Assembly (NCBI RefSeq): GCF_010104355.1
Contig: NZ_CP044972.1
Coordinates: 2,542,001 to 2,606,000 of the forward strand
Direction of reading: 5' to 3'
Length of the DNA stretch: 64,000 nucleotides
From: Hydrogenophaga sp. PBL-H3
GTDB lineage: Bacteria > Pseudomonadota > Gammaproteobacteria > Burkholderiales > Burkholderiaceae_C
This document shows, piece by piece, positions 1 through 64,000 of the stretch. Made by a program: the position numbers and the translations under genes. The stretch's first letter is position 1. Each line of letters starts with the position of its first letter. The notes under the pieces are model-generated. The model worked only from the letters and a program-made list of their open reading frames with translations. It did not search any database and was not told the origin of the DNA.

Positions 1-1
1 C

Positions 2-421
2 ATCGATGTGCCGCGCCTGCTGGCCAACATGCGCCGCATCGCGCCGCAATGGCTGCTGGGCTGCGTGCTGCGGCCGTGCTTCTTCGAGCCCACCTTCCAC
101 AAGCACCACGGGCAGTTGTGCGCCGGCCTGCAGATCCATGTGGAAGACCCGACCCATTACGACCACGCCGCCTTCAAACCCTGGCGGCTGCAAGCGCTGG
201 CGTTTCGCGCATTGCGCCTGCAGGCACCCGACTACCCCCTGTGGCGCGACTTCGCCTACGAGTACGAACACGACCGCCTGGCGATCGACCTCATCAACGG
301 TGGGCCGATGCTGCGGGAGTGGGTGGACGATGTGTCGGCCTCGCCGGACGTGCTGGATGCTGCCGCGGCAGCCGACGAGGGGGCTTGGGCTTTAGGACGC
401 GCGCCCTTCCTGCTGTACTGA
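2..421 (+). CDS. C-terminal part of a NamZ-like exo-beta-N-acetylmuramidase (DUF1343), cut by the window edge
   Basis: The reading frame enters from the left edge and ends with TGA at 419-421, leaving about 139 residues. The piece contains FFEPTFHKHHG and CAGLQIHVED, which resemble the conserved C-terminal part of the DUF1343/NamZ family (an F-x-P-x-F...K stretch, then C-x-G-x-Q-I-H-V). NamZ enzymes release terminal N-acetylmuramic acid from peptidoglycan fragments during wall recycling. The catalytic N-terminal domain is outside the window, so activity cannot be judged. The gene converges with the GNAT gene, with a gap of only 7 bases and no visible terminator. The family call rests on a short C-terminal match. 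Confidence 0.7.
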   Translation: MDVPRLLANMRRIAPQWLLGCVLRPCFFEPTFHKHHGQLCAGLQIHVEDPTHYDHAAFKPWRLQALAFRALRLQAPDYPLWRDFAYEYEHDRLAIDLINGGPMLREWVDDVSASPDVLDAAAAADEGAWALGRAPFLLY

Positions 422-428
422 AACGGCT

Positions 429-917
429 TCAGTCCAGCCACTTCTGATAGAACCGGGCCGTGCCCATGGCCGGGTCCAGCTGGTAACCAGCGAAGCCGAT
501 GCGCTCGTACAGCCGGACGGCGCCCTGGTTGCCCGACAGGACTTCCAGCGTCATCTTCACCGCGCCGCGATCGCGCGCGATCAACTCTGCGAAGGCCAGC
601 ATCTGCTCGGCAATCCCGCGCCCGCGGTGGCTGGCCAACACGGCCACATCGTGCACGTTCACCAGCGGCTTGCAGGCAAAGGTGGAGAAGCCTTCGATGC
701 AGTTCACCAGTCCCACCGGCTGCGTACCGTCAAACGCCAGCACGCTGTAGGCCTGTGGCCGCGCCGAGAGTTCGCGCACCAGGTGCTGTTTGGCAAAGTC
801 CGACAGCCCTTCGCCGCCACCCGCCGGATCGCTGGCATACGCATCGAGCAAGGCCACCAGCGCGGCCGCGTGAATGGGGTCGGCGTAGTCCGCGCGCAAG
901 ATGGAAGCGGCACTCAC
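429..917 (-). CDS. GNAT-family N-acetyltransferase
   Basis: A 162-residue single-domain GNAT protein. The acetyl-CoA P-loop is visible as RGRGIAEQM (about residues 98-106). It is followed by the typical beta5-alpha4 segment [19 protein letters not shown], in which the N-x-x-A-x-x-L-Y-x-x-x-G-F pattern marks the fold. The family transfers an acetyl group from acetyl-CoA to an amine; the substrate cannot be read from the sequence. Its ATG overlaps the glmM stop codon by 4 bases (ATGA), so it is probably translationally coupled to glmM as the last gene of the rlmE-ftsH-folP-glmM unit. That does not imply a shared pathway. Confidence 0.85.
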
Positions 918-2257
918 GCGGGCACCTGCGCCCGCACGGCGGCCACCAGGCGCTCGGCGCAGGCCTGCGCCTTCTGTGCGTCGCGCGCCTCCACCATCAC
1001 GCGCAGCAGCGGCTCGGTGCCGCTGGCGCGGATGAGCACACGACCGGTCTCGCCCAGATCGGCTTCCACCGCACTCGTCTGCTGCGCCAGGAAGGTGTTG
1101 GTCTTCCAGTCCTGGCCGGGTTGCAGGCGCACGTTGATCAGGGTCTGCGGAAACAGCGTCACGTCGGCCAGTTGCTGCGCCATGGTCTTGCCGCTGTCCA
1201 CGCAGGCGTGCAGCACCTGCAAGGCCGACACCAGGCCGTCACCAGTGGTGTGCCGGTCAAGCACCAGCAGATGGCCCGAGCCCTCGCCGCCCAGGATCCA
1301 GCCGTGTTTTTCGAGTTCTTCGAGCACATAGCGGTCACCCACCTTGGCGCGCACGAACTTCACGCCGCGCGCCTTCAGCGCCACTTCCACCGCCATGTTG
1401 GTCATGAGCGTGCCCACCACGCCGGGCACGTCGTGGTCGCGAGCCAGACGATCGGCCACGATCAGGTACAGCAACTCGTCGCCGTTGTACAGACGCCCGT
1501 CCGAGTCCACCATCTGCAGGCGATCGGCGTCACCATCGAGCGCGATGCCAAAGTGTGCGCCATGTGCCTTCACCGCATCCACCATGGCTTGCGGATGCGT
1601 GGCGCCCACGCCGTGGTTGATGTTCAGGCCGTCCGGAGCACAGCCAATCTTGATGACCTCGGCACCCAGCTCATGGAACACGGCGGGCGCGATCTGGTAG
1701 GCCGCGCCGTTGGCGCCGTCCACCACGATCTTCAGGCCCTTGAGCGAGAGGTTGTGCGAGCAGGTGCTTTTGCAGAATTCGATGTAACGGCCCGCCGCGT
1801 CGTCCAGCCGGCGCGACTTGCCCAGTTCGGCCGAGGCGGCCCACACCGGCGGCTCGTCGAGCGCCGCCTCCACCGCGTGCTCCCAGTCGTCCGGCAGCTT
1901 GGTGCCCAGGGCGCTGAAGAACTTGATGCCGTTGTCGGCAAACGGATTGTGGCTGGCGGAGATCACCACGCCCAGGTTGGCGCGCTGGGCCCGTGTGAGG
2001 TAGGCCACGGCCGGCGTGGGCACGGGGCCAAGCAGCACCACGTCCACACCCGCCGAGTTGAAACCCGACTCAAGCGCGGCCTCCAGCATGTAGCCGGAGA
2101 TGCGCGTGTCCTTGCCGATCAGCACGGTAGGATGAGGCTCGGTGCGGCGCAACACGCGACCCACGGCATGGGCCAGGCGCAAAACGAAGTCGGGGGTGAT
2201 GGGGGCCTGGCCGACCGTGCCGCGGATGCCGTCGGTGCCGAAGTATTTGCGGGGCAT
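914..2257 (-). CDS. glmM: Phosphoglucosamine mutase GlmM
   Basis: A 447-residue cytosolic enzyme converting glucosamine-6-phosphate to glucosamine-1-phosphate, on the route to UDP-GlcNAc for peptidoglycan and LPS. The start is set by [13 protein letters not shown], the standard GlmM N-terminus; the frame stays open further upstream but that part does not look like GlmM. Visible motifs are ISASHNP with the phosphorylated serine (S102), the Mg-binding loop DGDADR near residue 240, and the phosphate-binding RASGTEP near the C-terminus. Length matches the family. It follows folP by 67 bases, the same order as in Escherichia coli (rlmE-ftsH-folP-glmM). Confidence 0.97.
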
Positions 2258-2324
2258 GTGCTTGTCCTTGTCCTGTGTCTTGTTGTATCGAAGCTGGGCC
2301 ATTATCGGGGCCTGAGCACCCCGC

Positions 2325-3155
2325 TCACCCGGGCTGGATGGCTTGCCAGATCTTGAGAGCGTCCACCGTCTCGCGCACGTCGTGCACACGCACCACGCGA
2401 GCACCGCGCTCCACCGAAAGCAAGGCCGCAGCCACGCTGGCGGCCACGCGATCGACGGGCAGTTCGTGCCCGGTCACGGCGCCCAGCGACGACTTGCGCG
2501 ACCAGCCCGCCAGCATGGGCCAGCCCAGAGCCATCAGCTCGCTCTGGCGCGCCAGAAGGCTGAAGTTCTGCGCCACGTTCTTGCCAAACCCGACACCTGC
2601 GTCGAGCACGATGCGCTCGTGCGCCACGCCATGCGCCATGAGCGCGTCCGCCCGCTCGCGCAGGAAAGCAGCCACCGACGGCAGCACGTCGCCATCCATG
2701 GGAGCCACCTGCATGGTCTGTGGATCGCGGTGCATGTGCATGAGACACACACCACAGCGTGGATGCGCAGCCACCACTTCGAGCGCAGCACCGCGCCGCA
2801 ACGCCCAGATGTCGTTGACGATGTCGGCACCGGCGTCCAGCACGGACTGCATCACCTCGGGCTTGTAGGTGTCCACCGACACCGGCACGCCCAGCGTCAC
2901 AGCCTCGCGCACCACCGGCACCACACGGGCCAGCTCTTCGTCCAGCGGCACGGCCGGACTGCCAGGGCGGGTCGACTCACCGCCGATGTCGAGCATGTGC
3001 GCCCCGTCCCGGATGAGCTGTTCGCAATGCCTGAGCGCGGCTGACGTACCCGCATGCTGACCGCCGTCGGAAAAGGAATCGGGCGTCACGTTGACGATGC
3101 CCATGACATGCGGCGTGGAAAGATCGATATTGAAACGGGTGGTCTGCCAATGCAT
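2325..3155 (-). CDS. folP: Dihydropteroate synthase FolP
   Basis: A 276-residue cytosolic enzyme of folate synthesis that joins p-aminobenzoate to 6-hydroxymethyl-dihydropterin diphosphate. Signature segments are [14 protein letters not shown] near residue 20, [10 protein letters not shown] near residue 55 and VSVDTYKP near residue 90. The ATG at 3155 puts these motifs at the usual distance from the N-terminus, although no strong ribosome-binding site is visible. It lies between ftsH and glmM in the conserved gene order. A UUCG hairpin separates it from ftsH, so it may be expressed partly by readthrough. Confidence 0.97.
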
Positions 3156-3193
3156 GGAAAGACTTTGGAGAGGGTTTGGAAACGGAAACGACA

Positions 3194-3211
3194 ACGGGGC
3201 CGAAGCCCCGT
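3194..3211 (-). terminator. UUCG-loop hairpin after ftsH
   Basis: On the minus strand the sequence reads ACGGGGC-TTCG-GCCCCGT: a perfect 7-bp GC-rich stem closed by an ultrastable UUCG tetraloop, 27 bases after the ftsH stop. The tail (TGTCGTTTCC) is only moderately T-rich. It may therefore be a leaky terminator or an mRNA-stabilising hairpin that sets the ratio of ftsH to folP-glmM transcript. Confidence 0.6.
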
Positions 3212-3237
3212 GTGTCTGATTGAAAAATCCAGGCCGA

Positions 3238-5154
3238 TCAGGCAGCCGTGGGCGCCGGGTCGGTCGCCACGGCGGGCGATCCACCGCTACCACCACCACC
3301 CACCGAGGGGTTGCGCGGCGTCCAGTCCTTCGGGGGACGGGGTGGTTTGCCCGCCATGATGTCGTCGATCTGATCGGCGTCGATGGTTTCCCACTCCAGC
3401 AGGGCCTTGGCCATGGCGTGCATCTTGTCGCTGTTTTCCTCGATGAGGTCGCGCGCCAGCTTGTATTGGGCGTCGATGATGCGGCGCACTTCGGCGTCGA
3501 CCTTCTGCATCGTCTGCTCGCTCATGTTGGTGGTTTTCGTCACCGAGCGACCCAGAAACACTTCACCCTCGTTCTCGGCATAAACCATCGGGCCCAAGGC
3601 ATCGGTCATGCCGTAACGCATCACCATGTCGCGGGCGATGGTCGTGGCTCGCTCGAAGTCGTTCGATGCGCCGGTGGTCATCTGGTTCATGAACACCTCC
3701 TCGGCGATGCGGCCACCGAACAGCATGCTGATCTGGTTCAGCATGTAGTCCTTGTCGTAGCTGTAGCGGTCCTGTGCCGGAAGGCTCATGGTCACACCCA
3801 GCGCACGGCCGCGCGGAATGATGGTGACCTTGTGCACCGGATCGCACTTGGGCAGCAGTTTGCCGATGAGTGCATGGCCGGACTCGTGGTACGCCGTGTT
3901 GCGGCGCTCTTCCTCGGGCATCACCATGCTCTTGCGCTCGGGACCCATGAAGATCTTGTCCTTGGCCTTCTCGAAGTCCTGCATCTCCACCACGCGGGCG
4001 TTGCGACGCGCGGCCATCAGGGCGGCCTCGTTGCACAGGTTGGCCAGGTCGGCGCCGCTCATGCCGGGCGTGCCACGCGCAATCACGCTCGGGTTCACGT
4101 CGGTGCCCAGGGGCACCTTGCGCATGTGCACGTTCAGGATCTGCTCGCGGCCACGGATGTCGGGCAGCGTCACATACACCTGACGATCGAACCGGCCCGG
4201 GCGCAGCAGCGCGGCGTCCAGGATGTCGGGGCGGTTGGTGGCAGCGACCACGATCACGCCCAGGTTGGTTTCGAAGCCGTCCATCTCGACCAGCATCTGG
4301 TTCAGGGTCTGCTCGCGCTCATCGTTGCCGCCGCCCAGACCCGCACCGCGCTGGCGGCCGACCGCGTCAATCTCGTCAATGAAGATGATGCAGGGCGCGT
4401 TCTTCTTGGCGTTTTCGAACATGTCGCGCACGCGGGCCGCGCCCACGCCGACAAACATTTCCACGAAGTCGGAACCCGAGATGCTGAAGAACGGCACCTT
4501 GGCTTCACCCGCGATGCCCTTGGCCAGCAAGGTCTTGCCGGTGCCGGGAGGGCCAACGAGCAGCAAGCCGCGTGGAATGCGCCCGCCAAGTTTCTGGAAT
4601 TTGGCGGGGTCTTTCAGGAAGTCCACGACCTCCTTCACCTCTTCTTTGGCCTCGTCGCAACCGGCCACATCGGCGAAAGTCACGGTGTTGTTGTTCTCAT
4701 CGAGCATGCGGGCTTTGCTCTTGCCGAAGCTGAACGCACCGCCCTTGCCGCCGCCCTGCATCTGTCGCATGAAGTAGATCCACACGCCGATCAGCAGCAG
4801 CATGGGGCCCCAGCTGACCAGCAGGGTCATCAGGAGTGAACCCTCTTCGCGGGGACGCACGTCGAACTTGACGTCGTTGTTGATGAGATCACCGACCAGA
4901 CCGCGGTCGAGGTAGGTTGCCGTGGTGCGCACGCGACGATCGTCTTGTGTGACGGCGACGATCTCGGTGCCGCCCTGGCCTTCCTGGATGGTGGCGCTCT
5001 TGATGCGTCGGGCCTTGACCTCGTCGAGGAACTCGGAGTACCCCATGTAGCCCGATCCAGCCGCAGAGCGTGTGTCGAACTGCTTGAAGACGGTGAAAAG
5101 CACCATGGCGATGACCATCCACACGGCGATTTTCGAAAACCACTGATTGTTCAA
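3238..5154 (-). CDS. ftsH: ATP-dependent zinc metalloprotease FtsH
   Basis: A 638-residue membrane-anchored AAA+ protease that degrades misfolded membrane proteins and short-lived regulators. Two membrane segments are visible (about residues 8-24 and 108-128) around a periplasmic loop. The ATPase domain follows, with Walker A GPPGTGKT (201-208), Walker B IIFIDEID (257-264) and a conserved second region of homology. The zinc site is HESGH at 423-427. Length and domain order are normal. The C-terminus ends in a Gly/Pro-rich tail typical of beta-proteobacterial FtsH. It sits between rlmE and folP and has a candidate heat-shock promoter just upstream. Confidence 0.98.
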
Positions 5155-5190
5155 GTGCAGCTCCTGGAGTCGGTATTGGCGGTTATGCGC

Positions 5191-5218
5191 ATGTGGGAGT
5201 CATTCTAGGACTTTCAAG
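5191..5218 (-). promoter_or_regulatory. Candidate sigma-32 (heat-shock) promoter for ftsH
   Basis: On the minus strand CTTGAAA (5218-5212) is followed after 14 bases by CCCACAT (5197-5191). This fits the sigma-32 consensus CTTGAAA-N11-16-CCCATNT with one mismatch in the -10 element. It lies about 37 bases upstream of the ftsH ATG, and ftsH is a classic heat-shock gene. This is a visual match only. Confidence 0.6.
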
Positions 5219-5299
5219 CGCGCGTGCCTCATGCGGGTGACGAGGCTGTGTCAATGGAAGGGTTGGCTTTTGCCTATGGAGGGCAACGAAGCGCCGTAC

Positions 5300-5983
5300 T
5301 CAGCCCCGTACCGTGGATTTCAGACCCATGCCGACCAGAAAGGTTTCAGACGATTTGTCTCTCGACGCCTTGGGTTTGACGGCCTTGACGGTGCGAAATG
5401 TCTGGCGGAACAGCGCCACCATGGGGTCGTAGGCGCCGCCGTGGAACAGCTTGACCACCAGCGCACCATCCGCCTTGAGGTGTTTGATTGAAAAATCCAC
5501 CGCCAGCTCCACCAGGTCGGTGATGCGCGCGGCGTCGGTCATGCCGATGCCCGACAGGTTGGGCGCCATGTCGGAGATCACCACATCGACCTGGTGCACG
5601 CCCCGGTCGGTCAGGGCGGTCTCCAGCTCTTCCAGCACGGCGGCCTCGCGGAAGTCGCCCAGGATGAAATGCACACCTTCGACGTCTTCCATGGGCAGCA
5701 TGTCCAGCGCGATGATGGTGCCGTGCAGTTCCCCCACCGCCGCACCCTGCGGGCTGAGCCGGCGGCGCGCGTACTGGCTCCAGGCGCCGGGCGCCGAGCC
5801 GAGGTCGACCACGCAGTCGCCAGGACGGATCAAGCCCAGGGTTTCGTCGAGTTCCTTGAGTTTGTAGGCGGCGCGCGCACGGTAGCCGTCTTTTTTGGCC
5901 AGGCGAACGTACGGGTCGTTCACATGCTGGTTGAGCCAGGCCTTGTTGACCTTTTTGCTCTGGGTTTTGACTTTCATGCCCAT
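5300..5983 (-). CDS. rlmE: 23S rRNA (uridine-2'-O-)-methyltransferase RlmE (FtsJ/RrmJ)
   Basis: A 227-residue SAM-dependent enzyme that methylates the 2'-O of U2552 in 23S rRNA, a late step of 50S assembly. The SAM site DLGSAPGAWSQ is clear. The K-D-K-E catalytic set is recognisable: K in AAYKLKE, D in ISDMAPN, K in VVKLFHG and E in ETFLVG. The first ATG (MGMKVKTQ) is used here; the second, at 5977, is equally plausible. It is the first gene of the minus-strand unit and diverges from yhbY across about 38 bases, as in Escherichia coli. Confidence 0.95.
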   Translation of the reverse strand: MGMKVKTQSKKVNKAWLNQHVNDPYVRLAKKDGYRARAAYKLKELDETLGLIRPGDCVVDLGSAPGAWSQYARRRLSPQGAAVGELHGTIIALDMLPMEDVEGVHFILGDFREAAVLEELETALTDRGVHQVDVVISDMAPNLSGIGMTDAARITDLVELAVDFSIKHLKADGALVVKLFHGGAYDPMVALFRQTFRTVKAVKPKASRDKSSETFLVGMGLKSTVRG

Positions 5984-6021
5984 GAGGGTTGCCTAAGGTC
6001 TGTGTAAACGATAATTGTCCC

Positions 6022-6498
6022 ATGCCCCAGATCACACTCACGCCCGCCCAGCGCAAAGTTCACCGCGCCGAAGCCCACCACCTCGACCCCGTTGTCCACA
6101 TCGGCAACGACGGTTTGAGCCCTGCCGTCAAAAAAGAAATCGGGGCGGCGCTCAAGGCGCACGGCCTGATCAAGGTCCGCGTGCTCAGCGACGACCGCGT
6201 CGCCCGTGAGGCCATGCTGCACACCCTGGCCGACGAGCTCGATGCAGCGCCCATCCAGCACATTGGCAAATTGCTGGTGCTTTGGCGCCCCGTGGCCGAG
6301 AAGGTGAAAGTGGTCGACGAAGACCGCATGCCCGGACCGCGCGACGTCAAGGTTCTGAAATTCAGCAAACGCGGCGGCCAGCGCCCCGAAGTGAAGGTGG
6401 TGCGCGTGCTGGGCAACCAGCGCCTGACCACCGGCGGGCAGATCAAGCGCGCCAAGGTCATGAAGAAGAGCGTGAAGAAGAGCGCTCAATCGCAGTAA
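6022..6498 (+). CDS. yhbY: YhbY-family CRM-domain RNA-binding protein
   Basis: A 158-residue protein. The first 90 residues form the CRM/YhbY domain: LTPAQRKVHRAEAH at the start and the GxxG-like loop IGNDGLS, which contacts RNA. YhbY associates with pre-50S particles in Escherichia coli, and its divergence from rlmE fits a ribosome-assembly role. The C-terminal 60 residues are a basic extension rich in Lys/Arg (GGQIKRAKVMKKSVKKS) that the 97-residue E. coli protein lacks; it probably adds nucleic-acid affinity. The ATG at 6022 is chosen because the domain begins right after it. Confidence 0.92.
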   Translation: MPQITLTPAQRKVHRAEAHHLDPVVHIGNDGLSPAVKKEIGAALKAHGLIKVRVLSDDRVAREAMLHTLADELDAAPIQHIGKLLVLWRPVAEKVKVVDEDRMPGPRDVKVLKFSKRGGQRPEVKVVRVLGNQRLTTGGQIKRAKVMKKSVKKSAQSQ

Positions 6499-6569
6499 TT
6501 GCCCTCCCCCTACGTTCGTTCAGGGCCCTCTGGCTTGAACTTCACCCACAGCGCCACATCTCAGAACGC

Positions 6570-8651
6570 ATGAACGACCGTACTGCTCCCTTTGCCCAGA
6601 ACCCACTGCTCAACTTCGACGACCTGCCTCTGTTCGACGCCATCACGCCAGCGCTGGTGGGCCCGGCGATTGACGAGCTGATGCAGGCGTCCAGCGTTGC
6701 GCTGGAAGCCGTGACGGCCAGCGACTTCCCCGCCGACTGGAAGCGCATGTCGCAAACCCTGGACGTGCCGACCGAGCGCCTGTCGCGCGCCTGGGGTGCC
6801 GTGAGCCACCTCAACGGCGTGGCCGACACGCCGGAGTTGCGCGCCGCCTACAACGAGGCGCTGCCCAAGGTCACCGAGTTCTGGACCCGCCTGGGTGCCG
6901 ACGAGCGGCTGTACGCCAAGTACAAGGCCATGGATCCGGCCAGCCTGAACGCCGAGCAGGCCCGCGCCCACCACAACGCCATGCGCGGCTTCGTGCTCGG
7001 TGGCGCCGATCTGCAGGGCGAGGCCAAGGCCCGCTTTGCCTGGCTGCAGGAGCGCCAGGCAGAACTGGGCCAAAAGTTCAGCGAAAACGCCCTCGATGCC
7101 ACCGATGCGTTTGCGCTGTATGTGACGACGGATGAACTCGCCGGCGTGCCCGACGATGTTGTGCAGTCCACCGCTGCCGCTGCACAGGCAGAGGGCAAGA
7201 CGGGCCACAAGCTGACCCTGAAGATGCCGTGTTACTTGCCAGTGATGCAGTTCGCACACAGCAGCCCGCTGCGCGAACGGCTCTACCGTGCCTACGCTAC
7301 CCGAGCCAGCGACCAGGCCGAGGGCGACGCGGTGAAGTTCGACAACGCCGCGATCATGGGTGAGCTGCTGGCCTTGCGCTTTGAGGAGGCGCAGTTGCTG
7401 GGTTACCGGCACTACGCCGATGTGTCCCTGGTGCCCAAGATGGCCGAGTCGCCTGAGCAGGTGGTTGCCTTCCTGCGCGACTTGGCCTCCAAGGCCCGCC
7501 CGCATGCTGAAAAAGACCTGGCCGACCTGCGCGCCTTTGCCGCCAGCGAACTCGGTCTGACAGACCCACAGGCCTGGGACTGGCCCTACATCGGCGAAAA
7601 GCTCAAGGAGGCCCGGTACGCCTTCAGCGAGCAGGAAGTCAAGCCCTACTTCACGGCGCCCAAAGTGCTCGCCGGGCTGTTCCAGATCGTCGAGACCTTG
7701 TTTGAAGTGGCCATCCGCCGGGATCAGGCGCCGGTGTGGAACGCCGGCGTGGCGTTCTACCGCATTGAGCGCACCGGGCCCCAGGGCGCCGAGCTCGTGG
7801 GCCAGTTCTATCTCGATCCGGCGGCACGCACCGGCAAGCGCGGCGGCGCCTGGATGGACGACGTGCGCGCGCGATGGCTGCGCCCCGACACCTCCGAATT
7901 GCAAACTCCGGTGGCGCACCTGGTGTGCAATTTCGCCGAGGGTGTGAACAGCAAGCCCGCCTTGCTGACACACGACGATGTCATCACCCTCTTCCACGAG
8001 TTCGGCCATGGCCTGCACCACATGCTGACCCAGGTGAACGAGCGAGACGTGTCAGGCATCAGCGGTGTGGAATGGGACGCGGTCGAGCTGCCCAGCCAGT
8101 TCATGGAAAACTTCTGCTGGGAGTGGGACGTGCTCAAGCACATGACCGCCCATGTGGACACCGGCGAGCCGCTGCCGCGCGCCCTGTTCGACAAAATGCT
8201 GGCCGCCAAGAACTACCAGAGCGGTCTGCAGACCTTGCGCCAAGTGGAGTTTTCGCTGTTTGACATGCTGCTGCACAGCCTGACCCAGCCTGCCACCAGC
8301 GGCGAGGCCATCCTGGCGTTGCAACAGCAGGTGCGCGACGAGGTGGCGGTGTTGCAGCCCCCGGCCTACAGCCGCTCGCCGCACACCTTCAGCCACATCT
8401 TTGCTGGCGGCTACTCGGCCGGTTATTACAGCTACAAATGGGCCGAGGTGCTGTCCGCCGACGCCTACGCCGCATTCGAAGAAGCCGCACAGCAAAACGG
8501 CCGCAGCACGCTGGACGTGGCCACCGGCCGCCGCTATCGTGAAGCAATCCTGGAAGCGGGCGGCAGCCGCCCGGCCATGGAGTCGTTCAAGGCCTTCAGG
8601 GGCCGCGAACCCAGCATCGAGGCGCTGTTGCGCCACCAGGGCATGACTTGA
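6570..8651 (+). CDS. prlC: M3-family oligopeptidase A (PrlC)
   Basis: A 693-residue cytosolic zinc metallopeptidase that cleaves oligopeptides, including released signal peptides. The thermolysin-like zinc motif HEFGH lies at 476-480, followed by GLHHML. The third zinc ligand is expected in the segment containing EWDAVELPSQ, about 25 residues downstream. Length agrees with oligopeptidase A (about 680). The ATG at 6570 begins MNDRTAPFAQNPLL, typical of PrlC; the frame is open further upstream but overlaps yhbY there. It is 71 bases after yhbY and may be read from the same or its own promoter. Confidence 0.95.
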   Translation: MNDRTAPFAQNPLLNFDDLPLFDAITPALVGPAIDELMQASSVALEAVTASDFPADWKRMSQTLDVPTERLSRAWGAVSHLNGVADTPELRAAYNEALPKVTEFWTRLGADERLYAKYKAMDPASLNAEQARAHHNAMRGFVLGGADLQGEAKARFAWLQERQAELGQKFSENALDATDAFALYVTTDELAGVPDDVVQSTAAAAQAEGKTGHKLTLKMPCYLPVMQFAHSSPLRERLYRAYATRASDQAEGDAVKFDNAAIMGELLALRFEEAQLLGYRHYADVSLVPKMAESPEQVVAFLRDLASKARPHAEKDLADLRAFAASELGLTDPQAWDWPYIGEKLKEARYAFSEQEVKPYFTAPKVLAGLFQIVETLFEVAIRRDQAPVWNAGVAFYRIERTGPQGAELVGQFYLDPAARTGKRGGAWMDDVRARWLRPDTSELQTPVAHLVCNFAEGVNSKPALLTHDDVITLFHEFGHGLHHMLTQVNERDVSGISGVEWDAVELPSQFMENFCWEWDVLKHMTAHVDTGEPLPRALFDKMLAAKNYQSGLQTLRQVEFSLFDMLLHSLTQPATSGEAILALQQQVRDEVAVLQPPAYSRSPHTFSHIFAGGYSAGYYSYKWAEVLSADAYAAFEEAAQQNGRSTLDVATGRRYREAILEAGGSRPAMESFKAFRGREPSIEALLRHQGMT

Positions 8652-8682
8652 TTTGTTTTGCTGATTGCCGATAGGAGTCGAC

Positions 8683-9351
8683 ATGAACACCCACGTATCC
8701 ACTTTCACGCCCGCAACTGCCTCTCGTCTGTGCTGTGCCGCCCTGAGCCTGGTGGTGGGCATGGTGTCCGTGTCAGCCTTTGCGCAAGGCGTGTACCGGA
8801 TTGTCGGCCCCGATGGTCGTGTGAGCTACTCTGACCAACCACCGCCGGCCACCAATGCGCGCCCGGTGGCTGGAGCAGCCGGCTCCGCCAGCAGCGCCAA
8901 CGCGCAATTGCCGTTCGAGCTGCGTCAGGTCAGCACCCGATACCCGGTGACGATCTACACCAGCAACGAATGTGCTCCGTGCAACAGCGGGCGCAACCTG
9001 CTCAATGCCCGCGGCATTCCATACACCGAGAAAACGATCGGGACCAATGAGGATGCGGAAGCGCTCAAGCGGCTCAGCGGCCAGGCCGCCCTGCCCTTCC
9101 TGACGATTGGAAGCCAGCAAATCAAAGGCTATTCGGACAGCGAGTGGACCCAGTACCTTGATGCCGCCGGCTATCCCAAGCAGTCGGCCCTGCCCGCCGC
9201 CTACAGCCGCGCAGCCGCCACACCGTTGGTGGCAGTGCAGGCGCCGACCGCAGCAGCCAGGCAAAGCGCAGCTCAGTCGCAACCGGCCGAGGCACCTGCG
9301 ACACCGTCGGTGACGCCCCCCGTCACCAATCCCGCCGGCATCCGCTTCTGA
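8683..9351 (+). CDS. Exported DUF4124 plus glutaredoxin-like protein
   Basis: A 222-residue protein with an N-terminal signal peptide ending near AFAQG. A short DUF4124 segment follows (YRIVGPDGRVSYSDQPPP, about residues 35-52). Next comes a glutaredoxin-like domain (about 88-165) whose active site is the two-cysteine motif CAPC, with the cis-proline segment LPFLTIG further on. The tail is Ala/Pro/Gln-rich and low-complexity. An AGGAG ribosome-binding site at 8673-8677 fixes the start. It is probably a periplasmic thiol-disulfide protein of unknown partner. It converges with rpiA, with 18 bases between stops. Confidence 0.85.
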   Translation: MNTHVSTFTPATASRLCCAALSLVVGMVSVSAFAQGVYRIVGPDGRVSYSDQPPPATNARPVAGAAGSASSANAQLPFELRQVSTRYPVTIYTSNECAPCNSGRNLLNARGIPYTEKTIGTNEDAEALKRLSGQAALPFLTIGSQQIKGYSDSEWTQYLDAAGYPKQSALPAAYSRAAATPLVAVQAPTAAARQSAAQSQPAEAPATPSVTPPVTNPAGIRF

Positions 9352-9361
9352 TCGGGTGCTG

Positions 9362-9385
9362 GACGCTGATCAAAACGTCAGCGTC
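9362..9385. repeat. 8-bp inverted repeat between convergent genes
   Basis: GACGCTGA (9362-9369) and TCAGCGTC (9378-9385) form a perfect 8-bp stem with an 8-base loop that spans the rpiA stop codon. No T-tract follows on either strand, so it is at best a weak or Rho-assisted bidirectional terminator for the glutaredoxin-like gene and rpiA. Confidence 0.4.
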
Positions 9386-10041
9386 TTCACGCCGTCCGAC
9401 GTGCCCAGCAGGCACACGCTGGCCTTCTGGTGGGCAAAGACACCCACGGTGACCACGCCCGGCCACTGGTTGACCTCGCTCTCGAACGCCAGCGGATCGG
9501 TGATCCGAAGACCGGTCACATCCAGGATGTGCTGCCCGTTGTCGGTGACCAGCGGGACACCGTCCTTCAGGCGCACGCTGGCGTGTCCGCCCATGGCAGC
9601 AAACTGCCGCACCAAGCGCGAGGTGGCCATCGGGATCACCTCCACCGGCAACGGAAAAGCGCCCAGCGCCGTCACAAGTTTCGATTCGTCGGCGATGCAG
9701 ACAAAGCGACGCGACTGCGCCGCCACAATCTTTTCGCGTGTGAGAGCAGCACCTCCACCCTTGACCATGTGCCCGCCGGCGTCGATTTCGTCGGCACCAT
9801 CGATGTAGACAGAGAGCTCGCCCACCGCATTGGCCTCAAACACCGGAATGCCCAAGGCGTTCAAGCGGGCGGTGGAAGCCTCCGAGCTGGAGACGGCGCC
9901 GGCGATCTGGTCCTTCATGCTGGCCAGCGCTTCAATGAACTTGTTGACCGTGGAGCCGGTGCCCACGCCAACGATCTCTCCGGGGGTCACGTATTGCAGG
10001 GCAGCCAGGCCGACCAGCGCTTTGAGTTCGTCTTGGGTCAT
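9370..10041 (-). CDS. rpiA: Ribose-5-phosphate isomerase A
   Basis: A 223-residue enzyme interconverting ribose-5-phosphate and ribulose-5-phosphate in the pentose phosphate pathway. The family landmarks are present: [15 protein letters not shown] (phosphate binding), [14 protein letters not shown] and [14 protein letters not shown], which carry the catalytic Asp/Lys/Glu. The start MTQDELKAL at 10041 matches RpiA N-termini; an in-frame ATG at 10062 would add seven residues (MFHRLSQ). It diverges from pyrD, with only about 38 bases between starts. Confidence 0.95.
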
Positions 10042-10079
10042 TTGAGACAATCGGTGAAACAACAGCCTTGGATTATCCG

Positions 10080-11174
10080 ATGTCGCTTCTCCCCTATGCC
10101 GCCGCCCGCCCCTTTCTGTTCGGCATGGACCCCGAAGCCGCCCACGACCTGACCATCAACGCTCTCGCGCGTCTGCAGCACTCACCACTGACCTGCCTGT
10201 ACAGCGAACCCCGGATTCACGACCCCTACACGCTGGCGGGCATCCAGTTCCCCAACCGTGTGGGACTGGCGGCAGGTCTCGACAAAAACGCCCGCTGTAT
10301 CGACGGCCTGGCCGCCATGGGCTTCGGGTTTGTGGAGGTGGGCACGGTCACCCCCAAGGGCCAGATTGGCAACCCCAAGCCGCGCATGTTCCGACTGCCC
10401 AAGGCACATGCCCTGATCAATCGGCTGGGCTTCAACAACGAAGGCCTCGATGCATTCCTGACCAACGTGCAGCGGGCCCGCTTCCGCAGCCAGAGCGGCG
10501 CCAGCCCCATGGTGTTGGGCCTGAACATCGGCAAGAACGCCAGCACACCCATCGAGCGCGCCACCGACGACTACCTCACTTGCCTGGACGGCGTGTATCC
10601 ACATGCCGACTACGTCACCGTCAACATCTCCAGCCCCAACACGCAAAACCTGCGCAGCCTGCAGAGCGACCAAGCACTTGACGCCTTGCTAGGCGCGGTG
10701 GCCGAGCGGCGCGAGTTGCTGGCTCAACGCCACGGCCGGCGCATTCCGATCTTCCTGAAGATTGCCCCGGATCTGGACAACACACAGATCGAGATCATCG
10801 CGGCCACGCTCATGCGATACGGCGCCGACAACGAAGGCCAGGCGACTCACGCCCTGGGCGTGATCGCCACCAACACCACACTCAGCCGCGAAGCTGTCAG
10901 CGGCATGGACCACGCAGAGGAAGTCGGTGGCCTGTCGGGCTCGCCGGTGCTGAACATGAGCAACCAGGTGATCCGCCAACTGCGCGCTTGTCTGGGCAAG
11001 AGCTTTCCCATCATTGGCGTGGGCGGCGTGCTCAGCGCAGCCGATGCGGTGAGCAAGATTCAGGCAGGCGCCGATCTGGTTCAGATCTACACCGGGCTGA
11101 TCTACAAAGGCCCCTCCTTGGTGTGGGAATCGGCCCGGGCAATCCAGGCCCACGGAAGCTCAAAGCGCCCTTGA
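10080..11174 (+). CDS. pyrD: Class 2 dihydroorotate dehydrogenase (quinone)
   Basis: A 364-residue membrane-associated FMN enzyme that oxidises dihydroorotate to orotate, passing electrons to quinone in pyrimidine synthesis. Visible elements are the class 2 N-terminal extension, [12 protein letters not shown] (FMN loop), VNISSPNTQ with the catalytic serine, KIAPDL and the C-terminal FMN phosphate site [10 protein letters not shown]...[16 protein letters not shown]. The ATG at 10080 is preferred over an in-frame TTG at 10068. Its last 15 bases overlap the convergent FAD oxidoreductase gene. Confidence 0.96.
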
Positions 11175-12287
11175 ATCTGACATCACACGGTCTGCAAGCG
11201 CCAGGCAGCTGGTCAGGCCCGGGGACTCAATACCGAACAGGTTGACCAAACCTGGCACACCATGGTCGTTGGGCCCCTGTATCCAGAAATCGGCGGCTTG
11301 CTCGTGCGGGCCGCTGATCTTGGGTCGGATGCCCGCATACCCGGGCTGCAGCGAGCCGCTGGGCAGGCCGGGCCAATAGCGCCGCACTTCCGCATAGAAA
11401 ACGTCGGAGCGTGAAGGGTCCACCCGCAGATCATCAACCGACGAAGTCCACTCCACATCCGGACCAAATTTGGCCTGCCCACCCAAGTCCAGTGTCAGGT
11501 GGACACCCAGGCCGGCCAGATGTGCATCGGGCTCAGGCGCCGGGTATATCAAGTGGGAGAAAGGAGACCGGCCCGCCAGTGTGAAGTAGCTGCCCTTGGC
11601 ATACCAGGCCTTGGGAAGGCTGCGCGAATCCAGACCACGGGTCTTGCGTGCGAGATCGCAAGCATGCAAACCCGAGGCATTGACCACGGTTTGCGCCATC
11701 AGCCGGGTGCCGTCCAGAGACTCCACTTCAATCCCACGAGGGGTGACCGCGAGCTCGCGCACTCCGCTGTGGCATACCACCAGCCCACCCTGGTTCTCCA
11801 GATCACCTTGCAGCGCCAGCATGAGCGCGTGGCTGTCCACGATCCCGGTGGAAGGTGAAAGAATCGCTCCCAGGCACTCAAGCTCGGGCTCCCGCAGCTG
11901 GGCCTCATCGCGGCTCAGCAGAACCAGATCGTCCACCCCATTGGCGGCCGCCTTGGTCAAGATGGCGGGCAAGGCAGCCAACTGTGATGGCGTGTTGGCA
12001 ACAATGAGTTTGCCGCACCGACGATGGGCAATGCCGCGCTCGGCGCAGTAGGCGTAGAGCGCCTTGCGCCCTTGAACACACAGTGTGGCTTTGAGCGAAC
12101 CGGTCGGGTAGTAGATGCCTGCGTGGATCACCTCGCTGTTGCGCGAACTGGTGCCAGTGCCGATCGCGGCTTCGCGTTCGAGCACCATCACCTCTCGACC
12201 ACTCAGGGCAAGAGCACGCGCCACGGCCAGTCCAACCACTCCCGCGCCAATGACCAACGCGTCCACTCGTTCAGGTGCGCGGTTCAT
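11160..12287 (-). CDS. FAD-dependent oxidoreductase, L-2-hydroxyglutarate oxidase-like (DAO family)
   Basis: A 375-residue protein with an N-terminal dinucleotide-binding motif GAGVVG (14-19) and the segment [15 protein letters not shown] typical of the LhgO/YgaF branch of D-amino-acid-oxidase-like flavoproteins. Those enzymes oxidise L-2-hydroxyglutarate and feed electrons to the respiratory chain. This one is shorter than E. coli LhgO (about 420), so the substrate is not certain. It starts 43 bases after the protease gene on the same strand, so it may be the last gene of the sigma-54-driven HPr-rel-A unit, or simply adjacent. It overlaps pyrD tail-to-tail. Confidence 0.82.
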
Positions 12288-12330
12288 GGGGAATGGCTTG
12301 TTGCGTTGGCGGGATCCATGGCGGCCGGCT

Positions 12331-13119
12331 TCACCGAAGGCGTTCCATCAGTTCCTGGATGTGAACACTCGGAATCGCATAGGAGATGCCGGACGGCTGG
12401 CTGAGAGCGGATTCACGTGTGCCCTTGATCAACACCATGTTGAGCACCCCCACCACATCACCGGTGTTGGGATCGAAAAGCGGCCCGCCGCTGTTGCCGG
12501 GGTAGGCCGTCGCATCCAACTGAAAAATTTCGAATGTGCCACCTCTAAGCCCTCGAATGGCCTGCTCGCTCAGGCGACCGGCCGAAGGGCTGGGCAGCGC
12601 TGCCGATGTGATGCTGGAGACGGTGGCACGGTGGGTGACGACCGAGAACCCGAGCACACCACCAATGGGAAAACCCATGAAGGCCAGCTCAGCGCCCTCA
12701 CGCACAGCCCTGGAATCGCCCAGACGCACGACTGAGCCTGGCGGACCCTCCATGCGCAGCAGGGCGAGGTCGCGGCCGGGGTTGGTGCCCACCACCCTGG
12801 CTGGACGTATCTGCCACTCGCCCGATGGCTGGCGAATCTGCACAACCAGCGCAGGCGCGTCACCGGTCGATGCGTCTGACGGAAGCACGTGGGCGTTGGT
12901 CACCACAGTCTGCCCATCGCCCACGAGGAAGCCTGTGCCCCTGAGCTGAAACCGCGGGCTGTCCGTTGCTTTGAAAGTGCCGACCAACAGCACAGAGGGC
13001 TTCAGCTTGTCGATGGTGTCTGGCAACCCCGCCCACACAGCGCCTGTGCAGACCAGCCAGAAGCCAGACCACAAAAGGCAAATCGCCAGAAGGCGTTTCA
13101 TCGGGTGCAGGTTGCGCAT
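12331..13119 (-). CDS. Secreted trypsin-like serine protease (S1C-type)
   Basis: A 262-residue protein with a signal peptide (hydrophobic [19 protein letters not shown], cleavage near residue 30). A chymotrypsin-fold protease domain follows, with all three catalytic residues visible: His77 in VVTNAHVL, Asp117 in GRDLALL and Ser210 in YPGNSGGP. There is no PDZ domain, unlike DegP/DegS. The ATG at 13119 directly follows the stop of the nucleotidyltransferase gene (TGAATG), suggesting coupling; an ATG at 13101 is an alternative. Its place in the HPr-rel-A cassette suggests it may process the cassette's exported protein. That is inference. Confidence 0.85.
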
Positions 13120-14229
13120 TCAAGCTTTCGGGTGAAGCACCGCTTCATCTTTGGGTACATTGGGAAAGCGGCGCATCCAGGCTTTTCGCAACAAATGCGG
13201 AATCACCAGGTGCAAGGGCATGCGAAGCATGTGAGAACGAACGTACAGCAGCCAACGCGCAAGGCCCGTCAACGGCGTGTCGCAGGAAGGATGCATGGGT
13301 CGAAGCGCCAGGCCCAGGCCCCATGACATCAGCCAACGCGCCATCGGACCAGGGCCCAGCCGGTCCACACGAGCCCGCAGGTGCTGAGGCGCTGACATAC
13401 CGAACAGGCGGTGGATATGCAGCAAAGCGTGGAACAGAGGAACCTGAAGACCCAGCTCCACCGCCCGCTCCACCAGCTCGTCCCAGAATCCTGGTCTGGC
13501 TCCGAAATGAAGCAGCAGATCGTTGAGATCCAACAGATCACGCAGCCCGTGCCCGAACTCACCCTCCTGGAACAGATGCACGGCACTGTGCAACACCATG
13601 TCGACCGGGGCCAGCACGAACAGACCTGGGTAGCCCCTCACCGGAACCACCCGCTCCAGCAACTTGCGCCCATCTACACGAAAGCGGGACGTGGGCGGCG
13701 CGATGGTGTGGTGCAAGTCGATGAACGTGTCCCGCTGCACGTGACGCAGCGGCGGGATCTCGTGCATCCATTCGCGGTAATAGCGCTGGTTGTACTCATC
13801 GCGCTCTTCGCAGATCCAGCCTCCACCCAGCAGGCGAGCTTCGGCACTCAGGATGTGGGCCTGATCAACCATGATGTCGATGTCTGAAAACAGGCGCCCG
13901 CGCGCCGGCGCCTGTTCACCCATCACATATGCGGCACCTTTGAGCAACACCACCGGGGTGTTCAGGCCCCGCAAGGCGCGAGCAATGCAATCCACTTCCC
14001 AACGCACCTCATGCTGCTGGCGATCAGCCAGTCTGATGGCTCCCTCAAGGTGCTGCCGTGGGCCATCGGGGACCTGTTCAAGCCAGCCGCGGTCGGCATA
14101 CAGGTGGGCCAGCCTGGGTAGCAACGTGGCCTGCCTGGCCTGGCCAAGCAGCGCGCCCCATTGCCGCAAGGCAAGCGCTGGCCGCGTGTTGGACGTGGAC
14201 CAGACGGAAGAGAGCAGGTCAGGCTTCAC
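13120..14229 (-). CDS. Nucleotidyltransferase-fold protein of the HPr-rel-A cassette
   Basis: A 369-residue protein. A GTG at 14229 overlaps the upstream kinase gene by 11 bases and is the best start; the frame remains open upstream but enters the kinase gene. The central part carries VVLLKGAAYV and GRLFSDIDIMVD, whose paired aspartates (D116, D118) match the metal-binding Dx[DE] of minimal/Pol-beta nucleotidyltransferases. This resembles the putative nucleotidyltransferases that accompany HprK-related kinase A near exosortase loci. The substrate is unknown. The last 100 residues are helical and basic, with no recognised domain. Confidence 0.75.
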   Translation of the reverse strand: MKPDLLSSVWSTSNTRPALALRQWGALLGQARQATLLPRLAHLYADRGWLEQVPDGPRQHLEGAIRLADRQQHEVRWEVDCIARALRGLNTPVVLLKGAAYVMGEQAPARGRLFSDIDIMVDQAHILSAEARLLGGGWICEERDEYNQRYYREWMHEIPPLRHVQRDTFIDLHHTIAPPTSRFRVDGRKLLERVVPVRGYPGLFVLAPVDMVLHSAVHLFQEGEFGHGLRDLLDLNDLLLHFGARPGFWDELVERAVELGLQVPLFHALLHIHRLFGMSAPQHLRARVDRLGPGPMARWLMSWGLGLALRPMHPSCDTPLTGLARWLLYVRSHMLRMPLHLVIPHLLRKAWMRRFPNVPKDEAVLHPKA

Positions 14230-15142
14230 AAAACCGCCTTGTAACCAGTTTTTCAAACATGGCCACCGCGTCATCAAGCTGCCCGTATTCGAAGTCGTAA
14301 CAGTCGCACGCCTCCACCAGGTTGGCCAACACGTCAAATCCCTGCTTTCCAAGAATCAGGTAATTGAACGAATTCCTTCCAAGCTCCAGCAGGCTGTCGG
14401 CCCTGGAACGTTCAGTCAGACGGGGCGCCGCTCCCGCCACGTACTTGGGAAAGATCACCCACCGCGCTTGCGCGGTCTCGGCGATGCGCGCCAAGTGCTC
14501 GGGTCGAACTTTCATGTGGCTCACCGTGCCCTTGGACGTGTCGTGCACGACCTGGCTGAACACCGCCTGCGGAACGTATCGCCGCATGATGTCTATCGAC
14601 TGATTCTTCAGACTGATGGGACGCCCGAACGGGGTGATGGAGACATCGTTCAGTGAAACCAGCGCCAGTTCATCTGACAACAGCCGCCAGCCCCGGTTGA
14701 CCAGACCTGCGCACAAGGTACTCTTGCCCGAGCCGGGAGGCGCCGGCATGATCACGGCGCAGCCCTCTCGCTCGATCACAGCGGAATGCAGCAAAAGGTA
14801 GTGGTATGTGTGCATCGAAACACACCAGTTCATGGCCCATTCCAGCAGGGGAAACGCGTGGTTCTCAGGCAATGGCACGAAGGGCTCGAAACCATCGAAC
14901 TTGAAGATGGCCTGCCGCCTGAACCAACGCCGCCAGCCCGCCCCCCTGGCGATCGTGATGCTGTAGTCAACAAACTGACTGTCGTCAAGAACGGGGTAGT
15001 CGGCGTAAAGGCACATCAGGGCCTCGGCAACTTGGGGCAACGGCGAGATCAGCTCAAATGAAAAGGGGCCAATCTTCAGAAGCAGCCCACCATTCGACAG
15101 TCGGTCGCGCAAGGCATCGGGAGTGAGGTCGGCAACGATCAC
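14219..15142 (-). CDS. HprK-related kinase A (HPr-rel-A system)
   Basis: A 307-residue relative of HPr kinase/phosphorylase. The Walker A motif APPGSGKST (134-142) is intact, preceded by LLHSAVIER, the HprK-like segment just before the P-loop. D157 (LLSDEL) fits the HprK catalytic region. No HPr or other PTS gene is nearby, so the target is probably something other than HPr, perhaps a small molecule or a cassette protein. The GTG start overlaps the stop of the PqqD-like gene (GTGA). The family is known from genome context near PEP-CTERM loci; its reaction is not established to my knowledge. Confidence 0.85.
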   Translation of the reverse strand: MIVADLTPDALRDRLSNGGLLLKIGPFSFELISPLPQVAEALMCLYADYPVLDDSQFVDYSITIARGAGWRRWFRRQAIFKFDGFEPFVPLPENHAFPLLEWAMNWCVSMHTYHYLLLHSAVIEREGCAVIMPAPPGSGKSTLCAGLVNRGWRLLSDELALVSLNDVSITPFGRPISLKNQSIDIMRRYVPQAVFSQVVHDTSKGTVSHMKVRPEHLARIAETAQARWVIFPKYVAGAAPRLTERSRADSLLELGRNSFNYLILGKQGFDVLANLVEACDCYDFEYGQLDDAVAMFEKLVTRRFCEA

Positions 15143-15429
15143 GCTTCTGCGACCTCTACCAAACCGGCTCCATCAAACTCTCGCAAAATTTTTTGCACAA
15201 GCAACGGCACGGTGGATGGGTCGGAAAGACCAAGATGCTCACTGACATCAAGCGCGAGTGATGTCTCGCTGCGAGCGCCCTGGGCCAACACATCCAGCAG
15301 AAATGCCCTCAACACGTCAAATCGGTAGGTGATGCCCGAAAGTTGGTCAAACGCCACGAACTCATCGTCGAATGCGCGCCAGTGCAGCCTCACCAACGGG
15401 TTCTGAATGAACAGCCTGCCATCCGCCAT
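15139..15429 (-). CDS. PqqD-family peptide chaperone of the HPr-rel-A system
   Basis: A 96-residue PqqD-like protein (FVAFDQLSGITYRFDVLRAFLL followed by helical VPLLVQKILREFDGAGLVE). PqqD proteins bind precursor peptides and present them to modifying enzymes. No PqqA/PqqE or radical SAM gene is nearby. It is coupled to the HprK-related kinase by a 4-base overlap and lies 26 bases after the exported unknown protein. ATG at 15429 is used; an in-frame TTG sits just upstream. Its natural client may be the neighbouring protein, but nothing in the sequence proves it. Confidence 0.8.
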   Translation of the reverse strand: MADGRLFIQNPLVRLHWRAFDDEFVAFDQLSGITYRFDVLRAFLLDVLAQGARSETSLALDVSEHLGLSDPSTVPLLVQKILREFDGAGLVEVAEA

Positions 15430-15455
15430 CAAGCCACCGCCCCTTCAGAGCAAGC

Positions 15456-16100
15456 TCAGTTGTGAATCTCAAGGTAGGTCACAACCAACGCGTAGAACTG
15501 ATCGCGCTTCTGATCCATGGTGTTGTAGAACTTCATCACCTCGGCGCCGCTGTACGGAAATGGGAAACCGGGTACGCCACCCGACAAACCATTGAGGTAG
15601 GCCCCGATCCAGTGTCGCGTTTTGGTGGACGCAAACTCGGATTTGCGCATCACATCGAAGAGGGTTACACCGTTGGTGAACAAACCGGACATGCCGGGAT
15701 CGTCGGTCGCATACCGGGTGAACAGTGAGGTGCACTTGGTCTTGTAGTCAATCGGCCATGTGCGCCGGGGAACGATCTTCCCGTTGTTCTCCGCTTCTTG
15801 CCCCCACCAGCCGGGACTGTAGCCGCCGCAAGTGCGGGCATCGCTCGGAATTCGCGAATTGGCAACCTTGGACTGCATGCCGGACACCGAACACCGCAAC
15901 CCAGCTTCTTCTCCACCCTTGCCGGTGGGCGTCAGCAACAAGGTGCTGCCTTGAGAGAGCGCCGAAAGTGGAAGTGCCGCCGCAGAGACGACAGCCGAAC
16001 CACGGCCAAGCCCTTTCAACATCATCAGGCGCCGAGCATTTGCCTCAGCGGAGAGTTGCTTGGGCTGTTCGGTTGAGCGTGGCGGGGTGTTTTCTGACAT
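15456..16100 (-). CDS. Exported protein of unknown function, first gene of the HPr-rel-A cassette
   Basis: A 214-residue protein I do not recognise. The N-terminus is polar and Pro/Gln-rich for about 22 residues. It then carries a Tat-like signal: twin arginines in ARRLMMLKGLGRG followed by a hydrophobic Ala-rich stretch (SAVVSAAALPLSALS). The mature part contains a few cysteines (LRCSVS, ARTCGGYSPGWW, KTKCTS), many Gly/Trp/Tyr and the phrase TRHWIGAYLNGLSGGVPGFPFPYSG. It is the promoter-proximal gene after a strong sigma-54 promoter, so it is probably the most abundant product of the unit and a candidate substrate for the PqqD/HprK-like proteins. ATG at 16100 is chosen because it sits just before the signal region. 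Confidence 0.7.
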   Translation of the reverse strand: MSENTPPRSTEQPKQLSAEANARRLMMLKGLGRGSAVVSAAALPLSALSQGSTLLLTPTGKGGEEAGLRCSVSGMQSKVANSRIPSDARTCGGYSPGWWGQEAENNGKIVPRRTWPIDYKTKCTSLFTRYATDDPGMSGLFTNGVTLFDVMRKSEFASTKTRHWIGAYLNGLSGGVPGFPFPYSGAEVMKFYNTMDQKRDQFYALVVTYLEIHN

Positions 16101-16147
16101 GAGAGACTTTCTTGCAACTTGAATTTCGGTCGCGCTTGCATCAACGA

Positions 16148-16163
16148 AGCAATTATTGGACCA
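16148..16163 (-). promoter_or_regulatory. Sigma-54 promoter of the HPr-rel-A cassette
   Basis: On the minus strand TGGTCCAATAATTGCT has GG and GC separated by exactly 10 bases, matching the -24/-12 consensus TGGCACG-N4-TTGCW. A transcript would start near 16137 and have a leader of about 37 bases to the ATG at 16100. Confidence 0.75.
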
Positions 16164-16257
16164 ATTAGCAATTAGATACAAAAGGCGTGTTTTTTCAACG
16201 GTCTAGGCCTGCAGAGGACACCGCATTCCATGCGTGTGCTGCTTTGGGGTTTGCATG

Positions 16258-16274
16258 TGTAAATATTTTCGACA
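16258..16274 (-). promoter_or_regulatory. Candidate PrsR-binding box upstream of the HPr-rel-A promoter
   Basis: Minus-strand sequence TGTCG-AAAATA-TTTACA. The same 5+6+6 pattern occurs upstream of the PEP-CTERM sigma-54 promoter (34089-34105) and, with two changes, upstream of the acyltransferase promoter (31042-31058), always in the same orientation to the promoter. Here it ends about 95 bases upstream of the -24 element and lies 2 bases past the prsT stop. Assignment to PrsR is inference. Confidence 0.6.
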
Positions 16275-16276
16275 CT

Positions 16277-19054
16277 TTAGAGAGCGCTTTTCATTTTTGT
16301 CACCTCGCTCTGCCCGCGAAACTTGTCGCCCAGAGCTTCAAGCTCGTCCAGCAGCGGCCGTGCGGAAGACTTGTCACCAGAGGCCAGGTAGATCTTGGCG
16401 AGATTGAGCTTGAAAGTGGGCGAGTTGGGCTGCGCCAAGACCACCTTCTTTTGAATTTCCAAAGCCTTGGCGTGCTCACCCTTTTCAGACAACAACCCCG
16501 CCAGGGTGTCCATGAAGGCGGGTTGATTGGGCGCTGCTGCGACGGCACGCTCAGCCAATGACAGGGCATCTGCGCGACCCAGCCGACCGGCCACCCAGGC
16601 CAAATTGTTCAGTGCCAACGCGTTCTTTGGTTGCAGTTCAATCACCCGCTCATACTGCCGTTGGGCTTCCTGGAGGTTCTTGATGCTGAGTGCACGATCT
16701 CCCAGAAAGAGGAGGAACCCCACATCGTTGGGATGGGACTTGACCCATTCCGCTCCGGATCGATCAGCCTCAGCCAACTTGCCGGCAAATCCAAGTGCTG
16801 TTTGCAGCTTGATGGCCAATTCGGTACTTGGGGCAGCCTTGAGACCTGAGCGATAGGCCTCAACCGCATTGGTCCAGTTTCTGCTGCTGAAGTGGATGTC
16901 TCCCTCCATCAAGAACCCGACACCCTCTTTGGGACGCTGCTTCTGCACTGTCTTGCTGATGAGAAGTGCATCGGCTGGCTTCTTGTCCTGCATGGCGAGC
17001 TCAACCAAGGCCCGCTGCGCGTTCAGAAAGTTGGGCTGGAGCTCCAGCGCTCGATGAAGACTTTGCTGAGCCGCCGCAGAGTTCTTCAAAGCGGCATGTA
17101 CCGATGCAATTCGCAGATGAGGCTGGGCCGACTGGGGCAGCAATCCTGCAAGCTTGTTGAAGCTGCTCATGGCTTGGTTGTATTCACCATTCGCAGCCTG
17201 TGCCCGACCCAGCGCATCGATCAACTCCGGTGCATCGGGAACAGCCAAGACCGCGCCTTGGGCACTCGACAAAGCACCCCTTGGGTCCTTTTGTTGCAGA
17301 AGGTACTCCACCAACATAACGCGGGGAATCTTCTCATTCGGCGCAGCATCAATCGCCTTGCGCAGAATGTCCAGCACTTCCTCTTTCGCTGCCCCGCTCT
17401 TCGCCTTGATCTCGGCCAACGCGATGAGAGCCTGTGAATTCTTGGGGTCGCGCTTCACCTCGGCTTCCAGACGTCTCTGGGCTTCTTGAGGCTTGCCCTC
17501 TGCCACATCCAACGTTACGAGCGCGGCAATTGCAGCCATGTATCCAGGGGCGATCTCCAATGCTCGCTCAAAGGATTTGCGTGCCGTTTCCCTGTCATTG
17601 CGCAGCAAGTTTGCACGCCCGCGAAGGAGCGATGGCATGGGGTCGTTCGCGCGCTTTTTTTCCAGGGCATCAATGGCAACGAGCGCCTTGTCAACGTCGC
17701 GTTTGCGCAGGTGAGCATTGATCAAGGCCAGGTCAGCAACCACCCCTGAATCATCAGCCGCGATCCCTTGCAGGGAGTTCATCGCAAGCTCTGTCTTGCC
17801 CGACATCAACTGGCTCACCGCCAGCGAAGTTCGCTTGGCGGGGTCTTGAGGATCCAATTGCGATGCGCGTGCAAACAATGCCTGAGCCTGATCCAGGTCT
17901 CCTCGCACCAGGTGCACCTGTCCCGCCGCGGTGAGCAGCGCCGGATCAGTATTGTTCGTAGCGATGTCGGCAGGCAAGGCAGCAAGCGCCTTGTCTGTTT
18001 GGCCAGTTTTCAGCAAGGTGAGCACGAGCGCACGACGCGCAACCTTCAAGGTTGGCATTGCGCTGAGCGCCTTGGTCAAGTGCGCCTCGGCTTGGCCCAA
18101 AGAGTTGAGTTGAAGCTCAGTAGAACCTGCCATCTCCAGCGCCTTGGGGCTGTTGGGCGCATACCTCAACATCTGCTGTGAATACTCTCGTGCTGCTGGG
18201 TAATCCTTCTTCTCGAACGCAAGGAGCGCCTGAAGGTAAACAGTCGTTGGGGCGCCTTTGGCGAGCTTGGTCAGCTTCTCCATTTCGACGGAAGCCTCGG
18301 CCAGCTGCCCCTGGCTAAGCAGGATGCGAATAATCGAAGCTTGAGCGTCCGGGAACTTGGGGTTCGCTTGCGCGGCCTCGCGATACAACGCCATGCCCTT
18401 CTGCGCGTCACCAGTGCCATAAAAGACGATGTCGCCTTTCAGCTGGAGCGCATCCTCGTTCTTGGGAGCCGCAGCCAAAACCTTGTCGAGAATGGCGAGC
18501 GCACCGTCGTAGTCACGCCGAGCCGATTTGAATCGGGCTTGCTCGATCAAAGCGGGAGGGTGATCGGGTTTTGCAGCCAATGCCTGCTGCAAGCTCACCT
18601 CAAAATTCTCTTGCTTGCCTTGCTGTCGCCATGCCACCGCCATCAGTGTTTTCAGTTCAGCGGCATCCTCCGGTGCGGTGACCTCTACCTTGTCGAACTC
18701 CTCCGTCACCTGCTTGAACTCGCCCAACGCGAGCATGCTTCGAACCATCAACGGAGCCAACTTATCGAGGGGATATCCGAGGTTGCGGGCTTTTTGAAGC
18801 TCCGCCTTCGCGCCGACCGGGTCACCGTTGAGGAACAGCGCTTGTCCCAGCAAGAATCTGGCCTCGGCAAGATCGGGGTTCTTCTGCAGGGCATTCTTCA
18901 GCTGGATGATCGCCGCGGCTGTGTCGTTCTTGCCGAGGTATTGCCGGGCCGACTCCACCATTTTCTGAGGATCGCTCTCGGCGCAGCCCGCAAGCAACAA
19001 CACGACAGCGAGGGCGACTGGTGCAAAGCCGCCAAGGAATTTTGTAGTTTTCAT
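16277..19054 (-). CDS. prsT: XrtA/PEP-CTERM system TPR-repeat lipoprotein PrsT
   Basis: A 925-residue lipoprotein with lipobox LLAGC (Cys24), followed by tandem TPR repeats over almost the whole length (repeated A-x-x-x-x-x-x-A-L-x-x-x-P motifs such as AALKNSAAAQQSLHRALELQPN). Size and architecture match the PEP-CTERM TPR lipoprotein PrsT, a constant partner of exosortase A exopolysaccharide loci. It probably acts at the envelope as a scaffold for polysaccharide assembly or export. It follows prsR by 28 bases in the TIGR03013-prsK-prsR-prsT unit. Confidence 0.93.
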   Translation of the reverse strand: MKTTKFLGGFAPVALAVVLLLAGCAESDPQKMVESARQYLGKNDTAAAIIQLKNALQKNPDLAEARFLLGQALFLNGDPVGAKAELQKARNLGYPLDKLAPLMVRSMLALGEFKQVTEEFDKVEVTAPEDAAELKTLMAVAWRQQGKQENFEVSLQQALAAKPDHPPALIEQARFKSARRDYDGALAILDKVLAAAPKNEDALQLKGDIVFYGTGDAQKGMALYREAAQANPKFPDAQASIIRILLSQGQLAEASVEMEKLTKLAKGAPTTVYLQALLAFEKKDYPAAREYSQQMLRYAPNSPKALEMAGSTELQLNSLGQAEAHLTKALSAMPTLKVARRALVLTLLKTGQTDKALAALPADIATNNTDPALLTAAGQVHLVRGDLDQAQALFARASQLDPQDPAKRTSLAVSQLMSGKTELAMNSLQGIAADDSGVVADLALINAHLRKRDVDKALVAIDALEKKRANDPMPSLLRGRANLLRNDRETARKSFERALEIAPGYMAAIAALVTLDVAEGKPQEAQRRLEAEVKRDPKNSQALIALAEIKAKSGAAKEEVLDILRKAIDAAPNEKIPRVMLVEYLLQQKDPRGALSSAQGAVLAVPDAPELIDALGRAQAANGEYNQAMSSFNKLAGLLPQSAQPHLRIASVHAALKNSAAAQQSLHRALELQPNFLNAQRALVELAMQDKKPADALLISKTVQKQRPKEGVGFLMEGDIHFSSRNWTNAVEAYRSGLKAAPSTELAIKLQTALGFAGKLAEADRSGAEWVKSHPNDVGFLLFLGDRALSIKNLQEAQRQYERVIELQPKNALALNNLAWVAGRLGRADALSLAERAVAAAPNQPAFMDTLAGLLSEKGEHAKALEIQKKVVLAQPNSPTFKLNLAKIYLASGDKSSARPLLDELEALGDKFRGQSEVTKMKSAL

Positions 19055-19082
19055 GGGTTCCTCCAGGAGATGGTTGCGGGTC

Positions 19083-20444
19083 TCACTTGAGCCCCAGTCG
19101 GTGCATCAGGTCATACAAGGTCGGGCGGCTCACGCCCAGCAATTCGGCCGCCCTGAGCAAATTGCCATTGGCCCTTGCAACCGCCGCGATGACCGCTTTT
19201 CTTTCGGCCTCATCACGCACGGCACGCAAGTCCATCGACTGCTCCGCGACCCCGTCAAGCGGCACCGGCAAACCCAGATCGTCAGCGGTGACCTGCGAGC
19301 CATCGGCCATGATCGTGGCACGCTTGATGCAGTTTTCAAGTTCGCGGATGTTGCCGGGCCAAGTGTGCGCCTCGATGGCCCTGAGTGCGTCGTCCGATAG
19401 AGAGAGGTTGCGGCGGTTTTGTTCCTGCGAAAAGCGCTTGGTGAACGCATGGGCCAGCAGCGCGGCGTCACCGACGCGCTTGCGCAGTGGCGGAATGTTG
19501 ACCACGATTTCAGCCAGCCGGTAGTAAAGATCCTCCCGGAAGCGCGCTTCCGTCGTCAGTTGCTTGAGGTCTTGGTGCGTGGCGCACACGATGCGCACAT
19601 CGACCGGAATTTCCTGACGGCCGCCCACGCGCTCGATCACACGCTCCTGCAAGAAGCGAAGGAGCTTTGCTTGCAGAGGCATGGGCAGATCACCGATCTC
19701 GTCGAGCATCAGGGTGCCGCCGTTGGCCGTTTCAATCTTGCCCAAGGTGGTCTTGGCCGCTCCGGTGAAAGCGCCCTTCTCATAGCCGAAGAGTTCGCTC
19801 TCAAGCAGATTCTCGGGAATCGCCGCGCAATTGATGGCCACGAAACGCCCGGCCTTGCGATTGGACGACTGGTGCAGACCTCGGGCCAGCACCTCCTTGC
19901 CCGTGCCGCTCTCGCCCAGCAGCATCACGGTGGCGCCGCTGTTGGCTACCTTCTCGATGGTGCGGCAGACGCGCAGAACTTCCGGGTCGCGCGTGATGAG
20001 CCCAGCCAGCGTGTCGGGCTGGCGCATGGCCTGCAGGCGGGCGTTTTCGGTCTGCAACTCGTGCAAACGGAAAGCCCGCTCCACCGTGAGGTTGAGCATC
20101 TCCGGCTCGAACGGTTTGGCCAGGAAGTCGTAAGCGCCCATGGCCACGGCCTTCAGGGCATTGGCCTGACCATTCTGCCCAGTGAGCACGATCACTTTGG
20201 TATCCGGTGCGGCCACCAGCATCTGCTCGAGCAGCTTGAAACCTTCAGAAGTACCGTCGGCATCTGGCGGCAGCCCAAGATCCATGGTGACCACGGCAGG
20301 CGCGTAGCGACGCAATTGAACCAGCGCGCTGTCGCAATCGTCAGCTGTCACCGAGGCGAATTGGTCCAGCGACCATTTGATCTGTTTTTGCAATGCAAGA
20401 TCGTCTTCGACGATCAGCAGTTGCGGCCCTTTGTCAGCGCTCAT
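19083..20444 (-). CDS. prsR: PEP-CTERM-associated sigma-54 response regulator PrsR
   Basis: A 453-residue NtrC-type activator. The receiver domain has acidic residues VEDD at 12-15 and the phosphorylation site Asp55 (VVTMDLGLP). The AAA+ domain shows Walker A GESGTGKE and the sigma-54-contacting loop GAFTGA. The C-terminus is a Fis-type helix-turn-helix (LLRAAELLGVSRPTLYDLMHRLGL). It overlaps prsK by 4 bases. By family and position it should activate sigma-54 promoters for PEP-CTERM and polysaccharide genes; three good candidate promoters are present in this window. Confidence 0.95.
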   Translation of the reverse strand: MSADKGPQLLIVEDDLALQKQIKWSLDQFASVTADDCDSALVQLRRYAPAVVTMDLGLPPDADGTSEGFKLLEQMLVAAPDTKVIVLTGQNGQANALKAVAMGAYDFLAKPFEPEMLNLTVERAFRLHELQTENARLQAMRQPDTLAGLITRDPEVLRVCRTIEKVANSGATVMLLGESGTGKEVLARGLHQSSNRKAGRFVAINCAAIPENLLESELFGYEKGAFTGAAKTTLGKIETANGGTLMLDEIGDLPMPLQAKLLRFLQERVIERVGGRQEIPVDVRIVCATHQDLKQLTTEARFREDLYYRLAEIVVNIPPLRKRVGDAALLAHAFTKRFSQEQNRRNLSLSDDALRAIEAHTWPGNIRELENCIKRATIMADGSQVTADDLGLPVPLDGVAEQSMDLRAVRDEAERKAVIAAVARANGNLLRAAELLGVSRPTLYDLMHRLGLK

Positions 20445-22549
20445 GCCTCTCCCATTTGATGCCAGTCGGATTCGTTGAACGACTCGATGAGTGGCAAGAG
20501 CAGAGTGACCACGGTTCCCGCACCTTCCTTGCTGTCCACCGACATCTTGCCGCCCAACTCCTGCACGTATTGAAAACTCTCATAGGCACCGATGCCCATG
20601 CCGGCTTCCTTGGTCGTCTGGAAGGGCTTGAACAGCCGTTCCTGCACAAAATGCTCAGACATCCCCGAGCCATTGTCCCCGACTTCCACCCGAGCATGGC
20701 TCCCATAGCGCTCGATCTTCAGCCAGACCCGCTGTTGGCCTTCCGTGGCATCCAGCGCATTGTTGACGAGATGCCCCATGACCCGCTCCAACCGATCTTC
20801 ATGGCCGCGAGTGGCCACGCGAGGCTGGACGTCAAGCTCCAACTGACGGCCACGCCTCGCGACGCTGGAGGCCAACTCCTCGGCAATGCGTCCCAGATCG
20901 ACACCCACGGCAGCGCCCCCTGCAGCTGCTCCCTCACGCAACTGCAGCATGAGCTGACGCATGCGCTCAAGCGAGTTCTCCACCGTCATCAACATGTCGG
21001 CCTGGAACTCGGGGTTGTGACTCAGGCGTTTGGCGTTTTTCACCATGAGCGAGAGTTGCGTCACGATGTTCTTCAGGTCGTGCACCACAAACGCAGACAT
21101 GCGGCTGAACGCCTCGAACTTGCGGGCCTCCAGCAGCGCTTCGGTGGACTGCATCTGGGCCAGAAAGCTGGCAGCCTGGCGACCCGCCGTCTTGAGCAGG
21201 TCCGTCACCTCCCAATTCACGTCGACTCGAGTGCGCGGGCTGCCCAACACCACGAAGCCCAAGAGTTCGTTGCCCAGCCACAGAGGCACCAGCAGCCAAG
21301 CTTGCGGCTGTGCGGCAAGCCATTGCGGCAAGGTCGAATGCTCGTAGCGATCTGGATGAAGTCGGTATTCCTCCAAATTGACCACCCAGCCCGAGCGGCG
21401 CATGAAATCCAGCAGCGCCGAATCAACAGGCTCGGTCTGCGAAACATGTGGCGAGTTCCAACGAGCGACTTGTCGGTACATCTGCTCATCGGGGCGCCGC
21501 AGCCACAGCGCGCCGGACGGGCTCTCCATCATGTCCGCCAGGCCCCGTATCACGTTGAGTCCCGTCTCACCTGGCGCGGTCTGGATCGACAGGGTCTGGG
21601 TGAACTTCAACCACTCCTCACGGTAGTCGTAGCGGTACCTGAAAAAATGCTTGCCCAGCAGCACCCGCATGCGTGCCCGGAAGCTGCGCGACAGGCCCAA
21701 TGCAGCGAGCAATACCAGCGCCAGGAACACCATCGCCAGTTGCAGCGACCGCCCCCAATCGCTACCGAAATAGCGCACGTAATAGCCGACTCCCGCGATG
21801 AACATGAGGTAGCCACCAGCCAACAGGAGCGTCGCTGAATGAAATACCACTTTGCGAGAAACCCGGATGTTGGAAATCCAGTTGCGATGGCGGGAGATCG
21901 CGAGCAAGAACAACGGCATCAAGGCCGCGTGCACCATGCCTCGAATGTTCCAGGCGTCCTCATCGATGCCGCTGAAGAGCACAGCTTGAGAGAACAGGTA
22001 CAGGTCGAAAAGAAACGTGCCAGCCAGCCCCAGGCAGATGGGCTTTGCACTCCACAGCGCGTCTTCTGGCAAGTTACGAAATAGCTGCTCCACCAGCACC
22101 AAGCCCATCACGGAAAGCAGCATCAACGTGAGGTAGAGCCCGACTGGCGCATCACCCTTGGGCTGAAACCAGAACGTCGAGAACAAAAGGCTCAACAGGC
22201 TCAGAACCGGTAGGGCCACGGCAACAGGCACCATCCACTGGACCTTGTCGAGCGCGCGCCCTTGCTCGGCGTTGGCGCGAAACAGACAAACCACAAATGC
22301 GAACCACGCGGCATACCTGCAGATGTCGGCCACAGCAGCCCACACCCACCACACCGGCGCGGACAAGGCGGCGAAGCTCAAGCCACCCCACAAAGCCGTG
22401 AGCGCTGCAGCCATCAGGATCGCCATACCCGGCCTGTTGACAGGCGCTTTGAAGTAGCCCTGGCGCCCCACGAGGGCAGTCATCGTTGCGTACGCCAGCA
22501 TGGCTGCGCCGAAGCCCCAGGCCAACAACACGTTACCCATGCCGTTCAT
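20441..22549 (-). CDS. prsK: XrtA/PEP-CTERM system sensor histidine kinase PrsK
   Basis: A 702-residue membrane kinase. About 300 N-terminal residues form multiple membrane helices. A GAF-like middle region follows (around 320-460). The transmitter has the H-box VVHDLKNIVTQLSL, the N-box NNALDAT and the G-box DNGSGM. The size and the order TM-GAF-kinase match PrsK. It overlaps its cognate regulator prsR (ATGA-type, 4 bases). The signal sensed is unknown; the multi-helix sensor suggests a membrane or envelope cue. Confidence 0.94.
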   Translation of the reverse strand: MNGMGNVLLAWGFGAAMLAYATMTALVGRQGYFKAPVNRPGMAILMAAALTALWGGLSFAALSAPVWWVWAAVADICRYAAWFAFVVCLFRANAEQGRALDKVQWMVPVAVALPVLSLLSLLFSTFWFQPKGDAPVGLYLTLMLLSVMGLVLVEQLFRNLPEDALWSAKPICLGLAGTFLFDLYLFSQAVLFSGIDEDAWNIRGMVHAALMPLFLLAISRHRNWISNIRVSRKVVFHSATLLLAGGYLMFIAGVGYYVRYFGSDWGRSLQLAMVFLALVLLAALGLSRSFRARMRVLLGKHFFRYRYDYREEWLKFTQTLSIQTAPGETGLNVIRGLADMMESPSGALWLRRPDEQMYRQVARWNSPHVSQTEPVDSALLDFMRRSGWVVNLEEYRLHPDRYEHSTLPQWLAAQPQAWLLVPLWLGNELLGFVVLGSPRTRVDVNWEVTDLLKTAGRQAASFLAQMQSTEALLEARKFEAFSRMSAFVVHDLKNIVTQLSLMVKNAKRLSHNPEFQADMLMTVENSLERMRQLMLQLREGAAAGGAAVGVDLGRIAEELASSVARRGRQLELDVQPRVATRGHEDRLERVMGHLVNNALDATEGQQRVWLKIERYGSHARVEVGDNGSGMSEHFVQERLFKPFQTTKEAGMGIGAYESFQYVQELGGKMSVDSKEGAGTVVTLLLPLIESFNESDWHQMGEA

Positions 22550-22582
22550 GCCGCAGGCCCCGCAAACATGAAACGGGTCGGA

Positions 22583-23977
22583 TTACTGGGCACCTTTGCC
22601 CGTCAGCACCACACCGATGGTCTCGAAGAGCACGACAAGGTCAAGAAACAGGGAGTGGTTCTTGACGTAATAGAGGTCGTACTGGAGTTTTTCCACCGTG
22701 TCTTCTCGTGAGGCACCGTATTGGTAGCTCACCTGCGCCCAACCGGTGACCCCGGGCTTGACGCTGTGCCGTACGGCGTAAAACGGTATGTCCTGCGTGA
22801 GCTGATCGACAAAATAAGGGCGCTCCGGGCGAGGCCCCACCAGACTCATGTCACCCATGAGCACGCCGAAGAGCTGCGGCAGTTCGTCAATGCGCAACTT
22901 GCGGATGATTCGTCCCACACGCGTGACGCGACTGTCGGAAGCAGTGGCCCAACGGGGAACGCCGTCCTTTTCTGCGTCGATGCGCATGCTGCGGAATTTC
23001 ACAACGTCAAACGGCTTGCTGTTCAAGCCGACGCGCTCCTGGCGGTACAGGATCGGGCCGGCGCTCTCCAGCTTCACAGCCAGGGCCGTGATCACCATGA
23101 TCGGCAGCGAAACGAGGATGAGGACCATCGCCCCGGCGATGTCGAAAAGGCGCTTGACGGTGGTGCGGACGAAGCCCTGGTTGAATCCTTCACCAAAAAT
23201 GAGCCAGCCTGCAGACGCCGACTCCAGGCGGATCTGGCCCAGGTTTTGCTCAAAGTACGTGGCGATGTCGGAGACGCGAACTCCCTGCAACTTGCAGTCC
23301 AGAAGTTCCCGCATGGGCATGCTGCCACCGCGGCGTTCGCTCAAAGCCACCACGATTTCGTCCACGCCAGCCCGCGTGACGAGGTCATTGAGGCGTTCGC
23401 CCGGCGCCAGAGTCGCCCAAGAGGTGACCTTGTGGTCTGTTTCATTGGGGCTCGCGTAGTAGCCGACGAGCTCAACGTTGGCACTGGAGTGGGTCAGCGA
23501 CTTCCCCACCATCTGGGCACGTTCCCCAGTGCCATAGACGAGCACCTTGCGGCGCGTGAGGGATTTGGGCAGCATTTCACCCACCAGAACACGGTGGGTG
23601 AGCATGAACCCGGTTGTACCCAGAACGATGAGCGCCACCCATTTGGCGTCGTAGGAAGGCTCCAGAGGCAGGAACCACAGCACGGCCACCGCAATGGCGC
23701 CAGACAATACAAAAGACAACACGGCACGCGCTCGCATCTGACCGGTTGTCTTGCTGCGGGTTCGTTCGTAAAAGCCCAGCGCTGAATTGATGGCCAACAT
23801 TCCCAAGGCCATCAACACGCCGCGGGTCAAACCTTCGGTGACCACCGAGGCACCCAGCAATGCCGAGTTGGACTGCACGAACAGAGCCAGCATGAGCGCT
23901 CCGACCACCAAGCCCATATCGAGCATGACTTGGAGCACCGTACGGCGATGGAAGTAGTGATTGAAGATCTTTATCAA
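22583..23977 (-). CDS. TIGR03013-type XrtA/PEP-CTERM sugar transferase (polyprenyl-phosphate, initiating)
   Basis: A 464-residue protein with four to five N-terminal membrane helices, a CoA-binding-like middle domain (VLVYGTGERAQMVGKSL) and the C-terminal bacterial sugar-transferase domain. The latter shows KRLFDIAGAMVLI, YRQERVGLNSKPFDVVKFRSMR and LVGPRPERPYF. Such enzymes transfer the first sugar-phosphate to undecaprenyl phosphate in exopolysaccharide synthesis. The start is a TTG at 23977 (MIKIFNHYFHR) with an AGGGA-like site upstream. It is the first gene of the unit with prsK, prsR and prsT. Confidence 0.93.
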   Translation of the reverse strand: MIKIFNHYFHRRTVLQVMLDMGLVVGALMLALFVQSNSALLGASVVTEGLTRGVLMALGMLAINSALGFYERTRSKTTGQMRARAVLSFVLSGAIAVAVLWFLPLEPSYDAKWVALIVLGTTGFMLTHRVLVGEMLPKSLTRRKVLVYGTGERAQMVGKSLTHSSANVELVGYYASPNETDHKVTSWATLAPGERLNDLVTRAGVDEIVVALSERRGGSMPMRELLDCKLQGVRVSDIATYFEQNLGQIRLESASAGWLIFGEGFNQGFVRTTVKRLFDIAGAMVLILVSLPIMVITALAVKLESAGPILYRQERVGLNSKPFDVVKFRSMRIDAEKDGVPRWATASDSRVTRVGRIIRKLRIDELPQLFGVLMGDMSLVGPRPERPYFVDQLTQDIPFYAVRHSVKPGVTGWAQVSYQYGASREDTVEKLQYDLYYVKNHSLFLDLVVLFETIGVVLTGKGAQ

Positions 23978-24038
23978 AGCGAGGGTCCCTGCGTATTTTC
24001 GGATGACTAGGTTGCGGGACTGGCAACGTCGTCAAACA

Positions 24039-24053
24039 CATTACAGCGTAATG
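24039..24053. repeat. Short perfect dyad upstream of the sugar-transferase/prsKRT unit
   Basis: CATTAC-AGC-GTAATG is a 6-bp perfect inverted repeat in the 83-base gap before the TTG start at 23977. A TTGACG (-35-like, minus strand, 24035-24030) lies just downstream of it, with only a poor -10 match beyond. It could be an operator or a small hairpin after the polymerase gene. Confidence 0.35.
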
Positions 24054-24060
24054 CTAAGGA

Positions 24061-26046
24061 CTACAACCTGTTACATGATGAAACACCCTCTATTTGTCCA
24101 CGAAATGCGCACACTGACCACAACAAAATCAGCAGTATCAAGCTCACACGCGGCACTTCCGTGACACTGATCACGCCGCCCAAGCTCAAGATCCCTGCCA
24201 GCGCGCCCATGTATGCCCAAGCCACCGAATCACCCGCCCGAACACGGCGCCACAGGTGGCGCAGTGCCCACATCACCCAGACGGCAAAAACCCAGAGGCC
24301 GAACCATCCGCGCTCGATGAGCACATCAAGGTAAAGATTGTCCAAGTGCCAGGGCTGGAACCTCCCTTGCGCGATGGGAAGCCAATGCTGCAAACCGGCG
24401 GCAAAGTCGGGATTGAGCAGACGCTGGTGTCCGGCGGCGTCGAACATTTCCACCCGATCGATGCGAATGGGCGCATCCGCCTGAGCGGGCGACAGTGCCA
24501 GAACCGCTTCACGCCAACGGGCGACGCCACGCGTCTCTCCAGAAATGTCCTTGCCGAAATGCATTTCCACCTGACCATCTCCCGCACCCAAAGCCGGATT
24601 CAGTGAGGCCCATTGCCTGCGGCACTCGACGTTGTAGAGCAAATGCCGCTCGCACAGGCTCACCAACAACCTCGATCCGCTGTCACCTGAGGCGCGCAAG
24701 CGCACGGTAGCAGTGTCCCCCTCGCCAAGCTCGATGCGTTGAGTCAACGCAAACAAATCGGCACGCTGGTCGATGTCGTGGCGCCCGGAAAGCAGGACAT
24801 GACCCGAGCCGGTTGAGTCTCCCCGCCAGATCGCCTGGCCAGGAAACTGCCCACCGGGCACTTCGGTGCTGTAGTGGGCCGGGAAGCGGCCCAACCCCAA
24901 CCCCAGCAACCAGTCCTGCGGGGAGTCCAGGAGCCCCACCCCTGATCGCCAGTGATCCATTCGGTTGACCATGTCGGTTTCCGAGCGGGAAAGGCGATCG
25001 GCCATGAACGACCCGCCCACCAGCACGAGTGAGCTCTCCAGCACCAGCGTGGCCAGCACGGCAAGCAGGGTTCTGCGCCCCCAGATCGCGCCGGCAGCGG
25101 GGGGCAGCCGCAATTGCCAGGCCGTGAGCCCCATGAGCAACAAGGTCAGGGTCACCGCCAGGTACACCCCACGCGAGTACGTGGTCAGCACGGCATATAC
25201 GGCCACAACCATGAGCAGATTGCACCCAATCCATCGCGGTGCTGTCGACGATGCCCACATGCCCCACACCGCGAACGGCACCGCCATGACGAGGTAGGCA
25301 TCGATGGCTCCGCCACCCACGTGCATTTCCCAGAACCAGGCGCTGGTGCGGTAGGCTTGGGTGAAGTTGAACGCACCGGTGTAAACCGTGCGCTCCCAAA
25401 GCACCATCAGACACACCAGCCCCAATCCGGTCAACATGCCGCGCGCCACCAGCCGCGGCAGCACGGGCCGATCACTGTCCCCCGGTGGCGCCAACAACGT
25501 GGCCAGCAGCAAGGCCCAGAGCAGGCTTTTGCCAACCCGCCAAGTGTTCCAGGCGCTGTCGTAGCCGGCGTATGCCGCCTCGTGCCACCGTGGCAGCGCC
25601 GACCAGTCAACGCCGGCGTCGTGCAGGCCGCGCCACACGCCAACCACGAGAGACACCGCCAACAGTGCCCAGATTGCGAAAACGGGCCCATGGGCCATCA
25701 AGCGCCTGGGCGTTTCTCCTTGACGCATGTCATGCGCCCAGCGGACGAAGGCCCCGCCCAGGCACGACAGCACCAGCACGTCGGACTCGTCGACCAGCCA
25801 CCAGCCGGTCCAGGGCATGAAGCTCATGACCGGCAACGCGGCAGGCAACAAAAACCAGAGGGTCTGGGGCCGCGCCGCCACCCAAGCGCCGGTCAGGAGA
25901 GCTGCGCCAGACACCAGCGAGGGAGCGACAGGATGCCTCACCGCCAGCCACAGGGCCGCCAAAGTCATGCCCCCACCGATCAACAGCAACAGCACCGGCT
26001 GAATGAGATCTCCCGTCGCCCGCCGACCCCCGCCGTGTCCAATCAA
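24061..26046 (-). CDS. O-antigen ligase/Wzy-type polymerase with a large periplasmic insert
   Basis: A 661-residue integral membrane protein. A TTG at 26046 overlaps the stop of the decarboxylase gene (TTGA); the next candidates (GTG, ATG) would cut into the first membrane helix. Roughly a dozen helices are visible. Wzy_C/WaaL-type landmarks are TTYSRG in the core, GLGLGRFP, and HLDNLYLDVLIERG before the last helices. Between the last two (about 390-565) lies a soluble insert with a C-x9-C pair (LCERHLLYNVEC) and a jelly-roll-like segment ending LLNPDFAAGLQHW. The same insert occurs in the fusion protein at 42595-45918. It probably polymerises or ligates the locus glycan at the periplasmic face. 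Confidence 0.8.
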   Translation of the reverse strand: MIGHGGGRRATGDLIQPVLLLLIGGGMTLAALWLAVRHPVAPSLVSGAALLTGAWVAARPQTLWFLLPAALPVMSFMPWTGWWLVDESDVLVLSCLGGAFVRWAHDMRQGETPRRLMAHGPVFAIWALLAVSLVVGVWRGLHDAGVDWSALPRWHEAAYAGYDSAWNTWRVGKSLLWALLLATLLAPPGDSDRPVLPRLVARGMLTGLGLVCLMVLWERTVYTGAFNFTQAYRTSAWFWEMHVGGGAIDAYLVMAVPFAVWGMWASSTAPRWIGCNLLMVVAVYAVLTTYSRGVYLAVTLTLLLMGLTAWQLRLPPAAGAIWGRRTLLAVLATLVLESSLVLVGGSFMADRLSRSETDMVNRMDHWRSGVGLLDSPQDWLLGLGLGRFPAHYSTEVPGGQFPGQAIWRGDSTGSGHVLLSGRHDIDQRADLFALTQRIELGEGDTATVRLRASGDSGSRLLVSLCERHLLYNVECRRQWASLNPALGAGDGQVEMHFGKDISGETRGVARWREAVLALSPAQADAPIRIDRVEMFDAAGHQRLLNPDFAAGLQHWLPIAQGRFQPWHLDNLYLDVLIERGWFGLWVFAVWVMWALRHLWRRVRAGDSVAWAYMGALAGILSLGGVISVTEVPRVSLILLILLWSVCAFRGQIEGVSSCNRL

Positions 26047-27248
26047 ACCAGCACTTCCGCGCAACGCGGGTGGCCCAGAAAGGCTTGCGGGCTGGCACTG
26101 GCACCGTACGCGCCCGACTGGAAAACAACCACCAGATCGCCCGGATAGGCCGGGGGCAGTTCCACCCGGTCGGCCAGCACATCCAGCGGTGTGCACAAGG
26201 GCCCCACGATCGAGACCTTTTCGCGCTCGGTTAGGTCCATGCGATTGCCAACGGCCACCGGGTAGTTGCGACGAATGACCTGTCCGAAGTTGCCGGAGGC
26301 CGCCAGGTGGTGGTGCATGCCACCATCGGTGACCAGAAAGACCTGTCCGCGGGATACCTTTCGGTCCAGCACGCGGGCCACGTACACCCCCGCCTCCCCC
26401 ACCAGATAGCGCCCGAGCTCCAGCACGAGGCGGCAAGCGGGCCATTCGCTGGCCATGCTGCCCTGAATCTCGGCCAGTGCCTCCGCAACGGGTGCAAGGT
26501 CAAGTGCTTGTTCGCCTGGGAAGTAAGGAATGCCCCAACCACCACCCAGATTGATCTGTTTCACTGGCGACGACGCGCCTTCGGCCAGCCGGACCACCAG
26601 TTCGTGAGATTGGCGCAGGGCTTGCGCGATGGATGCACCGTGGAGATTTTGCGACCCCGGGTAAAGGTGAAAACCTTCAAACCGCAAGCCGGCGTCACCA
26701 ATGGCCCTGAGCACCAGGGGCACCACCTCGGCATCCACACCAAACGGCTTGGCGCCTCCGCCCATGCGCATGCCCGCGCCGCGCAGGTCAAAGTCCGGGT
26801 TCACGCGAACGGCCACTCGAGCGGGCAACCCCAGGCGCTCAGAGGCGCGGGCCAGCAACTCCACTTCCCGGAAGGACTCCAGATTCACCAGCACCCCCGC
26901 CGCCACCGCCTGCGCGATTTCAGCCTCGCGCTTGCCTGGTCCCGCAAAACTCACATGCATCGGGTCGACCCCGGCATCCAGGGCAACTGCCAGCTCCCCC
27001 GAAGAGGCCACGTCCAGGCCGTCGACCAGGGGTCGCATGAAGCCCACCAGGGCGGGCCAGGGGTTGGCCTTCACCGCGTAATGCAAGCCAATACCGTGCG
27101 GCAAGCCGGCTCGAACAGACGCCACGCGCGCAGCCAGCAAATGGCGGTCATAGGCATAAAACGGGGTCTGGCCCACCCGCTCAGCGAGGCGGGTCAGCGG
27201 TATGCCGCCGACACAAAGCTCACCATCAAGCGTCTCAGAGGGTCTCAT
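26043..27248 (-). CDS. Exosortase A-associated PLP-dependent decarboxylase
   Basis: A 401-residue group IV (alanine-racemase fold) decarboxylase related to diaminopimelate/ornithine decarboxylases. The PLP lysine is in HYAVKANPWPAL, the phosphate-binding glycine stretch in NLGGGWGIPYF, and a near-C-terminal VFQSGAYGAS segment completes the site. The family is a regular member of exosortase A loci. The substrate is not known; by context it may make an amine used with the acyl-ligase and carrier protein. The ATG at 27248 overlaps the ligase gene by 14 bases. Confidence 0.9.
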   Translation of the reverse strand: MRPSETLDGELCVGGIPLTRLAERVGQTPFYAYDRHLLAARVASVRAGLPHGIGLHYAVKANPWPALVGFMRPLVDGLDVASSGELAVALDAGVDPMHVSFAGPGKREAEIAQAVAAGVLVNLESFREVELLARASERLGLPARVAVRVNPDFDLRGAGMRMGGGAKPFGVDAEVVPLVLRAIGDAGLRFEGFHLYPGSQNLHGASIAQALRQSHELVVRLAEGASSPVKQINLGGGWGIPYFPGEQALDLAPVAEALAEIQGSMASEWPACRLVLELGRYLVGEAGVYVARVLDRKVSRGQVFLVTDGGMHHHLAASGNFGQVIRRNYPVAVGNRMDLTEREKVSIVGPLCTPLDVLADRVELPPAYPGDLVVVFQSGAYGASASPQAFLGHPRCAEVLV

Positions 27249-28881
27249 CGTTGTTCTTTCCGGCGAGGCGTTCCCAGTCCGACTTCCATCGGGCGCGATC
27301 GAGCTTGCCATTGGGGTTTCGTGGAAGGGCCTGGTCATGCCAATGCACCACAGCCGGCACCATGTAGGCAGGCAGCGTGGCCTTGCAGTGGGCCAACAGT
27401 GCACCGGTGTCCTCGTCGCTGATGGCCACCGCGGCCACCACAATGACTTGACCCAACACCGCATGGGGCATGCCCACCGCCAGCGCTTCGACCACCAGCC
27501 CGCTGGCGTGCACAGCCTCTTCCACTTCGGTCGGGCTGACACGGTAGCCCGAGGTCTTGATCATCTCATCGTGCCGGGCGACGAAATACAGGAAACCTTC
27601 GGCATCGCGGCGAACGGTGTCGCCAGAGAAAACGGTCATCTCAGTTCGGGCAAACGCCTCGCGCGGAGTTGAAAGCGCGATCGGCCAAGCCCGAAAACGC
27701 AATGCGGTTTCCTCGGGCCGGCGCCAATAGCCCAGCGCCACCAAGGGCCCACGGTGCACCAACTCCCCCGGCTCGTCCACATCACACTCGGTACCGTCCG
27801 GGCGAAGCACCCGAATCTCCACATTGGGAATGGCCTTGCCGATCGAGTCGGGCCTGCGGTCCACCTCCGACGGTGGCAAGTACGTCGATCGAAAGGCTTC
27901 GGTCAATCCGTACATCAGGAATGGCTTGGTCGAGGGCATCAACTGGCGCAAGCGATCCAGCGTGGCTCGCGGCATGCGACCTCCCGTGCAGGCCCAATAG
28001 CGCAAATGCCGCGACGCCTCTTCGGGCCAATCCAGCGCCGCGAGTTGCATGTACAGCGCTGGCACGGCCGTCAGGCCGGTGACCTGCTCTCTGGCCATGG
28101 CCAGCAACACATCGCGCGGCAAAAGGTGGTTGAGCAACACCACGCGCGCGCCCACCAGAAAGGCTGTGGTCAACTGGCTGAAGCCCGCATCGAACGACAA
28201 AGGCAAAGCGGCCAACAGGGTGTCGTCGGCGTTGTTCTGCAGGTAGCTGGCAACACTCGTCGCACCCGCCACCAGATTGCGGTGCGACAAGACCACTCCC
28301 TTGGGCAAGCCCGTGCTGCCTGAGGTGTAGAAGATGGCGGCCGCATCCGTCTCCAGGACCGATGGCAGGACGTTCTGCCTGCATGCCAGCACGTCAGCCC
28401 ATGCATGCAGCTTGCACGGCAACTCCGCCGTCAAAGCAGCGGCGTTGTCGCAAACCACCACATGCCGCAACGCCAGGCATTCCTTCAGCGCGGGTTTGAG
28501 GACCTCCAGGCGCGACGCGGAGGTCACCAGCACCTGCACGCCCGCGTCTTGCAGGATGTGGGCGACCTGAGCCGGCTTGAGAAGAGGATTCACGGGCACC
28601 AGCACGCCACAGGCGGCCGACACGCCGAAGCTGGTCACCACAGCTTCGACACGTTTCTCCAGAAACACCGCAACGCGCTCTCCGCGCACAAGCCCCAACT
28701 GGATCAGACCAGCGGCCAGCCCCTGGATCGATTCACCCAATTCGCCGTAGGAAACACTGGTGCGACCCGCTGTGAGAGCCAGCCGCTGCTGCATCTCGGC
28801 GGCTGCGCGCAGCGGCAACTCGTGCAGCAAAACCGGTGGATAGCTTTCGCTGAAATCTTGCGCTGTGGCCATGCGGCGCAT
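27235..28881 (-). CDS. Exosortase A-associated acyl-CoA/ACP ligase (AMP-forming)
   Basis: A 548-residue ANL-superfamily enzyme. The AMP-binding signature FYTSGSTGLPKGV, MYGLTEAF (A5-like), SGDTVRRD and the C-terminal catalytic lysine in NGKLDRARW are visible. It activates a carboxylic acid as acyl-adenylate and passes it to a thiol, here plausibly the divergently encoded acyl carrier protein. It is the first gene of the ligase-decarboxylase-polymerase unit and diverges from the ACP gene across 112 bases. ATG at 28881 is used; 28872 is an alternative. Confidence 0.92.
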   Translation of the reverse strand: MRRMATAQDFSESYPPVLLHELPLRAAAEMQQRLALTAGRTSVSYGELGESIQGLAAGLIQLGLVRGERVAVFLEKRVEAVVTSFGVSAACGVLVPVNPLLKPAQVAHILQDAGVQVLVTSASRLEVLKPALKECLALRHVVVCDNAAALTAELPCKLHAWADVLACRQNVLPSVLETDAAAIFYTSGSTGLPKGVVLSHRNLVAGATSVASYLQNNADDTLLAALPLSFDAGFSQLTTAFLVGARVVLLNHLLPRDVLLAMAREQVTGLTAVPALYMQLAALDWPEEASRHLRYWACTGGRMPRATLDRLRQLMPSTKPFLMYGLTEAFRSTYLPPSEVDRRPDSIGKAIPNVEIRVLRPDGTECDVDEPGELVHRGPLVALGYWRRPEETALRFRAWPIALSTPREAFARTEMTVFSGDTVRRDAEGFLYFVARHDEMIKTSGYRVSPTEVEEAVHASGLVVEALAVGMPHAVLGQVIVVAAVAISDEDTGALLAHCKATLPAYMVPAVVHWHDQALPRNPNGKLDRARWKSDWERLAGKNNDETL

Positions 28882-28993
28882 GTTAAGCGATCACCGTCGC
28901 GCGGCCCGCCCCGGTCGCTCGGGCAAGCCCGTTCTCTAGAATCAGACGCGATACTCAAGACTTTTCCCATATCAATCCATCCGCTTCCATTCC

Positions 28994-29254
28994 ATGAACG
29001 TGTACGAACAAGTCTTGCGCGTGCTGGACGATGCCCTCAGCCTGCAAGGGCGCTCCGTTGCCTTTGATCGCGGCACGCCTTTGTTGGGCGCGCTACCCGA
29101 ACTCGATTCCATGGCCGTGCTGGCCCTGATCGGCGGCCTTGAAGACCACTTCGGCATTGCATTCAGCGACGAGGTGCTCAATGCTGACGTGTTTGCCACC
29201 GTGGGCACCTTGACCAGTCTGGTCGAGCAGCACCTCAGTGGTCATCCCACGTGA
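28994..29254 (+). CDS. Acyl carrier protein of the exosortase A cluster
   Basis: An 86-residue acyl carrier protein. The phosphopantetheine site is Ser39 in LDSMAV, within a predicted four-helix fold (EQVLRVLDDAL; VLALIGGLEDHFGI; TVGTLTSLVEQHL). It is a dedicated carrier, distinct from fatty-acid-synthase AcpP, and probably accepts the acyl group from the AMP-ligase and hands it to the FeeM-like acyltransferases. Its stop overlaps the GTG of hydrolase 2 (GTGA). Confidence 0.9.
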   Translation: MNVYEQVLRVLDDALSLQGRSVAFDRGTPLLGALPELDSMAVLALIGGLEDHFGIAFSDEVLNADVFATVGTLTSLVEQHLSGHPT

Positions 29255-30123
29255 CCCCCACCGACCGCGAAGTCCTGCCCAAGGCATTTTTCCTGCCCTC
29301 TGGCGGCACCGATCATGACGAGAGCCAGCGGTTTTGCCTTTTTCATTCGCCGCAAGGCGCCCCGCGCGGGCGCGTCCTGTACCTGCACCCGTTTGCCGAA
29401 GAACTCAACACCACCCGCCGTGTGGTCGCTCAGCAAGCCCGCGCCATGGCCAGGGCGGGCTACGCGGTGTTGCAGATCGACCTGCTGGGCTGCGGCGACA
29501 GTTCAGGCGACTTTGCTGAGGCGACGTGGTCTGACTGGCTCAATGACGCGCAACTGGCCCTTGGATGGTTGAACTCAAAATCCGATGGTCCGTTGTGGCT
29601 CTGGGGCTTGCGTTCGGGCACCCTGCTGGCCACCGCGCTGCTGAGCAGGCTGAGCCAACCGGCCAACCTGCTGTTGTGGCAACCCGTGGTCAGCGGCCCG
29701 CAGGTACTGCAGCAATTCCTTCGACTGCACGCTGCAAGCCAGTGGCTCGGCTCGCAAAAGGCGGACGGACCAACTCCCGCTCAGCGACTTGCTCAGGGCC
29801 AAACCGTGGACGTCGCCGGCTACACCATCGGTCCTGAATTGGCAGGGGGCTTGGCAGACGCACGCCTGCAACCGTTCGATGGAGGGACCGCCGGGCGGAT
29901 TGTCTGGCTTGAACTCTCCACCCAGTCCGATGTCGCCTTGAGCCCGGCAGGGCAAAGTGAGTTGCGACGCTGGCATGCGGCCCATTGGGAAGTGGATGCC
30001 CGCTCGGTGGCAGGCCCCGCCTTCTGGCAAACGGTGAGCGCAGACGAGGCACCAAACCTGATCAGCACCACACTCGCAGCAATGGTGGATCAACACGCCT
30101 CGCAGCTTCGTGTCGCCCCATGA
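29251..30123 (+). CDS. Exosortase A system-associated hydrolase 2 (alpha/beta fold)
   Basis: A 290-residue alpha/beta-hydrolase-like protein starting at a GTG that overlaps the ACP stop. The strand-loop LYLHPFAEELNTTRR (oxyanion-hole region) and DLLGCGDSSGDF are typical of the exosortase-associated hydrolase 2 family. The nucleophile elbow reads GLRSG: the usual G-x-S-x-G serine position is occupied by Arg, with Ser one residue later. It may thus lack hydrolase activity or use another mechanism. It is translationally coupled to hydrolase 1 through ATGA. Confidence 0.88.
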   Translation: MTPTDREVLPKAFFLPSGGTDHDESQRFCLFHSPQGAPRGRVLYLHPFAEELNTTRRVVAQQARAMARAGYAVLQIDLLGCGDSSGDFAEATWSDWLNDAQLALGWLNSKSDGPLWLWGLRSGTLLATALLSRLSQPANLLLWQPVVSGPQVLQQFLRLHAASQWLGSQKADGPTPAQRLAQGQTVDVAGYTIGPELAGGLADARLQPFDGGTAGRIVWLELSTQSDVALSPAGQSELRRWHAAHWEVDARSVAGPAFWQTVSADEAPNLISTTLAAMVDQHASQLRVAP

Positions 30124-30965
30124 GAGTCCGTGAACAAGCCATCCAGATGATCGGCCCTGAGGCCGACATGCTGGGCATCGTGAGCCTGCCCCCAGAGGAC
30201 GTCGCCGCGAAGCACACGGCGGTCGTCATCGTGGTCGGCGGCGCCCAATACCGGGTGGGCAGCCACAGGCAATTTGTGCAACTGGCGCGCCGCCTGGCCG
30301 CAGAGGGGCACCCGGTACTGCGCTTTGATCTGCCGGGCATGGGTGACAGTCCGGGTATCCTCCTGCCATTTGAAGCCACTTCGGACCCTATCGGACTGGC
30401 CATCGATGCGTTGTACCAGCACTGCCCCGGCGTAGACCAGGTGGTCCTGTGGGGCCTGTGCGATGGAGCATCGGCCAGTGTGCTGTATCTTCGAAACACA
30501 CAAGACCCGCGCGTGGTCGGACTGGCGCTGCTCAATCCGTGGGTACGCTCCGAAGCCAGCCACGCCCGCGTTCGAGTCAAACACTACTACCGCCAAAGGC
30601 TCCTGGACCCATCCTTCTGGCGCAAGTTGCTAGGTGGGCAGGTGGGATGGCAGGCACTTCGAGGTCTGGGTCATAACCTAATCGCCATGCGCCGCCATGA
30701 GCCCACGCCACTCAGCTTTCAAGATGCCATGGCAGAAGCTTGGAAGGCCTTTCCGGGTGCCATCCTGCTGCTGCTCAGCGAACGTGACCTCGTCGCGAAA
30801 GAGTTCCACGAACTGGCTCAAAGCGACGCACGGTGGCTGGGTTCACTTGAGCGGTCACAGCTTTTTCTGCAACACATTCAAGGGGCAGACCACACCTGCT
30901 CCACCACGACCGCCAGTCGCCAAATGGAGTCATTCGTCTTGTCCTGGCTCCGTCAAATAATGTGA
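30120..30965 (+). CDS. Exosortase A system-associated hydrolase 1 (alpha/beta fold)
   Basis: A 281-residue alpha/beta-hydrolase. It starts with VREQAIQM after the ATG and carries VVIVVGGAQYRVGSHRQ (oxyanion region) and FDLPGMGDSPG. The nucleophile elbow is GLCDG, so cysteine replaces serine as the likely nucleophile. The catalytic His is expected in GADHTCSTT near the C-terminus. The ATG overlaps the hydrolase 2 stop by 4 bases. The pair always travels with exosortase A loci; a thioesterase or acyl-transfer role on the carrier protein is a reasonable guess. Confidence 0.9.
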   Translation: MRVREQAIQMIGPEADMLGIVSLPPEDVAAKHTAVVIVVGGAQYRVGSHRQFVQLARRLAAEGHPVLRFDLPGMGDSPGILLPFEATSDPIGLAIDALYQHCPGVDQVVLWGLCDGASASVLYLRNTQDPRVVGLALLNPWVRSEASHARVRVKHYYRQRLLDPSFWRKLLGGQVGWQALRGLGHNLIAMRRHEPTPLSFQDAMAEAWKAFPGAILLLLSERDLVAKEFHELAQSDARWLGSLERSQLFLQHIQGADHTCSTTTASRQMESFVLSWLRQIM

Positions 30966-31033
30966 TCGGGTTACTCTGCGATGGCACGAGGCGCCCGTTG
31001 CCAAATGCACAAGATTCCCAGTCCTGCGACGGC

Positions 31034-31066
31034 TTACATTTCGGCGACTGCATTTACATTTCAGCG
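31034..31066 (+). repeat. Tandem direct repeats upstream of the acyltransferase promoter
   Basis: TTACATTTCGGCG (31034-31046) and TTACATTTCAGCG (31054-31066) differ at one position and are spaced 20 bases start to start, close to two helical turns. They overlap the candidate PrsR box and lie 39-71 bases upstream of the -24 element, the usual place for enhancer-binding activator sites. Confidence 0.6.
31042..31058 (+). promoter_or_regulatory. Candidate PrsR-binding box upstream of the acyltransferase
   Basis: CGGCG-ACTGCA-TTTACA matches the TGTCG-N6-TTTACA pattern of the two other boxes at 9 of 11 fixed positions, in the same orientation and with the same 6-base spacer. It ends 46 bases before the -24 element. 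Confidence 0.5.
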
Positions 31067-31104
31067 CCCGAAAACCAACCATCATCAAGGTATGGTCGCA
31101 AGGT

Positions 31105-31120
31105 TGGGAAAGCGTTTGCA
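31105..31120 (+). promoter_or_regulatory. Sigma-54 promoter of the first FeeM-like acyltransferase
   Basis: TGGGAAAGCGTTTGCA has the invariant GG and GC exactly 10 bases apart and a perfect TTTGCA -12 element. Predicted transcription starts near 31131, giving a 35-base leader to the ATG at 31166. It lies in the 200-base gap after hydrolase 1, so the acyltransferase can be transcribed independently of the hydrolases. Confidence 0.75.
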
Positions 31121-31165
31121 ACCTATATCAAGCGGGTACCTTCAGGTACGCTGTGGAGAACATCG

Positions 31166-31954
31166 ATGCTGGCGCAAAAATACGAGTACTCGGTCGTGAG
31201 CCGGGGGACCCCGGGCTACGAAGACTACTGCTCTCTGCGACACGAGGTGTTTTGCACGGAACTGCAACGAGTTCCCTCATGCGCAGAGGGTTCGGGCAGC
31301 CGCCCCATGGAAACAGATGGTTTTGACGAGCACAGTTTGCATGTCTTGTGCCGATCGGTAGAGACTGGCGAAGCCGTCGGGTGTGCCAGACTCATTCTTC
31401 CCAGCCCCAAGGGGCTCAACGTCCTGTCTCGATACAAACTCCACACCGCCGCCACTTCGGATGCGGAATCGGTGGGAGAAATCGGCAGACTCGCCATTTC
31501 AAGCAAGCTGCGGCGCTACCGTCGCGATACACAACTCGTTGGTCCGGCCCTGCCAGCGATCTGCTCGGAAGAGATCTGCAGGGAAGTCAAGCGCGACGGC
31601 CCGACCGTCGCCTTGGGTCTCTACCGAGAGATATTCCGACTGGCGAGTGAACACGGCATCACCCACTGCTACGCGGCCATGGAGCCTTCGTTGTCACGAA
31701 TGCTCAATCGTCTGGGATTTCCGTTTCAAGAAGCAGGTCCTGTCAACCATGCGGTTCAACCTGCGAGGCAACCCTACCTTATTGGCGCACACGCAATGCG
31801 CTCTGGCTTGGCGGGTCGGAACTCCTGCCTGTATCAGTTCATTTTCGGAACGGATGCACCGATGGTGGAAGCGTTTGGTGAGCCTTCATGGCAAACGCCG
31901 CGCTCGACTTCCTGCCTGTTGCCATTTGGCGCTCGCATACCCTCTTTGGTCTGA
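31166..31954 (+). CDS. PEP-CTERM/exosortase system-associated acyltransferase (FeeM-like) 1
   Basis: A 262-residue protein of the autoinducer-synthase/N-acyl amino acid synthase fold. Visible landmarks are RHEVFCTELQRVP, EIGRLAISSKLRR and the C-terminal ALGLYREIFRLASEHGITHCYAAMEPSLSRML-type region with LGFPFQEAGP. Such enzymes transfer an acyl chain from ACP to an amino group. The start is the ATG at 31166; the open frame upstream contains the promoter and is not protein-like. The gene ends before a strong bidirectional terminator. A paralogue lies at 40838-41572. Confidence 0.88.
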   Translation: MLAQKYEYSVVSRGTPGYEDYCSLRHEVFCTELQRVPSCAEGSGSRPMETDGFDEHSLHVLCRSVETGEAVGCARLILPSPKGLNVLSRYKLHTAATSDAESVGEIGRLAISSKLRRYRRDTQLVGPALPAICSEEICREVKRDGPTVALGLYREIFRLASEHGITHCYAAMEPSLSRMLNRLGFPFQEAGPVNHAVQPARQPYLIGAHAMRSGLAGRNSCLYQFIFGTDAPMVEAFGEPSWQTPRSTSCLLPFGARIPSLV

Positions 31955-32000
31955 CATTCGGCTTGCATCAACAGCGCGCGTCATTGATTGCGCGTGGACG

Positions 32001-32034
32001 AAAAAAAACCGCGCATTGCCTGCGCGGTTTTTTT
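32001..32034. terminator. Bidirectional intrinsic terminator
   Basis: A8-CCGCGCA-TTGCC-TGCGCGG-T7: a perfect 7-bp GC stem extended by A:T pairs, with T-tracts on both strands. It ends the acyltransferase transcript on the plus strand and the PEP-CTERM transcript on the minus strand. Confidence 0.92.
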
Positions 32035-32052
32035 ACGTTTCAATCTGGTCTG

Positions 32053-33135
32053 TCAAACGACCTTCTTCGACCGCCGAACCACACCAAGGCCGGCCAGTGC
32101 CACACCCAACAGAATGAGGATGCCTGGTTCGGGAATGTCGGTGGTGGACACACGCTTGGTCAGATAAATCTCTTCGCTGGCGCCACCATCGGCTGCGATC
32201 TTGAAATTGCCCCAGAACAAGTTGCCGTCTTTCGCATAGGGACTCAAGTCCATGCTGGGAGCGTAAGCAATGAACTCGGGTGATCCACTACCACGGCTGT
32301 TCGTGATGAGACACCAATCCGCGCCAAACGGCGCTGTAGAACAACCCGATCCGGGAATATACACAGGGACGTTTTGTGGAGCCAACACCATGTCTGGATC
32401 CAACGCCAGATCGCCGCTGATCGAGTACTGACCATCAAAAACGTTGTCGAGCGCCCAAACCACGGGATCGCCATTCCCATCTGTCAATGGAACTCCAGAG
32501 CTGTCGGTCAGATAGACCTGACCGCCGAAGTAGAGTTGAGAAACGGCACCTCCTGCTTGCGGATCAGCCAAATCAAAGTAAAAAACCGGGATGAGTTGAG
32601 GCGAAAGCCAATCAACCACCTCTTGAACGGTCAAGACTGGATCATTGGGATCATTGCCTGGATCACTCGTATCAGTCCCAGTGGATCCACCCCAGGTACG
32701 CACATAAATTGGATCGGTTGTATTGGAAGACTGCGCGTCGGGGAACGGATCGGGGTTGTTGAGCACCCCATCTCCGTTTGCCTTGATCAGCACGCCGATG
32801 TCGAGCTGCCCGGAACCCGACACCAGCTTGCTCCAGTCGCCATAAATGGTGGTCGACAGCAGGCTGGGGGCCAATTTTTGAATTGTCTCCAGCGCCTCGA
32901 TCGAGTAAGAGAGAAACTCGTCGTGGTAACTGGCGATGTAAGTGCCGGGGCTGGTCGCCGTGACGGTACCCTTCAAGCACTGCAGGTTGTTGAGACCACC
33001 GCTCAGAGCGGTTTGAATAGCTGCACCGCAGGGTTCCACATCTGGAAGGACCAACTGGGCGTTCGCTCCTCCGGCCAAACAAAGTCCACCGGTCACAACA
33101 GCTGAACGCACGGCGTTCACAATCATGTTTTTCAT
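32053..33135 (-). CDS. PEP-CTERM sorting-domain protein, 360 residues
   Basis: A secreted protein with a signal peptide (AVVTGGLCLAGGANA) and a C-terminal sorting signal: IPEPG motif, hydrophobic helix LILLGVALAGLGVV and basic tail RRSKK. The mature part is acidic, Asp/Gly/Ser/Thr-rich and has no recognised domain; cysteine pairs (EPCGAA/LQCLKG and SGCSTAP/DWCLIT) may form disulfides. PEP-CTERM proteins are cut by exosortase and released into or attached to the extracellular matrix. The gene starts only 16 bases after the T-tract of an intrinsic terminator, so it seems to depend on readthrough from the neighbouring PEP-CTERM gene. Confidence 0.92.
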   Translation of the reverse strand: MKNMIVNAVRSAVVTGGLCLAGGANAQLVLPDVEPCGAAIQTALSGGLNNLQCLKGTVTATSPGTYIASYHDEFLSYSIEALETIQKLAPSLLSTTIYGDWSKLVSGSGQLDIGVLIKANGDGVLNNPDPFPDAQSSNTTDPIYVRTWGGSTGTDTSDPGNDPNDPVLTVQEVVDWLSPQLIPVFYFDLADPQAGGAVSQLYFGGQVYLTDSSGVPLTDGNGDPVVWALDNVFDGQYSISGDLALDPDMVLAPQNVPVYIPGSGCSTAPFGADWCLITNSRGSGSPEFIAYAPSMDLSPYAKDGNLFWGNFKIAADGGASEEIYLTKRVSTTDIPEPGILILLGVALAGLGVVRRSKKVV

Positions 33136-33150
33136 ATCACACCCCGTGTT

Positions 33151-33186
33151 AAAAAAGGCCGCACAACATGCTTGTGCTGTACGGCC
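33151..33186 (-). terminator. Intrinsic terminator between the two PEP-CTERM genes
   Basis: On the minus strand GGCC-GTACA-GCACAA-GCATG-TTGTGC-GGCC-TTTTTT forms a hairpin with one asymmetric bulge followed by six T. It lies 25 bases past the stop of the 248-residue PEP-CTERM gene and immediately before the start of the 360-residue one, leaving no room for a separate promoter. Confidence 0.8.
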
Positions 33187-33210
33187 TGCCTTACATCTAC
33201 TCAATCTCGA

Positions 33211-33957
33211 TCAAGCTGCTTTTTTCATGCGGCGGGAAACACCCAAGCCCGCAAGACCGAGGCCAAGCAAAGCGATCACTCCTGGCTCAGGAACGGGCTG
33301 CGAGTCGCCAGCAATCGTTGCGGTACCCAGGTGGGTTATGCCACCAATCGGTGAGGGAAGTGGCTGAAACTCAGAGGTGTACTTGAAGTCGGCGCCAAAC
33401 TGCGAGTTCGTGTCGAAGTAGGCAGCAGCCAAACCGCCGGCCACGTTCAGAAAACCAGAACCTTCACCGGTCAAAATGGCACCTAGTGAGCTCACACCCG
33501 TCAGCGAACCGGCCAGAGTGGCGCCAGTACCCAACGGGTCAGCACCAACCAGTGTCAGCCAAGGCGTGCCATCGGAAAACGTGGTCACGTCCTGGAAGTT
33601 GGCGTTTGCGCCCGACACGAAAAAGTTCAGCACACCGCCGGTGAACGTGAAACTTTCACCCACAGCAGGCGTCAGGCTGTTCACCAACGTGTAGCCAGTG
33701 AAAGTGTAGGTCAGTTCGCAACCAGAGCAGAAATTGGTCTGCGTATTGATGGTCGTGATAAGACCGTAGCCCGAGATGGTTTGACCAGCAGTGGTTGCCA
33801 CGCTCTCGACCAGCGTGCTGTTCGCCGAGAAATCAAAGAATGAGTCGGTGTCCCACACAACACCACCCACGTTGACCAAGCCAGCGCTGGCGGAACCGGT
33901 AGCCAGCAGCAAAGTAGCGGCGGTCAACGCCGAAGCTGCGATTCTGTTCAATTTCAT
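33211..33957 (-). CDS. PEP-CTERM sorting-domain protein, 248 residues
   Basis: A secreted protein with signal peptide (AASALTAATLLLATGSASA). The Ser/Thr/Gly-rich beta-type body carries one close cysteine pair (NFCSGCEL). The C-terminal sorting signal is VPEPG, hydrophobic IALLGLGLAGLGV and basic RRMKK. The body has no recognised domain; low charge and many Thr/Ser suggest a matrix or adhesin-like structural role. The start is fixed by AAGGAG at 33965-33970, 8 bases before the ATG. A sigma-54 promoter and PrsR-type box lie upstream. Confidence 0.93.
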   Translation of the reverse strand: MKLNRIAASALTAATLLLATGSASAGLVNVGGVVWDTDSFFDFSANSTLVESVATTAGQTISGYGLITTINTQTNFCSGCELTYTFTGYTLVNSLTPAVGESFTFTGGVLNFFVSGANANFQDVTTFSDGTPWLTLVGADPLGTGATLAGSLTGVSSLGAILTGEGSGFLNVAGGLAAAYFDTNSQFGADFKYTSEFQPLPSPIGGITHLGTATIAGDSQPVPEPGVIALLGLGLAGLGVSRRMKKAA

Positions 33958-34009
33958 TTCCAAACTCCTTGATGTTGATGGGTGAGCGCTGTGCCCTGAA
34001 CCTGTACAA

Positions 34010-34025
34010 AGCAGTTTGTGTGCCA
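34010..34025 (-). promoter_or_regulatory. Sigma-54 promoter of the PEP-CTERM gene pair
   Basis: Minus strand TGGCACACAAACTGCT matches the -24 element TGGCAC exactly and has GC at the right 10-base spacing. Predicted start is near 34000, giving about a 43-base leader to the ATG at 33957. Confidence 0.8.
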
Positions 34026-34088
34026 GGACTGAAAACTTCAACAGAAACAAAGATGAGCGAACACCGGCGTGCCAACGACCCGCATGCC

Positions 34089-34105
34089 TGTAAACAAATC
34101 CGACA
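34089..34105 (-). promoter_or_regulatory. Candidate PrsR-binding box upstream of the PEP-CTERM promoter
   Basis: Minus strand TGTCG-GATTTG-TTTACA, identical at all 11 fixed positions to the box before the HPr-rel-A cassette. It ends 63 bases upstream of the -24 element. It lies in the shared divergent region, so it could also influence the ThiF unit. Confidence 0.6.
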
Positions 34106-34144
34106 TTCGTCGCTCTTTCGCACGGCCTGGGTCGCCGAGGCAAC

Positions 34145-34197
34145 TGGTGTCATTTCCCGGTTCTTCTCGCGCGCGCGCATCTGATAAAAGGTGACAC
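34145..34197. repeat. 8-bp inverted repeat in the ThiF-unit leader
   Basis: TGGTGTCA (34145-34152) and TGACACCA (34190-34197) are perfect inverted copies 37 bases apart, the second ending 25 bases before the ThiF start. A TGATAAAA stretch (34180-34187) between them could be a -10 element. They may be operator half-sites for the 34223-41572 unit. Confidence 0.35.
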
Positions 34198-34222
34198 CAT
34201 CGACGACACATGAGGGCCCATC

Positions 34223-35095
34223 TTGACCACGTTCAACTACACCGACGCCTTCAGCCGAAACATCGGGGTGGTCAACACCGCCGAGCACGAGCGCCTGAAC
34301 AACTGCACAGTGGCGATTGCAGGCATGGGTGGCGTGGGGGGTGACTACCTCATCAGTCTCGTGCGGGCCGGCGTGGGCGGCTTTCATCTGGCGGAGTTCG
34401 ACGAATTCGAGTTGTTCAACTTCAACCGCCAGTACGGTGCCAACACCCAGACCATCGGCCTGCGCAAGCTCGACGTGATGGTGGACATGGCACTCGCGAT
34501 CAACCCCGATTTGCGCATCACGAAATTCGATGAAGGCATCAACGCGGCCAATATCGACAAGTTCTTGCAAGGTGTGGACCTGGCGGTGGATGCCATTGAC
34601 GCCTTTGCAGTCGACATGCATCCCCTGCTGGTGAACGCAGCCACGGCCCGGGGCCTGGCCACCATTGCTGCTGTGCCCTTGGGTCTGGGTGCGGGCGTGC
34701 TCGCTTTTGGCCCCAAGGGGATGTCGTACTCGGACTACTTCGCCATCAAACCTGAGATGTCGGACGACGAAAAGATCGTGCAGTTCATGCTGGGTTTCGC
34801 GCCCGAACTTCATCACCTCAAATACCTCGATCCCAAGACGATCAACCTGAAAGCCCGCAAAGGTCCCAGTTCGATCGCCGGTTGCAAGCTCTGCACCGGC
34901 TTCATCACCACGCAGGCTCTCATCGCCCTCTTGCATCCCCAAGATCTGGAATGCGTGCCTTGGTACACCTACCTCGATGCGCGGCTGAGCCGGTTTCATC
35001 ACCGACGGTTGTGGATGGGCAACCGCAACCCGATTCAACGGCTCAAGAGCTTCGTGGCGAAAAAACGTCTGGCCAAGATGACGGCTGACTCCTGA
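34223..35095 (+). CDS. ThiF/E1-like adenylyltransferase
   Basis: A 290-residue E1-superfamily protein. The nucleotide loop GMGGVG is at 34-39, followed by the ThiF-type NRQYGANTQTIGLRK (N68-R69-Q70, K82) and the Mg-ligand region VDAIDAF (D123/D126). Only one CxxC pair is visible (C221/C224, GCKLC), whereas many ThiF/MoeB proteins carry two. E1-like enzymes adenylate a carboxyl terminus. No ubiquitin-like or ThiS/MoaD gene is nearby, so the substrate may be an amino acid, a peptide or a lipid acid. The start is a TTG at 34223 preceded by GAGGG. It is the first gene of a six-gene plus-strand unit. Confidence 0.85.
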   Translation: MTTFNYTDAFSRNIGVVNTAEHERLNNCTVAIAGMGGVGGDYLISLVRAGVGGFHLAEFDEFELFNFNRQYGANTQTIGLRKLDVMVDMALAINPDLRITKFDEGINAANIDKFLQGVDLAVDAIDAFAVDMHPLLVNAATARGLATIAAVPLGLGAGVLAFGPKGMSYSDYFAIKPEMSDDEKIVQFMLGFAPELHHLKYLDPKTINLKARKGPSSIAGCKLCTGFITTQALIALLHPQDLECVPWYTYLDARLSRFHHRRLWMGNRNPIQRLKSFVAKKRLAKMTADS

Positions 35096-35190
35096 ACCCA
35101 GACTGGAGGTCTGGGGGCGCTACAGTGCCAGCGCCAGGGCAAATACCCTGCGTTAGACTGACCAGCAAGCAGATTCATGAAGGGGTGAGC

Positions 35191-36042
35191 ATGGCAGGAA
35201 CGGTCTGGAGGACATGGCTCGATTCCACGCGTCTGGCACTGAGTCAACGCATGGCCCGGCGCCTTGTAACCGCCATTCTTTTGACCCCACTGGTTGCCGC
35301 CGCACAGACTGACGAAGGCGCCAAGCTGGCCCAGCGCGTGTACGACCGGCCCGACGGCAAAGACGTCACTTCAGTGGTGACCATGTCGCTCACAGAGGAA
35401 GGCAAGCCGCCCAGGGTTCGCGGCATGCTGCTGTTTCGGGCCAGTGGCAAGGGTGGCGATGTGTCAACCCTTATCCGCTTCACCGATCCGGCAGACATAC
35501 AAGGCACCGGGCTTCTCACGCTCGATGGCGCGGACGGGGCCTCCAACCAGTGGATCTACCTGCCTGCCATGCAGCGTGTGCGTCGAGTCGACTCCAACCG
35601 CAAGGGTGGGCGCTTTGTCAATTCCGACTACTACTTTGAGGATTTGCGTGATCGCAAGCCTTCCATGGACAACCACCGCCTGAAGGCACGCGAGCGGGTG
35701 GGAGACACCGAATGCGAGGTACTGGAGAGTGTCCCGACAGAGGCTGGCAACTCGGTGTACCTGCGCCGACTGAGCTGGATTGACCCCAAGAGTCTGTTGC
35801 CTCTGCGCGTCGACTTCTTTGAACGCAACGCAGACCAGCCGAGCAAGCGACTGCTGGTCACCAAACGCGAGTTGATCCAGGGGCACTGGACCGTCATGGA
35901 CAGCACGCTGAGCGACTTGGGCAGTGGTCACCAAACCCGTCTGACGGTGGGCAAGGTGCTGTACGACCGCAACCTCCCGGAGTCGTTATTCACCTCGCGG
36001 GCCTTGGCCGACGAGCGCGTGGAGCGAGAATTCCTTCCGTGA
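35191..36042 (+). CDS. Outer-membrane lipoprotein-sorting (LolA/LolB-like) protein
   Basis: A 283-residue periplasmic protein of the LolA-like family that accompanies MMPL/RND exporters. The N-terminal hydrophobic segment (VTAILLTPLVAAAQ, cleavage near residue 39) is a signal peptide preceded by a 20-residue extension; ATG at 35251 would give a compact signal but lacks a ribosome-binding site, whereas ATG at 35191 has AGGGG. The body has the typical segments NQWIYLPAMQRVRRV and GRFVNSDYYFEDL. It probably shuttles a lipid or lipoprotein across the periplasm for the neighbouring exporter. Confidence 0.85.
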   Translation: MAGTVWRTWLDSTRLALSQRMARRLVTAILLTPLVAAAQTDEGAKLAQRVYDRPDGKDVTSVVTMSLTEEGKPPRVRGMLLFRASGKGGDVSTLIRFTDPADIQGTGLLTLDGADGASNQWIYLPAMQRVRRVDSNRKGGRFVNSDYYFEDLRDRKPSMDNHRLKARERVGDTECEVLESVPTEAGNSVYLRRLSWIDPKSLLPLRVDFFERNADQPSKRLLVTKRELIQGHWTVMDSTLSDLGSGHQTRLTVGKVLYDRNLPESLFTSRALADERVEREFLP

Positions 36043-36114
36043 CAACCTTGGTCGCAGGGGTGCGCTCGCGACGAAATCGATATGCAATCAACCATCAGAC
36101 GAGGAGCAATGTTC

Positions 36115-37380
36115 ATGCAGGGTCAGCAAATGCGGGGGGCTTGGGTCGGGTCGGGGTTGTTGCTGGCGGCGCTGGGAGGCGTACCGCTGGCCGCAAGTGC
36201 CGAGGGGCTCAAGGTGGACGCGCTGCGTCTGGAGGTGGGGGGCTTTGCCGACGACCCGGGCGCATCCGGCAGTGTCCTGGCGCACGGTGCCGTGAGCCTG
36301 CAAGGCAACAACGGTGACTGGAGCTACGCCCTGGGCGCGAGGTTGGACGCCCACGCGCAATACGGCGATCGCGACTTCGACCGGGTCCGGCTGGACTACA
36401 CCGAGAACTACCTTCGCTGGCAGCAAAAAGACGTCCGGGTGACACTGGGCACCCAAAACGTGTTGTGGGGACGGGTTGACGAGATTTCCCCGACCGATCG
36501 CATGGGCCGGGTGGACTTCTCCCGCGCCGTCCTCGACAAGCTGCCCGATCGCCGGCGCGCAGTCCCCGCGGTGCGCGCGGAGTACTTTGGCGAACGCTTC
36601 AAGCTGGACAGCGTGTGGCTGCCCGTGTTTGACGATGCCGTCATGCCCGACGCCCGCAGTGTCTGGAACCCTGTGGACACCACCAACGGAAGAATCCTGG
36701 GCATCGGCAGCTTGCCCGGCATCGTGGGCGCGCGCGTGGTCAAGGCCGACATCCATGGCTCGGGCGGAGGGGGCGTGCGCCTGACGGCCGAGGGCGAAGG
36801 CTTCGACTACGGATTCAGCTTGCAGCGCATCCGGCAGTCTCAGCCTTACTACAAGGTCGTGCCCGCTGCGCAGGTGGTGCTGCAAGCGGTCCACCCTTTC
36901 AGCACGGTGCTGGGCGTCGAACTGGAAACGGAGCGCCTGGGTGCGACCTGGCGCATGGAAGTTGCCGCGAACAGTGCGGTACCGCTGACCACCCAGAGCT
37001 TCCAGTATCGAACCGAACCTGCACTGGACATCGTGCTCGGTGCGGAATTTTTCCCGGGTGACAGTGAAACACGCGTGACCTTGCAGCTCGCAGGGCACCG
37101 AACTTTCACCAACAAGGCCGTGCTGGACCGGACCCGAATCTACAGCCTGACCGGTGAAATCGAACATCCGTTTGCCAATGGACGCTGGCGCGCCGACCTG
37201 CGCTTCTCGCTGGGGCTCAACGACCGGGACCGTTACTTCAACCCGCGGCTGACTTACACCGGTATCGATCAGCAGGAGATTTACCTCGCGGCACACCTGT
37301 TCAGCGGAGCGAGCAACACCCTGGGGGGCTTCTACCGGCGCAACGACACCCTGGTGATCGGTTGGCAGGGAAAGTTTTGA
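36115..37380 (+). CDS. Outer-membrane beta-barrel protein (DUF1302-like)
   Basis: A 421-residue protein with a signal peptide (GLLLAALGGVPLAASAEG). Alternating amphipathic beta-strands run throughout and it ends in Phe (WQGKF), the hallmark of BAM-assembled outer-membrane barrels. The motif TLGTQNVLWGRVDEISPTDR resembles DUF1302-type porins that travel with RND exporters. GAGGAG at 36101-36106 points to the ATG at 36115; upstream in-frame ATGs at 36082 and 36109 are less well placed. It probably forms the outer-membrane exit or receptor for the lipid handled by the LolA-like and MMPL proteins. Confidence 0.8.
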   Translation: MQGQQMRGAWVGSGLLLAALGGVPLAASAEGLKVDALRLEVGGFADDPGASGSVLAHGAVSLQGNNGDWSYALGARLDAHAQYGDRDFDRVRLDYTENYLRWQQKDVRVTLGTQNVLWGRVDEISPTDRMGRVDFSRAVLDKLPDRRRAVPAVRAEYFGERFKLDSVWLPVFDDAVMPDARSVWNPVDTTNGRILGIGSLPGIVGARVVKADIHGSGGGGVRLTAEGEGFDYGFSLQRIRQSQPYYKVVPAAQVVLQAVHPFSTVLGVELETERLGATWRMEVAANSAVPLTTQSFQYRTEPALDIVLGAEFFPGDSETRVTLQLAGHRTFTNKAVLDRTRIYSLTGEIEHPFANGRWRADLRFSLGLNDRDRYFNPRLTYTGIDQQEIYLAAHLFSGASNTLGGFYRRNDTLVIGWQGKF

Positions 37381-37436
37381 CCATGAACTGCCCGGTTGAA
37401 TTTCAAGCCACGGCGCAGGCACGCTGTGGCTGAGGC

Positions 37437-39773
37437 ATGCACTTGATCGACAGGCTGCGCAACCAGATAGCAAGGGTGACGCAACACGCGCTCTTCCTGC
37501 GCGTGACCCAGCCGGGCATTCTGCGCAGGAAGACAGCGATCACGATCATCGTGCTGATCCACGTGATCGCTGCCGCCCTGTTGCTCAGGCTCAACCTCAA
37601 CAACGCACCCGGCCTGTACTTCCCGCACGACGCTCCCGCCACCGTGCTCGAACGCGAGTTGCGCGCCGAGTTTCCCAGCGACGAGATCCTGATCGGCCTG
37701 TTCCGCGGCGACGACATCTACTCTGCCCCGGTGCTCGGCGCTCTGGACCGCGTCGCGGCAAGCATGGCGAAACACCCCGATGTGGATCGGGTTTTCGCCG
37801 TCACGCGGGTGGACCACATCGCGGGCAGCGCAGACGGCTTCGTGGTCGAACCCCTGATCGATGCAACGCGTCTGGACGCCGAGTCGGCGGAGGTCCGCAA
37901 GGCCCGCGTGCTGGGTGACCGCTTCATGCCGCGCTGGCTTGCCTCAACCGACGGCAAGGCCCTGGCCGTGGTGGTGCGCACCCGCAAGCTCGACGAAAGC
38001 CGTCAGCGACAGTCCATCGAAGACGCGTTCCATGCCGCCGTGCAGGAACAAAAACTGGAGGCCCGCCTGGAGGCGGTGGCGGGAACCGTGGCCCTGGACG
38101 CTGCGGAGATGCGCTCGATGCTGCGCGACACGATCGTGTTCACGCCGTTGGTCATGGGGCTGGGCCTGGCCCTGTTGTACTGGGTGGTTGGACGCGTGAT
38201 TCCGGTGGTCATCGGGGCGGTGGCCATGAGCACTTCGGTGATCGCCTGCGTGGCTCTGATTGCCCTCATCGGTCAGCCGTACACACTGGTCACGGCCATG
38301 GTGCCCACCTTGATCTCGGCCTACACCGCGGCCAACCTGCTGCACTTCTATGCCGCCCTCAAGCGCATGCGGGACGCGGGGTTCCATCGCCCGAAGCGCG
38401 TCATCTTCGCCTTGCAGGAGATCAACACGCCCGCCATGTTCAATGTGTTGACCACGGCAGCCGGCATGATCAGCCTGGTGCTGGTGCCCATCCCTCCGGT
38501 GCAGGTGTTCGGCTTCGTCGGTGCCATCGGCGTGCTCGTGATCTATTTCGTGGTGTTCTATCTGATCCCGCCCTTGCTGGTGAAGTACGACCACGGGCCG
38601 TGGGCCAGCGAAGGTGGCGGCTTCGGATGGACGCGCCGCCTCTCCTTCAGCCTGGCGCGCGTTGGCATCCGGCATGCGGGTTGGGTGGTGGGTGGCCTGG
38701 TGCTCATCTCGGTGGCTGGCACGGCCCTGGTGCTCAGGGTACAGGCCGAGTCGGACCTGCTGAAGTTTTTCAGCGCATCGCATCCTCTGACAACGTCCAC
38801 CACCAAGGTCGAGTCGGCACTGGTCGGAGTGACGGCGCTCGAAATCGTGATCGATGGCCCCGCCCGCGATGCGTTCAAGAACGTCGAACTGCTGCGCAAG
38901 GTGCAGGCGCTGCAGGCGCAGGTGGAGTCCCTGCCCGAGGTGGACCGCACGCTGTCGATGATGGACATCGTCGAAGAGATGAACTGGGCGTTCAACGAGG
39001 AAGACAAGAGCTTTCGCGCACTGCCCACGGACGACCGCATGTTGGCCCAGCTGCTGCTGATCTACGACGGCCGCGATCTGCAGGAACTGGTGAACAACGA
39101 CTACCAGCGCATGCGCATTCTTCTCAACGTCAACGTGCACGGCGCGAACGCCATTCAGGAAGTCATCAACAAAATCGAGGCCATGATCGCCAAGGTCGAT
39201 GCACCTCAACTGAAGTGGCAGATGGCGGGTTACGGACGCCTGTTTGCAGATCAGGAGGACCTCTTGGTCTCTGGCCAGCTGCTCAGCTTTGCCGGTGCCT
39301 TCGGACAGATCTTCCTCATCATGCTGCTGCTGTGGCGAACCGTGCCGGCAGCGGTCATCAGCATGCTGCCCAATCTGGCGCCCTTGTTTTTCGTCTTCAT
39401 GCTCATGGGAGCAACTGGCATCTACCTGGACATGGCGACCGTGCTCATTGCTGGCGTGGTGCTTGGCATCACGGTGGACGACACCATCCACATTTTTTAT
39501 CAGTATCAAAAGCGACGGAGCAACGGTGCGGGCGCGGTGTTTGCCATCGCCAGAAGCATCGAGGCATCGGGCAAGGCCGTGCTTGCCACCTCGGCGCTGC
39601 TGGTCTCGCAGTTCCTGCTGCTCGCCACGTCCAGCTTCGTGCCCACGTCCCGCTTCGGTCTGCTGACCGCCATCGGCCTGATCTCGGGCCAGTTGCTGGA
39701 ACTGCTGCTGCTGCCGGCCCTGGTGGTGCTGTGGAGCCGCATGAATCTGCGGCATCCGCTGCTGAAGTTATAG
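37437..39773 (+). CDS. MMPL/RND-family lipid exporter
   Basis: A 778-residue inner-membrane transporter with two repeats. Each has one helix, a large periplasmic domain and five more helices, about 12 helices in total (first helix TAITIIVLIHVIAAALLLRL; second half begins near residue 410). The signature GVVLGITVDDTIHIFYQY near residue 680 carries the paired aspartates of the proton relay. The family exports lipids, hopanoids or lipoproteins using the proton gradient. It lies 56 bases after the barrel gene in the same unit. Confidence 0.9.
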   Translation: MHLIDRLRNQIARVTQHALFLRVTQPGILRRKTAITIIVLIHVIAAALLLRLNLNNAPGLYFPHDAPATVLERELRAEFPSDEILIGLFRGDDIYSAPVLGALDRVAASMAKHPDVDRVFAVTRVDHIAGSADGFVVEPLIDATRLDAESAEVRKARVLGDRFMPRWLASTDGKALAVVVRTRKLDESRQRQSIEDAFHAAVQEQKLEARLEAVAGTVALDAAEMRSMLRDTIVFTPLVMGLGLALLYWVVGRVIPVVIGAVAMSTSVIACVALIALIGQPYTLVTAMVPTLISAYTAANLLHFYAALKRMRDAGFHRPKRVIFALQEINTPAMFNVLTTAAGMISLVLVPIPPVQVFGFVGAIGVLVIYFVVFYLIPPLLVKYDHGPWASEGGGFGWTRRLSFSLARVGIRHAGWVVGGLVLISVAGTALVLRVQAESDLLKFFSASHPLTTSTTKVESALVGVTALEIVIDGPARDAFKNVELLRKVQALQAQVESLPEVDRTLSMMDIVEEMNWAFNEEDKSFRALPTDDRMLAQLLLIYDGRDLQELVNNDYQRMRILLNVNVHGANAIQEVINKIEAMIAKVDAPQLKWQMAGYGRLFADQEDLLVSGQLLSFAGAFGQIFLIMLLLWRTVPAAVISMLPNLAPLFFVFMLMGATGIYLDMATVLIAGVVLGITVDDTIHIFYQYQKRRSNGAGAVFAIARSIEASGKAVLATSALLVSQFLLLATSSFVPTSRFGLLTAIGLISGQLLELLLLPALVVLWSRMNLRHPLLKL

Positions 39774-39886
39774 CGCACGCACCACAGCGCAAGGCGAATC
39801 CTTGTCTTGTGTCAACTTGCCGGCAAGGGCCGGCGAGCATAATGAAACGAAGCTGAAAAAACGAAGTGATAGGGTTGATCATGGGA

Positions 39887-39915
39887 TTGCATATCGCGGC
39901 CGATCAATACAATAT
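39887..39915 (+). promoter_or_regulatory. Possible sigma-70 promoter before the methyltransferase
   Basis: TTGCAT (39887-39892) and CAATAT (39910-39915) are 17 bases apart in an AT-rich stretch of the 237-base gap between the exporter and the methyltransferase. TTGATC (39875-39880) and GATCAA (39902-39907) form inverted half-sites around it. It would let the methyltransferase and acyltransferase be expressed separately from the exporter genes. Confidence 0.35.
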
Positions 39916-39948
39916 TCGTACAGAAGCAGAATCAAGGAGGGAATGACG

Positions 39949-40014
39949 ATGTGCGCTCACCGTCGCATCCAGGGATGCCGTCCCCCGTTGAACAGCAACG
40001 GTTGCAGAACATGA
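39949..40014 (+). CDS. Possible 21-residue leader peptide overlapping the methyltransferase start
   Basis: A very strong ribosome-binding site AAGGAGG (39934-39940) is followed at ideal spacing by ATG 39949, opening a 21-codon frame (or 23 from ATG 39943). It is rich in Arg, Cys and Asn (MCAHRRIQGCR...), and its TGA overlaps the methyltransferase ATG at 40011 (ATGA). Alternatively the same site serves a GTG at 39951 in the methyltransferase frame, and then no leader exists. Confidence 0.35.
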   Translation: MCAHRRIQGCRPPLNSNGCRT

Positions 40015-40814
40015 CCAACACGAACACGGGCTCATACCAGTTCGAAGCGCTCAACGACGCGCAGTTTCAAACACAGCGCCTGCAGCAGCAGGCCCAGGCT
40101 GTGCGCAGCCTGGAAACCTCGATTCTGCGGGGCGCAGGCATCCAGCCCACGCACGACGTGCTCGAGATTGGCAGCGGCCCGGGCTTCGTGTCCGACCTGC
40201 TGGCCGAGCTGGCTCCCCAGGGCAGTCTGCACGCCGTGGAGCCCAGTCCCACCCTGATTGCCCAGCTGGAAGGCAATGTGCGGCAAAAGCCCGCACGCGG
40301 GTTGTTCAGCCATCAGGCTTATGGCGACGCCCTGCCCCTCGCGGACCAGAGCATTGATTTCTCATACACGCGCTTCGTGCTACAGCACGTTCCCAAGCCG
40401 CAGGCAGTGGTGCAAGAGGTGTTCAGGGTGACGCGGCCCGGTGGCCGTTTTTGCGCTGTCGACTCCGATGACGGGCTCGTTCTGTTCCACCCCGGAGAAC
40501 CGCGTGTGGACCATGTGCTGCACAGCGCGCAAAGCATTCAGGCCAGCCAGGGCGGTGACCGGTTCATCGGTCGCAAGATGCAGGAGATGATGCTTCAGGC
40601 CGGGTTCACCAAGGTCAAGACGCGGGTCATGATGCTCACCAGCAGCGAACTGCCGTTCCCCGTGTTGTTCAACATCCTGCTCGGCTACAAGGCCTCGCTG
40701 CTCGGCGACGCCGTGGACCTCGCCAAGCTGTTCGAAGACTTGTCGGCCGACGTGGCGGCCGGCAGGCGCCTGGTCGCGGCCGGCGTGTTCATCGTGTCGG
40801 GCGAGCGCGCATAA
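40011..40814 (+). CDS. SAM-dependent class I methyltransferase
   Basis: A 267-residue protein (287 if a GTG at 39951 is used; see the leader entry). Motif I is LEIGSGPGFVSDLL (51-64), the acidic ribose ligand is in LHAVEPS, and motif VRVTRPGGRF is the usual post-III segment. It belongs to the ubiE/Methyltransf_11 type acting on small molecules. It lies 23 bases before the second FeeM-like acyltransferase, which suggests that it methylates the acylated product or its head group. Confidence 0.85.
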   Translation: MTNTNTGSYQFEALNDAQFQTQRLQQQAQAVRSLETSILRGAGIQPTHDVLEIGSGPGFVSDLLAELAPQGSLHAVEPSPTLIAQLEGNVRQKPARGLFSHQAYGDALPLADQSIDFSYTRFVLQHVPKPQAVVQEVFRVTRPGGRFCAVDSDDGLVLFHPGEPRVDHVLHSAQSIQASQGGDRFIGRKMQEMMLQAGFTKVKTRVMMLTSSELPFPVLFNILLGYKASLLGDAVDLAKLFEDLSADVAAGRRLVAAGVFIVSGERA

Positions 40815-40837
40815 GGTCGACGGCACCAGGGCCTGCG

Positions 40838-41572
40838 ATGGAAACTGTGTACTTCACCTTCTACGAAGTGATCCCGGGCAGCTCCGATTTCGAGGACTAC
40901 CTCGAGGCGCGGTACCTCGTGTTCTGCGAAGAGCTGGGCCGGGTCGATGCACCGGGCATGTTTTCCAGCCGCGGGCATCCCATTGAAACCGATCAGTACG
41001 ACGCCAACAGCCGCCATTTCATCGCCCGCCACAAAGCCAGTGGCGTGGTGGCGGGTTTCATGCGGATCATCATGCCCAACGAATATGGGCTCAATGTGGC
41101 GCAGCGCTACGTGATCGAGCGGCCCCTGCCCTACTCCAGCGCCACCGAGGACAAGATCGGGGAAATTTCCCGGCTGGCCGTGACGCCGCATTTTCGCCGC
41201 CGTCATTCTGACGAGGGCAAGCCGATTCAGGGTGACCCCGAAAGTGAGATGACCCTCAAGACCGATGGTGTGCGGCATCACCAACCCGAGCTGGTGCTGG
41301 GCATGTACCGCGAGGTGTACCAGCTGTGCCGCCAGACCGGCCTGGATTACTGCATGGCCGCGATGGACAACCTGTTCAGCCGGCTGTTGACCCGACTGGG
41401 ATTTCCTTTCGTGGCGGTGGGCCCTCTGAACCCCAACGTCACGCCGGCGCGCAGGGTCTACATCATCAGCGCCACCGAAATGGAACGCATGCTCGGGGCT
41501 CGTGAAGCCACCATCCTGCAGTTCATGCAGACGCAACTCAACACGAACGCGGAATCCGCTCCTCTGGCCTGA
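40838..41572 (+). CDS. PEP-CTERM/exosortase system-associated acyltransferase (FeeM-like) 2
   Basis: A 244-residue paralogue of the protein at 31166-31954. The shared landmarks are ARYLVFCEELGRVD, the EISRLAVTPHFRRR segment, LVLGMYREVYQLC and RLLTRLGFPFVAVGPLN. The fold is that of N-acyl amino acid/autoinducer synthases that take acyl chains from ACP. Here it is the last gene of the ThiF-LolA-barrel-MMPL-methyltransferase unit, so its product is probably the lipid those genes modify and export. Its stop TGA is immediately followed by the convergent TCA of the next gene (TGATCA). Confidence 0.88.
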   Translation: METVYFTFYEVIPGSSDFEDYLEARYLVFCEELGRVDAPGMFSSRGHPIETDQYDANSRHFIARHKASGVVAGFMRIIMPNEYGLNVAQRYVIERPLPYSSATEDKIGEISRLAVTPHFRRRHSDEGKPIQGDPESEMTLKTDGVRHHQPELVLGMYREVYQLCRQTGLDYCMAAMDNLFSRLLTRLGFPFVAVGPLNPNVTPARRVYIISATEMERMLGAREATILQFMQTQLNTNAESAPLA

Positions 41573-42598
41573 TCAGCCCGTCAGCGCGGCCCGCGTTCGC
41601 CGGGCCCAGCGCCCCAGCACATGGCGCCCAGCCGCCAGCCAACCTTGCCAGTGGAGCAGGTCGCAGGCCAGCAGGCCCACCCGCTCCCGCCTCATCGCCA
41701 TCCAGTCGGCCTTGTAAGCATCGTCGCCGCTGAGGTAGTCCACTTCCACCACACGATCCACGTCAATGACATGCTGCATCAAGGCGGCGGTCAGCACCGA
41801 TCCCGCGGAGAGTTTCTGGAAACCCTCGACATACGCCAGCTTGTAGATATTGGCCTTGCCGCCGTGCACCAGCCACACCTGAGCCGCCAGCGGCCTGCCG
41901 TCCAGCCACAACACGCCCAGGCGCAACCAGCCTTCTCGAGCCGCGGTACGGATCAGGCCTGGCATGAAGGCAGGGCAAGGCTCAGGCTGTTTCCAGCTCT
42001 GGCCATAGACCGACGCATAGGCTGCGACGGCAGCTTCCAGCTCGTCAGACTCGCTGGTGACGATGTCGATGCGCCAAGGACCCGCTTTCTCCAAACGGCG
42101 ACGCCCTCGCTCCACGCTGTGCCGCAGCGCTGAAGGCCGCTCAGACCAATAGGCGGCGAATCCGCCCGAGGCCACGGGCTGGTACCAGTTGCCGAAGCAG
42201 AAGAAACGATCGGTCCAGTAGCGCTTCGTGTGCAAGGCCTTCTCGAACGCGGCCAGCCATTCACTGGATGCATCCAGCGGTTGCAATTGAACGACGGCAC
42301 TGCCGGGGAGTTCGCGCATCCTCGTCACCAGAGCACGCCAGTCGGATGCGCTCATCGATTCAACATCACCCTGTGGTCCAAACAGACAGGTATAGAAGTT
42401 TGAAAGCGCCTGCAAGCCCCCCCCCGCCTGCGGCCGCATGAGCTCAAAGCTCAAACCGCCTGCGCTTGATGAGGACTCCAGCGGCAGGGAAATGGGCTGA
42501 TCGACAAAGCCGTGCTCGCGAAGGTTGTCGAACCATGCCTTCGTCTGGAACAGCTCCGTATCTGGCGGCCTGTGGGCCCGGTCGGCTGGCCCGCTCAC
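41573..42598 (-). CDS. FemAB-like/BioF2-type GNAT protein of the polysaccharide region
   Basis: A 341-residue protein with a GNAT-like C-terminal half. The segments LRHSVERGRRRLEKAGPWRIDIVTS and LGVLWLDGRPLAAQVWLVHGGKANIYKLAYVEGF resemble Acetyltransf_6/FemAB-type proteins often found in exosortase-linked polysaccharide loci. They may transfer an aminoacyl or acyl group to a sugar amine. The GTG at 42598 overlaps the stop of the VanZ-polymerase fusion (GTGA), so the two are coupled. There are no membrane segments. Confidence 0.75.
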   Translation of the reverse strand: MSGPADRAHRPPDTELFQTKAWFDNLREHGFVDQPISLPLESSSSAGGLSFELMRPQAGGGLQALSNFYTCLFGPQGDVESMSASDWRALVTRMRELPGSAVVQLQPLDASSEWLAAFEKALHTKRYWTDRFFCFGNWYQPVASGGFAAYWSERPSALRHSVERGRRRLEKAGPWRIDIVTSESDELEAAVAAYASVYGQSWKQPEPCPAFMPGLIRTAAREGWLRLGVLWLDGRPLAAQVWLVHGGKANIYKLAYVEGFQKLSAGSVLTAALMQHVIDVDRVVEVDYLSGDDAYKADWMAMRRERVGLLACDLLHWQGWLAAGRHVLGRWARRTRAALTG

Positions 42599-45500
42599 AC
42601 CCGCAAGCCTCGGGAAGCCTTGCCAGGCATCGAAGGCGCCGGAACAACAGGACCAGCAACGCGATGGGACGACCTCATTGACGCCATCCACGTCAGGCAC
42701 ACCAGGAGCAGCACATAGCGCGGCTCGCCGGTGAACGAGTCGAACAAGGACACGACGACCAGACCCACCAACGCGGCGGTCAAGGCGAGCGAGGACTGGT
42801 CACCCGACGATGCAGCGCTGAACCCACGCACGAGTCCCGTGCCCACCAACAGCACGAAGGCCACCAGACCGAACACCCCCTGGTCAAACCAGACCGCCAG
42901 AAAGATGTTGAGCACCCGCCACGAGCGATGGTCGTCCGAGGTGTAGCTCCAATGGTCCCCCGCAGAGGCAAAGTTGCCGTTTTGCAGCAACTCGTTTCCC
43001 TGCGCGGTGCGCAGCGAAATCTGGCGGATATCGACACGCGCGGCACCGGAGTTTTGAATCGCCAGCCGCACCGGTCGACCCAACCAACCGTCGGATCGAC
43101 GCAATGCCTCCGTCTCAATGGAAGCGGAAAAAGACTGCCAGCCCGGCTCGCCTGCTTTCAGATCAAAACCGCGCACGACACAGTTCTCTGAGGAAAGAAG
43201 CCATTTCTGGCACAGATAAACAGCCATTGAACCGCTGCCCCCGATGGACCGGGCTTCCAACGCCAATTCAACAGGGCCTGCACCATGAAGTTCAACGAAC
43301 TGATCCAGGTACAGATCAGGGCCCGGGCCCAACTGCAATTGGCTCACACCCTCCTGTCGCAGGAAACGGTGCATGGCCTTGTGGGTGCCATCTTGTGCTT
43401 GCGACACGGCATCCCAGTAGGTTCGGGAAGGGTATTGCCCCAGACCGTTTCCGAAGATCCAGGCCGAGGCACTCTGACCACCGATGCGCACCACGTTCCT
43501 GAAGTGATCGATCCGTATTTGAAAGTCTTGCCCCACGATCGCCAGCCGCGAACTGGCGAATGGGCTGATGGCCAGGGGATAGGCCATCGCGACCAGCACG
43601 ACCAACAGGGCCGCTGAGGTCAGGGCACCCAGGCGCCTCGTCAGAAAAGCCCGGTGACCGGCAATGGCAACGAATGCACAAACCACCACCGCGGCCAGAT
43701 GCGTCGTTCGCGTGAACGTCACGACAACTGCATAGGCCGCCGCCAGCGCGACCAAACTGCAAAACACCCGCCAGACTGCTGATTTGCCAAACAGCGCGCC
43801 CAACAGGGCAAAAGGCAGCGCCGAGACCAAAAATGCATCGAGATACACCCCGCCGAGTCGCATGGCCATCACAGGACCGGCCGCGCGATAAGGCGTCGAG
43901 AAATCCCACAAACCGGCAAAAGCGGCACGCTCCCAGAAAACGAAACACGAGACATAGGCCAGACCCACCACCAGGCCCACGCCAAACGAGCGCACCACAG
44001 GCAGTTGGTTGGCATGTTGCCGCCGCGCCAGAACGAACAAGCACAAGGCCCACAACAACCCCTTCAAGGGACGCACCGCTTGCCAGGGACTCAGGGGTGT
44101 ATCCGGGTTCTGCAATGCAGCCAGCTCCCAGGGACGCAAGGCCACCACCACCGCCACAACAGCGCTCATGACAAACACGCCCAGGACTGCACCCAACCAG
44201 CGGTCTTGTGCGGGGGTCGCGCCGCCCAGTGGCTGGCGCACCCATGCGATGACCACCACGATCAACAGAAGCACGTCAAATTCATCCACATACTCCCTGC
44301 CGCTCAGGGCAGAGAGGTCAAACGAGGGCAAGGCCGCTGCAACCACGCCAAACAACCACACCGGGCGCCACCAGACGAGCGAGGCACCCACCATCAGCGC
44401 GAGTCCGACCGGCCACTGCAACACCGGGAAATGGAACAACCAGGCAGCAGCGCCAACGAACACCGGAAGGATCAACCAGACCGAGGCGCGTGTCGCAACG
44501 GTTCCCGCGGAGCCCGTGCGCGCCGGGCTCACTGCGGGCAATGCTTGTACGGGCTCAACCTCCCTCCCCGGCTCAAAAAACCGATGCAACAACTGCACGC
44601 ACAAAGCCGCTGCCGTCGCAGCGATCAAGACGTTGGTCGGGTCGGGCCGGCTCTCAAGCGGAAACAGTTTCCCGAACTCCACCACGAGGGCCACGCCAGC
44701 GGCGATCCAGGCCGCATGGCGCACCGACAAAGACGACACCCAGCACCACAGCCCCACTGGCGCATAGAGAAAGGCGATGGTGAGAAGGCTCTGCAGAGCG
44801 ACCGCCTCGCTGGTGTAGTAGTGGTAATAAAACGGCACGAAACGAAGCTCGCCGCTGGACAAGCGCGCCACCGCATCTTCGACACTGCGCCAGGCGCCAC
44901 CGCCCAAGCCACTCAACACCACGACCGCCCACAGGTGGAGCGCTGCCAGGGGCCACACCCACCGGCTCAAGGTTTTGCGCCACTGATCGATGCTCCAGAC
45001 GAGCCTGCGATTCCACAGCCAGGCACCCAACAACCAGCCTGTGCCCCGCGTCAGTACCGACAGCCCCTGGCTCACACCCGACGCCATGAACCATTGCCCG
45101 ACCTCGATGATCACGCCGAAACCGGCACCCAACCACCATGCCGCCAGCAACGAAGCCTGCGCGGTCGCCGACCGCTGGCCGACGAGGACGGAGCGCGCCC
45201 ACAACGCGCCCAGCGGCACCAGCACCGCAGTCTCGGCAACCAGCCGGGCCAGCTGACGTATCAAGGACTCCTGCGCAAACTCGGGGGCCATCCACCAACC
45301 CCAGAACGAGCCACTCGCCTTGTCCGACAGTTCGGCAGACGACACCAGAACGTCGAACGGAAACAGGGACACGAGCAGCACCACCAGCGCCCCCGCGGGC
45401 ACCAGGACAGCGGCCACCTCGCGCCAGTGACCGCGCAAAACCGTCTGCAAGCCAGCCAGCCACGCCGTGCCACGCCAGGCCAGCAAAGCGCCCACGGCCG

Positions 45501-45918
45501 TACCCAGTCCCTCTGCCACCAGGTCGTTGATGGAGACCGTGCGCGGAGGAAAGTACAACTGCGAAAACTCAACCGCCACCGCGAGGGCCAGGCCGAACCC
45601 GATGGCCAGCACGCTGTTCAACAGCCGCCGGCCAATGCCCTGCCCCGCCAACGATGCGGCGGTCAAAAAGCCCACGGGCACGTACAGCACGCCATTGGCG
45701 ATCCAGTCGGCGCGCCCCTCCAGGCCAATGTCGAGCATGGGGATGCTCGCGAAACTCGCCAGGGCTTGTTCCAGGGTGATGGCCTGAAACTCCAGAGGAA
45801 CAAGGCTGCCATAGACGACAAACAAGACCCAAGCCCACCAGAGCGCTCGGACAAAACGGGCTGGCAAACCCGCGGCCTGGTCCACCCGCAAAGAAGGAGG
45901 TGCTGGCACCAATGACAT
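42595..45918 (-). CDS. VanZ-VanZ-Wzy-like fusion membrane protein with periplasmic insert
   Basis: A 1107-residue polytopic protein. The N-terminal 150 residues form a VanZ-like domain (SLVPLEFQ..., ANGVLYVPVGFL, AVEFSQLYFPPRTVSINDLVAEGLGT-type block). A second VanZ-like region lies around 340-460 (SLVPLEF-type opening lost; VNFGKLF-like VVEFGKLFPLESRPDPT present). Residues 500-1107 resemble an O-antigen ligase/polymerase: FTRTTHLAAV, GNGLGQYPSRTYWD and a final helix pair after RVLNIFLAVWFDQGVFGL. Between these lies a periplasmic insert (about 835-995) with LCQKWLLSSENC and LLQNGNFASAGDHW, matching the insert in the polymerase at 24061-26046. It is likely a glycan polymerase or ligase. ATG at 45918. 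Confidence 0.75.
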   Translation of the reverse strand: MSLVPAPPSLRVDQAAGLPARFVRALWWAWVLFVVYGSLVPLEFQAITLEQALASFASIPMLDIGLEGRADWIANGVLYVPVGFLTAASLAGQGIGRRLLNSVLAIGFGLALAVAVEFSQLYFPPRTVSINDLVAEGLGTAVGALLAWRGTAWLAGLQTVLRGHWREVAAVLVPAGALVVLLVSLFPFDVLVSSAELSDKASGSFWGWWMAPEFAQESLIRQLARLVAETAVLVPLGALWARSVLVGQRSATAQASLLAAWWLGAGFGVIIEVGQWFMASGVSQGLSVLTRGTGWLLGAWLWNRRLVWSIDQWRKTLSRWVWPLAALHLWAVVVLSGLGGGAWRSVEDAVARLSSGELRFVPFYYHYYTSEAVALQSLLTIAFLYAPVGLWCWVSSLSVRHAAWIAAGVALVVEFGKLFPLESRPDPTNVLIAATAAALCVQLLHRFFEPGREVEPVQALPAVSPARTGSAGTVATRASVWLILPVFVGAAAWLFHFPVLQWPVGLALMVGASLVWWRPVWLFGVVAAALPSFDLSALSGREYVDEFDVLLLIVVVIAWVRQPLGGATPAQDRWLGAVLGVFVMSAVVAVVVALRPWELAALQNPDTPLSPWQAVRPLKGLLWALCLFVLARRQHANQLPVVRSFGVGLVVGLAYVSCFVFWERAAFAGLWDFSTPYRAAGPVMAMRLGGVYLDAFLVSALPFALLGALFGKSAVWRVFCSLVALAAAYAVVVTFTRTTHLAAVVVCAFVAIAGHRAFLTRRLGALTSAALLVVLVAMAYPLAISPFASSRLAIVGQDFQIRIDHFRNVVRIGGQSASAWIFGNGLGQYPSRTYWDAVSQAQDGTHKAMHRFLRQEGVSQLQLGPGPDLYLDQFVELHGAGPVELALEARSIGGSGSMAVYLCQKWLLSSENCVVRGFDLKAGEPGWQSFSASIETEALRRSDGWLGRPVRLAIQNSGAARVDIRQISLRTAQGNELLQNGNFASAGDHWSYTSDDHRSWRVLNIFLAVWFDQGVFGLVAFVLLVGTGLVRGFSAASSGDQSSLALTAALVGLVVVSLFDSFTGEPRYVLLLVCLTWMASMRSSHRVAGPVVPAPSMPGKASRGLRV

Positions 45919-46181
45919 CCGTTCAGGTCCCGTCACCAGGCGATGCGCTGCAAGGCCACGACCACCCATGCTGTGCTGGATCGACGCGCCGATCGGCACC
46001 TGCCGCGAAGGTCGTCAAGTGGGATGCCTGCGGTTGGGATCATTCAAAGATGATAGTCGTTGGACCGCACGCAAAGACCCATGCCGGACTCGCCGCCGCG
46101 ATACGTGACAATCGCCCCGGGACCGGCGTCTCTTCGCGAGCCCGACTCCACCAACACCCCGGGAACTGCCCGCTCCACGTG

Positions 46182-47351
46182 ATGCCCAATCGTCCTTGCC
46201 ACATCGTCCACCTCATCTACCGCTTCACCACCGGCGGGCTCGAGAACGTCGTTGTCCAGCTCATCAACCACCTGCCCCACGGCGAGTTCAGGCACACCGT
46301 GGTGGCCATCACCGACGCAGACCCCACATTCGTCCAGCGCATCGAGCGCAAGGACGTGGACGTGATCTGCCTCGACAAACCCCCGGGGCAGCCGTTTGCC
46401 CTGTACCCCAAGACCTTCCGCCTGCTGCGCCGCCTCAAACCCGACGTGGTGCACACCTGCAACCTGGCGGCCCTGGAGTTCATGCCCATGGCGGCGCTGG
46501 CGGGCGCGCCCCTGCGCGTGCACGCCGAACACGGCATGGACATGGGTGAGATCAACACCAAGGGTTCCCGCTACCTCACCTTGCGCAAGATCTACAAACC
46601 CTTCGTGCACGAGTTCATTGCCGTGTCTGCACCACTGCAAACCTACCTGCAGCGCAAGCTGGGCGTGCCTCCCGCTCATGTTCACCTGATCCCCAATGGC
46701 GTGGACACACACGTGTTCAGGCCGGCCACTGCCAAAGACCCGCTGCCACCCGGGTTCCCCTTCGAGCGCGAACGCCACTGGGTCATCGGCACCGTGGGCC
46801 GGCAGGTGCACATCAAGAACCCCCTGATGCTGGTGGATGCCTTCATCAGCCTCGCGCGCTCCGGCGTTGCAGGCACCGAGCGCATGCGCCTGGCGATGGT
46901 GGGCGACGGGCCCCTGCAAGGCGAGATCGGCGAACGCATTCGCTCCGCTGGCCTGGAAGACCGGGTCTGGCTGCCGGGCGTGCGCAGCGATGTGGCCGCC
47001 ATCCTGCGCTCGCTGGACTGCTTTGTTCTCCCTTCGCTGTCTGAAGGCACCTCGTGCACCCTGCAAGAGGCCATGGCCACAGGCCTGCCCATCGTGGTCA
47101 CCGATGTCGGTGGCAATGCCGAACTGCTGGAGCATGGCCGCTGCGGGGATCTTGTGCCCTCGGGCGATGTGCAGGCCCTGAGCACGCAACTGCTCAAACA
47201 CCTGAGCGACACATCCGACAAGGAGCAGGCCAGCCATGCGCTGGACGAGGCCCGCCAGCGCCATGACATGGGCGTCGTCACACAAAGGTACCGGACGCTG
47301 TTCCTCAGCCGCTTCAGCACCCGAGCTGTGGCACGGGCGGTGAGCCCATGA
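46182..47351 (+). CDS. TIGR03088-type PEP-CTERM/XrtA system GT4 glycosyltransferase
   Basis: A 389-residue GT-B glycosyltransferase. The N-terminus PCHIVHLIYRFTTGGLENVVVQLINHLP and the HAEHGMDMGE segment are characteristic of the exosortase-associated TIGR03088 family. The C-terminal GT4 domain has GTVGRQVHIKNP, VWLPGVRSDV and the E-x7-E-like LSEGTSCTLQEAMATGLP. It adds a sugar to the lipid-linked repeat at the cytosolic face. ATG at 46182 starts just before the conserved N-terminus; 263 bases separate it from the divergent fusion gene, with no clear promoter match. Confidence 0.9.
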   Translation: MPNRPCHIVHLIYRFTTGGLENVVVQLINHLPHGEFRHTVVAITDADPTFVQRIERKDVDVICLDKPPGQPFALYPKTFRLLRRLKPDVVHTCNLAALEFMPMAALAGAPLRVHAEHGMDMGEINTKGSRYLTLRKIYKPFVHEFIAVSAPLQTYLQRKLGVPPAHVHLIPNGVDTHVFRPATAKDPLPPGFPFERERHWVIGTVGRQVHIKNPLMLVDAFISLARSGVAGTERMRLAMVGDGPLQGEIGERIRSAGLEDRVWLPGVRSDVAAILRSLDCFVLPSLSEGTSCTLQEAMATGLPIVVTDVGGNAELLEHGRCGDLVPSGDVQALSTQLLKHLSDTSDKEQASHALDEARQRHDMGVVTQRYRTLFLSRFSTRAVARAVSP

Positions 47352-48484
47352 CCCATTCGCCACCCGGCATGCGCCACACCGAGCGCCTCCATCGCGTGGT
47401 CATGAGCGGTCCGCTGCCACCCGCCATCGGCGGCATGGCCTCGGTGCTGGATGCCTTGGGCACTTCCCGCCTGGCCAGCCAGACCCGACTCACGCTGTTT
47501 GACACCGGCAAGAAGACCGCTGCCGACCGCACGCTGCTGCAAGGCATCCAGGCACGCCTGCGCCTGATGCGCCACTGGACCGCCCTGCTGGCCAACCAGG
47601 GCGGCACCATTGCGCACATCCACACCTGCAGCGGCTTCACCTTCTTTCTGGATGGCCTGCTCGCCTTGCTGGCCCGTCGCCGGGGCTGCCGGGTGGTCTT
47701 GCACGTGCACGGCGGCCTCTTCGACACCTTTCTCGACGGACTCCATCCCATCCTGCTGCGCATCGCCCGGCGCATCGCGCGAACAGCCGATGTGGTGATC
47801 GTGCTCTCTGAGGACTGGCGCAACCGGCTGGGCCAACGGCTGCCGGGCACCCACTTTGCCGTGTTGCAAAACGGCGTGCACGAGCCGAACTGCCCAGCAC
47901 AGCGCGTGGCCAACGATCGCCCCACCTTCCTCTTTCTTGGCAATCTGAGCCGCCTCAAGGGGGTGCCCGTGCTGCTGGAGGCCATGAGCCTGGCACAGGC
48001 CGACTGGTGCGTGCAACTGGCCGGCAGCGAAGCCGAACCCGGCTTCACCGAGTGGTTGCGCCAGGAGATCGAACGCCGCCAACTCGCGCATCGCGTCACG
48101 CTGCTGGGCTCCGTGGTGGGCGAGGCCAAAGACCGCGCGCTGGTCCGGGCCGATGCGTTCGTGCTGCCCTCGCTCGCGGAAGGCTTGCCGATGTCGCTGC
48201 TCGAAGCCATGGCGGCGCGCCTGCCCGTGGTGGCCACCACGGTGGGAGCCATCCCCGAAGTCATTGATGAAGGCGTCGAAGGCTTTTTGGTCTCACCCGG
48301 TCAGGCAGCGCCTTTGGCCGCCGCCATGGACCAACTGGCAGGGTCTCCCGCACAGCGCGAAGCCATGGGCCACGCAGGCCACGCCAAGTACCGGGCGCAT
48401 TACAGCGTCGACGCCATGGCGCAGTCGCTGCTGGACATCTACACGCGGGAATTCGGCGCCACGCCAGCGCACACGACCAGCTGA
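47348..48484 (+). CDS. GT4-family glycosyltransferase
   Basis: A 378-residue GT-B enzyme. The N-terminal domain shows VVMSGPLPPAIGGMASVL and IAHIHTCSGFTFFLDG. The C-terminal GT4 domain shows FLFLGNLSRLKGVPVLLEAM, VTLLGSVVGEAKDRAL and the donor-binding LPSLAEGLPMSLLEAMAARLP. The ATG overlaps the stop of the preceding glycosyltransferase (ATGA), so the two act in one operon, probably adding consecutive sugars. It converges with the deacetylase gene, with a 4-base gap and no terminator. Confidence 0.9.
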   Translation: MTHSPPGMRHTERLHRVVMSGPLPPAIGGMASVLDALGTSRLASQTRLTLFDTGKKTAADRTLLQGIQARLRLMRHWTALLANQGGTIAHIHTCSGFTFFLDGLLALLARRRGCRVVLHVHGGLFDTFLDGLHPILLRIARRIARTADVVIVLSEDWRNRLGQRLPGTHFAVLQNGVHEPNCPAQRVANDRPTFLFLGNLSRLKGVPVLLEAMSLAQADWCVQLAGSEAEPGFTEWLRQEIERRQLAHRVTLLGSVVGEAKDRALVRADAFVLPSLAEGLPMSLLEAMAARLPVVATTVGAIPEVIDEGVEGFLVSPGQAAPLAAAMDQLAGSPAQREAMGHAGHAKYRAHYSVDAMAQSLLDIYTREFGATPAHTTS

Positions 48485-48488
48485 AGGC

Positions 48489-49451
48489 TCAGCCGAAGCG
48501 CTTGCGGTACACCTGTGCCACCAGGCGCCGGCCCGTGCGGTGCAACGGCGAGTGCAGCGGTGCAGGCTGCCTGGACACCGGTGCTGGCTTCAAACCCTGG
48601 AAGCCGCGCACGTTGAAGCTGTCGCGGTGCTTGTCCAGAAAGGCACACAACTTGTGGAACCGCTCCACCACCACCGTGTCCGGCCGGTCCTTGGCGCGGT
48701 TGAGCAGTTCAAAGCCGTGGGAGAGGATGACGAAAGACTGGCGACGCTGCTCCAGCGCCTGCCACAGCAGCCCCTCCATCTCGCGGAACGAGCAAGCCGT
48801 GAGCTGTGCGTGCCGCATCTGCGAAGTGCCGTCCCGGTACACGGTCATGGGGTATTCGTGCACCCGGTCCAGCTCGAACGGCTCGACCATTCGCTCACCG
48901 GGCATCACACCACTGTCGGGTCCGAACATGGACGCGTTGTAGCTGCTGTCGAAAGGAATGCCGACATCCCCCAAAGCCAGCAAGGTGTCGCGGTTGAAGG
49001 CGAAACTGCCGGCCCGGAAAGCGTTGATGTCGTGCACGCCGGCGCGCTTCATGAGCTCCAGGCCTTTGGCGATCAAGGTCGCCTGCTCCTGCCTTGAAAA
49101 ATAACGCAGGTGCTGGCGCTTCTCGGTCACCCCGGGCAGCACCAGCTCGGCCGCCTCGTCAGCCCACTCGGTGTGCAGGTGCAGTTGCACTTCGTGACCA
49201 CGTTCGCGCACCAGGCCCACGATTTCGTCCAACGCAGCCTGGCCAAAGCGCAGTGCAAACAAAGGCTCGATGAAAAACACACCCTTGAGGCCGTGCCGGT
49301 TCAGCACGTCCATCTTGTAGGGCAAACCAAAGTCACCCTGGGGCGTGGAGCCGTAAACGTAACGTTTGAAGGCTGCGGGGAACTGGCGATCGAGATCGCT
49401 CCAGCCCTGGCACCAGATCTCCACGTCCACGGTAAAAAACACATCGAGCAT
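48489..49451 (-). CDS. Polysaccharide deacetylase-like protein (CE4/NodB-type fold)
   Basis: A 320-residue protein. It starts FFTVDVEIW (D9 and E11 at the position of the CE4 D-D pair) and has the metal-ligand motif EVQLHLHTEW (H-x-H). AFRAGSFAFN and SHGFELL correspond to later CE4 motifs. The family deacetylates N-acetylated sugars. No signal peptide is visible, so it may act on lipid-linked or nucleotide-linked precursors in the cytosol. The gene ends the long minus-strand glycan run. Confidence 0.8.
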   Translation of the reverse strand: MLDVFFTVDVEIWCQGWSDLDRQFPAAFKRYVYGSTPQGDFGLPYKMDVLNRHGLKGVFFIEPLFALRFGQAALDEIVGLVRERGHEVQLHLHTEWADEAAELVLPGVTEKRQHLRYFSRQEQATLIAKGLELMKRAGVHDINAFRAGSFAFNRDTLLALGDVGIPFDSSYNASMFGPDSGVMPGERMVEPFELDRVHEYPMTVYRDGTSQMRHAQLTACSFREMEGLLWQALEQRRQSFVILSHGFELLNRAKDRPDTVVVERFHKLCAFLDKHRDSFNVRGFQGLKPAPVSRQPAPLHSPLHRTGRRLVAQVYRKRFG

Positions 49452-49568
49452 CGTTGCCGCCTGTTCTGTCGTACTTTCGCAGTATGTGACGACAGTTTAG
49501 CAATGCAACAAGACGTAATGACCTCCGCGTGAAGGAATGCACCCTTGGGCACCTGGCCCGCTCCAAGG

Positions 49569-50411
49569 TCAGGCGGGCTTGCGCAAGGCCGTGGAAAAGC
49601 TCGGCAACAGCAAGGCCACCGGCAGGCCCAGCGGGCGGCTCACCGCATCCACCGCATGCAGCACGGCTCGCCTGGATGCCGACATGCCGGCTGCCCTCTT
49701 CCAATCGAAATAGGTGCTCGACCGATCTTCGACATCCAGCTGCGTGTAGCCCGGAAATCCACCGAGTACATCCCAGGGAAACAGGCCCCGCTCAACGTCG
49801 GAGGCGGCCGGCCCGAAGCTCCTGGGCATGTAGTTGATGAACCAGCGGCGCGAGTGGATCTCGATCGGGGACAAGCGATTCGACGTACCCGCCACGAACA
49901 CGATGCCCCCCGGCGCCAGGATGCGGTCGAGTTCCGACAGCACCGCTGGAAGAATGGCGAAAGGCACGTACTCCAGCACACTGTTGCAGGCAATGAAATC
50001 GAACGTGCCATCGGGCCACGGCAGGGCCGTGCTGTCGGCGTGGCAGCCAAACCGGATCTCGTCCGTGAAACCGTGCCGCGCCGCGTTCTCCACCGCGATC
50101 TCGATGTACCGGGTGTCGATGTCGATCGCATCCACCTTCGCGCCCAGGTGAGCCAACACGACCGACGTGGCACCCAGGTTGCAGCCGAATTCGAGCACAC
50201 GCTTCGCCCGGCTCTGCCCGAGGTATTGCACCAGCGGTTGCCGGCACTTCTCCCAGACATGGTCCACATAACCCCCATGCCAGATCGAATCCGGGTCGCC
50301 GCCGAGCAGATCCACCACTTTCTGGCGGAAGCGCTCGTTGGCAGCCAGGTCCCGGACGGCCGGGCCTTGGTCGGGTGGGTTCAATCGCGTCGCGTCGGGG
50401 GTGTTGGACAT
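49569..50411 (-). CDS. SAM-dependent methyltransferase of the glycan region
   Basis: A 280-residue class I methyltransferase. Motif I VLEFGCNLGAT lies at 72-82, the acidic ligand in VDAIDIDTRYIEIA, motif II around FDFIACNSVLEYVP and motif III in RILAPGGIVFV. A C-terminal region (RRWFINYMPRSFG, YTQLDVEDRSSTYFDW) is typical of methyltransferases in O-antigen/EPS loci. It may methylate a sugar of the repeat unit. ATG at 50411 is chosen; the frame extends upstream into the DegT gene. Confidence 0.85.
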   Translation of the reverse strand: MSNTPDATRLNPPDQGPAVRDLAANERFRQKVVDLLGGDPDSIWHGGYVDHVWEKCRQPLVQYLGQSRAKRVLEFGCNLGATSVVLAHLGAKVDAIDIDTRYIEIAVENAARHGFTDEIRFGCHADSTALPWPDGTFDFIACNSVLEYVPFAILPAVLSELDRILAPGGIVFVAGTSNRLSPIEIHSRRWFINYMPRSFGPAASDVERGLFPWDVLGGFPGYTQLDVEDRSSTYFDWKRAAGMSASRRAVLHAVDAVSRPLGLPVALLLPSFSTALRKPA

Positions 50412-50460
50412 GTTGAGGGTGAAATTGGAAGTAGGCAGAAGTTTGGAGAAGTTGCCCGTG

Positions 50461-51663
50461 TCAAACGCCCTGGAGCGCCGTGTCCAGCACTGCACAAATG
50501 GCGTCCACATCGGCCTGGCCCATGCCAGCCCGGCAAGGCACACCCACCAAACGCCGGGCGAATGACTCGGCTTGCGGCGCGTGCTCACCAGCGCCCACCT
50601 GGGCCGCATAGCCCAGACGCGTTTCCACGCCGCGCGCCAACACCTCGCGGCGAAAGGTTGCCATGTCGGCCCCCTCGGGCAGGAGCAGCATGACCCGCGC
50701 CAGAAAGCGCCCTGGCGCGAATTGCGGAAACCGCAGGCGGGGATGTCTCTGCAGGGCCTGGTGGTAAGCCTGTGCAATGCGCACCTTCTCACCCAGCAGC
50801 GCGTCGAGTCGGTCCAGCTGGGCCAGCGCGATGCCGGCCTCCAGGTGGCTGATCTGCGTGGCGGCGCTGGGGGTGGACGGCACCGCGCCCAGCGCCGACA
50901 TCACCCGGCCCAGGTAATAGCCCGAATGCCCGGTGTGAACGTGACCGACATGGTTCCACAGGAAGTCGGCCAGTGCACCCAGGCGGCCGCTGGCCGGGGG
51001 CAGCTCGGTACAAACGCGGCTGGCCTCTGCAGTCCACGCAGGCCGGTTGACGAGCAGCACGCCGCCCGAACCCCGGATGCCGGTGACGATGGTCTTGGAC
51101 TGGGCAAAACTGATCACGCCCATGTCGCCAAAGGTGCCGAGCAGCCGCCCGTCTTGCCGAACGCCGACCACCTGGGCAGCGTCGTCGATCAGGAACACCT
51201 GCGCCGCGTCGCACAGCGCCTCGATCTCGCCGATGCGCGCCGGACAGCCGTACATGTGCGGGGCTATCACCGCCAAGGTGTCGGGCCCCAACGCCGCCTG
51301 CACATCGGCAGGGCCCATGTTCAGGTCGTCCTGCACGTCCACGCTGCGCACCCGCAGGCCGCAGGCGCTCACGGCCGAAACCACGCTCGGGCAGATGTAG
51401 GCCGGCACGATGACTTCGGTGCGTTCGGGGCGCTGCCGTTTGAACAGGCCCAGCGCGATCTCGATGGCGTGGTGGCCATAGTTGGTCAAGTGCACGCCCG
51501 ATGGCGCATACAGCTGAGCCAGCCGCTGGGCCAGCAAGGTCGTGTTCGGCCCCTGGTGCACGCGCCCACGCAGCAGGCAGCTGGCCATGGCGGCGTATTC
51601 GGCGCCCGACCAGTCTGCAAAGGCAAGGGGCTGGCGCTTCACGGGTGGTGCAAACACAGACAC
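50461..51663 (-). CDS. DegT/DnrJ/EryC1-type PLP-dependent sugar aminotransferase-like protein
   Basis: A 400-residue fold-type I PLP enzyme. The PLP-contact segment VFLIDDAAQV (160-161) and the Schiff-base lysine K190 in SFAQSKTIVTG are visible, and the substrate glycine region TGIRGSGGVL follows. It differs from the FdtB-like enzyme at 54987-56093 and is more like the divergent DegT proteins encoded next to ATP-grasp ligases. It follows the ATP-grasp gene by 6 bases. It might aminate a nucleotide sugar; the product is not predictable. Confidence 0.82.
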   Translation of the reverse strand: MSVFAPPVKRQPLAFADWSGAEYAAMASCLLRGRVHQGPNTTLLAQRLAQLYAPSGVHLTNYGHHAIEIALGLFKRQRPERTEVIVPAYICPSVVSAVSACGLRVRSVDVQDDLNMGPADVQAALGPDTLAVIAPHMYGCPARIGEIEALCDAAQVFLIDDAAQVVGVRQDGRLLGTFGDMGVISFAQSKTIVTGIRGSGGVLLVNRPAWTAEASRVCTELPPASGRLGALADFLWNHVGHVHTGHSGYYLGRVMSALGAVPSTPSAATQISHLEAGIALAQLDRLDALLGEKVRIAQAYHQALQRHPRLRFPQFAPGRFLARVMLLLPEGADMATFRREVLARGVETRLGYAAQVGAGEHAPQAESFARRLVGVPCRAGMGQADVDAICAVLDTALQGV

Positions 51664-51669
51664 ACGCGC

Positions 51670-52833
51670 TCAGCGCCGCAGGCGCTGCAGCAAACGCGAG
51701 CGCAGGTGGTCCAGCCAGGGCCGTGGATCGTTCCAGCGGCGGTAGGCGTCAAACACCTCGTGCGAGCGGGATGCGAGATCGGGCGGATCGCCGCTTTCTT
51801 CCTGAGACCAGCGATCGATCTGCGTGTCGCGCCAGACGCGGGGCGGGTCCACCAGATGGGCTTCGGGCACCGGCAACCCGAGTTCGTGGCAGTAGGCCGC
51901 CAGGGGCAGGTTGCAGCCATTGAGCGTGGCCACTTCTTCCTGAAAGTCGGTACGCGCCACGGTGGGCTCCACCATGCAAAAGCGCCCGTCGCGTGCATCG
52001 CGCTTGTATTCCATGCTGCCGATGCCGGTGAACCCGACCTGCTTGAAGAAAGCCGAGGTGGTGTCACGGAGTTCCTGCGCATGTTCCCACGCAGCGGTAC
52101 AGCTGGCGGTGCCGCCAATGCGCGGTGGCCACGAGCGGATCTTGCGCCCGGGAAACGAGCTCACCACCTGCCCGTTGGCCCCGATGTACTGCAGACAGAA
52201 ATAGATGTCGCCGTCACCGCCTTCGATCCATTCCTGCACCACCATGTCGGCCAGCACCGGCTCGATCTCGCGGTACAGCGCGTCCACCTCGTCGGCCGAC
52301 GCCACCTTGTAGGCCTTCTTGAAGCGCGCACCGTATTCGTAGCTCTTCCCGCTCGGCTTGAGCACACAGGGGTAGTTCAGCGAACGCGCCTTGTGCAGAT
52401 CTTGCGAACTCTCCAGTCGCACCGTGCGCGGCACCGGCGCAGCCAGGGCTTCGGCCAGCTCCTGGAAGCCCTGCTTGTGCATCAGCTGCATCAGCCGCTG
52501 GTGCTCGGGCAGGCGGATCAGCAGCGACGCAGGCAGCTCCGCACGGTGTTCCGAGACGGTGTTGACGGTCTTCTCTTCGGTCAGGAACAGCACCACGCGC
52601 GACCCCAGCCCGGCCACCACGCGTTGGAGTTCGGCCATGAACGCCGGCCCTTCGAGGGCGCTCACCATCTGCGCCCTGCCCCAACGCGATCGCATGGCCG
52701 GAGAGTGGGCGTCGGTGTCCAGCACCCGCACAGGCACCCCGGCCTGCCCGAGACTGCGCACCACCCCCAGGGCATTGAGGCCACCGCCCACCACGATGGC
52801 CACGGCGGTGTACCGCGTGTCTGAGTTCGGCAT
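51670..52833 (-). CDS. ATP-grasp-fold ligase-like protein
   Basis: A 387-residue protein. It opens with a Rossmann-like AIVVGGGLNALGVVRSLGQAG. The ATP-grasp core follows, with YPCVLKPSGKSYEYG (ATP-binding lysine), VVQEWIEGGDGDIYFCLQY and the metal-ligand segment FCMVEPTVARTDFQ. The arrangement matches carboxylate-amine ligases found in polysaccharide loci. It would couple a carboxylate to an amine, for example an amino acid to an amino sugar. Its ATG shares one base with the stop of the glycosyltransferase gene (TGATG). Confidence 0.82.
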   Translation of the reverse strand: MPNSDTRYTAVAIVVGGGLNALGVVRSLGQAGVPVRVLDTDAHSPAMRSRWGRAQMVSALEGPAFMAELQRVVAGLGSRVVLFLTEEKTVNTVSEHRAELPASLLIRLPEHQRLMQLMHKQGFQELAEALAAPVPRTVRLESSQDLHKARSLNYPCVLKPSGKSYEYGARFKKAYKVASADEVDALYREIEPVLADMVVQEWIEGGDGDIYFCLQYIGANGQVVSSFPGRKIRSWPPRIGGTASCTAAWEHAQELRDTTSAFFKQVGFTGIGSMEYKRDARDGRFCMVEPTVARTDFQEEVATLNGCNLPLAAYCHELGLPVPEAHLVDPPRVWRDTQIDRWSQEESGDPPDLASRSHEVFDAYRRWNDPRPWLDHLRSRLLQRLRR

Positions 52834-53945
52834 CACGCCCTCGCCTGTTCTGTGCTGGTGGCCGTGTGCGGCGCAGCGCCCGCCACGTCGCGCAACACCG
52901 CGATCAGCTTGTCGGCCTGGCGGTCCATGGAATAGCGGCTCAGCGCTGTCTGCCGAGCCTGCTGGCCCACGCTCTGGCGCAAGGCCGGGTCTCGCAAGGC
53001 GGCCAGGTAATGCAACCACTCGCCGTTGCTGCGCGCCAGGAAGCCGTTCACGCCCTGTTCGATCACAGGCTCGTAAGAGGGGATGGGCGTGGCCACCACC
53101 GGCAGGCCCATGGCCATTTTCAAGGTCAGGCGGTTTTCAGACTTGACGCTCCACTCCCCCGTGGGGTCGCGCACCGGGTCCACCTCGATCGGGATGATGC
53201 CGATGTCGGCGCGCTGCATGGCGTCGTACACCGAGTCAGCGCCCCAGGCCTCGCAGACGATGCGCCGGCTCGCCAGAAACTTGAGGTAGCGCCAACGCTC
53301 GCTTGCGCCGTTCTTGCTGTCCATCTGCCACTTGTTCTCTTGCCAGCGGCGCCAGCGCGACCCGGCCGGGGAATACCGGCCCACGATCGTGACCTTGAGC
53401 CAGTCGGGCGGGCTGCCCAGCAGCGGAAGGCGATCCAGCCCCGCCGACGTGACGAGCACCGCGTTCAGCGGCCTGGCGCTGGAGCCCGAGTGGGTGCCCC
53501 AATCGGTCTTGTGAAACTGCGGCTTCTCCACACCGTCGTGCACCACCCAGATCCGGCCCTGCTGCTCCTTGGGATACAGGCTCCTGAGGTGGTCGGTGAC
53601 CACGATGGTGGCGTCGGTGGCCTCGCACATGGCCGGGTTCACGAAATCGCAGATCGCGAACACAGTCTTGATGCCGGCCTGGCGCAGTTCGCGGGCGAGC
53701 TCCAGCACGCTGTCGCCAAACACCTTCTGCAGCACAACGATCTGGAAGTTCTGCGCCTTGATCTTCTCGGCCAGCCCGGACACATCGGGCGTCTTGGTGC
53801 TGGTGGCGGGTTCAAACACGATCTGCGCATCGAAGCCTGCGGCCTTCAGGTAAGGCAGCATGTTCAGCACGACGATGCGGGTGCTGGGGATAGCGTTCTG
53901 CGTGTTCGACAGCAAAACGAAGCCCACCTTGATGCGGTCAGTCAT
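52833..53945 (-). CDS. GT-B glycosyltransferase
   Basis: A 370-residue protein starting IKVGFVLLSNTQNAIPSTRI. The C-terminal GT4-like part shows VVHDGVEKP, ADIGIIPIEVDP and NRLTLKMAMGLPVVATPIPSYEPVIEQGVNGFLA, typical of nucleotide-sugar donor sites. It contains no membrane helix. It is coupled to the ATP-grasp gene and follows the GT2 gene by 21 bases. The sugar specificity is unknown. Confidence 0.85.
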   Translation of the reverse strand: MTDRIKVGFVLLSNTQNAIPSTRIVVLNMLPYLKAAGFDAQIVFEPATSTKTPDVSGLAEKIKAQNFQIVVLQKVFGDSVLELARELRQAGIKTVFAICDFVNPAMCEATDATIVVTDHLRSLYPKEQQGRIWVVHDGVEKPQFHKTDWGTHSGSSARPLNAVLVTSAGLDRLPLLGSPPDWLKVTIVGRYSPAGSRWRRWQENKWQMDSKNGASERWRYLKFLASRRIVCEAWGADSVYDAMQRADIGIIPIEVDPVRDPTGEWSVKSENRLTLKMAMGLPVVATPIPSYEPVIEQGVNGFLARSNGEWLHYLAALRDPALRQSVGQQARQTALSRYSMDRQADKLIAVLRDVAGAAPHTATSTEQARA

Positions 53946-53966
53946 TCCAGTTCACCCAAGGTTTAC

Positions 53967-54956
53967 TCACGATGCGCGCCCGGTGAGCCGGCGGACCATG
54001 TTGCGCGAGATGCCCATGGACAGCGTCAAGGCGAGGAGCGCTGCATACGGCTTGCGTCCATACCAGGCGGCCCGCCACAGGCACGAGGCCGCGCGGCGAT
54101 CGTTCGCCACATACAGACCATAAGCAGCCTCCCACAGCCTGTGGGCCCAATCGGTTCGCTGACGTCGGGTCAGACGCTCACCGGGTAACCACTTCAAACA
54201 AATGAGACAGACCGTGTGCAGGTAGTGCGGTGAGGGATTGGCAAATATCGTACGCACCAACGAGGTGGAAACGATGCGATAGCGCGCCACGACACCATGG
54301 CAGTAGACGAACTCAAAACGAGCAGCCAGGCGCAGCCACATGTCGTAGTCCTCGTAGGCCAGCTGCTCGTCGTACATCCCCACCTCCACCAGAGCCTGAC
54401 GGCGAATCAAGGTGGACATCGCGGGAATGAAGTTGCGGTTGGCTAGCTCTGCAAAAATGTGTCCGGAGGGACGTGTGCATTGAGGGGTGTGAGATTCAAT
54501 GAAATCCTTCTCCAGGCGCTTGCCTTCCTCGTCCATCCGCGAGGCATCCGAATACACCACCGCCACCGCTGTCGACATAGGGCTGACGGCTGCCAGCTGG
54601 CGTTCGATCTTGTCGGGCTCCCAGGCGTCATCCGTGGCAATCATGCTGATGAACTCACCCCGTGCCTGGACCAAGGCCTCATTGAGTGTTTTGCACAGCC
54701 CCATGTTGCGGCTGTGTCGAATGAACAGCGCCCCCGGTCGATGACGCGCCAACCAGGCTTCAATCAACTGGGCCGATCCGTCCTGCGAGCAGTCATCCAT
54801 GACGATGAGCTGAAAGTCCTGAAAGGTCTGCGCTGCGATGCTGTCCAGGCACTCCTTGAGGAATCGAGCGTGGTTGAAGCACAGCGCGATGACGGTCACT
54901 GCCGGCGCGCGCGCTGCATCGATTTCTGCATGCATCAACGTGCTTGAGTCAATCAC
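53967..54956 (-). CDS. GT2-family (GT-A) glycosyltransferase
   Basis: A 329-residue enzyme. VTVIALCFNHARFLKECLDSI opens the GT-A fold, and IVMDDCSQDGS and the metal-binding region ISMIATDDAWEPDK (paired aspartates) follow. The acceptor-site segment YEDYDMWLRLAARF contains the ED pair typical of GT2. The C-terminal 80 residues are helical and basic. It lies between the other glycosyltransferase and the FdtB-like gene in the same minus-strand run. Confidence 0.88.
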   Translation of the reverse strand: MIDSSTLMHAEIDAARAPAVTVIALCFNHARFLKECLDSIAAQTFQDFQLIVMDDCSQDGSAQLIEAWLARHRPGALFIRHSRNMGLCKTLNEALVQARGEFISMIATDDAWEPDKIERQLAAVSPMSTAVAVVYSDASRMDEEGKRLEKDFIESHTPQCTRPSGHIFAELANRNFIPAMSTLIRRQALVEVGMYDEQLAYEDYDMWLRLAARFEFVYCHGVVARYRIVSTSLVRTIFANPSPHYLHTVCLICLKWLPGERLTRRQRTDWAHRLWEAAYGLYVANDRRAASCLWRAAWYGRKPYAALLALTLSMGISRNMVRRLTGRAS

Positions 54957-54986
54957 GGCAACAGGCGAGCAGGTGCCGCAACTGAA

Positions 54987-56093
54987 TCAAAGCGAGGCCG
55001 CGGCATCGCGACAAGCCGAAATCACCTGCTCTACCTGGGCATCCGACATTTGGGGCCAGATGGGCAAACTCAGAACTTCGTCGTGGATGGCCTCCGCCAC
55101 AGGCAGACTGCCAACGCCGAGCTTCAGTTCTGAGTAAGCAGGTTGTCGGTGGGGCGCCACCGGGTAATGAATCACGGTGCCAATGCCACGGTTTGCCAAC
55201 GCCTGCGCGAGCGCATCCCGTTGCGCCGAGCGCACCACAAACAGGTGCCACACCGGCTCTGCCCATTCAGGCACTTGGGGGACAGCGACGCCGCACCCCT
55301 CCAGAGCCTCGCGGTAGCGATCAGCGATGGCTCGACGTTGCACGTTCCAGCCATCCAGCAGTCGAAGCTTTTCACGGAGAAACGCCGCCTGCAGCTCGTC
55401 GAGCCGGCTGTTGAAGCCCTTGTACTGGTTGTGGTACTTGCGCTCGGACCCATAGTTGCGCAGCACCCGAAGTCGTGCGGCCAGCGCGTCGTCGTTGGTG
55501 GTGATGGCACCACCATCGCCAAGTGCGCCCAGGTTCTTGCCGGGGTAGAAACTGAAGCCAGCGGCGTCACCAAGCCCACCCACCAACCGCCCCTTGTACC
55601 GCGCTCCATGTGCCTGAGCCGCGTCTTCAAGCACTTTCAGACCATGCTTTGCAGCCAGGGCGTTGATGCCATCCATGTCGGCGGGCTGACCATACAGATG
55701 CACCGGCATGATGGCCCGCGTGCGGGGAGTCAATGCAGCTTCGATGCGGGAAGCGTCGAGGTTGAAGGTGTGTGGATCAGGCTCCACCGGCACGGGTGTG
55801 GCGCCGGCATACGACACCGCAAGCCAGGTGGCAATGTAGGTGTTGGAGGGCACGATCACTTCATCACCCGCGCCGATGTCCATGGCCTTGAGAACGAGGA
55901 ACAAGGCATCGAGACCGTTGGCCACACCAACGGCGTGGCGCGTTTCGCAGTAAGCGGCGAACTCGGTTTCGAACAGTTCCACCTCTTTGCCGAGGATGAA
56001 GCTGCTGGAGTCCACCACCCGTTGATATGCGGCGTCCAGGCCTGGGCGCATGCTGTTGTGCATGGCGCTGAGATCGAGAAACGGAACGCTCAT
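54987..56093 (-). CDS. Sugar 3-aminotransferase, FdtB/QdtB-like (DegT family)
   Basis: A 368-residue PLP enzyme. PLP contacts are in [11 protein letters not shown] (156-163) and the Schiff-base lysine is K186 in [28 protein letters not shown] and [14 protein letters not shown] are typical of the FdtB/QdtB/DesV branch. It should transaminate a dTDP-3-keto-6-deoxyhexose to the 3-amino sugar. ATG at 56093 overlaps the stop of the FdtA-like gene (ATGA); an ATG at 56102 is also in frame. With its two neighbours it forms a complete 3-acetamido-3,6-dideoxyhexose cassette. Confidence 0.9.
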
Positions 56094-56500
56094 GCTTGCC
56101 ACCTCGCGCGCATGAAATCGCTGTACTCGCGGAAATAGTCGTCTTCGGAGTATTTGTTGGAGGCCAGCACCATCAGCACCGAACCCGAGGAGAAGTTGTC
56201 GATGGTGCGCCAGATCATGGGGCAGACGTACAGACCCTGATAAGAGCGGTTCAGATGCACGCGCCTCTTGTCTTTGCCGTCGTCGAGCACCACGTCAAAG
56301 CTGCCCGACATGGCGATGATCAGCTGGTGCAGGCCCTTGTGGGCGTGCCCGCCCCGCTCCGAGCCACCGGGCACGTCGTAGAGGTAATAGACCCGCTGGA
56401 TATCGAAGGGAATGTGCGTCCCTCCTTCAATCGCAGTCAGGTTGCCGCGAGGGTCTTTGTGGATGGGCAGATCCATCACCTTGCACAAGTCAATTGACAT
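56090..56500 (-). CDS. dTDP-4-oxo-6-deoxyglucose 3,4-ketoisomerase, FdtA/QdtA-like
   Basis: A 136-residue cupin-type protein of the WxcM/FdtA family. The conserved [31 protein letters not shown] (catalytic His pair) and [22 protein letters not shown] are present. It isomerises dTDP-4-oxo-6-deoxyglucose to the 3-keto sugar. Whether the product is the galacto (FdtA) or gluco (QdtA) epimer cannot be told by eye. It lies 29 bases after the acetyltransferase gene. Confidence 0.9.
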
Positions 56501-56529
56501 AGCTTTCTTTCAGGAAGAATGGGAGCAGG

Positions 56530-57012
56530 TCAAGCTGGATTTTCGTCATCCACATGGCCCGTGATTCGAGCCGGATTTCCCATCACGATGGCGCCGTCTG
56601 GGACATCCCGTGTCACCACCGCGCCGGCACCCACCATCGCCCGTGCTCCGATGGTAAGACCCGGGAGGATGGTAGCGTTTGCGCCGATGGATGCGCCCGC
56701 CTTCACCAGAGTGTGCTGGAGATGAAACGCATGATTTTTGCTGCGCGGAAAGCTGTCGTTGGTGAAGGTGGCGTTGGGCCCGATGAAAGCGCCGTCTTCC
56801 ACGCGAAGCCCGTCCCACAACTGAACACCGCATTTGATGGTTACATCGTTGCCCACCACCACGTTGCCTTCGATGTACACCCCATCGCAAATGTTGCACC
56901 CTGAGCCGATGCGTGCACCCGGCAGGATGTGCGCGAAGGCCCAGACTCGAGTGCCATCGCCAATGGTGTCGCTCTCCACCAGGGCATGTGAGTGTTTGAA
57001 AAATTCGGCCAT
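56530..57012 (-). CDS. Left-handed beta-helix N-acetyltransferase, FdtC/QdtC/WbpD-like
   Basis: A 160-residue hexapeptide-repeat protein. Successive repeats of the [LIV]-G-x-x-x-x type run from [10 protein letters not shown] to [13 protein letters not shown], with the acetyl-CoA trimer motif and GNPARI at the end. [10 protein letters not shown] is shared with sugar-nucleotide N-acetyltransferases. In this context it acetylates the 3-amino group made by the FdtB-like enzyme. ATG 57012 is preferred; the upstream TTG would add two residues. Confidence 0.88.
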
Positions 57013-57025
57013 ATTCAAGTTCCGT

Positions 57026-58522
57026 TCAATGTGCAGGGCGCCTGGCCAAGAGCTTGTTGCCGAGGAAATTCAGCAACACTTTCTCGGCGCTTTCCGGGCG
57101 ACCAGCAATCCACCACAGGGCCGCAACGATCACCGCATATGCAACGGCTCCTACAGCCACCAAACCGAGAAGATGCAGCGCCAGGGGAACTTCCCACCCG
57201 ATTGGAGCCGCCAGGCGGCCTATGCCCAAAAGAATGGCCGCCATGAACGCAGATGCCACCATAGGTCGCCACATGGCTGCAGCCAACTGACGCTTATGAG
57301 CACCAGTCACCCGTGTGAACACATACACGATCCCGGCAAAACCCAGCAGGGCAGATACGAAGTGTGCGTAGGCAGCCCCCAGAGCGCCATAGTGCAGACT
57401 GGCAAGTACCACCGCGGGAAGCGAAACAGCCAACAAGCTGGCTGACAGAAGCGTGTTGGCCTTGGGCTTTCCCATCGCAGACATCACCACGTACATGTTG
57501 CCCTGCAACGCACCCACCAGACCACACAATCCCAGAATTTGAAGGATGGGAACAGCTTCCACCCACTGTGCCCCCAACAGCAAGTTCACGACCAAATCCG
57601 ACAGACAGAACAGGCCCACGGCCACAGGAAATGACAACAGACTGATGAGGCCGTACACCTCGAGGAATCGCGCCAGCAACTTCTCGCGCACCCTGGCCAA
57701 CTGAGCATAGGCGGGATAAACAGCGCGGTTGAGGGGTGCGATGAGCTCAGTCGAGGGCATCGCAGAGATCTCAGCCGCGAGGTTGTAAATACCCAGGCCG
57801 TAACTGCCCACCGTGCGCCCCAGAATGAAATCGGTGGAGCGACTGTGCAGGAACTGGATCAGGTTCGAGATGAACAACCACTTTGAAAAATGAAACAGAT
57901 CGGCCCTTGCGGCCAGCGAAAACCGCGGGCGGTAGGGGTGCAGTAGATAACTGATGGCCACTGCCATGAGCTTGCCTGCGATGGTGGCAAAAATCAGCGC
58001 CCAGAAGCTGCGCAACGTGAACGCCAGGGTGACCACCACGATGAACACGGCCACGCGCTTGATCAGCAGGTACTTGAACTCCATGCGGAAGTTCAGCTCC
58101 TTGCGAAAGGCCACGGTGCCGATGTTTTCAAACCCGCCCACCACGGCCCCGATGGCCAGTGCGGGCAGCATCAGCTCCAGGCGCGGCTCGCGGTAGAACG
58201 CCGCCGCCGGCACCGCCATCACCAGCAGCAAGATCGCAATGGCCACGCCAAAGATCACATTGAAGGTCCACGCCGTATCGAAATGGCTGCGCTCGGTGTC
58301 TTGCCGCTGAATGAGCGCGGAGTCAAAGCCGAAGGCACCCATCAGCTCCAGCAGAGACACCACGGCCATGGCCATGGCCACCAGGCCGAAGTCCGACGGC
58401 GTGAGCACGCGCACGAGCACCAGGGTGCTGATCAGGCCGATGCTTTTGTCCAGCAGCTTGAAGCCCATGAGCCAGGCAGCGCCCTTGGCAATTTGCTTTC
58501 CGGTGGCGTGGGGTGCGGTCAT
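57026..58522 (-). CDS. Wzx-type lipid-linked oligosaccharide flippase
   Basis: A 498-residue membrane protein with about 12-14 helices and the polysaccharide-transport signature [20 protein letters not shown], followed by [17 protein letters not shown] and [15 protein letters not shown]. It belongs to the MOP/PST superfamily and flips undecaprenyl-linked repeat units to the periplasmic face, where a Wzy-type polymerase acts. It is the first gene of the minus-strand Fdt-glycosyltransferase run. Confidence 0.92.
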
Positions 58523-58601
58523 GAGCTTCAGCGTTTGATAGGGTACAAAAACCCCAGGTTGATAAATTCATGAGCAACACAATTAAGAATCATTAAATAG
58601 T

Positions 58602-60575
58602 TCATTCCGATTTGAAAACCTCAGCAAACATTGGCACAAGAAATTTGTTGCCCCACTCGCTTAAATGGTCATCATCAAAATACAAAGGTCGTCCATCTTT
58701 GGCGCCATGACAGCGGCCTTCATGACACAAATATGGCAATGGATCGAGAATACTCACACCACAGCGATCCCGTGCCTCATCTTGTGCTGCCCAAATGAAC
58801 GCTTGACGCTGATGATATTGATCGAGTGGAATAGAGATTTCTGCATCTTTCCCCCAAGCGATCGCACGGACTACAGCCTTGGGAACGTGCACACCCATTT
58901 CGGGAATAGGTCGCACTAAAAACACACGTCTACTCTTGGCAAATTGACAAGCAGTATCTGTTAATTGACGGGCGTACTCCGTTAAAAATTCGGGCGAGAC
59001 TTTATGGAAAGCTTTGGTAAAATAGACCATGGGCACCCCAAGGTCATTTTCCCAAGGTTCATTATGCCCAAGTGCATATACCGCACTTCGATTTACAATA
59101 ACCAAAGGAATATCCTGGGAAATTTGCTCCAACTTGGAAACTGTCCAATTCAAAAAACCGTTGCAGTTTTCATTCGATTTAAATTTTGGAGAAAGATTTT
59201 TGACGCCGATTATCGTTGGGCAACTAACGTAACTCCAGTCCAAGACTCCGCCATCGCCGCTAGGCACAGCCGCAGCCAGTGCAGTAGTTAGGGAGTCTGC
59301 ATGGCTATCCCCAATCAAAATGGCTCGTAACTTATCGCCCTGCCCGTAGATACATGAGGGTGAACTTTCACCTTGTTTTACAAAACAAGTATCCCGACGA
59401 GGTTTTGTGTTATTTGCCTCTTTGGCAGCAATTTCAATTTCTACAGACAGTCTACCGGACACTCCATTCAAGATACTGACCAGCGCACCAGCAGTAGCAA
59501 TAACCGCTGTAAATACCATAAAACCTTCGAAACGAAATTTACTCTTAGAATTCGAAAAGAAACTTTGCGATTTCTTTTCAATGCAAATGAATGAATAGTG
59601 CCCAAGGATGAATGCGAAAAGCATCCCAACTGAAACCATCACCCAATTGTCTTGGAGCTCCAAAAAATACAATACTACGACGACTGGCCAATGCCAAAGA
59701 TAGATCGAGTAGGATCGAAAGCCGATCCATTGAATCAATGCACCTGATGACAGCACCGAATTTGCCTGAGCAGATAGCAGTACCAGCATCGCGCCTAGAA
59801 CTGGAATCAAAGCTCTCCAACCAGGCCATTCGCTACCTGAATCGAAATAAACAACTGATAATCCAATTGCGAAAAACCCGACATACTCAAGCAATCTCCG
59901 CCTTACATTGTCAATCACCAACCTATTACTGGCGAGATAAACAGCCCCGCCAGCCAACATTTCCCAAGCTCTTGTCGGAAGCAGATAGAATGCTGCGATC
60001 GGCTTCAATGGTGTCAGTGCCACAGACATCGCCAAGGATGCGATCAAAAATGCAACGACAATCCAAAATACATTAGCACGATTAGATTGAATTCTCCAAA
60101 TCATCATAAGAATCAATGGGAGAAAAAAATAGAACTGCCACTCCACCGCCAAAGACCAAGTGTGAAGCAGCCATTTTTCATGGGAGGCTGCATCGAAATA
60201 TCCTGCCTCATTCCAGAACATCACGTTGGACAAGAACATCAGACTTGAGACAGTGTGCGCGCCCAATAACTCATATTCCTGTGGTATGAGAAAAAACCAA
60301 CCCAGCACCAATAGCACAGCACACAACACCGATAGCGCAGGAATGATGCGTCGGGCTCTAGCTCGGTAAAAGGCCCATAAATCAAATCCTGATTCTTGCT
60401 CAAGTCCTGAAACCACGATTCCAGTCATCAAGAAGCCTGAGATGACAAAAAATACATCAACCCCAACAAAGCCGCCCTGAAATCCTGGTACGGCAAAGTG
60501 GTAGAGCAGGACCGCAACGACGGCCCAAGCTCGCAGGCCATTTATGTCATTACGAAAACTGGCTGAAGTGATCAA
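58602..60575 (-). CDS. OafA/YrhL-type O-acyltransferase with C-terminal SGNH domain
   Basis: A 657-residue protein. The first 360 residues are an acyltransferase-3 domain with about 10-11 helices; NDINGLRAWAVVAVLLYH carries the catalytic-region His and FFVISGFLMTG follows. The C-terminal 260 residues are an SGNH domain with the Ser motif IGDSHADS and a likely catalytic DxxH-like segment DDDHLSEWG near the end. It O-acylates an extracytoplasmic glycan. The gene is clearly richer in A+T than its neighbours (by eye nearer 45% than 60+% GC) and uses AT-rich codons, suggesting recent transfer. Confidence 0.9.
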   Translation of the reverse strand: MITSASFRNDINGLRAWAVVAVLLYHFAVPGFQGGFVGVDVFFVISGFLMTGIVVSGLEQESGFDLWAFYRARARRIIPALSVLCAVLLVLGWFFLIPQEYELLGAHTVSSLMFLSNVMFWNEAGYFDAASHEKWLLHTWSLAVEWQFYFFLPLILMMIWRIQSNRANVFWIVVAFLIASLAMSVALTPLKPIAAFYLLPTRAWEMLAGGAVYLASNRLVIDNVRRRLLEYVGFFAIGLSVVYFDSGSEWPGWRALIPVLGAMLVLLSAQANSVLSSGALIQWIGFRSYSIYLWHWPVVVVLYFLELQDNWVMVSVGMLFAFILGHYSFICIEKKSQSFFSNSKSKFRFEGFMVFTAVIATAGALVSILNGVSGRLSVEIEIAAKEANNTKPRRDTCFVKQGESSPSCIYGQGDKLRAILIGDSHADSLTTALAAAVPSGDGGVLDWSYVSCPTIIGVKNLSPKFKSNENCNGFLNWTVSKLEQISQDIPLVIVNRSAVYALGHNEPWENDLGVPMVYFTKAFHKVSPEFLTEYARQLTDTACQFAKSRRVFLVRPIPEMGVHVPKAVVRAIAWGKDAEISIPLDQYHQRQAFIWAAQDEARDRCGVSILDPLPYLCHEGRCHGAKDGRPLYFDDDHLSEWGNKFLVPMFAEVFKSE

Positions 60576-60647
60576 TTCAACCTCGCCATCTCAGAAACCC
60601 ATGGGTCTCGCTACGAAAAGCCAATAGGAACATCTGATACGGCCCCA

Positions 60648-61769
60648 TCAGGCAAGCTTCTGAAGTGAAGGCCAGCGAAATTCCATCAGGGTGTAGTGCC
60701 CGGTCTGGCAGTTCACGGGCGTGCACAGCAGCGCTCCCGCTGGGCTGGTGCCCTTGGGCAGGGAAATGGATGCGTATGGGCTGACGCCTGGGCGTGGGTG
60801 GGGTGCGTGGGGCAATGCGAGGCATTGGCGCCACTGGCGGTCTGGTCCGCGAAACCAGAGCCCTGCTTCTTCGGGGGTGTCTTGCAGCCTTCCAGGCTCG
60901 TAGGTGGTTTGAAGCATGGCCGTGCCGTCGGTGAATTCACAAGCGGCGTAGGCGGGGTTGCCGATGGTGGCGCACTCGGTGCGTTGGCCAGTGGCGAAGT
61001 CGTAGCGGTAGATGCGGTTGATGGCTTCGGCCGGCGCGTCTTTGCCGGCGTCCATGCCCCACTCCATGCCGCTCTCGTCAAACAACACGGCAATGGCGCG
61101 CCAGCTCTGGTCGCCGCCGGCAAAGCGGTGCACGGTGGCGAATTCGTCGTCGGTGTAATAGAAGGACGACTCGTGGTTCAGGTCGCCGGTGCAGATCCAG
61201 AGGCGGTTGCGAAAGCGGTCGTAGTGGATGGCATGCACATGCTTGATTTCGCTGCGCGCGAACGTCCAGCAGGCTTGTACTGTCTGCGCTTGAACATCGA
61301 CCCGACACACCCGGATGTCGCGGTTGTGCCCGTTGAGGTACTCACCAAAGTAGGCGCACTGGCTTTTTGGATGCACCGCCACGCCGCCACGCAGCGGGGT
61401 CGCTATCGGGGGGGTCAAGGGGTCGGGCAGCACTTGCGCGCACGACTCGTGGCGGGCCGCCGAATACCAATAGATCCGGTCGTAGAACACCAGCACATCG
61501 CGGCTGGGCAATTCCACCAGGTCCTGTATGCCGGGTCCGGGCCAGAAGGTGCGCTTGAGCCAGCTCCGCGCGAGCGCGTCTTTCAGGCGGCCTTGCACGC
61601 TGTCGGTCTTGGGCGGTAGGCGAAAGACTTTGCGCAGGGCCTGGGTGGCGTAGGTGAACCGGTAGACACCGTGGTCGTGCGTGCACCAGCAGCCTTCGGC
61701 ATCCGACCAATGCGCCAGCATTTCCGGATGCACAGGGGTCAAGCCATGGCCGCTGGCATGTCGGTTCAC
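60648..61769 (-). CDS. Protein of unknown function, possible beta-propeller
   Basis: A 373-residue protein without signal peptide or membrane helix. I do not recognise a family. Repeated blade-like segments are visible (GCWCTHDHGVYRFTYATQ, RDVLVFYDRIYWYSAARH, CAYFGEYLNGHNRDIRVCRVD, RLWICTGDLNHESSFYYTDDEFATVHR, NRIYRYDFATGQRTE), which suggests a five- to seven-bladed propeller. It is coupled by a 4-base overlap to the deacetylase-glycosyltransferase fusion. A role in sensing or binding a glycan is only a guess. Confidence 0.55.
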   Translation of the reverse strand: MNRHASGHGLTPVHPEMLAHWSDAEGCWCTHDHGVYRFTYATQALRKVFRLPPKTDSVQGRLKDALARSWLKRTFWPGPGIQDLVELPSRDVLVFYDRIYWYSAARHESCAQVLPDPLTPPIATPLRGGVAVHPKSQCAYFGEYLNGHNRDIRVCRVDVQAQTVQACWTFARSEIKHVHAIHYDRFRNRLWICTGDLNHESSFYYTDDEFATVHRFAGGDQSWRAIAVLFDESGMEWGMDAGKDAPAEAINRIYRYDFATGQRTECATIGNPAYAACEFTDGTAMLQTTYEPGRLQDTPEEAGLWFRGPDRQWRQCLALPHAPHPRPGVSPYASISLPKGTSPAGALLCTPVNCQTGHYTLMEFRWPSLQKLA

Positions 61770-63970
61770 GTTGAGGTCTCGGCGATGCGGTCAAACAGCC
61801 GGCCCAGGCTGCCCGCCTGCGAACTGCGGGAATAGCTCAGCACGAGGTTGCGGTTGCTCGCCAGGGCGAGTTGTTGCTCCGGGCTGGCGCAAACACCCAG
61901 GGCAGCCAGCAAGGACACACGGATGGCGTCCTCGGCATGAATGTCGGCGATGTGAACTGCGTGGAAGCGGCGCAGCTGGGCGGCCGTGCCGCCCGCCGGG
62001 TCGACCACCGCCAGGATGGGCCGCTCCGAGCGCAGGTATTCGTAGATCTTGGCGGGAATCTGCGTGTTGAAGTTGCTGCCCTGAAACACCAGCAGCATGT
62101 CGGCGCCCATCATCTCGGCGATCGCCCGGTGGTAGGGAATGGGCGCGCCCACCTCGACGCACGCCGTCAGGTCGTACCGTTGCGCGCAAGCCATCACCTC
62201 GTCCCCATGGTGAGGGGCGCGGAAGCGGATGCACAAGCGCCGGGGGTCGAGGTGCCCCTCGTCGATGAGCATGCGCACCGCCGCAAAGAAGGTCGACGGA
62301 TCTCTGTCTTTGGGGTAGATCAACCCGCTGTGCAACAGCAGCAGCTTGCCCTCCTCCACGCCTTCGCGCGAGGGCACCACCTGGGCAAAGGCTTCTTCGT
62401 CGTACCCGTTTTCGATCACGTGGCATTTGGCCGCGTGCTCGGGGTAACGGCGGCCATAGGCCTCGGCGGCGCTGGCGGTGGTGAACACGCAGGCCGACGC
62501 GGTGCGCAGCACACGGGCCTCCAGCCACTGCCAGACCCGGCGCTGCATGCGGTCCACCGGGTACTCACTGTTGACCATGGGGTCGCGGAAATCGGCCACC
62601 CACGGCAAGCCACTGAGGCTGGACAGGCTCGCGCCAATGAGGTGCGCGGTGGAGATCGGGTAGGTGCTCCAGATGAGCTTGGGCGGCTGGCGCCGGATCT
62701 CCTTCATGCCCACCCACACGGCGGGAAGCCACCACGACGACCAACGATCGGGCAGCGCGATCAGCCGTGGGTACTTGCCCTTGATGGACAGGTGGCGGGC
62801 GGCATCGAGCGCTGTGGCCCGCACCACACTGGTCTGCGAGGGAATGGAGGAAACGAGGTCGTTGCGCTGTTCCTCGAACGCGCAGGGCGTGGCCGCGAGC
62901 ACCGAGGTGGACCAGCCTTGCTGGGGCAGGTACTTCACGAAGTTCAGCGTGCGCAAAATGCCGCTGCTGCCGGCCTGCGGCGGGAAGTGAAACGCGACCA
63001 TGAGCGCCCGCTTCTGCTCTGTCGTGGTTTCAGCCAGCATGGGCATGCGCTGCGACAGGTTGCGCATGAACTGCAGGTTCATGTGCGCGGTGGTGGGTCC
63101 CCAGGGGGTGAAGCGGGGGACCTGCAGCAGCGAGGTGTCGGCCGATGCCACGCCACGCAAGGTGGTGAGCGCATACCGGTAGCCTGCCCGCCGCACCATC
63201 TCGATGTGCTCCGGGCCGAAGTCTTTGCCGGGAGCGCCGTTGGGGTAGGCAAAGGCCGTGACCTTGCCGCGAATGATGGATTCGATCTGCTCGCGGGCGC
63301 CCGCAATCTCTTCAAAGGCCTTCTCGGCCGTGCACCGGCTCAGAATGGGGTGTGTCACGGAATGCCCGCCGATGCCGAACCCCCGCGAATGCAGGGCTCG
63401 AAGGTCGGCCACATCCATCACCGGAACCCTCGAGCGCTCGAAACCGGTGTGCTGTTCGAGCGCGGTGAGCAGCCGTTCTTTTTCCATCGGCTCCTGGTAT
63501 TTCAGGAAGTCGTCCAGACGCCGAATGGTGCTCTGCCGCTCGGTCGCGTCGCCAAACCTCAAGGGCGACAGATCCACGCCGGGCCACTGCAGCGTCGGCG
63601 TGCCGGGTGGCGCTGCCGCCACGGCATGCAGGATGCGTTCGTTCCACATGGGCAGACCCGAATACTGCCCAGACGTGACGAAGAAGGTGGCATGCACGCC
63701 CAACTGCTCCAGCACGGGCACCACACCGCCGAGCCAGTCGGGGTAACCGTCGTCGAAGGTGATGCAGGCGGCGTTGGCGGGCAGATTGCCCGCGCGCAGA
63801 GCGACCAAGGCCTCGTCCAGCGGCAAGATGCGGAACCTGCGCAGCGTCGTGCGCAGCACGGCGGTGAAGGCCGCGAGATCCAGCTCCGCAGGGCTCAGCG
63901 GATGGCGGACCTGCGGGATCTTGTGAAATACGAGCGTGGTCAGCTTGCCGCTGGAAAAAGCCCTAAACAT
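61766..63970 (-). CDS. Fused polysaccharide deacetylase (CE4) and GT4 glycosyltransferase
   Basis: A 734-residue two-domain protein. Residues 1-310 are a CE4/NodB domain: CITFDDGYPDW (D73-D74), HATFFVTSGQ, GGHSVTHPILS (metal histidines) and a later AFAYPNGAPG. Residues 325-734 are a GT-B/GT4 glycosyltransferase starting RALMVAFHFPPQAGSSG, with LPWVADFRDPMVNSEYP, VIENGYDEEAF and a C-terminal donor site IPAKIYEYLRSERPILAVVD. ATG 63970 (MFRAFSS) is preferred; an ATG at 63988 would add six residues. The fusion links de-N-acetylation with glycosylation in one chain. It has no signal peptide, so it probably acts in the cytosol. Confidence 0.85.
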   Translation of the reverse strand: MFRAFSSGKLTTLVFHKIPQVRHPLSPAELDLAAFTAVLRTTLRRFRILPLDEALVALRAGNLPANAACITFDDGYPDWLGGVVPVLEQLGVHATFFVTSGQYSGLPMWNERILHAVAAAPPGTPTLQWPGVDLSPLRFGDATERQSTIRRLDDFLKYQEPMEKERLLTALEQHTGFERSRVPVMDVADLRALHSRGFGIGGHSVTHPILSRCTAEKAFEEIAGAREQIESIIRGKVTAFAYPNGAPGKDFGPEHIEMVRRAGYRYALTTLRGVASADTSLLQVPRFTPWGPTTAHMNLQFMRNLSQRMPMLAETTTEQKRALMVAFHFPPQAGSSGILRTLNFVKYLPQQGWSTSVLAATPCAFEEQRNDLVSSIPSQTSVVRATALDAARHLSIKGKYPRLIALPDRWSSWWLPAVWVGMKEIRRQPPKLIWSTYPISTAHLIGASLSSLSGLPWVADFRDPMVNSEYPVDRMQRRVWQWLEARVLRTASACVFTTASAAEAYGRRYPEHAAKCHVIENGYDEEAFAQVVPSREGVEEGKLLLLHSGLIYPKDRDPSTFFAAVRMLIDEGHLDPRRLCIRFRAPHHGDEVMACAQRYDLTACVEVGAPIPYHRAIAEMMGADMLLVFQGSNFNTQIPAKIYEYLRSERPILAVVDPAGGTAAQLRRFHAVHIADIHAEDAIRVSLLAALGVCASPEQQLALASNRNLVLSYSRSSQAGSLGRLFDRIAETST

Positions 63971-64000
63971 GCGACGCGGCCCTCCCACGCTGAGGCACCA

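Follow-up and report, generated by a model that had tools for sequence, protein, structure and literature searches.

What might be the task of a group of bacterial genes that sets an E1-like enzyme beside an N-acyl amino acid synthase and a lipid-export chain? The question is posed by a locus of Hydrogenophaga sp. PBL-H3, within a window of 64,000 nucleotides (contig NZ_CP044972.1, positions 2,542,001 to 2,606,000). An earlier note on this DNA had proposed a single unit of six genes, which would make an acylated molecule, methylate it and carry it through the outer membrane.

Gene content and arrangement of the locus

The six open reading frames were confirmed at the positions given, all on the + strand (Table 1). 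From ThiF to the acyltransferase AT2, they are separated by 29, 39, 56, 177 and 23 bp, the 177-bp gap lying between the MMPL and methyltransferase genes. Overlooked in the earlier note were a second TIGR03694 synthase (AT1), a divergent PepA-like PEP-CTERM gene (PEP1), and the upstream exosortase-A ligase, ACP and hydrolase genes, a possible acyl supply for the synthases. AT1 sits downstream of the ACP and hydrolase genes.

Table 1. Features of the locus, in window positions
Feature	Position	Strand	Evidence or remark
PrsT, PrsR (sigma-54 activator), PrsK, EpsB2	16277..23977	-	TIGR02917, TIGR02915, TIGR02916, TIGR03013, all above cut-off
Exosortase-A acyl-CoA ligase (-), ACP (+), hydrolase 2 (+), hydrolase 1 (+)	27235..30965	mixed	TIGR03098 712.7 bits, TIGR03101 274.3 bits
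AT1, second TIGR03694 synthase (putative)	30962..31954	+	126.3 bits; conserved start 31166
PEP2, second PEP-CTERM protein	32053..33204	-	PF07589
PEP1, PepA-like PEP-CTERM protein, divergent from ThiF	33211..33957	-	start taken at 33957; NF033554 55 bits
Sigma-54 -24/-12 promoter-like site of PEP1, TGGCACACAAACTGCT	34010..34025	-	full-score site
ThiF-like adenylyltransferase/cyclase, oxazolone-pathway group	34223..35095	+	single domain, without nitroreductase
LolA-like periplasmic lipid carrier	35125..36042	+	PF17131 169.7 bits
Outer-membrane beta-barrel, DUF1302-related	36082..37380	+	predicted structure; relatives match DUF1302
MMPL/RND inner-membrane lipid exporter	37437..39773	+	PF03176 104.6 bits, TIGR00921 140.3 bits
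Class I SAM methyltransferase	39951..40814	+	PF08241 64.7 bits
AT2, PEP-CTERM-associated N-acyl amino acid synthase (TIGR03694; putative)	40838..41572	+	117.8 bits, cut-off 111.95

Both acyltransferases exceed the curated TIGR03694 cut-off. The residues R25, E50, D52, D55, R76, E109 and R112 of the LuxI/FeeM core, including the catalytic Glu, are invariant in 28 synthase sequences, and the fold of AT2 resembles LasI, BjaI and FeeM in structure matches. By score, residues and fold, the locus has the FeeM/LuxI-type synthase of the acyl-oxazolone pathway, and AT1 and AT2 are, on their sequences, members of the TIGR03694 family with a putative role in N-acyl amino acid formation. The methyltransferase gene, with 14 orthologues, always adjoins AT2.

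The presence or absence of genes was decided by six-frame HMM searches; a simple gene caller picks wrong strands in some high-GC loci. The ThiF clade comprises 18 loci from at least eight betaproteobacterial genera, which carry ThiF, the methyltransferase, usually two synthases and, where contigs allow, the LolA-like, barrel and MMPL genes, with one partial exception. Contigs permitting, the gene set is kept in Hydrogenophaga, an Acidovorax MAG, Thauera, Rugosibacter, Nitrotoga, Sulfuricella, Sulfurimicrobium and Methylophilaceae. The grouping is not due to chance, since ThiF loci of at least 75% identity, if their contigs are long enough, hold the same genes with minor differences. Neighbourhood conservation, by which the earlier note had proposed to judge its unit, extends well beyond close relatives: in different families, ThiF is accompanied by synthase, methyltransferase, exporter, carrier and barrel. 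In Nitrotoga, MMPL and LolA are fused into one gene, and Sulfuricella has an ABC/FtsX transporter in place of MMPL. A search of a plasmid collection with the whole unit gave no match.

The linkage within the proposed unit stood, but a single transcript probably does not. In most relatives, the methyltransferase, AT2 and AT1 genes lie on the far side of the divergent PEP-CTERM gene, and AT1 orthologues adjoin ThiF. Gene order suggests that the six genes probably form two modules, one of methyltransferase and acyltransferase and one of ThiF and export genes, and that one transcript is unlikely; separate transcripts, which the earlier note had named as grounds for refutation, probably exist, although the genes are still linked. 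No sigma-70 promoters were detected in a promoter scan, and terminator-like sites showed no excess over chance. The two modules might even be read as separate blocks altogether, given their separation in most relatives, the 177-bp gap in the window and the lack of any sigma-54 site facing ThiF at the threshold used. We regard such a reading as unlikely, since the blocks lie within a few kb of each other in nearly all sufficiently long loci despite rearrangement, since, of the 51 LolA_like genes in 64 genomes with ThiF, 28 are found no more than 15 kb from it against about 0.4 expected (an enrichment of about 70-fold), and since the same combination, together with a flavin-dependent oxidase (FDO), recurs in further Burkholderiales and on a Desulfovibrionales contig (L133).

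The ThiF-like protein and the flavin-dependent oxidase

The ThiF protein matches PF00899 (108.8 bits), NF006077 (335.7 bits, cut-off 266) and PRK14851 (295.5 bits), and nests among ThiF proteins linked to N-acyl amino acid synthases and nitroreductases in a tree built without the OxzB and TyzB sequences themselves. It shares R12, GxGGxG, D60, R69, K82 and D123 with FDO-linked ThiF proteins, the adenylation residues being identical, and its ATP and adenylation residues are intact, as expected of the ThiF-type cyclase in the acyl-oxazolone pathways (Oxz/Tyz/Trz). These comparisons place it in the small-molecule ThiF group of OxzAB, TyzACB and TrzAS. The suggestion of the earlier note that ThiF could activate the carboxyl group of an N-acyl amino acid therefore has a precedent in this group, with every adenylation residue kept.

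The oxidase of the acyl-oxazolone pathway (FDO-A, nitroreductase superfamily) was not found in Hydrogenophaga sp. PBL-H3. No flavin oxidase occurs in the ThiF clade loci. Searches with the A2 profile detected no TyzC/OxzB-type FDO in the whole genome of the strain or in G503 and G495, and recovered the positive controls G302 and G564; among nine further genomes of the window type, two gave weak partial matches. No substitute oxidase conserved across the loci was found. The ThiF step is uncertain because the known route to the known oxazolone product depends on an FDO, which is missing here. A full pathway like that of OxzAB or TyzACB, in which an unlinked or unrelated oxidase serves as the desaturase, would fit the presence of both synthase and ThiF, the identity of the ThiF catalytic residues with those of FDO-linked relatives, and the other nitroreductase-superfamily genes in the genome; against these searches, it seems quite improbable. 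That ThiF is a classical E1 activating a ubiquitin-like or sulfur-carrier protein is hardly credible despite its E1 fold and Asp/Arg/Lys adenylation residues, as the ThiF loci hold no conserved small open reading frame, the ThiS/MoaD genes of the genome lie more than 430 kb from ThiF, and the genes of its closest relatives are linked to those of N-acyl amino acid synthases. The earlier note, too, had seen no ubiquitin-like partner.

Export genes and PEP-CTERM surroundings

The LolA-like carrier far exceeds the Pfam gathering cut-off of PF17131 (30 bits), and its PDB relatives are 9tp6, 3bk5 and 4z48; its translation may begin downstream of the annotated GTG start. The barrel protein itself has no Pfam match. 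Its AlphaFold2 model is an outer-membrane-type beta-barrel (mean pLDDT 88.7), for which Foldseek returned porin and AlgE. The Lol-like carrier is a general partner of ThiF clusters. The LolA_like family is not specific to the lipid of these clusters because 23 of the 51 genes lie away from ThiF.

Wherever the contig reaches far enough upstream, the locus has an orthologue of PEP1, and the gene points away from ThiF in 14 loci. Its NF033554 score is under the cut-off (80 bits) for PepA, a protein required for floc formation, as are those of its orthologues (48-76 bits), whereas Sedimenticola L127 reaches 213 bits. A full-score, putative sigma-54 promoter site precedes the PEP1 gene in all 14 genes scored, and it shares its -24/-12 hexamers with the mapped pepA promoter. 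The PepA/RpoN floc system of Aquincola also combines a PEP-CTERM gene and PrsK/PrsR/PrsT/EpsB2 with a TGGCAC/CTGCTT sigma-54 promoter, which the window matches in a promoter-like sequence, but has no described lipid module (PMC9850573). PrsT, PrsR, PrsK and EpsB2 are the regulators and glycosyltransferase of the XrtA system, and all 11 genomes examined have the XrtA exosortase.

Known systems and proposed function

A link between N-acyl amino acid synthases and the exosortase/PEP-CTERM system has been known since 2011, and we know of no purpose assigned to these synthases. Craig, Cherry and Brady (2011, cited in PMC4897644) reportedly described PEP-CTERM-linked synthases of TIGR03694, the family of AT1 and AT2, beside PEP-CTERM genes. 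Their description is not known to include ThiF, a methyltransferase or an exporter.

The earlier note, which knew of no described pathway with this composition, was right in part. Synthase and ThiF, with or without an oxidase, are known to produce acyl-oxazolones (PMC10404671, PMC12856293), and synthase, methyltransferase, ThiF and nitroreductase have been proposed for the stieleriacines (PMC12479983). OxzAB of Pseudoalteromonas rubra and TyzACB and TrzAS of Mycobacterium tuberculosis share with the window a FeeM/LuxI-type synthase and a ThiF cyclase, the comparison with OxzAB resting on later papers, and tyz also adjoins an MMPL gene (PMC10404671). Unlike them, clusters of the window type have no flavin-dependent oxidase; beyond synthase and ThiF they hold a methyltransferase, in most cases a second synthase, and the LolA-barrel-MMPL chain, in a PEP-CTERM context. 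The stieleriacine, kyonggic acid and thalassotalic acid clusters have ThiF near the synthase, with a methyltransferase in Stieleria, as in the window, but they include a nitroreductase, and the passages cited mention no export chain or PEP-CTERM partner (PMC12479983). Beyond the Tyz paper (PMC10404671), our literature search on the exporter combination found nothing relevant and no description of a Lol-like exporter association. The cluster is probably an exporting, oxidase-free variant of the acyl-oxazolone pathway. New are its conserved ThiF clade, the frequent Lol-like carrier near such ThiF genes, and the divergent PepA-like gene with its sigma-54-type promoter sequence.

We consider it fairly probable that the cluster makes and exports a lipid derived from an N-acyl amino acid in bacteria with the XrtA/PEP-CTERM system, and we infer its substrates, product, direction of transport and role in flocs or the extracellular matrix as follows. 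AT1 and AT2 would couple an amino acid to a fatty acyl group that probably comes from the upstream ACP and ligase, and the methyltransferase would modify the product or its precursor. ThiF would adenylate the carboxyl group, most likely for closure of an oxazolone ring, or else the activated acyl group would be passed to a nucleophile; no flavin desaturation would follow. MMPL would take the lipid out of the inner membrane, the LolA-like protein would ferry it across the periplasm, and the barrel would receive it at the outer membrane. At the cell surface, the lipid might work with the PepA-like PEP-CTERM protein under sigma-54 control, and the module likely serves the floc/exosortase surface programme.

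Judging by the linkage of LolA_like genes, a Lol-like exporter may be a frequent part of acyl-oxazolone-type clusters in Gram-negative bacteria. With its ThiF clade free of oxidase and its export chain across the envelope, beside a PepA-related PEP-CTERM gene with a sigma-54-type promoter sequence, the locus offers a concrete way to ask which lipid is produced, whether it leaves the cell, and whether it contributes to flocs, matrix or the anchoring of PEP-CTERM proteins. A bolder and very unlikely extension is that an activated N-acyl aminoacyl lipid, either a saturated oxazolone or a carboxyl conjugate, is exported to the outer membrane as the partner or anchor of XrtA-processed PEP-CTERM proteins. 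If true, such a lipid anchor, for example of the PepA-like neighbour, would be the missing acceptor of the exosortase reaction.

Composition and conservation of the gene set

The earlier note had described six co-directional genes, and all six open reading frames were confirmed in the window as described (see the table). The barrel protein yielded an AlphaFold2 model that is a beta-barrel (mean pLDDT 88.7) resembling porins and AlgE. Two N-acyl amino acid synthases of family TIGR03694 are encoded here, AT2 beside the methyltransferase gene (MT) and AT1 upstream of ThiF.

Features of the window and related loci
Feature	Position (strand)	Match or remark
Six-gene unit	34223-41572 (+)	
ThiF		PF00899; NF006077, 335.7 bits
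Carrier		LolA_like, PF17131
Barrel		no Pfam match of its own, but relatives match DUF1302
Exporter		MMPL, PF03176
MT		Methyltransf_11
AT2		TIGR03694, narrowly above cut-off
AT1	30962-31954	TIGR03694; behind exosortase-A ligase, ACP and hydrolase genes
PEP-CTERM gene	33211-33957 (-)	PepA-like; divergent from ThiF
FemAB-like GNAT	41573-42700 (-)	PF13480; immediately behind AT2; copy 72% identical likewise behind AT2 in Hydrogenophaga locus L113
Giant membrane protein	42595-45999 (-)	
Protein near ThiF of locus L093	L093 629-3940	sized like the giant membrane protein; two VanZ matches, one O-antigen ligase (Wzy_C) match
PrsT, PrsR, PrsK, EpsB2	16277-23977	
HprK-related kinase A	14222-15142 (-)	TIGR04352, 391.9 bits; near PrsT gene
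Another ThiF-family gene (locus L004)	C2:18948-19376	62 bits; second contig (320 kb) of the same genome

Scanning the contig collection with three ThiF sequences returned 31 loci. ThiF was at least 75% identical in Hydrogenophaga, an Acidovorax MAG, Thauera, Rugosibacter, Nitrotoga, Sulfuricella, Sulfurimicrobium, a Methylophilaceae MAG and an unclassified betaproteobacterium. Whenever 5 kb or more of upstream sequence was available, such a locus contained the PEP-CTERM gene, the methyltransferase and one or more synthases; where the contig extended sufficiently downstream, the barrel was found in all, and the LolA-like and MMPL genes in nearly all. In the Methylophilaceae locus L124, a LolA-like match was absent, and MMPL and barrel are rearranged and lie farther off; an ABC/FtsX system takes the MMPL position in Sulfuricella, and the other gaps fall at contig ends. 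In Nitrotoga, MMPL and LolA are fused into one protein of 1061 residues. LolA_like domains also occur away from ThiF within open frames of 1069-1200 residues in four genomes (G216, G317, G355, G534), which are probably further MMPL-LolA fusions.

The neighbourhood check proposed in the earlier note thus came out positive, the same set being kept, with small variations, beyond Hydrogenophaga (e.g. Thauera, Nitrotoga, Sulfuricella). The commonest order among relatives is MT-AT2-AT1, the divergent PEP-CTERM gene, then ThiF-LolA-barrel-MMPL; MT-AT2 lies downstream of MMPL instead in the window and in L113. Because MT-AT2 lies on the other side of the PEP-CTERM gene in most relatives, the supposed single unit is probably two modules, for which a single transcript is not required, although its gene set persists in other genera.

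The 64 genomes of the order Burkholderiales with this kind of ThiF have 51 LolA_like genes, of which 28 are found no more than 15 kb from ThiF, where chance would put about 0.4; the test disregards shared ancestry, and its P value should not be read literally. LolA and barrel genes, with MMPL or ABC/FtsX, stand beside synthase, ThiF and nitroreductase genes in L096, L098, L102, L107, L110 and the Desulfovibrionales contig L133. In many of these loci, a FeeM-type synthase, ThiF and nitroreductase are adjacent or fused (e.g. L097, L101, L103, L105); L097, L101 and L103-L106, from other Burkholderiales, where the three directly adjoin or are fused, are candidate acyl-oxazolone clusters.

Acylation, ThiF chemistry and the missing oxidase

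The AT2 model (pLDDT 82.9) matches TofI, LasI, BjaI and FeeM. Because FeeM is ACP-dependent, the upstream ACP and ligase could plausibly act as acyl donors for the synthases. Residues R25, E50, D52, D55, R76, E109 and R112 are conserved in an alignment of 28 synthases; mutation has demonstrated that the catalytic Glu of such enzymes is essential (PMC4897644).

Cyclisation of N-acyl amino acids with ATP has been demonstrated for TyzB and TrzS, with desaturation by a flavin-dependent oxidase (FDO) (PMC10404671, PMC12856293). This precedent, and the retention by the window ThiF of all adenylation residues of FDO-linked relatives, favour the earlier suggestion that ThiF could activate the carboxyl group of an N-acyl amino acid. 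A profile of ten FDO proteins recovered its positive controls, yet matched nothing in the whole genome of this strain or in those of two relatives; in nine other genomes it gave only weak partial matches, in two of them. None of the 18 tree rows of the window ThiF clade (support 100/99) has a nearby nitroreductase, the superfamily of FDO; some of its sister group (Sedimenticola, Methylomonas) do, and the surrounding rows are for the most part FDO-linked. Loss of the oxidase in the window clade is the simplest reading of this tree, whose deep branches are poorly resolved and in which some labels of absent nitroreductase outside the clade reflect limited search distance. Without help from an unrelated oxidase, the end product can hence not be one of the known dehydro-oxazolones; either it would be an oxazolone left saturated, or a nucleophile would capture the activated carboxyl group.

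Link to the exosortase system

XrtA, common in this bacterial group, was found in 11 of 11 genomes checked and lies about 7 kb past the window end. The divergent PEP-CTERM gene is conserved, and the floc-associated PepA model matched along its length in all ten relatives scanned; window-type members score 48-76 bits, under the cut-off of 80, and the Sedimenticola member 213 bits. All 14 scored loci have a full-score sigma-54 site approximately 95-127 bp ahead of the recognised PEP-CTERM gene; among 1340 background windows, 77 reach a comparable score (at least 20 of 21). Both hexamers mapped for Aquincola pepA (PMC9850573), TGGCAC and CTGCTT, recur in the site ahead of the window's PEP-CTERM gene. 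For AT1, six loci likewise show a full-score site (Nitrotoga, an unclassified betaproteobacterium, Methylophilaceae).

Taken together, we infer a module that would make an N-acyl amino acid lipid and export it; the inference extends to the substrates and the product, to the direction of transport and to the role in the cell. It is a novel variation on the acyl-oxazolone type of pathway and probably works like that pathway as far as the ThiF step; one of the defining features tested, the oxidase, is missing, and we therefore do not class the module as a member. The module is tied to the exosortase/PEP-CTERM programme by position and probably also by regulation.
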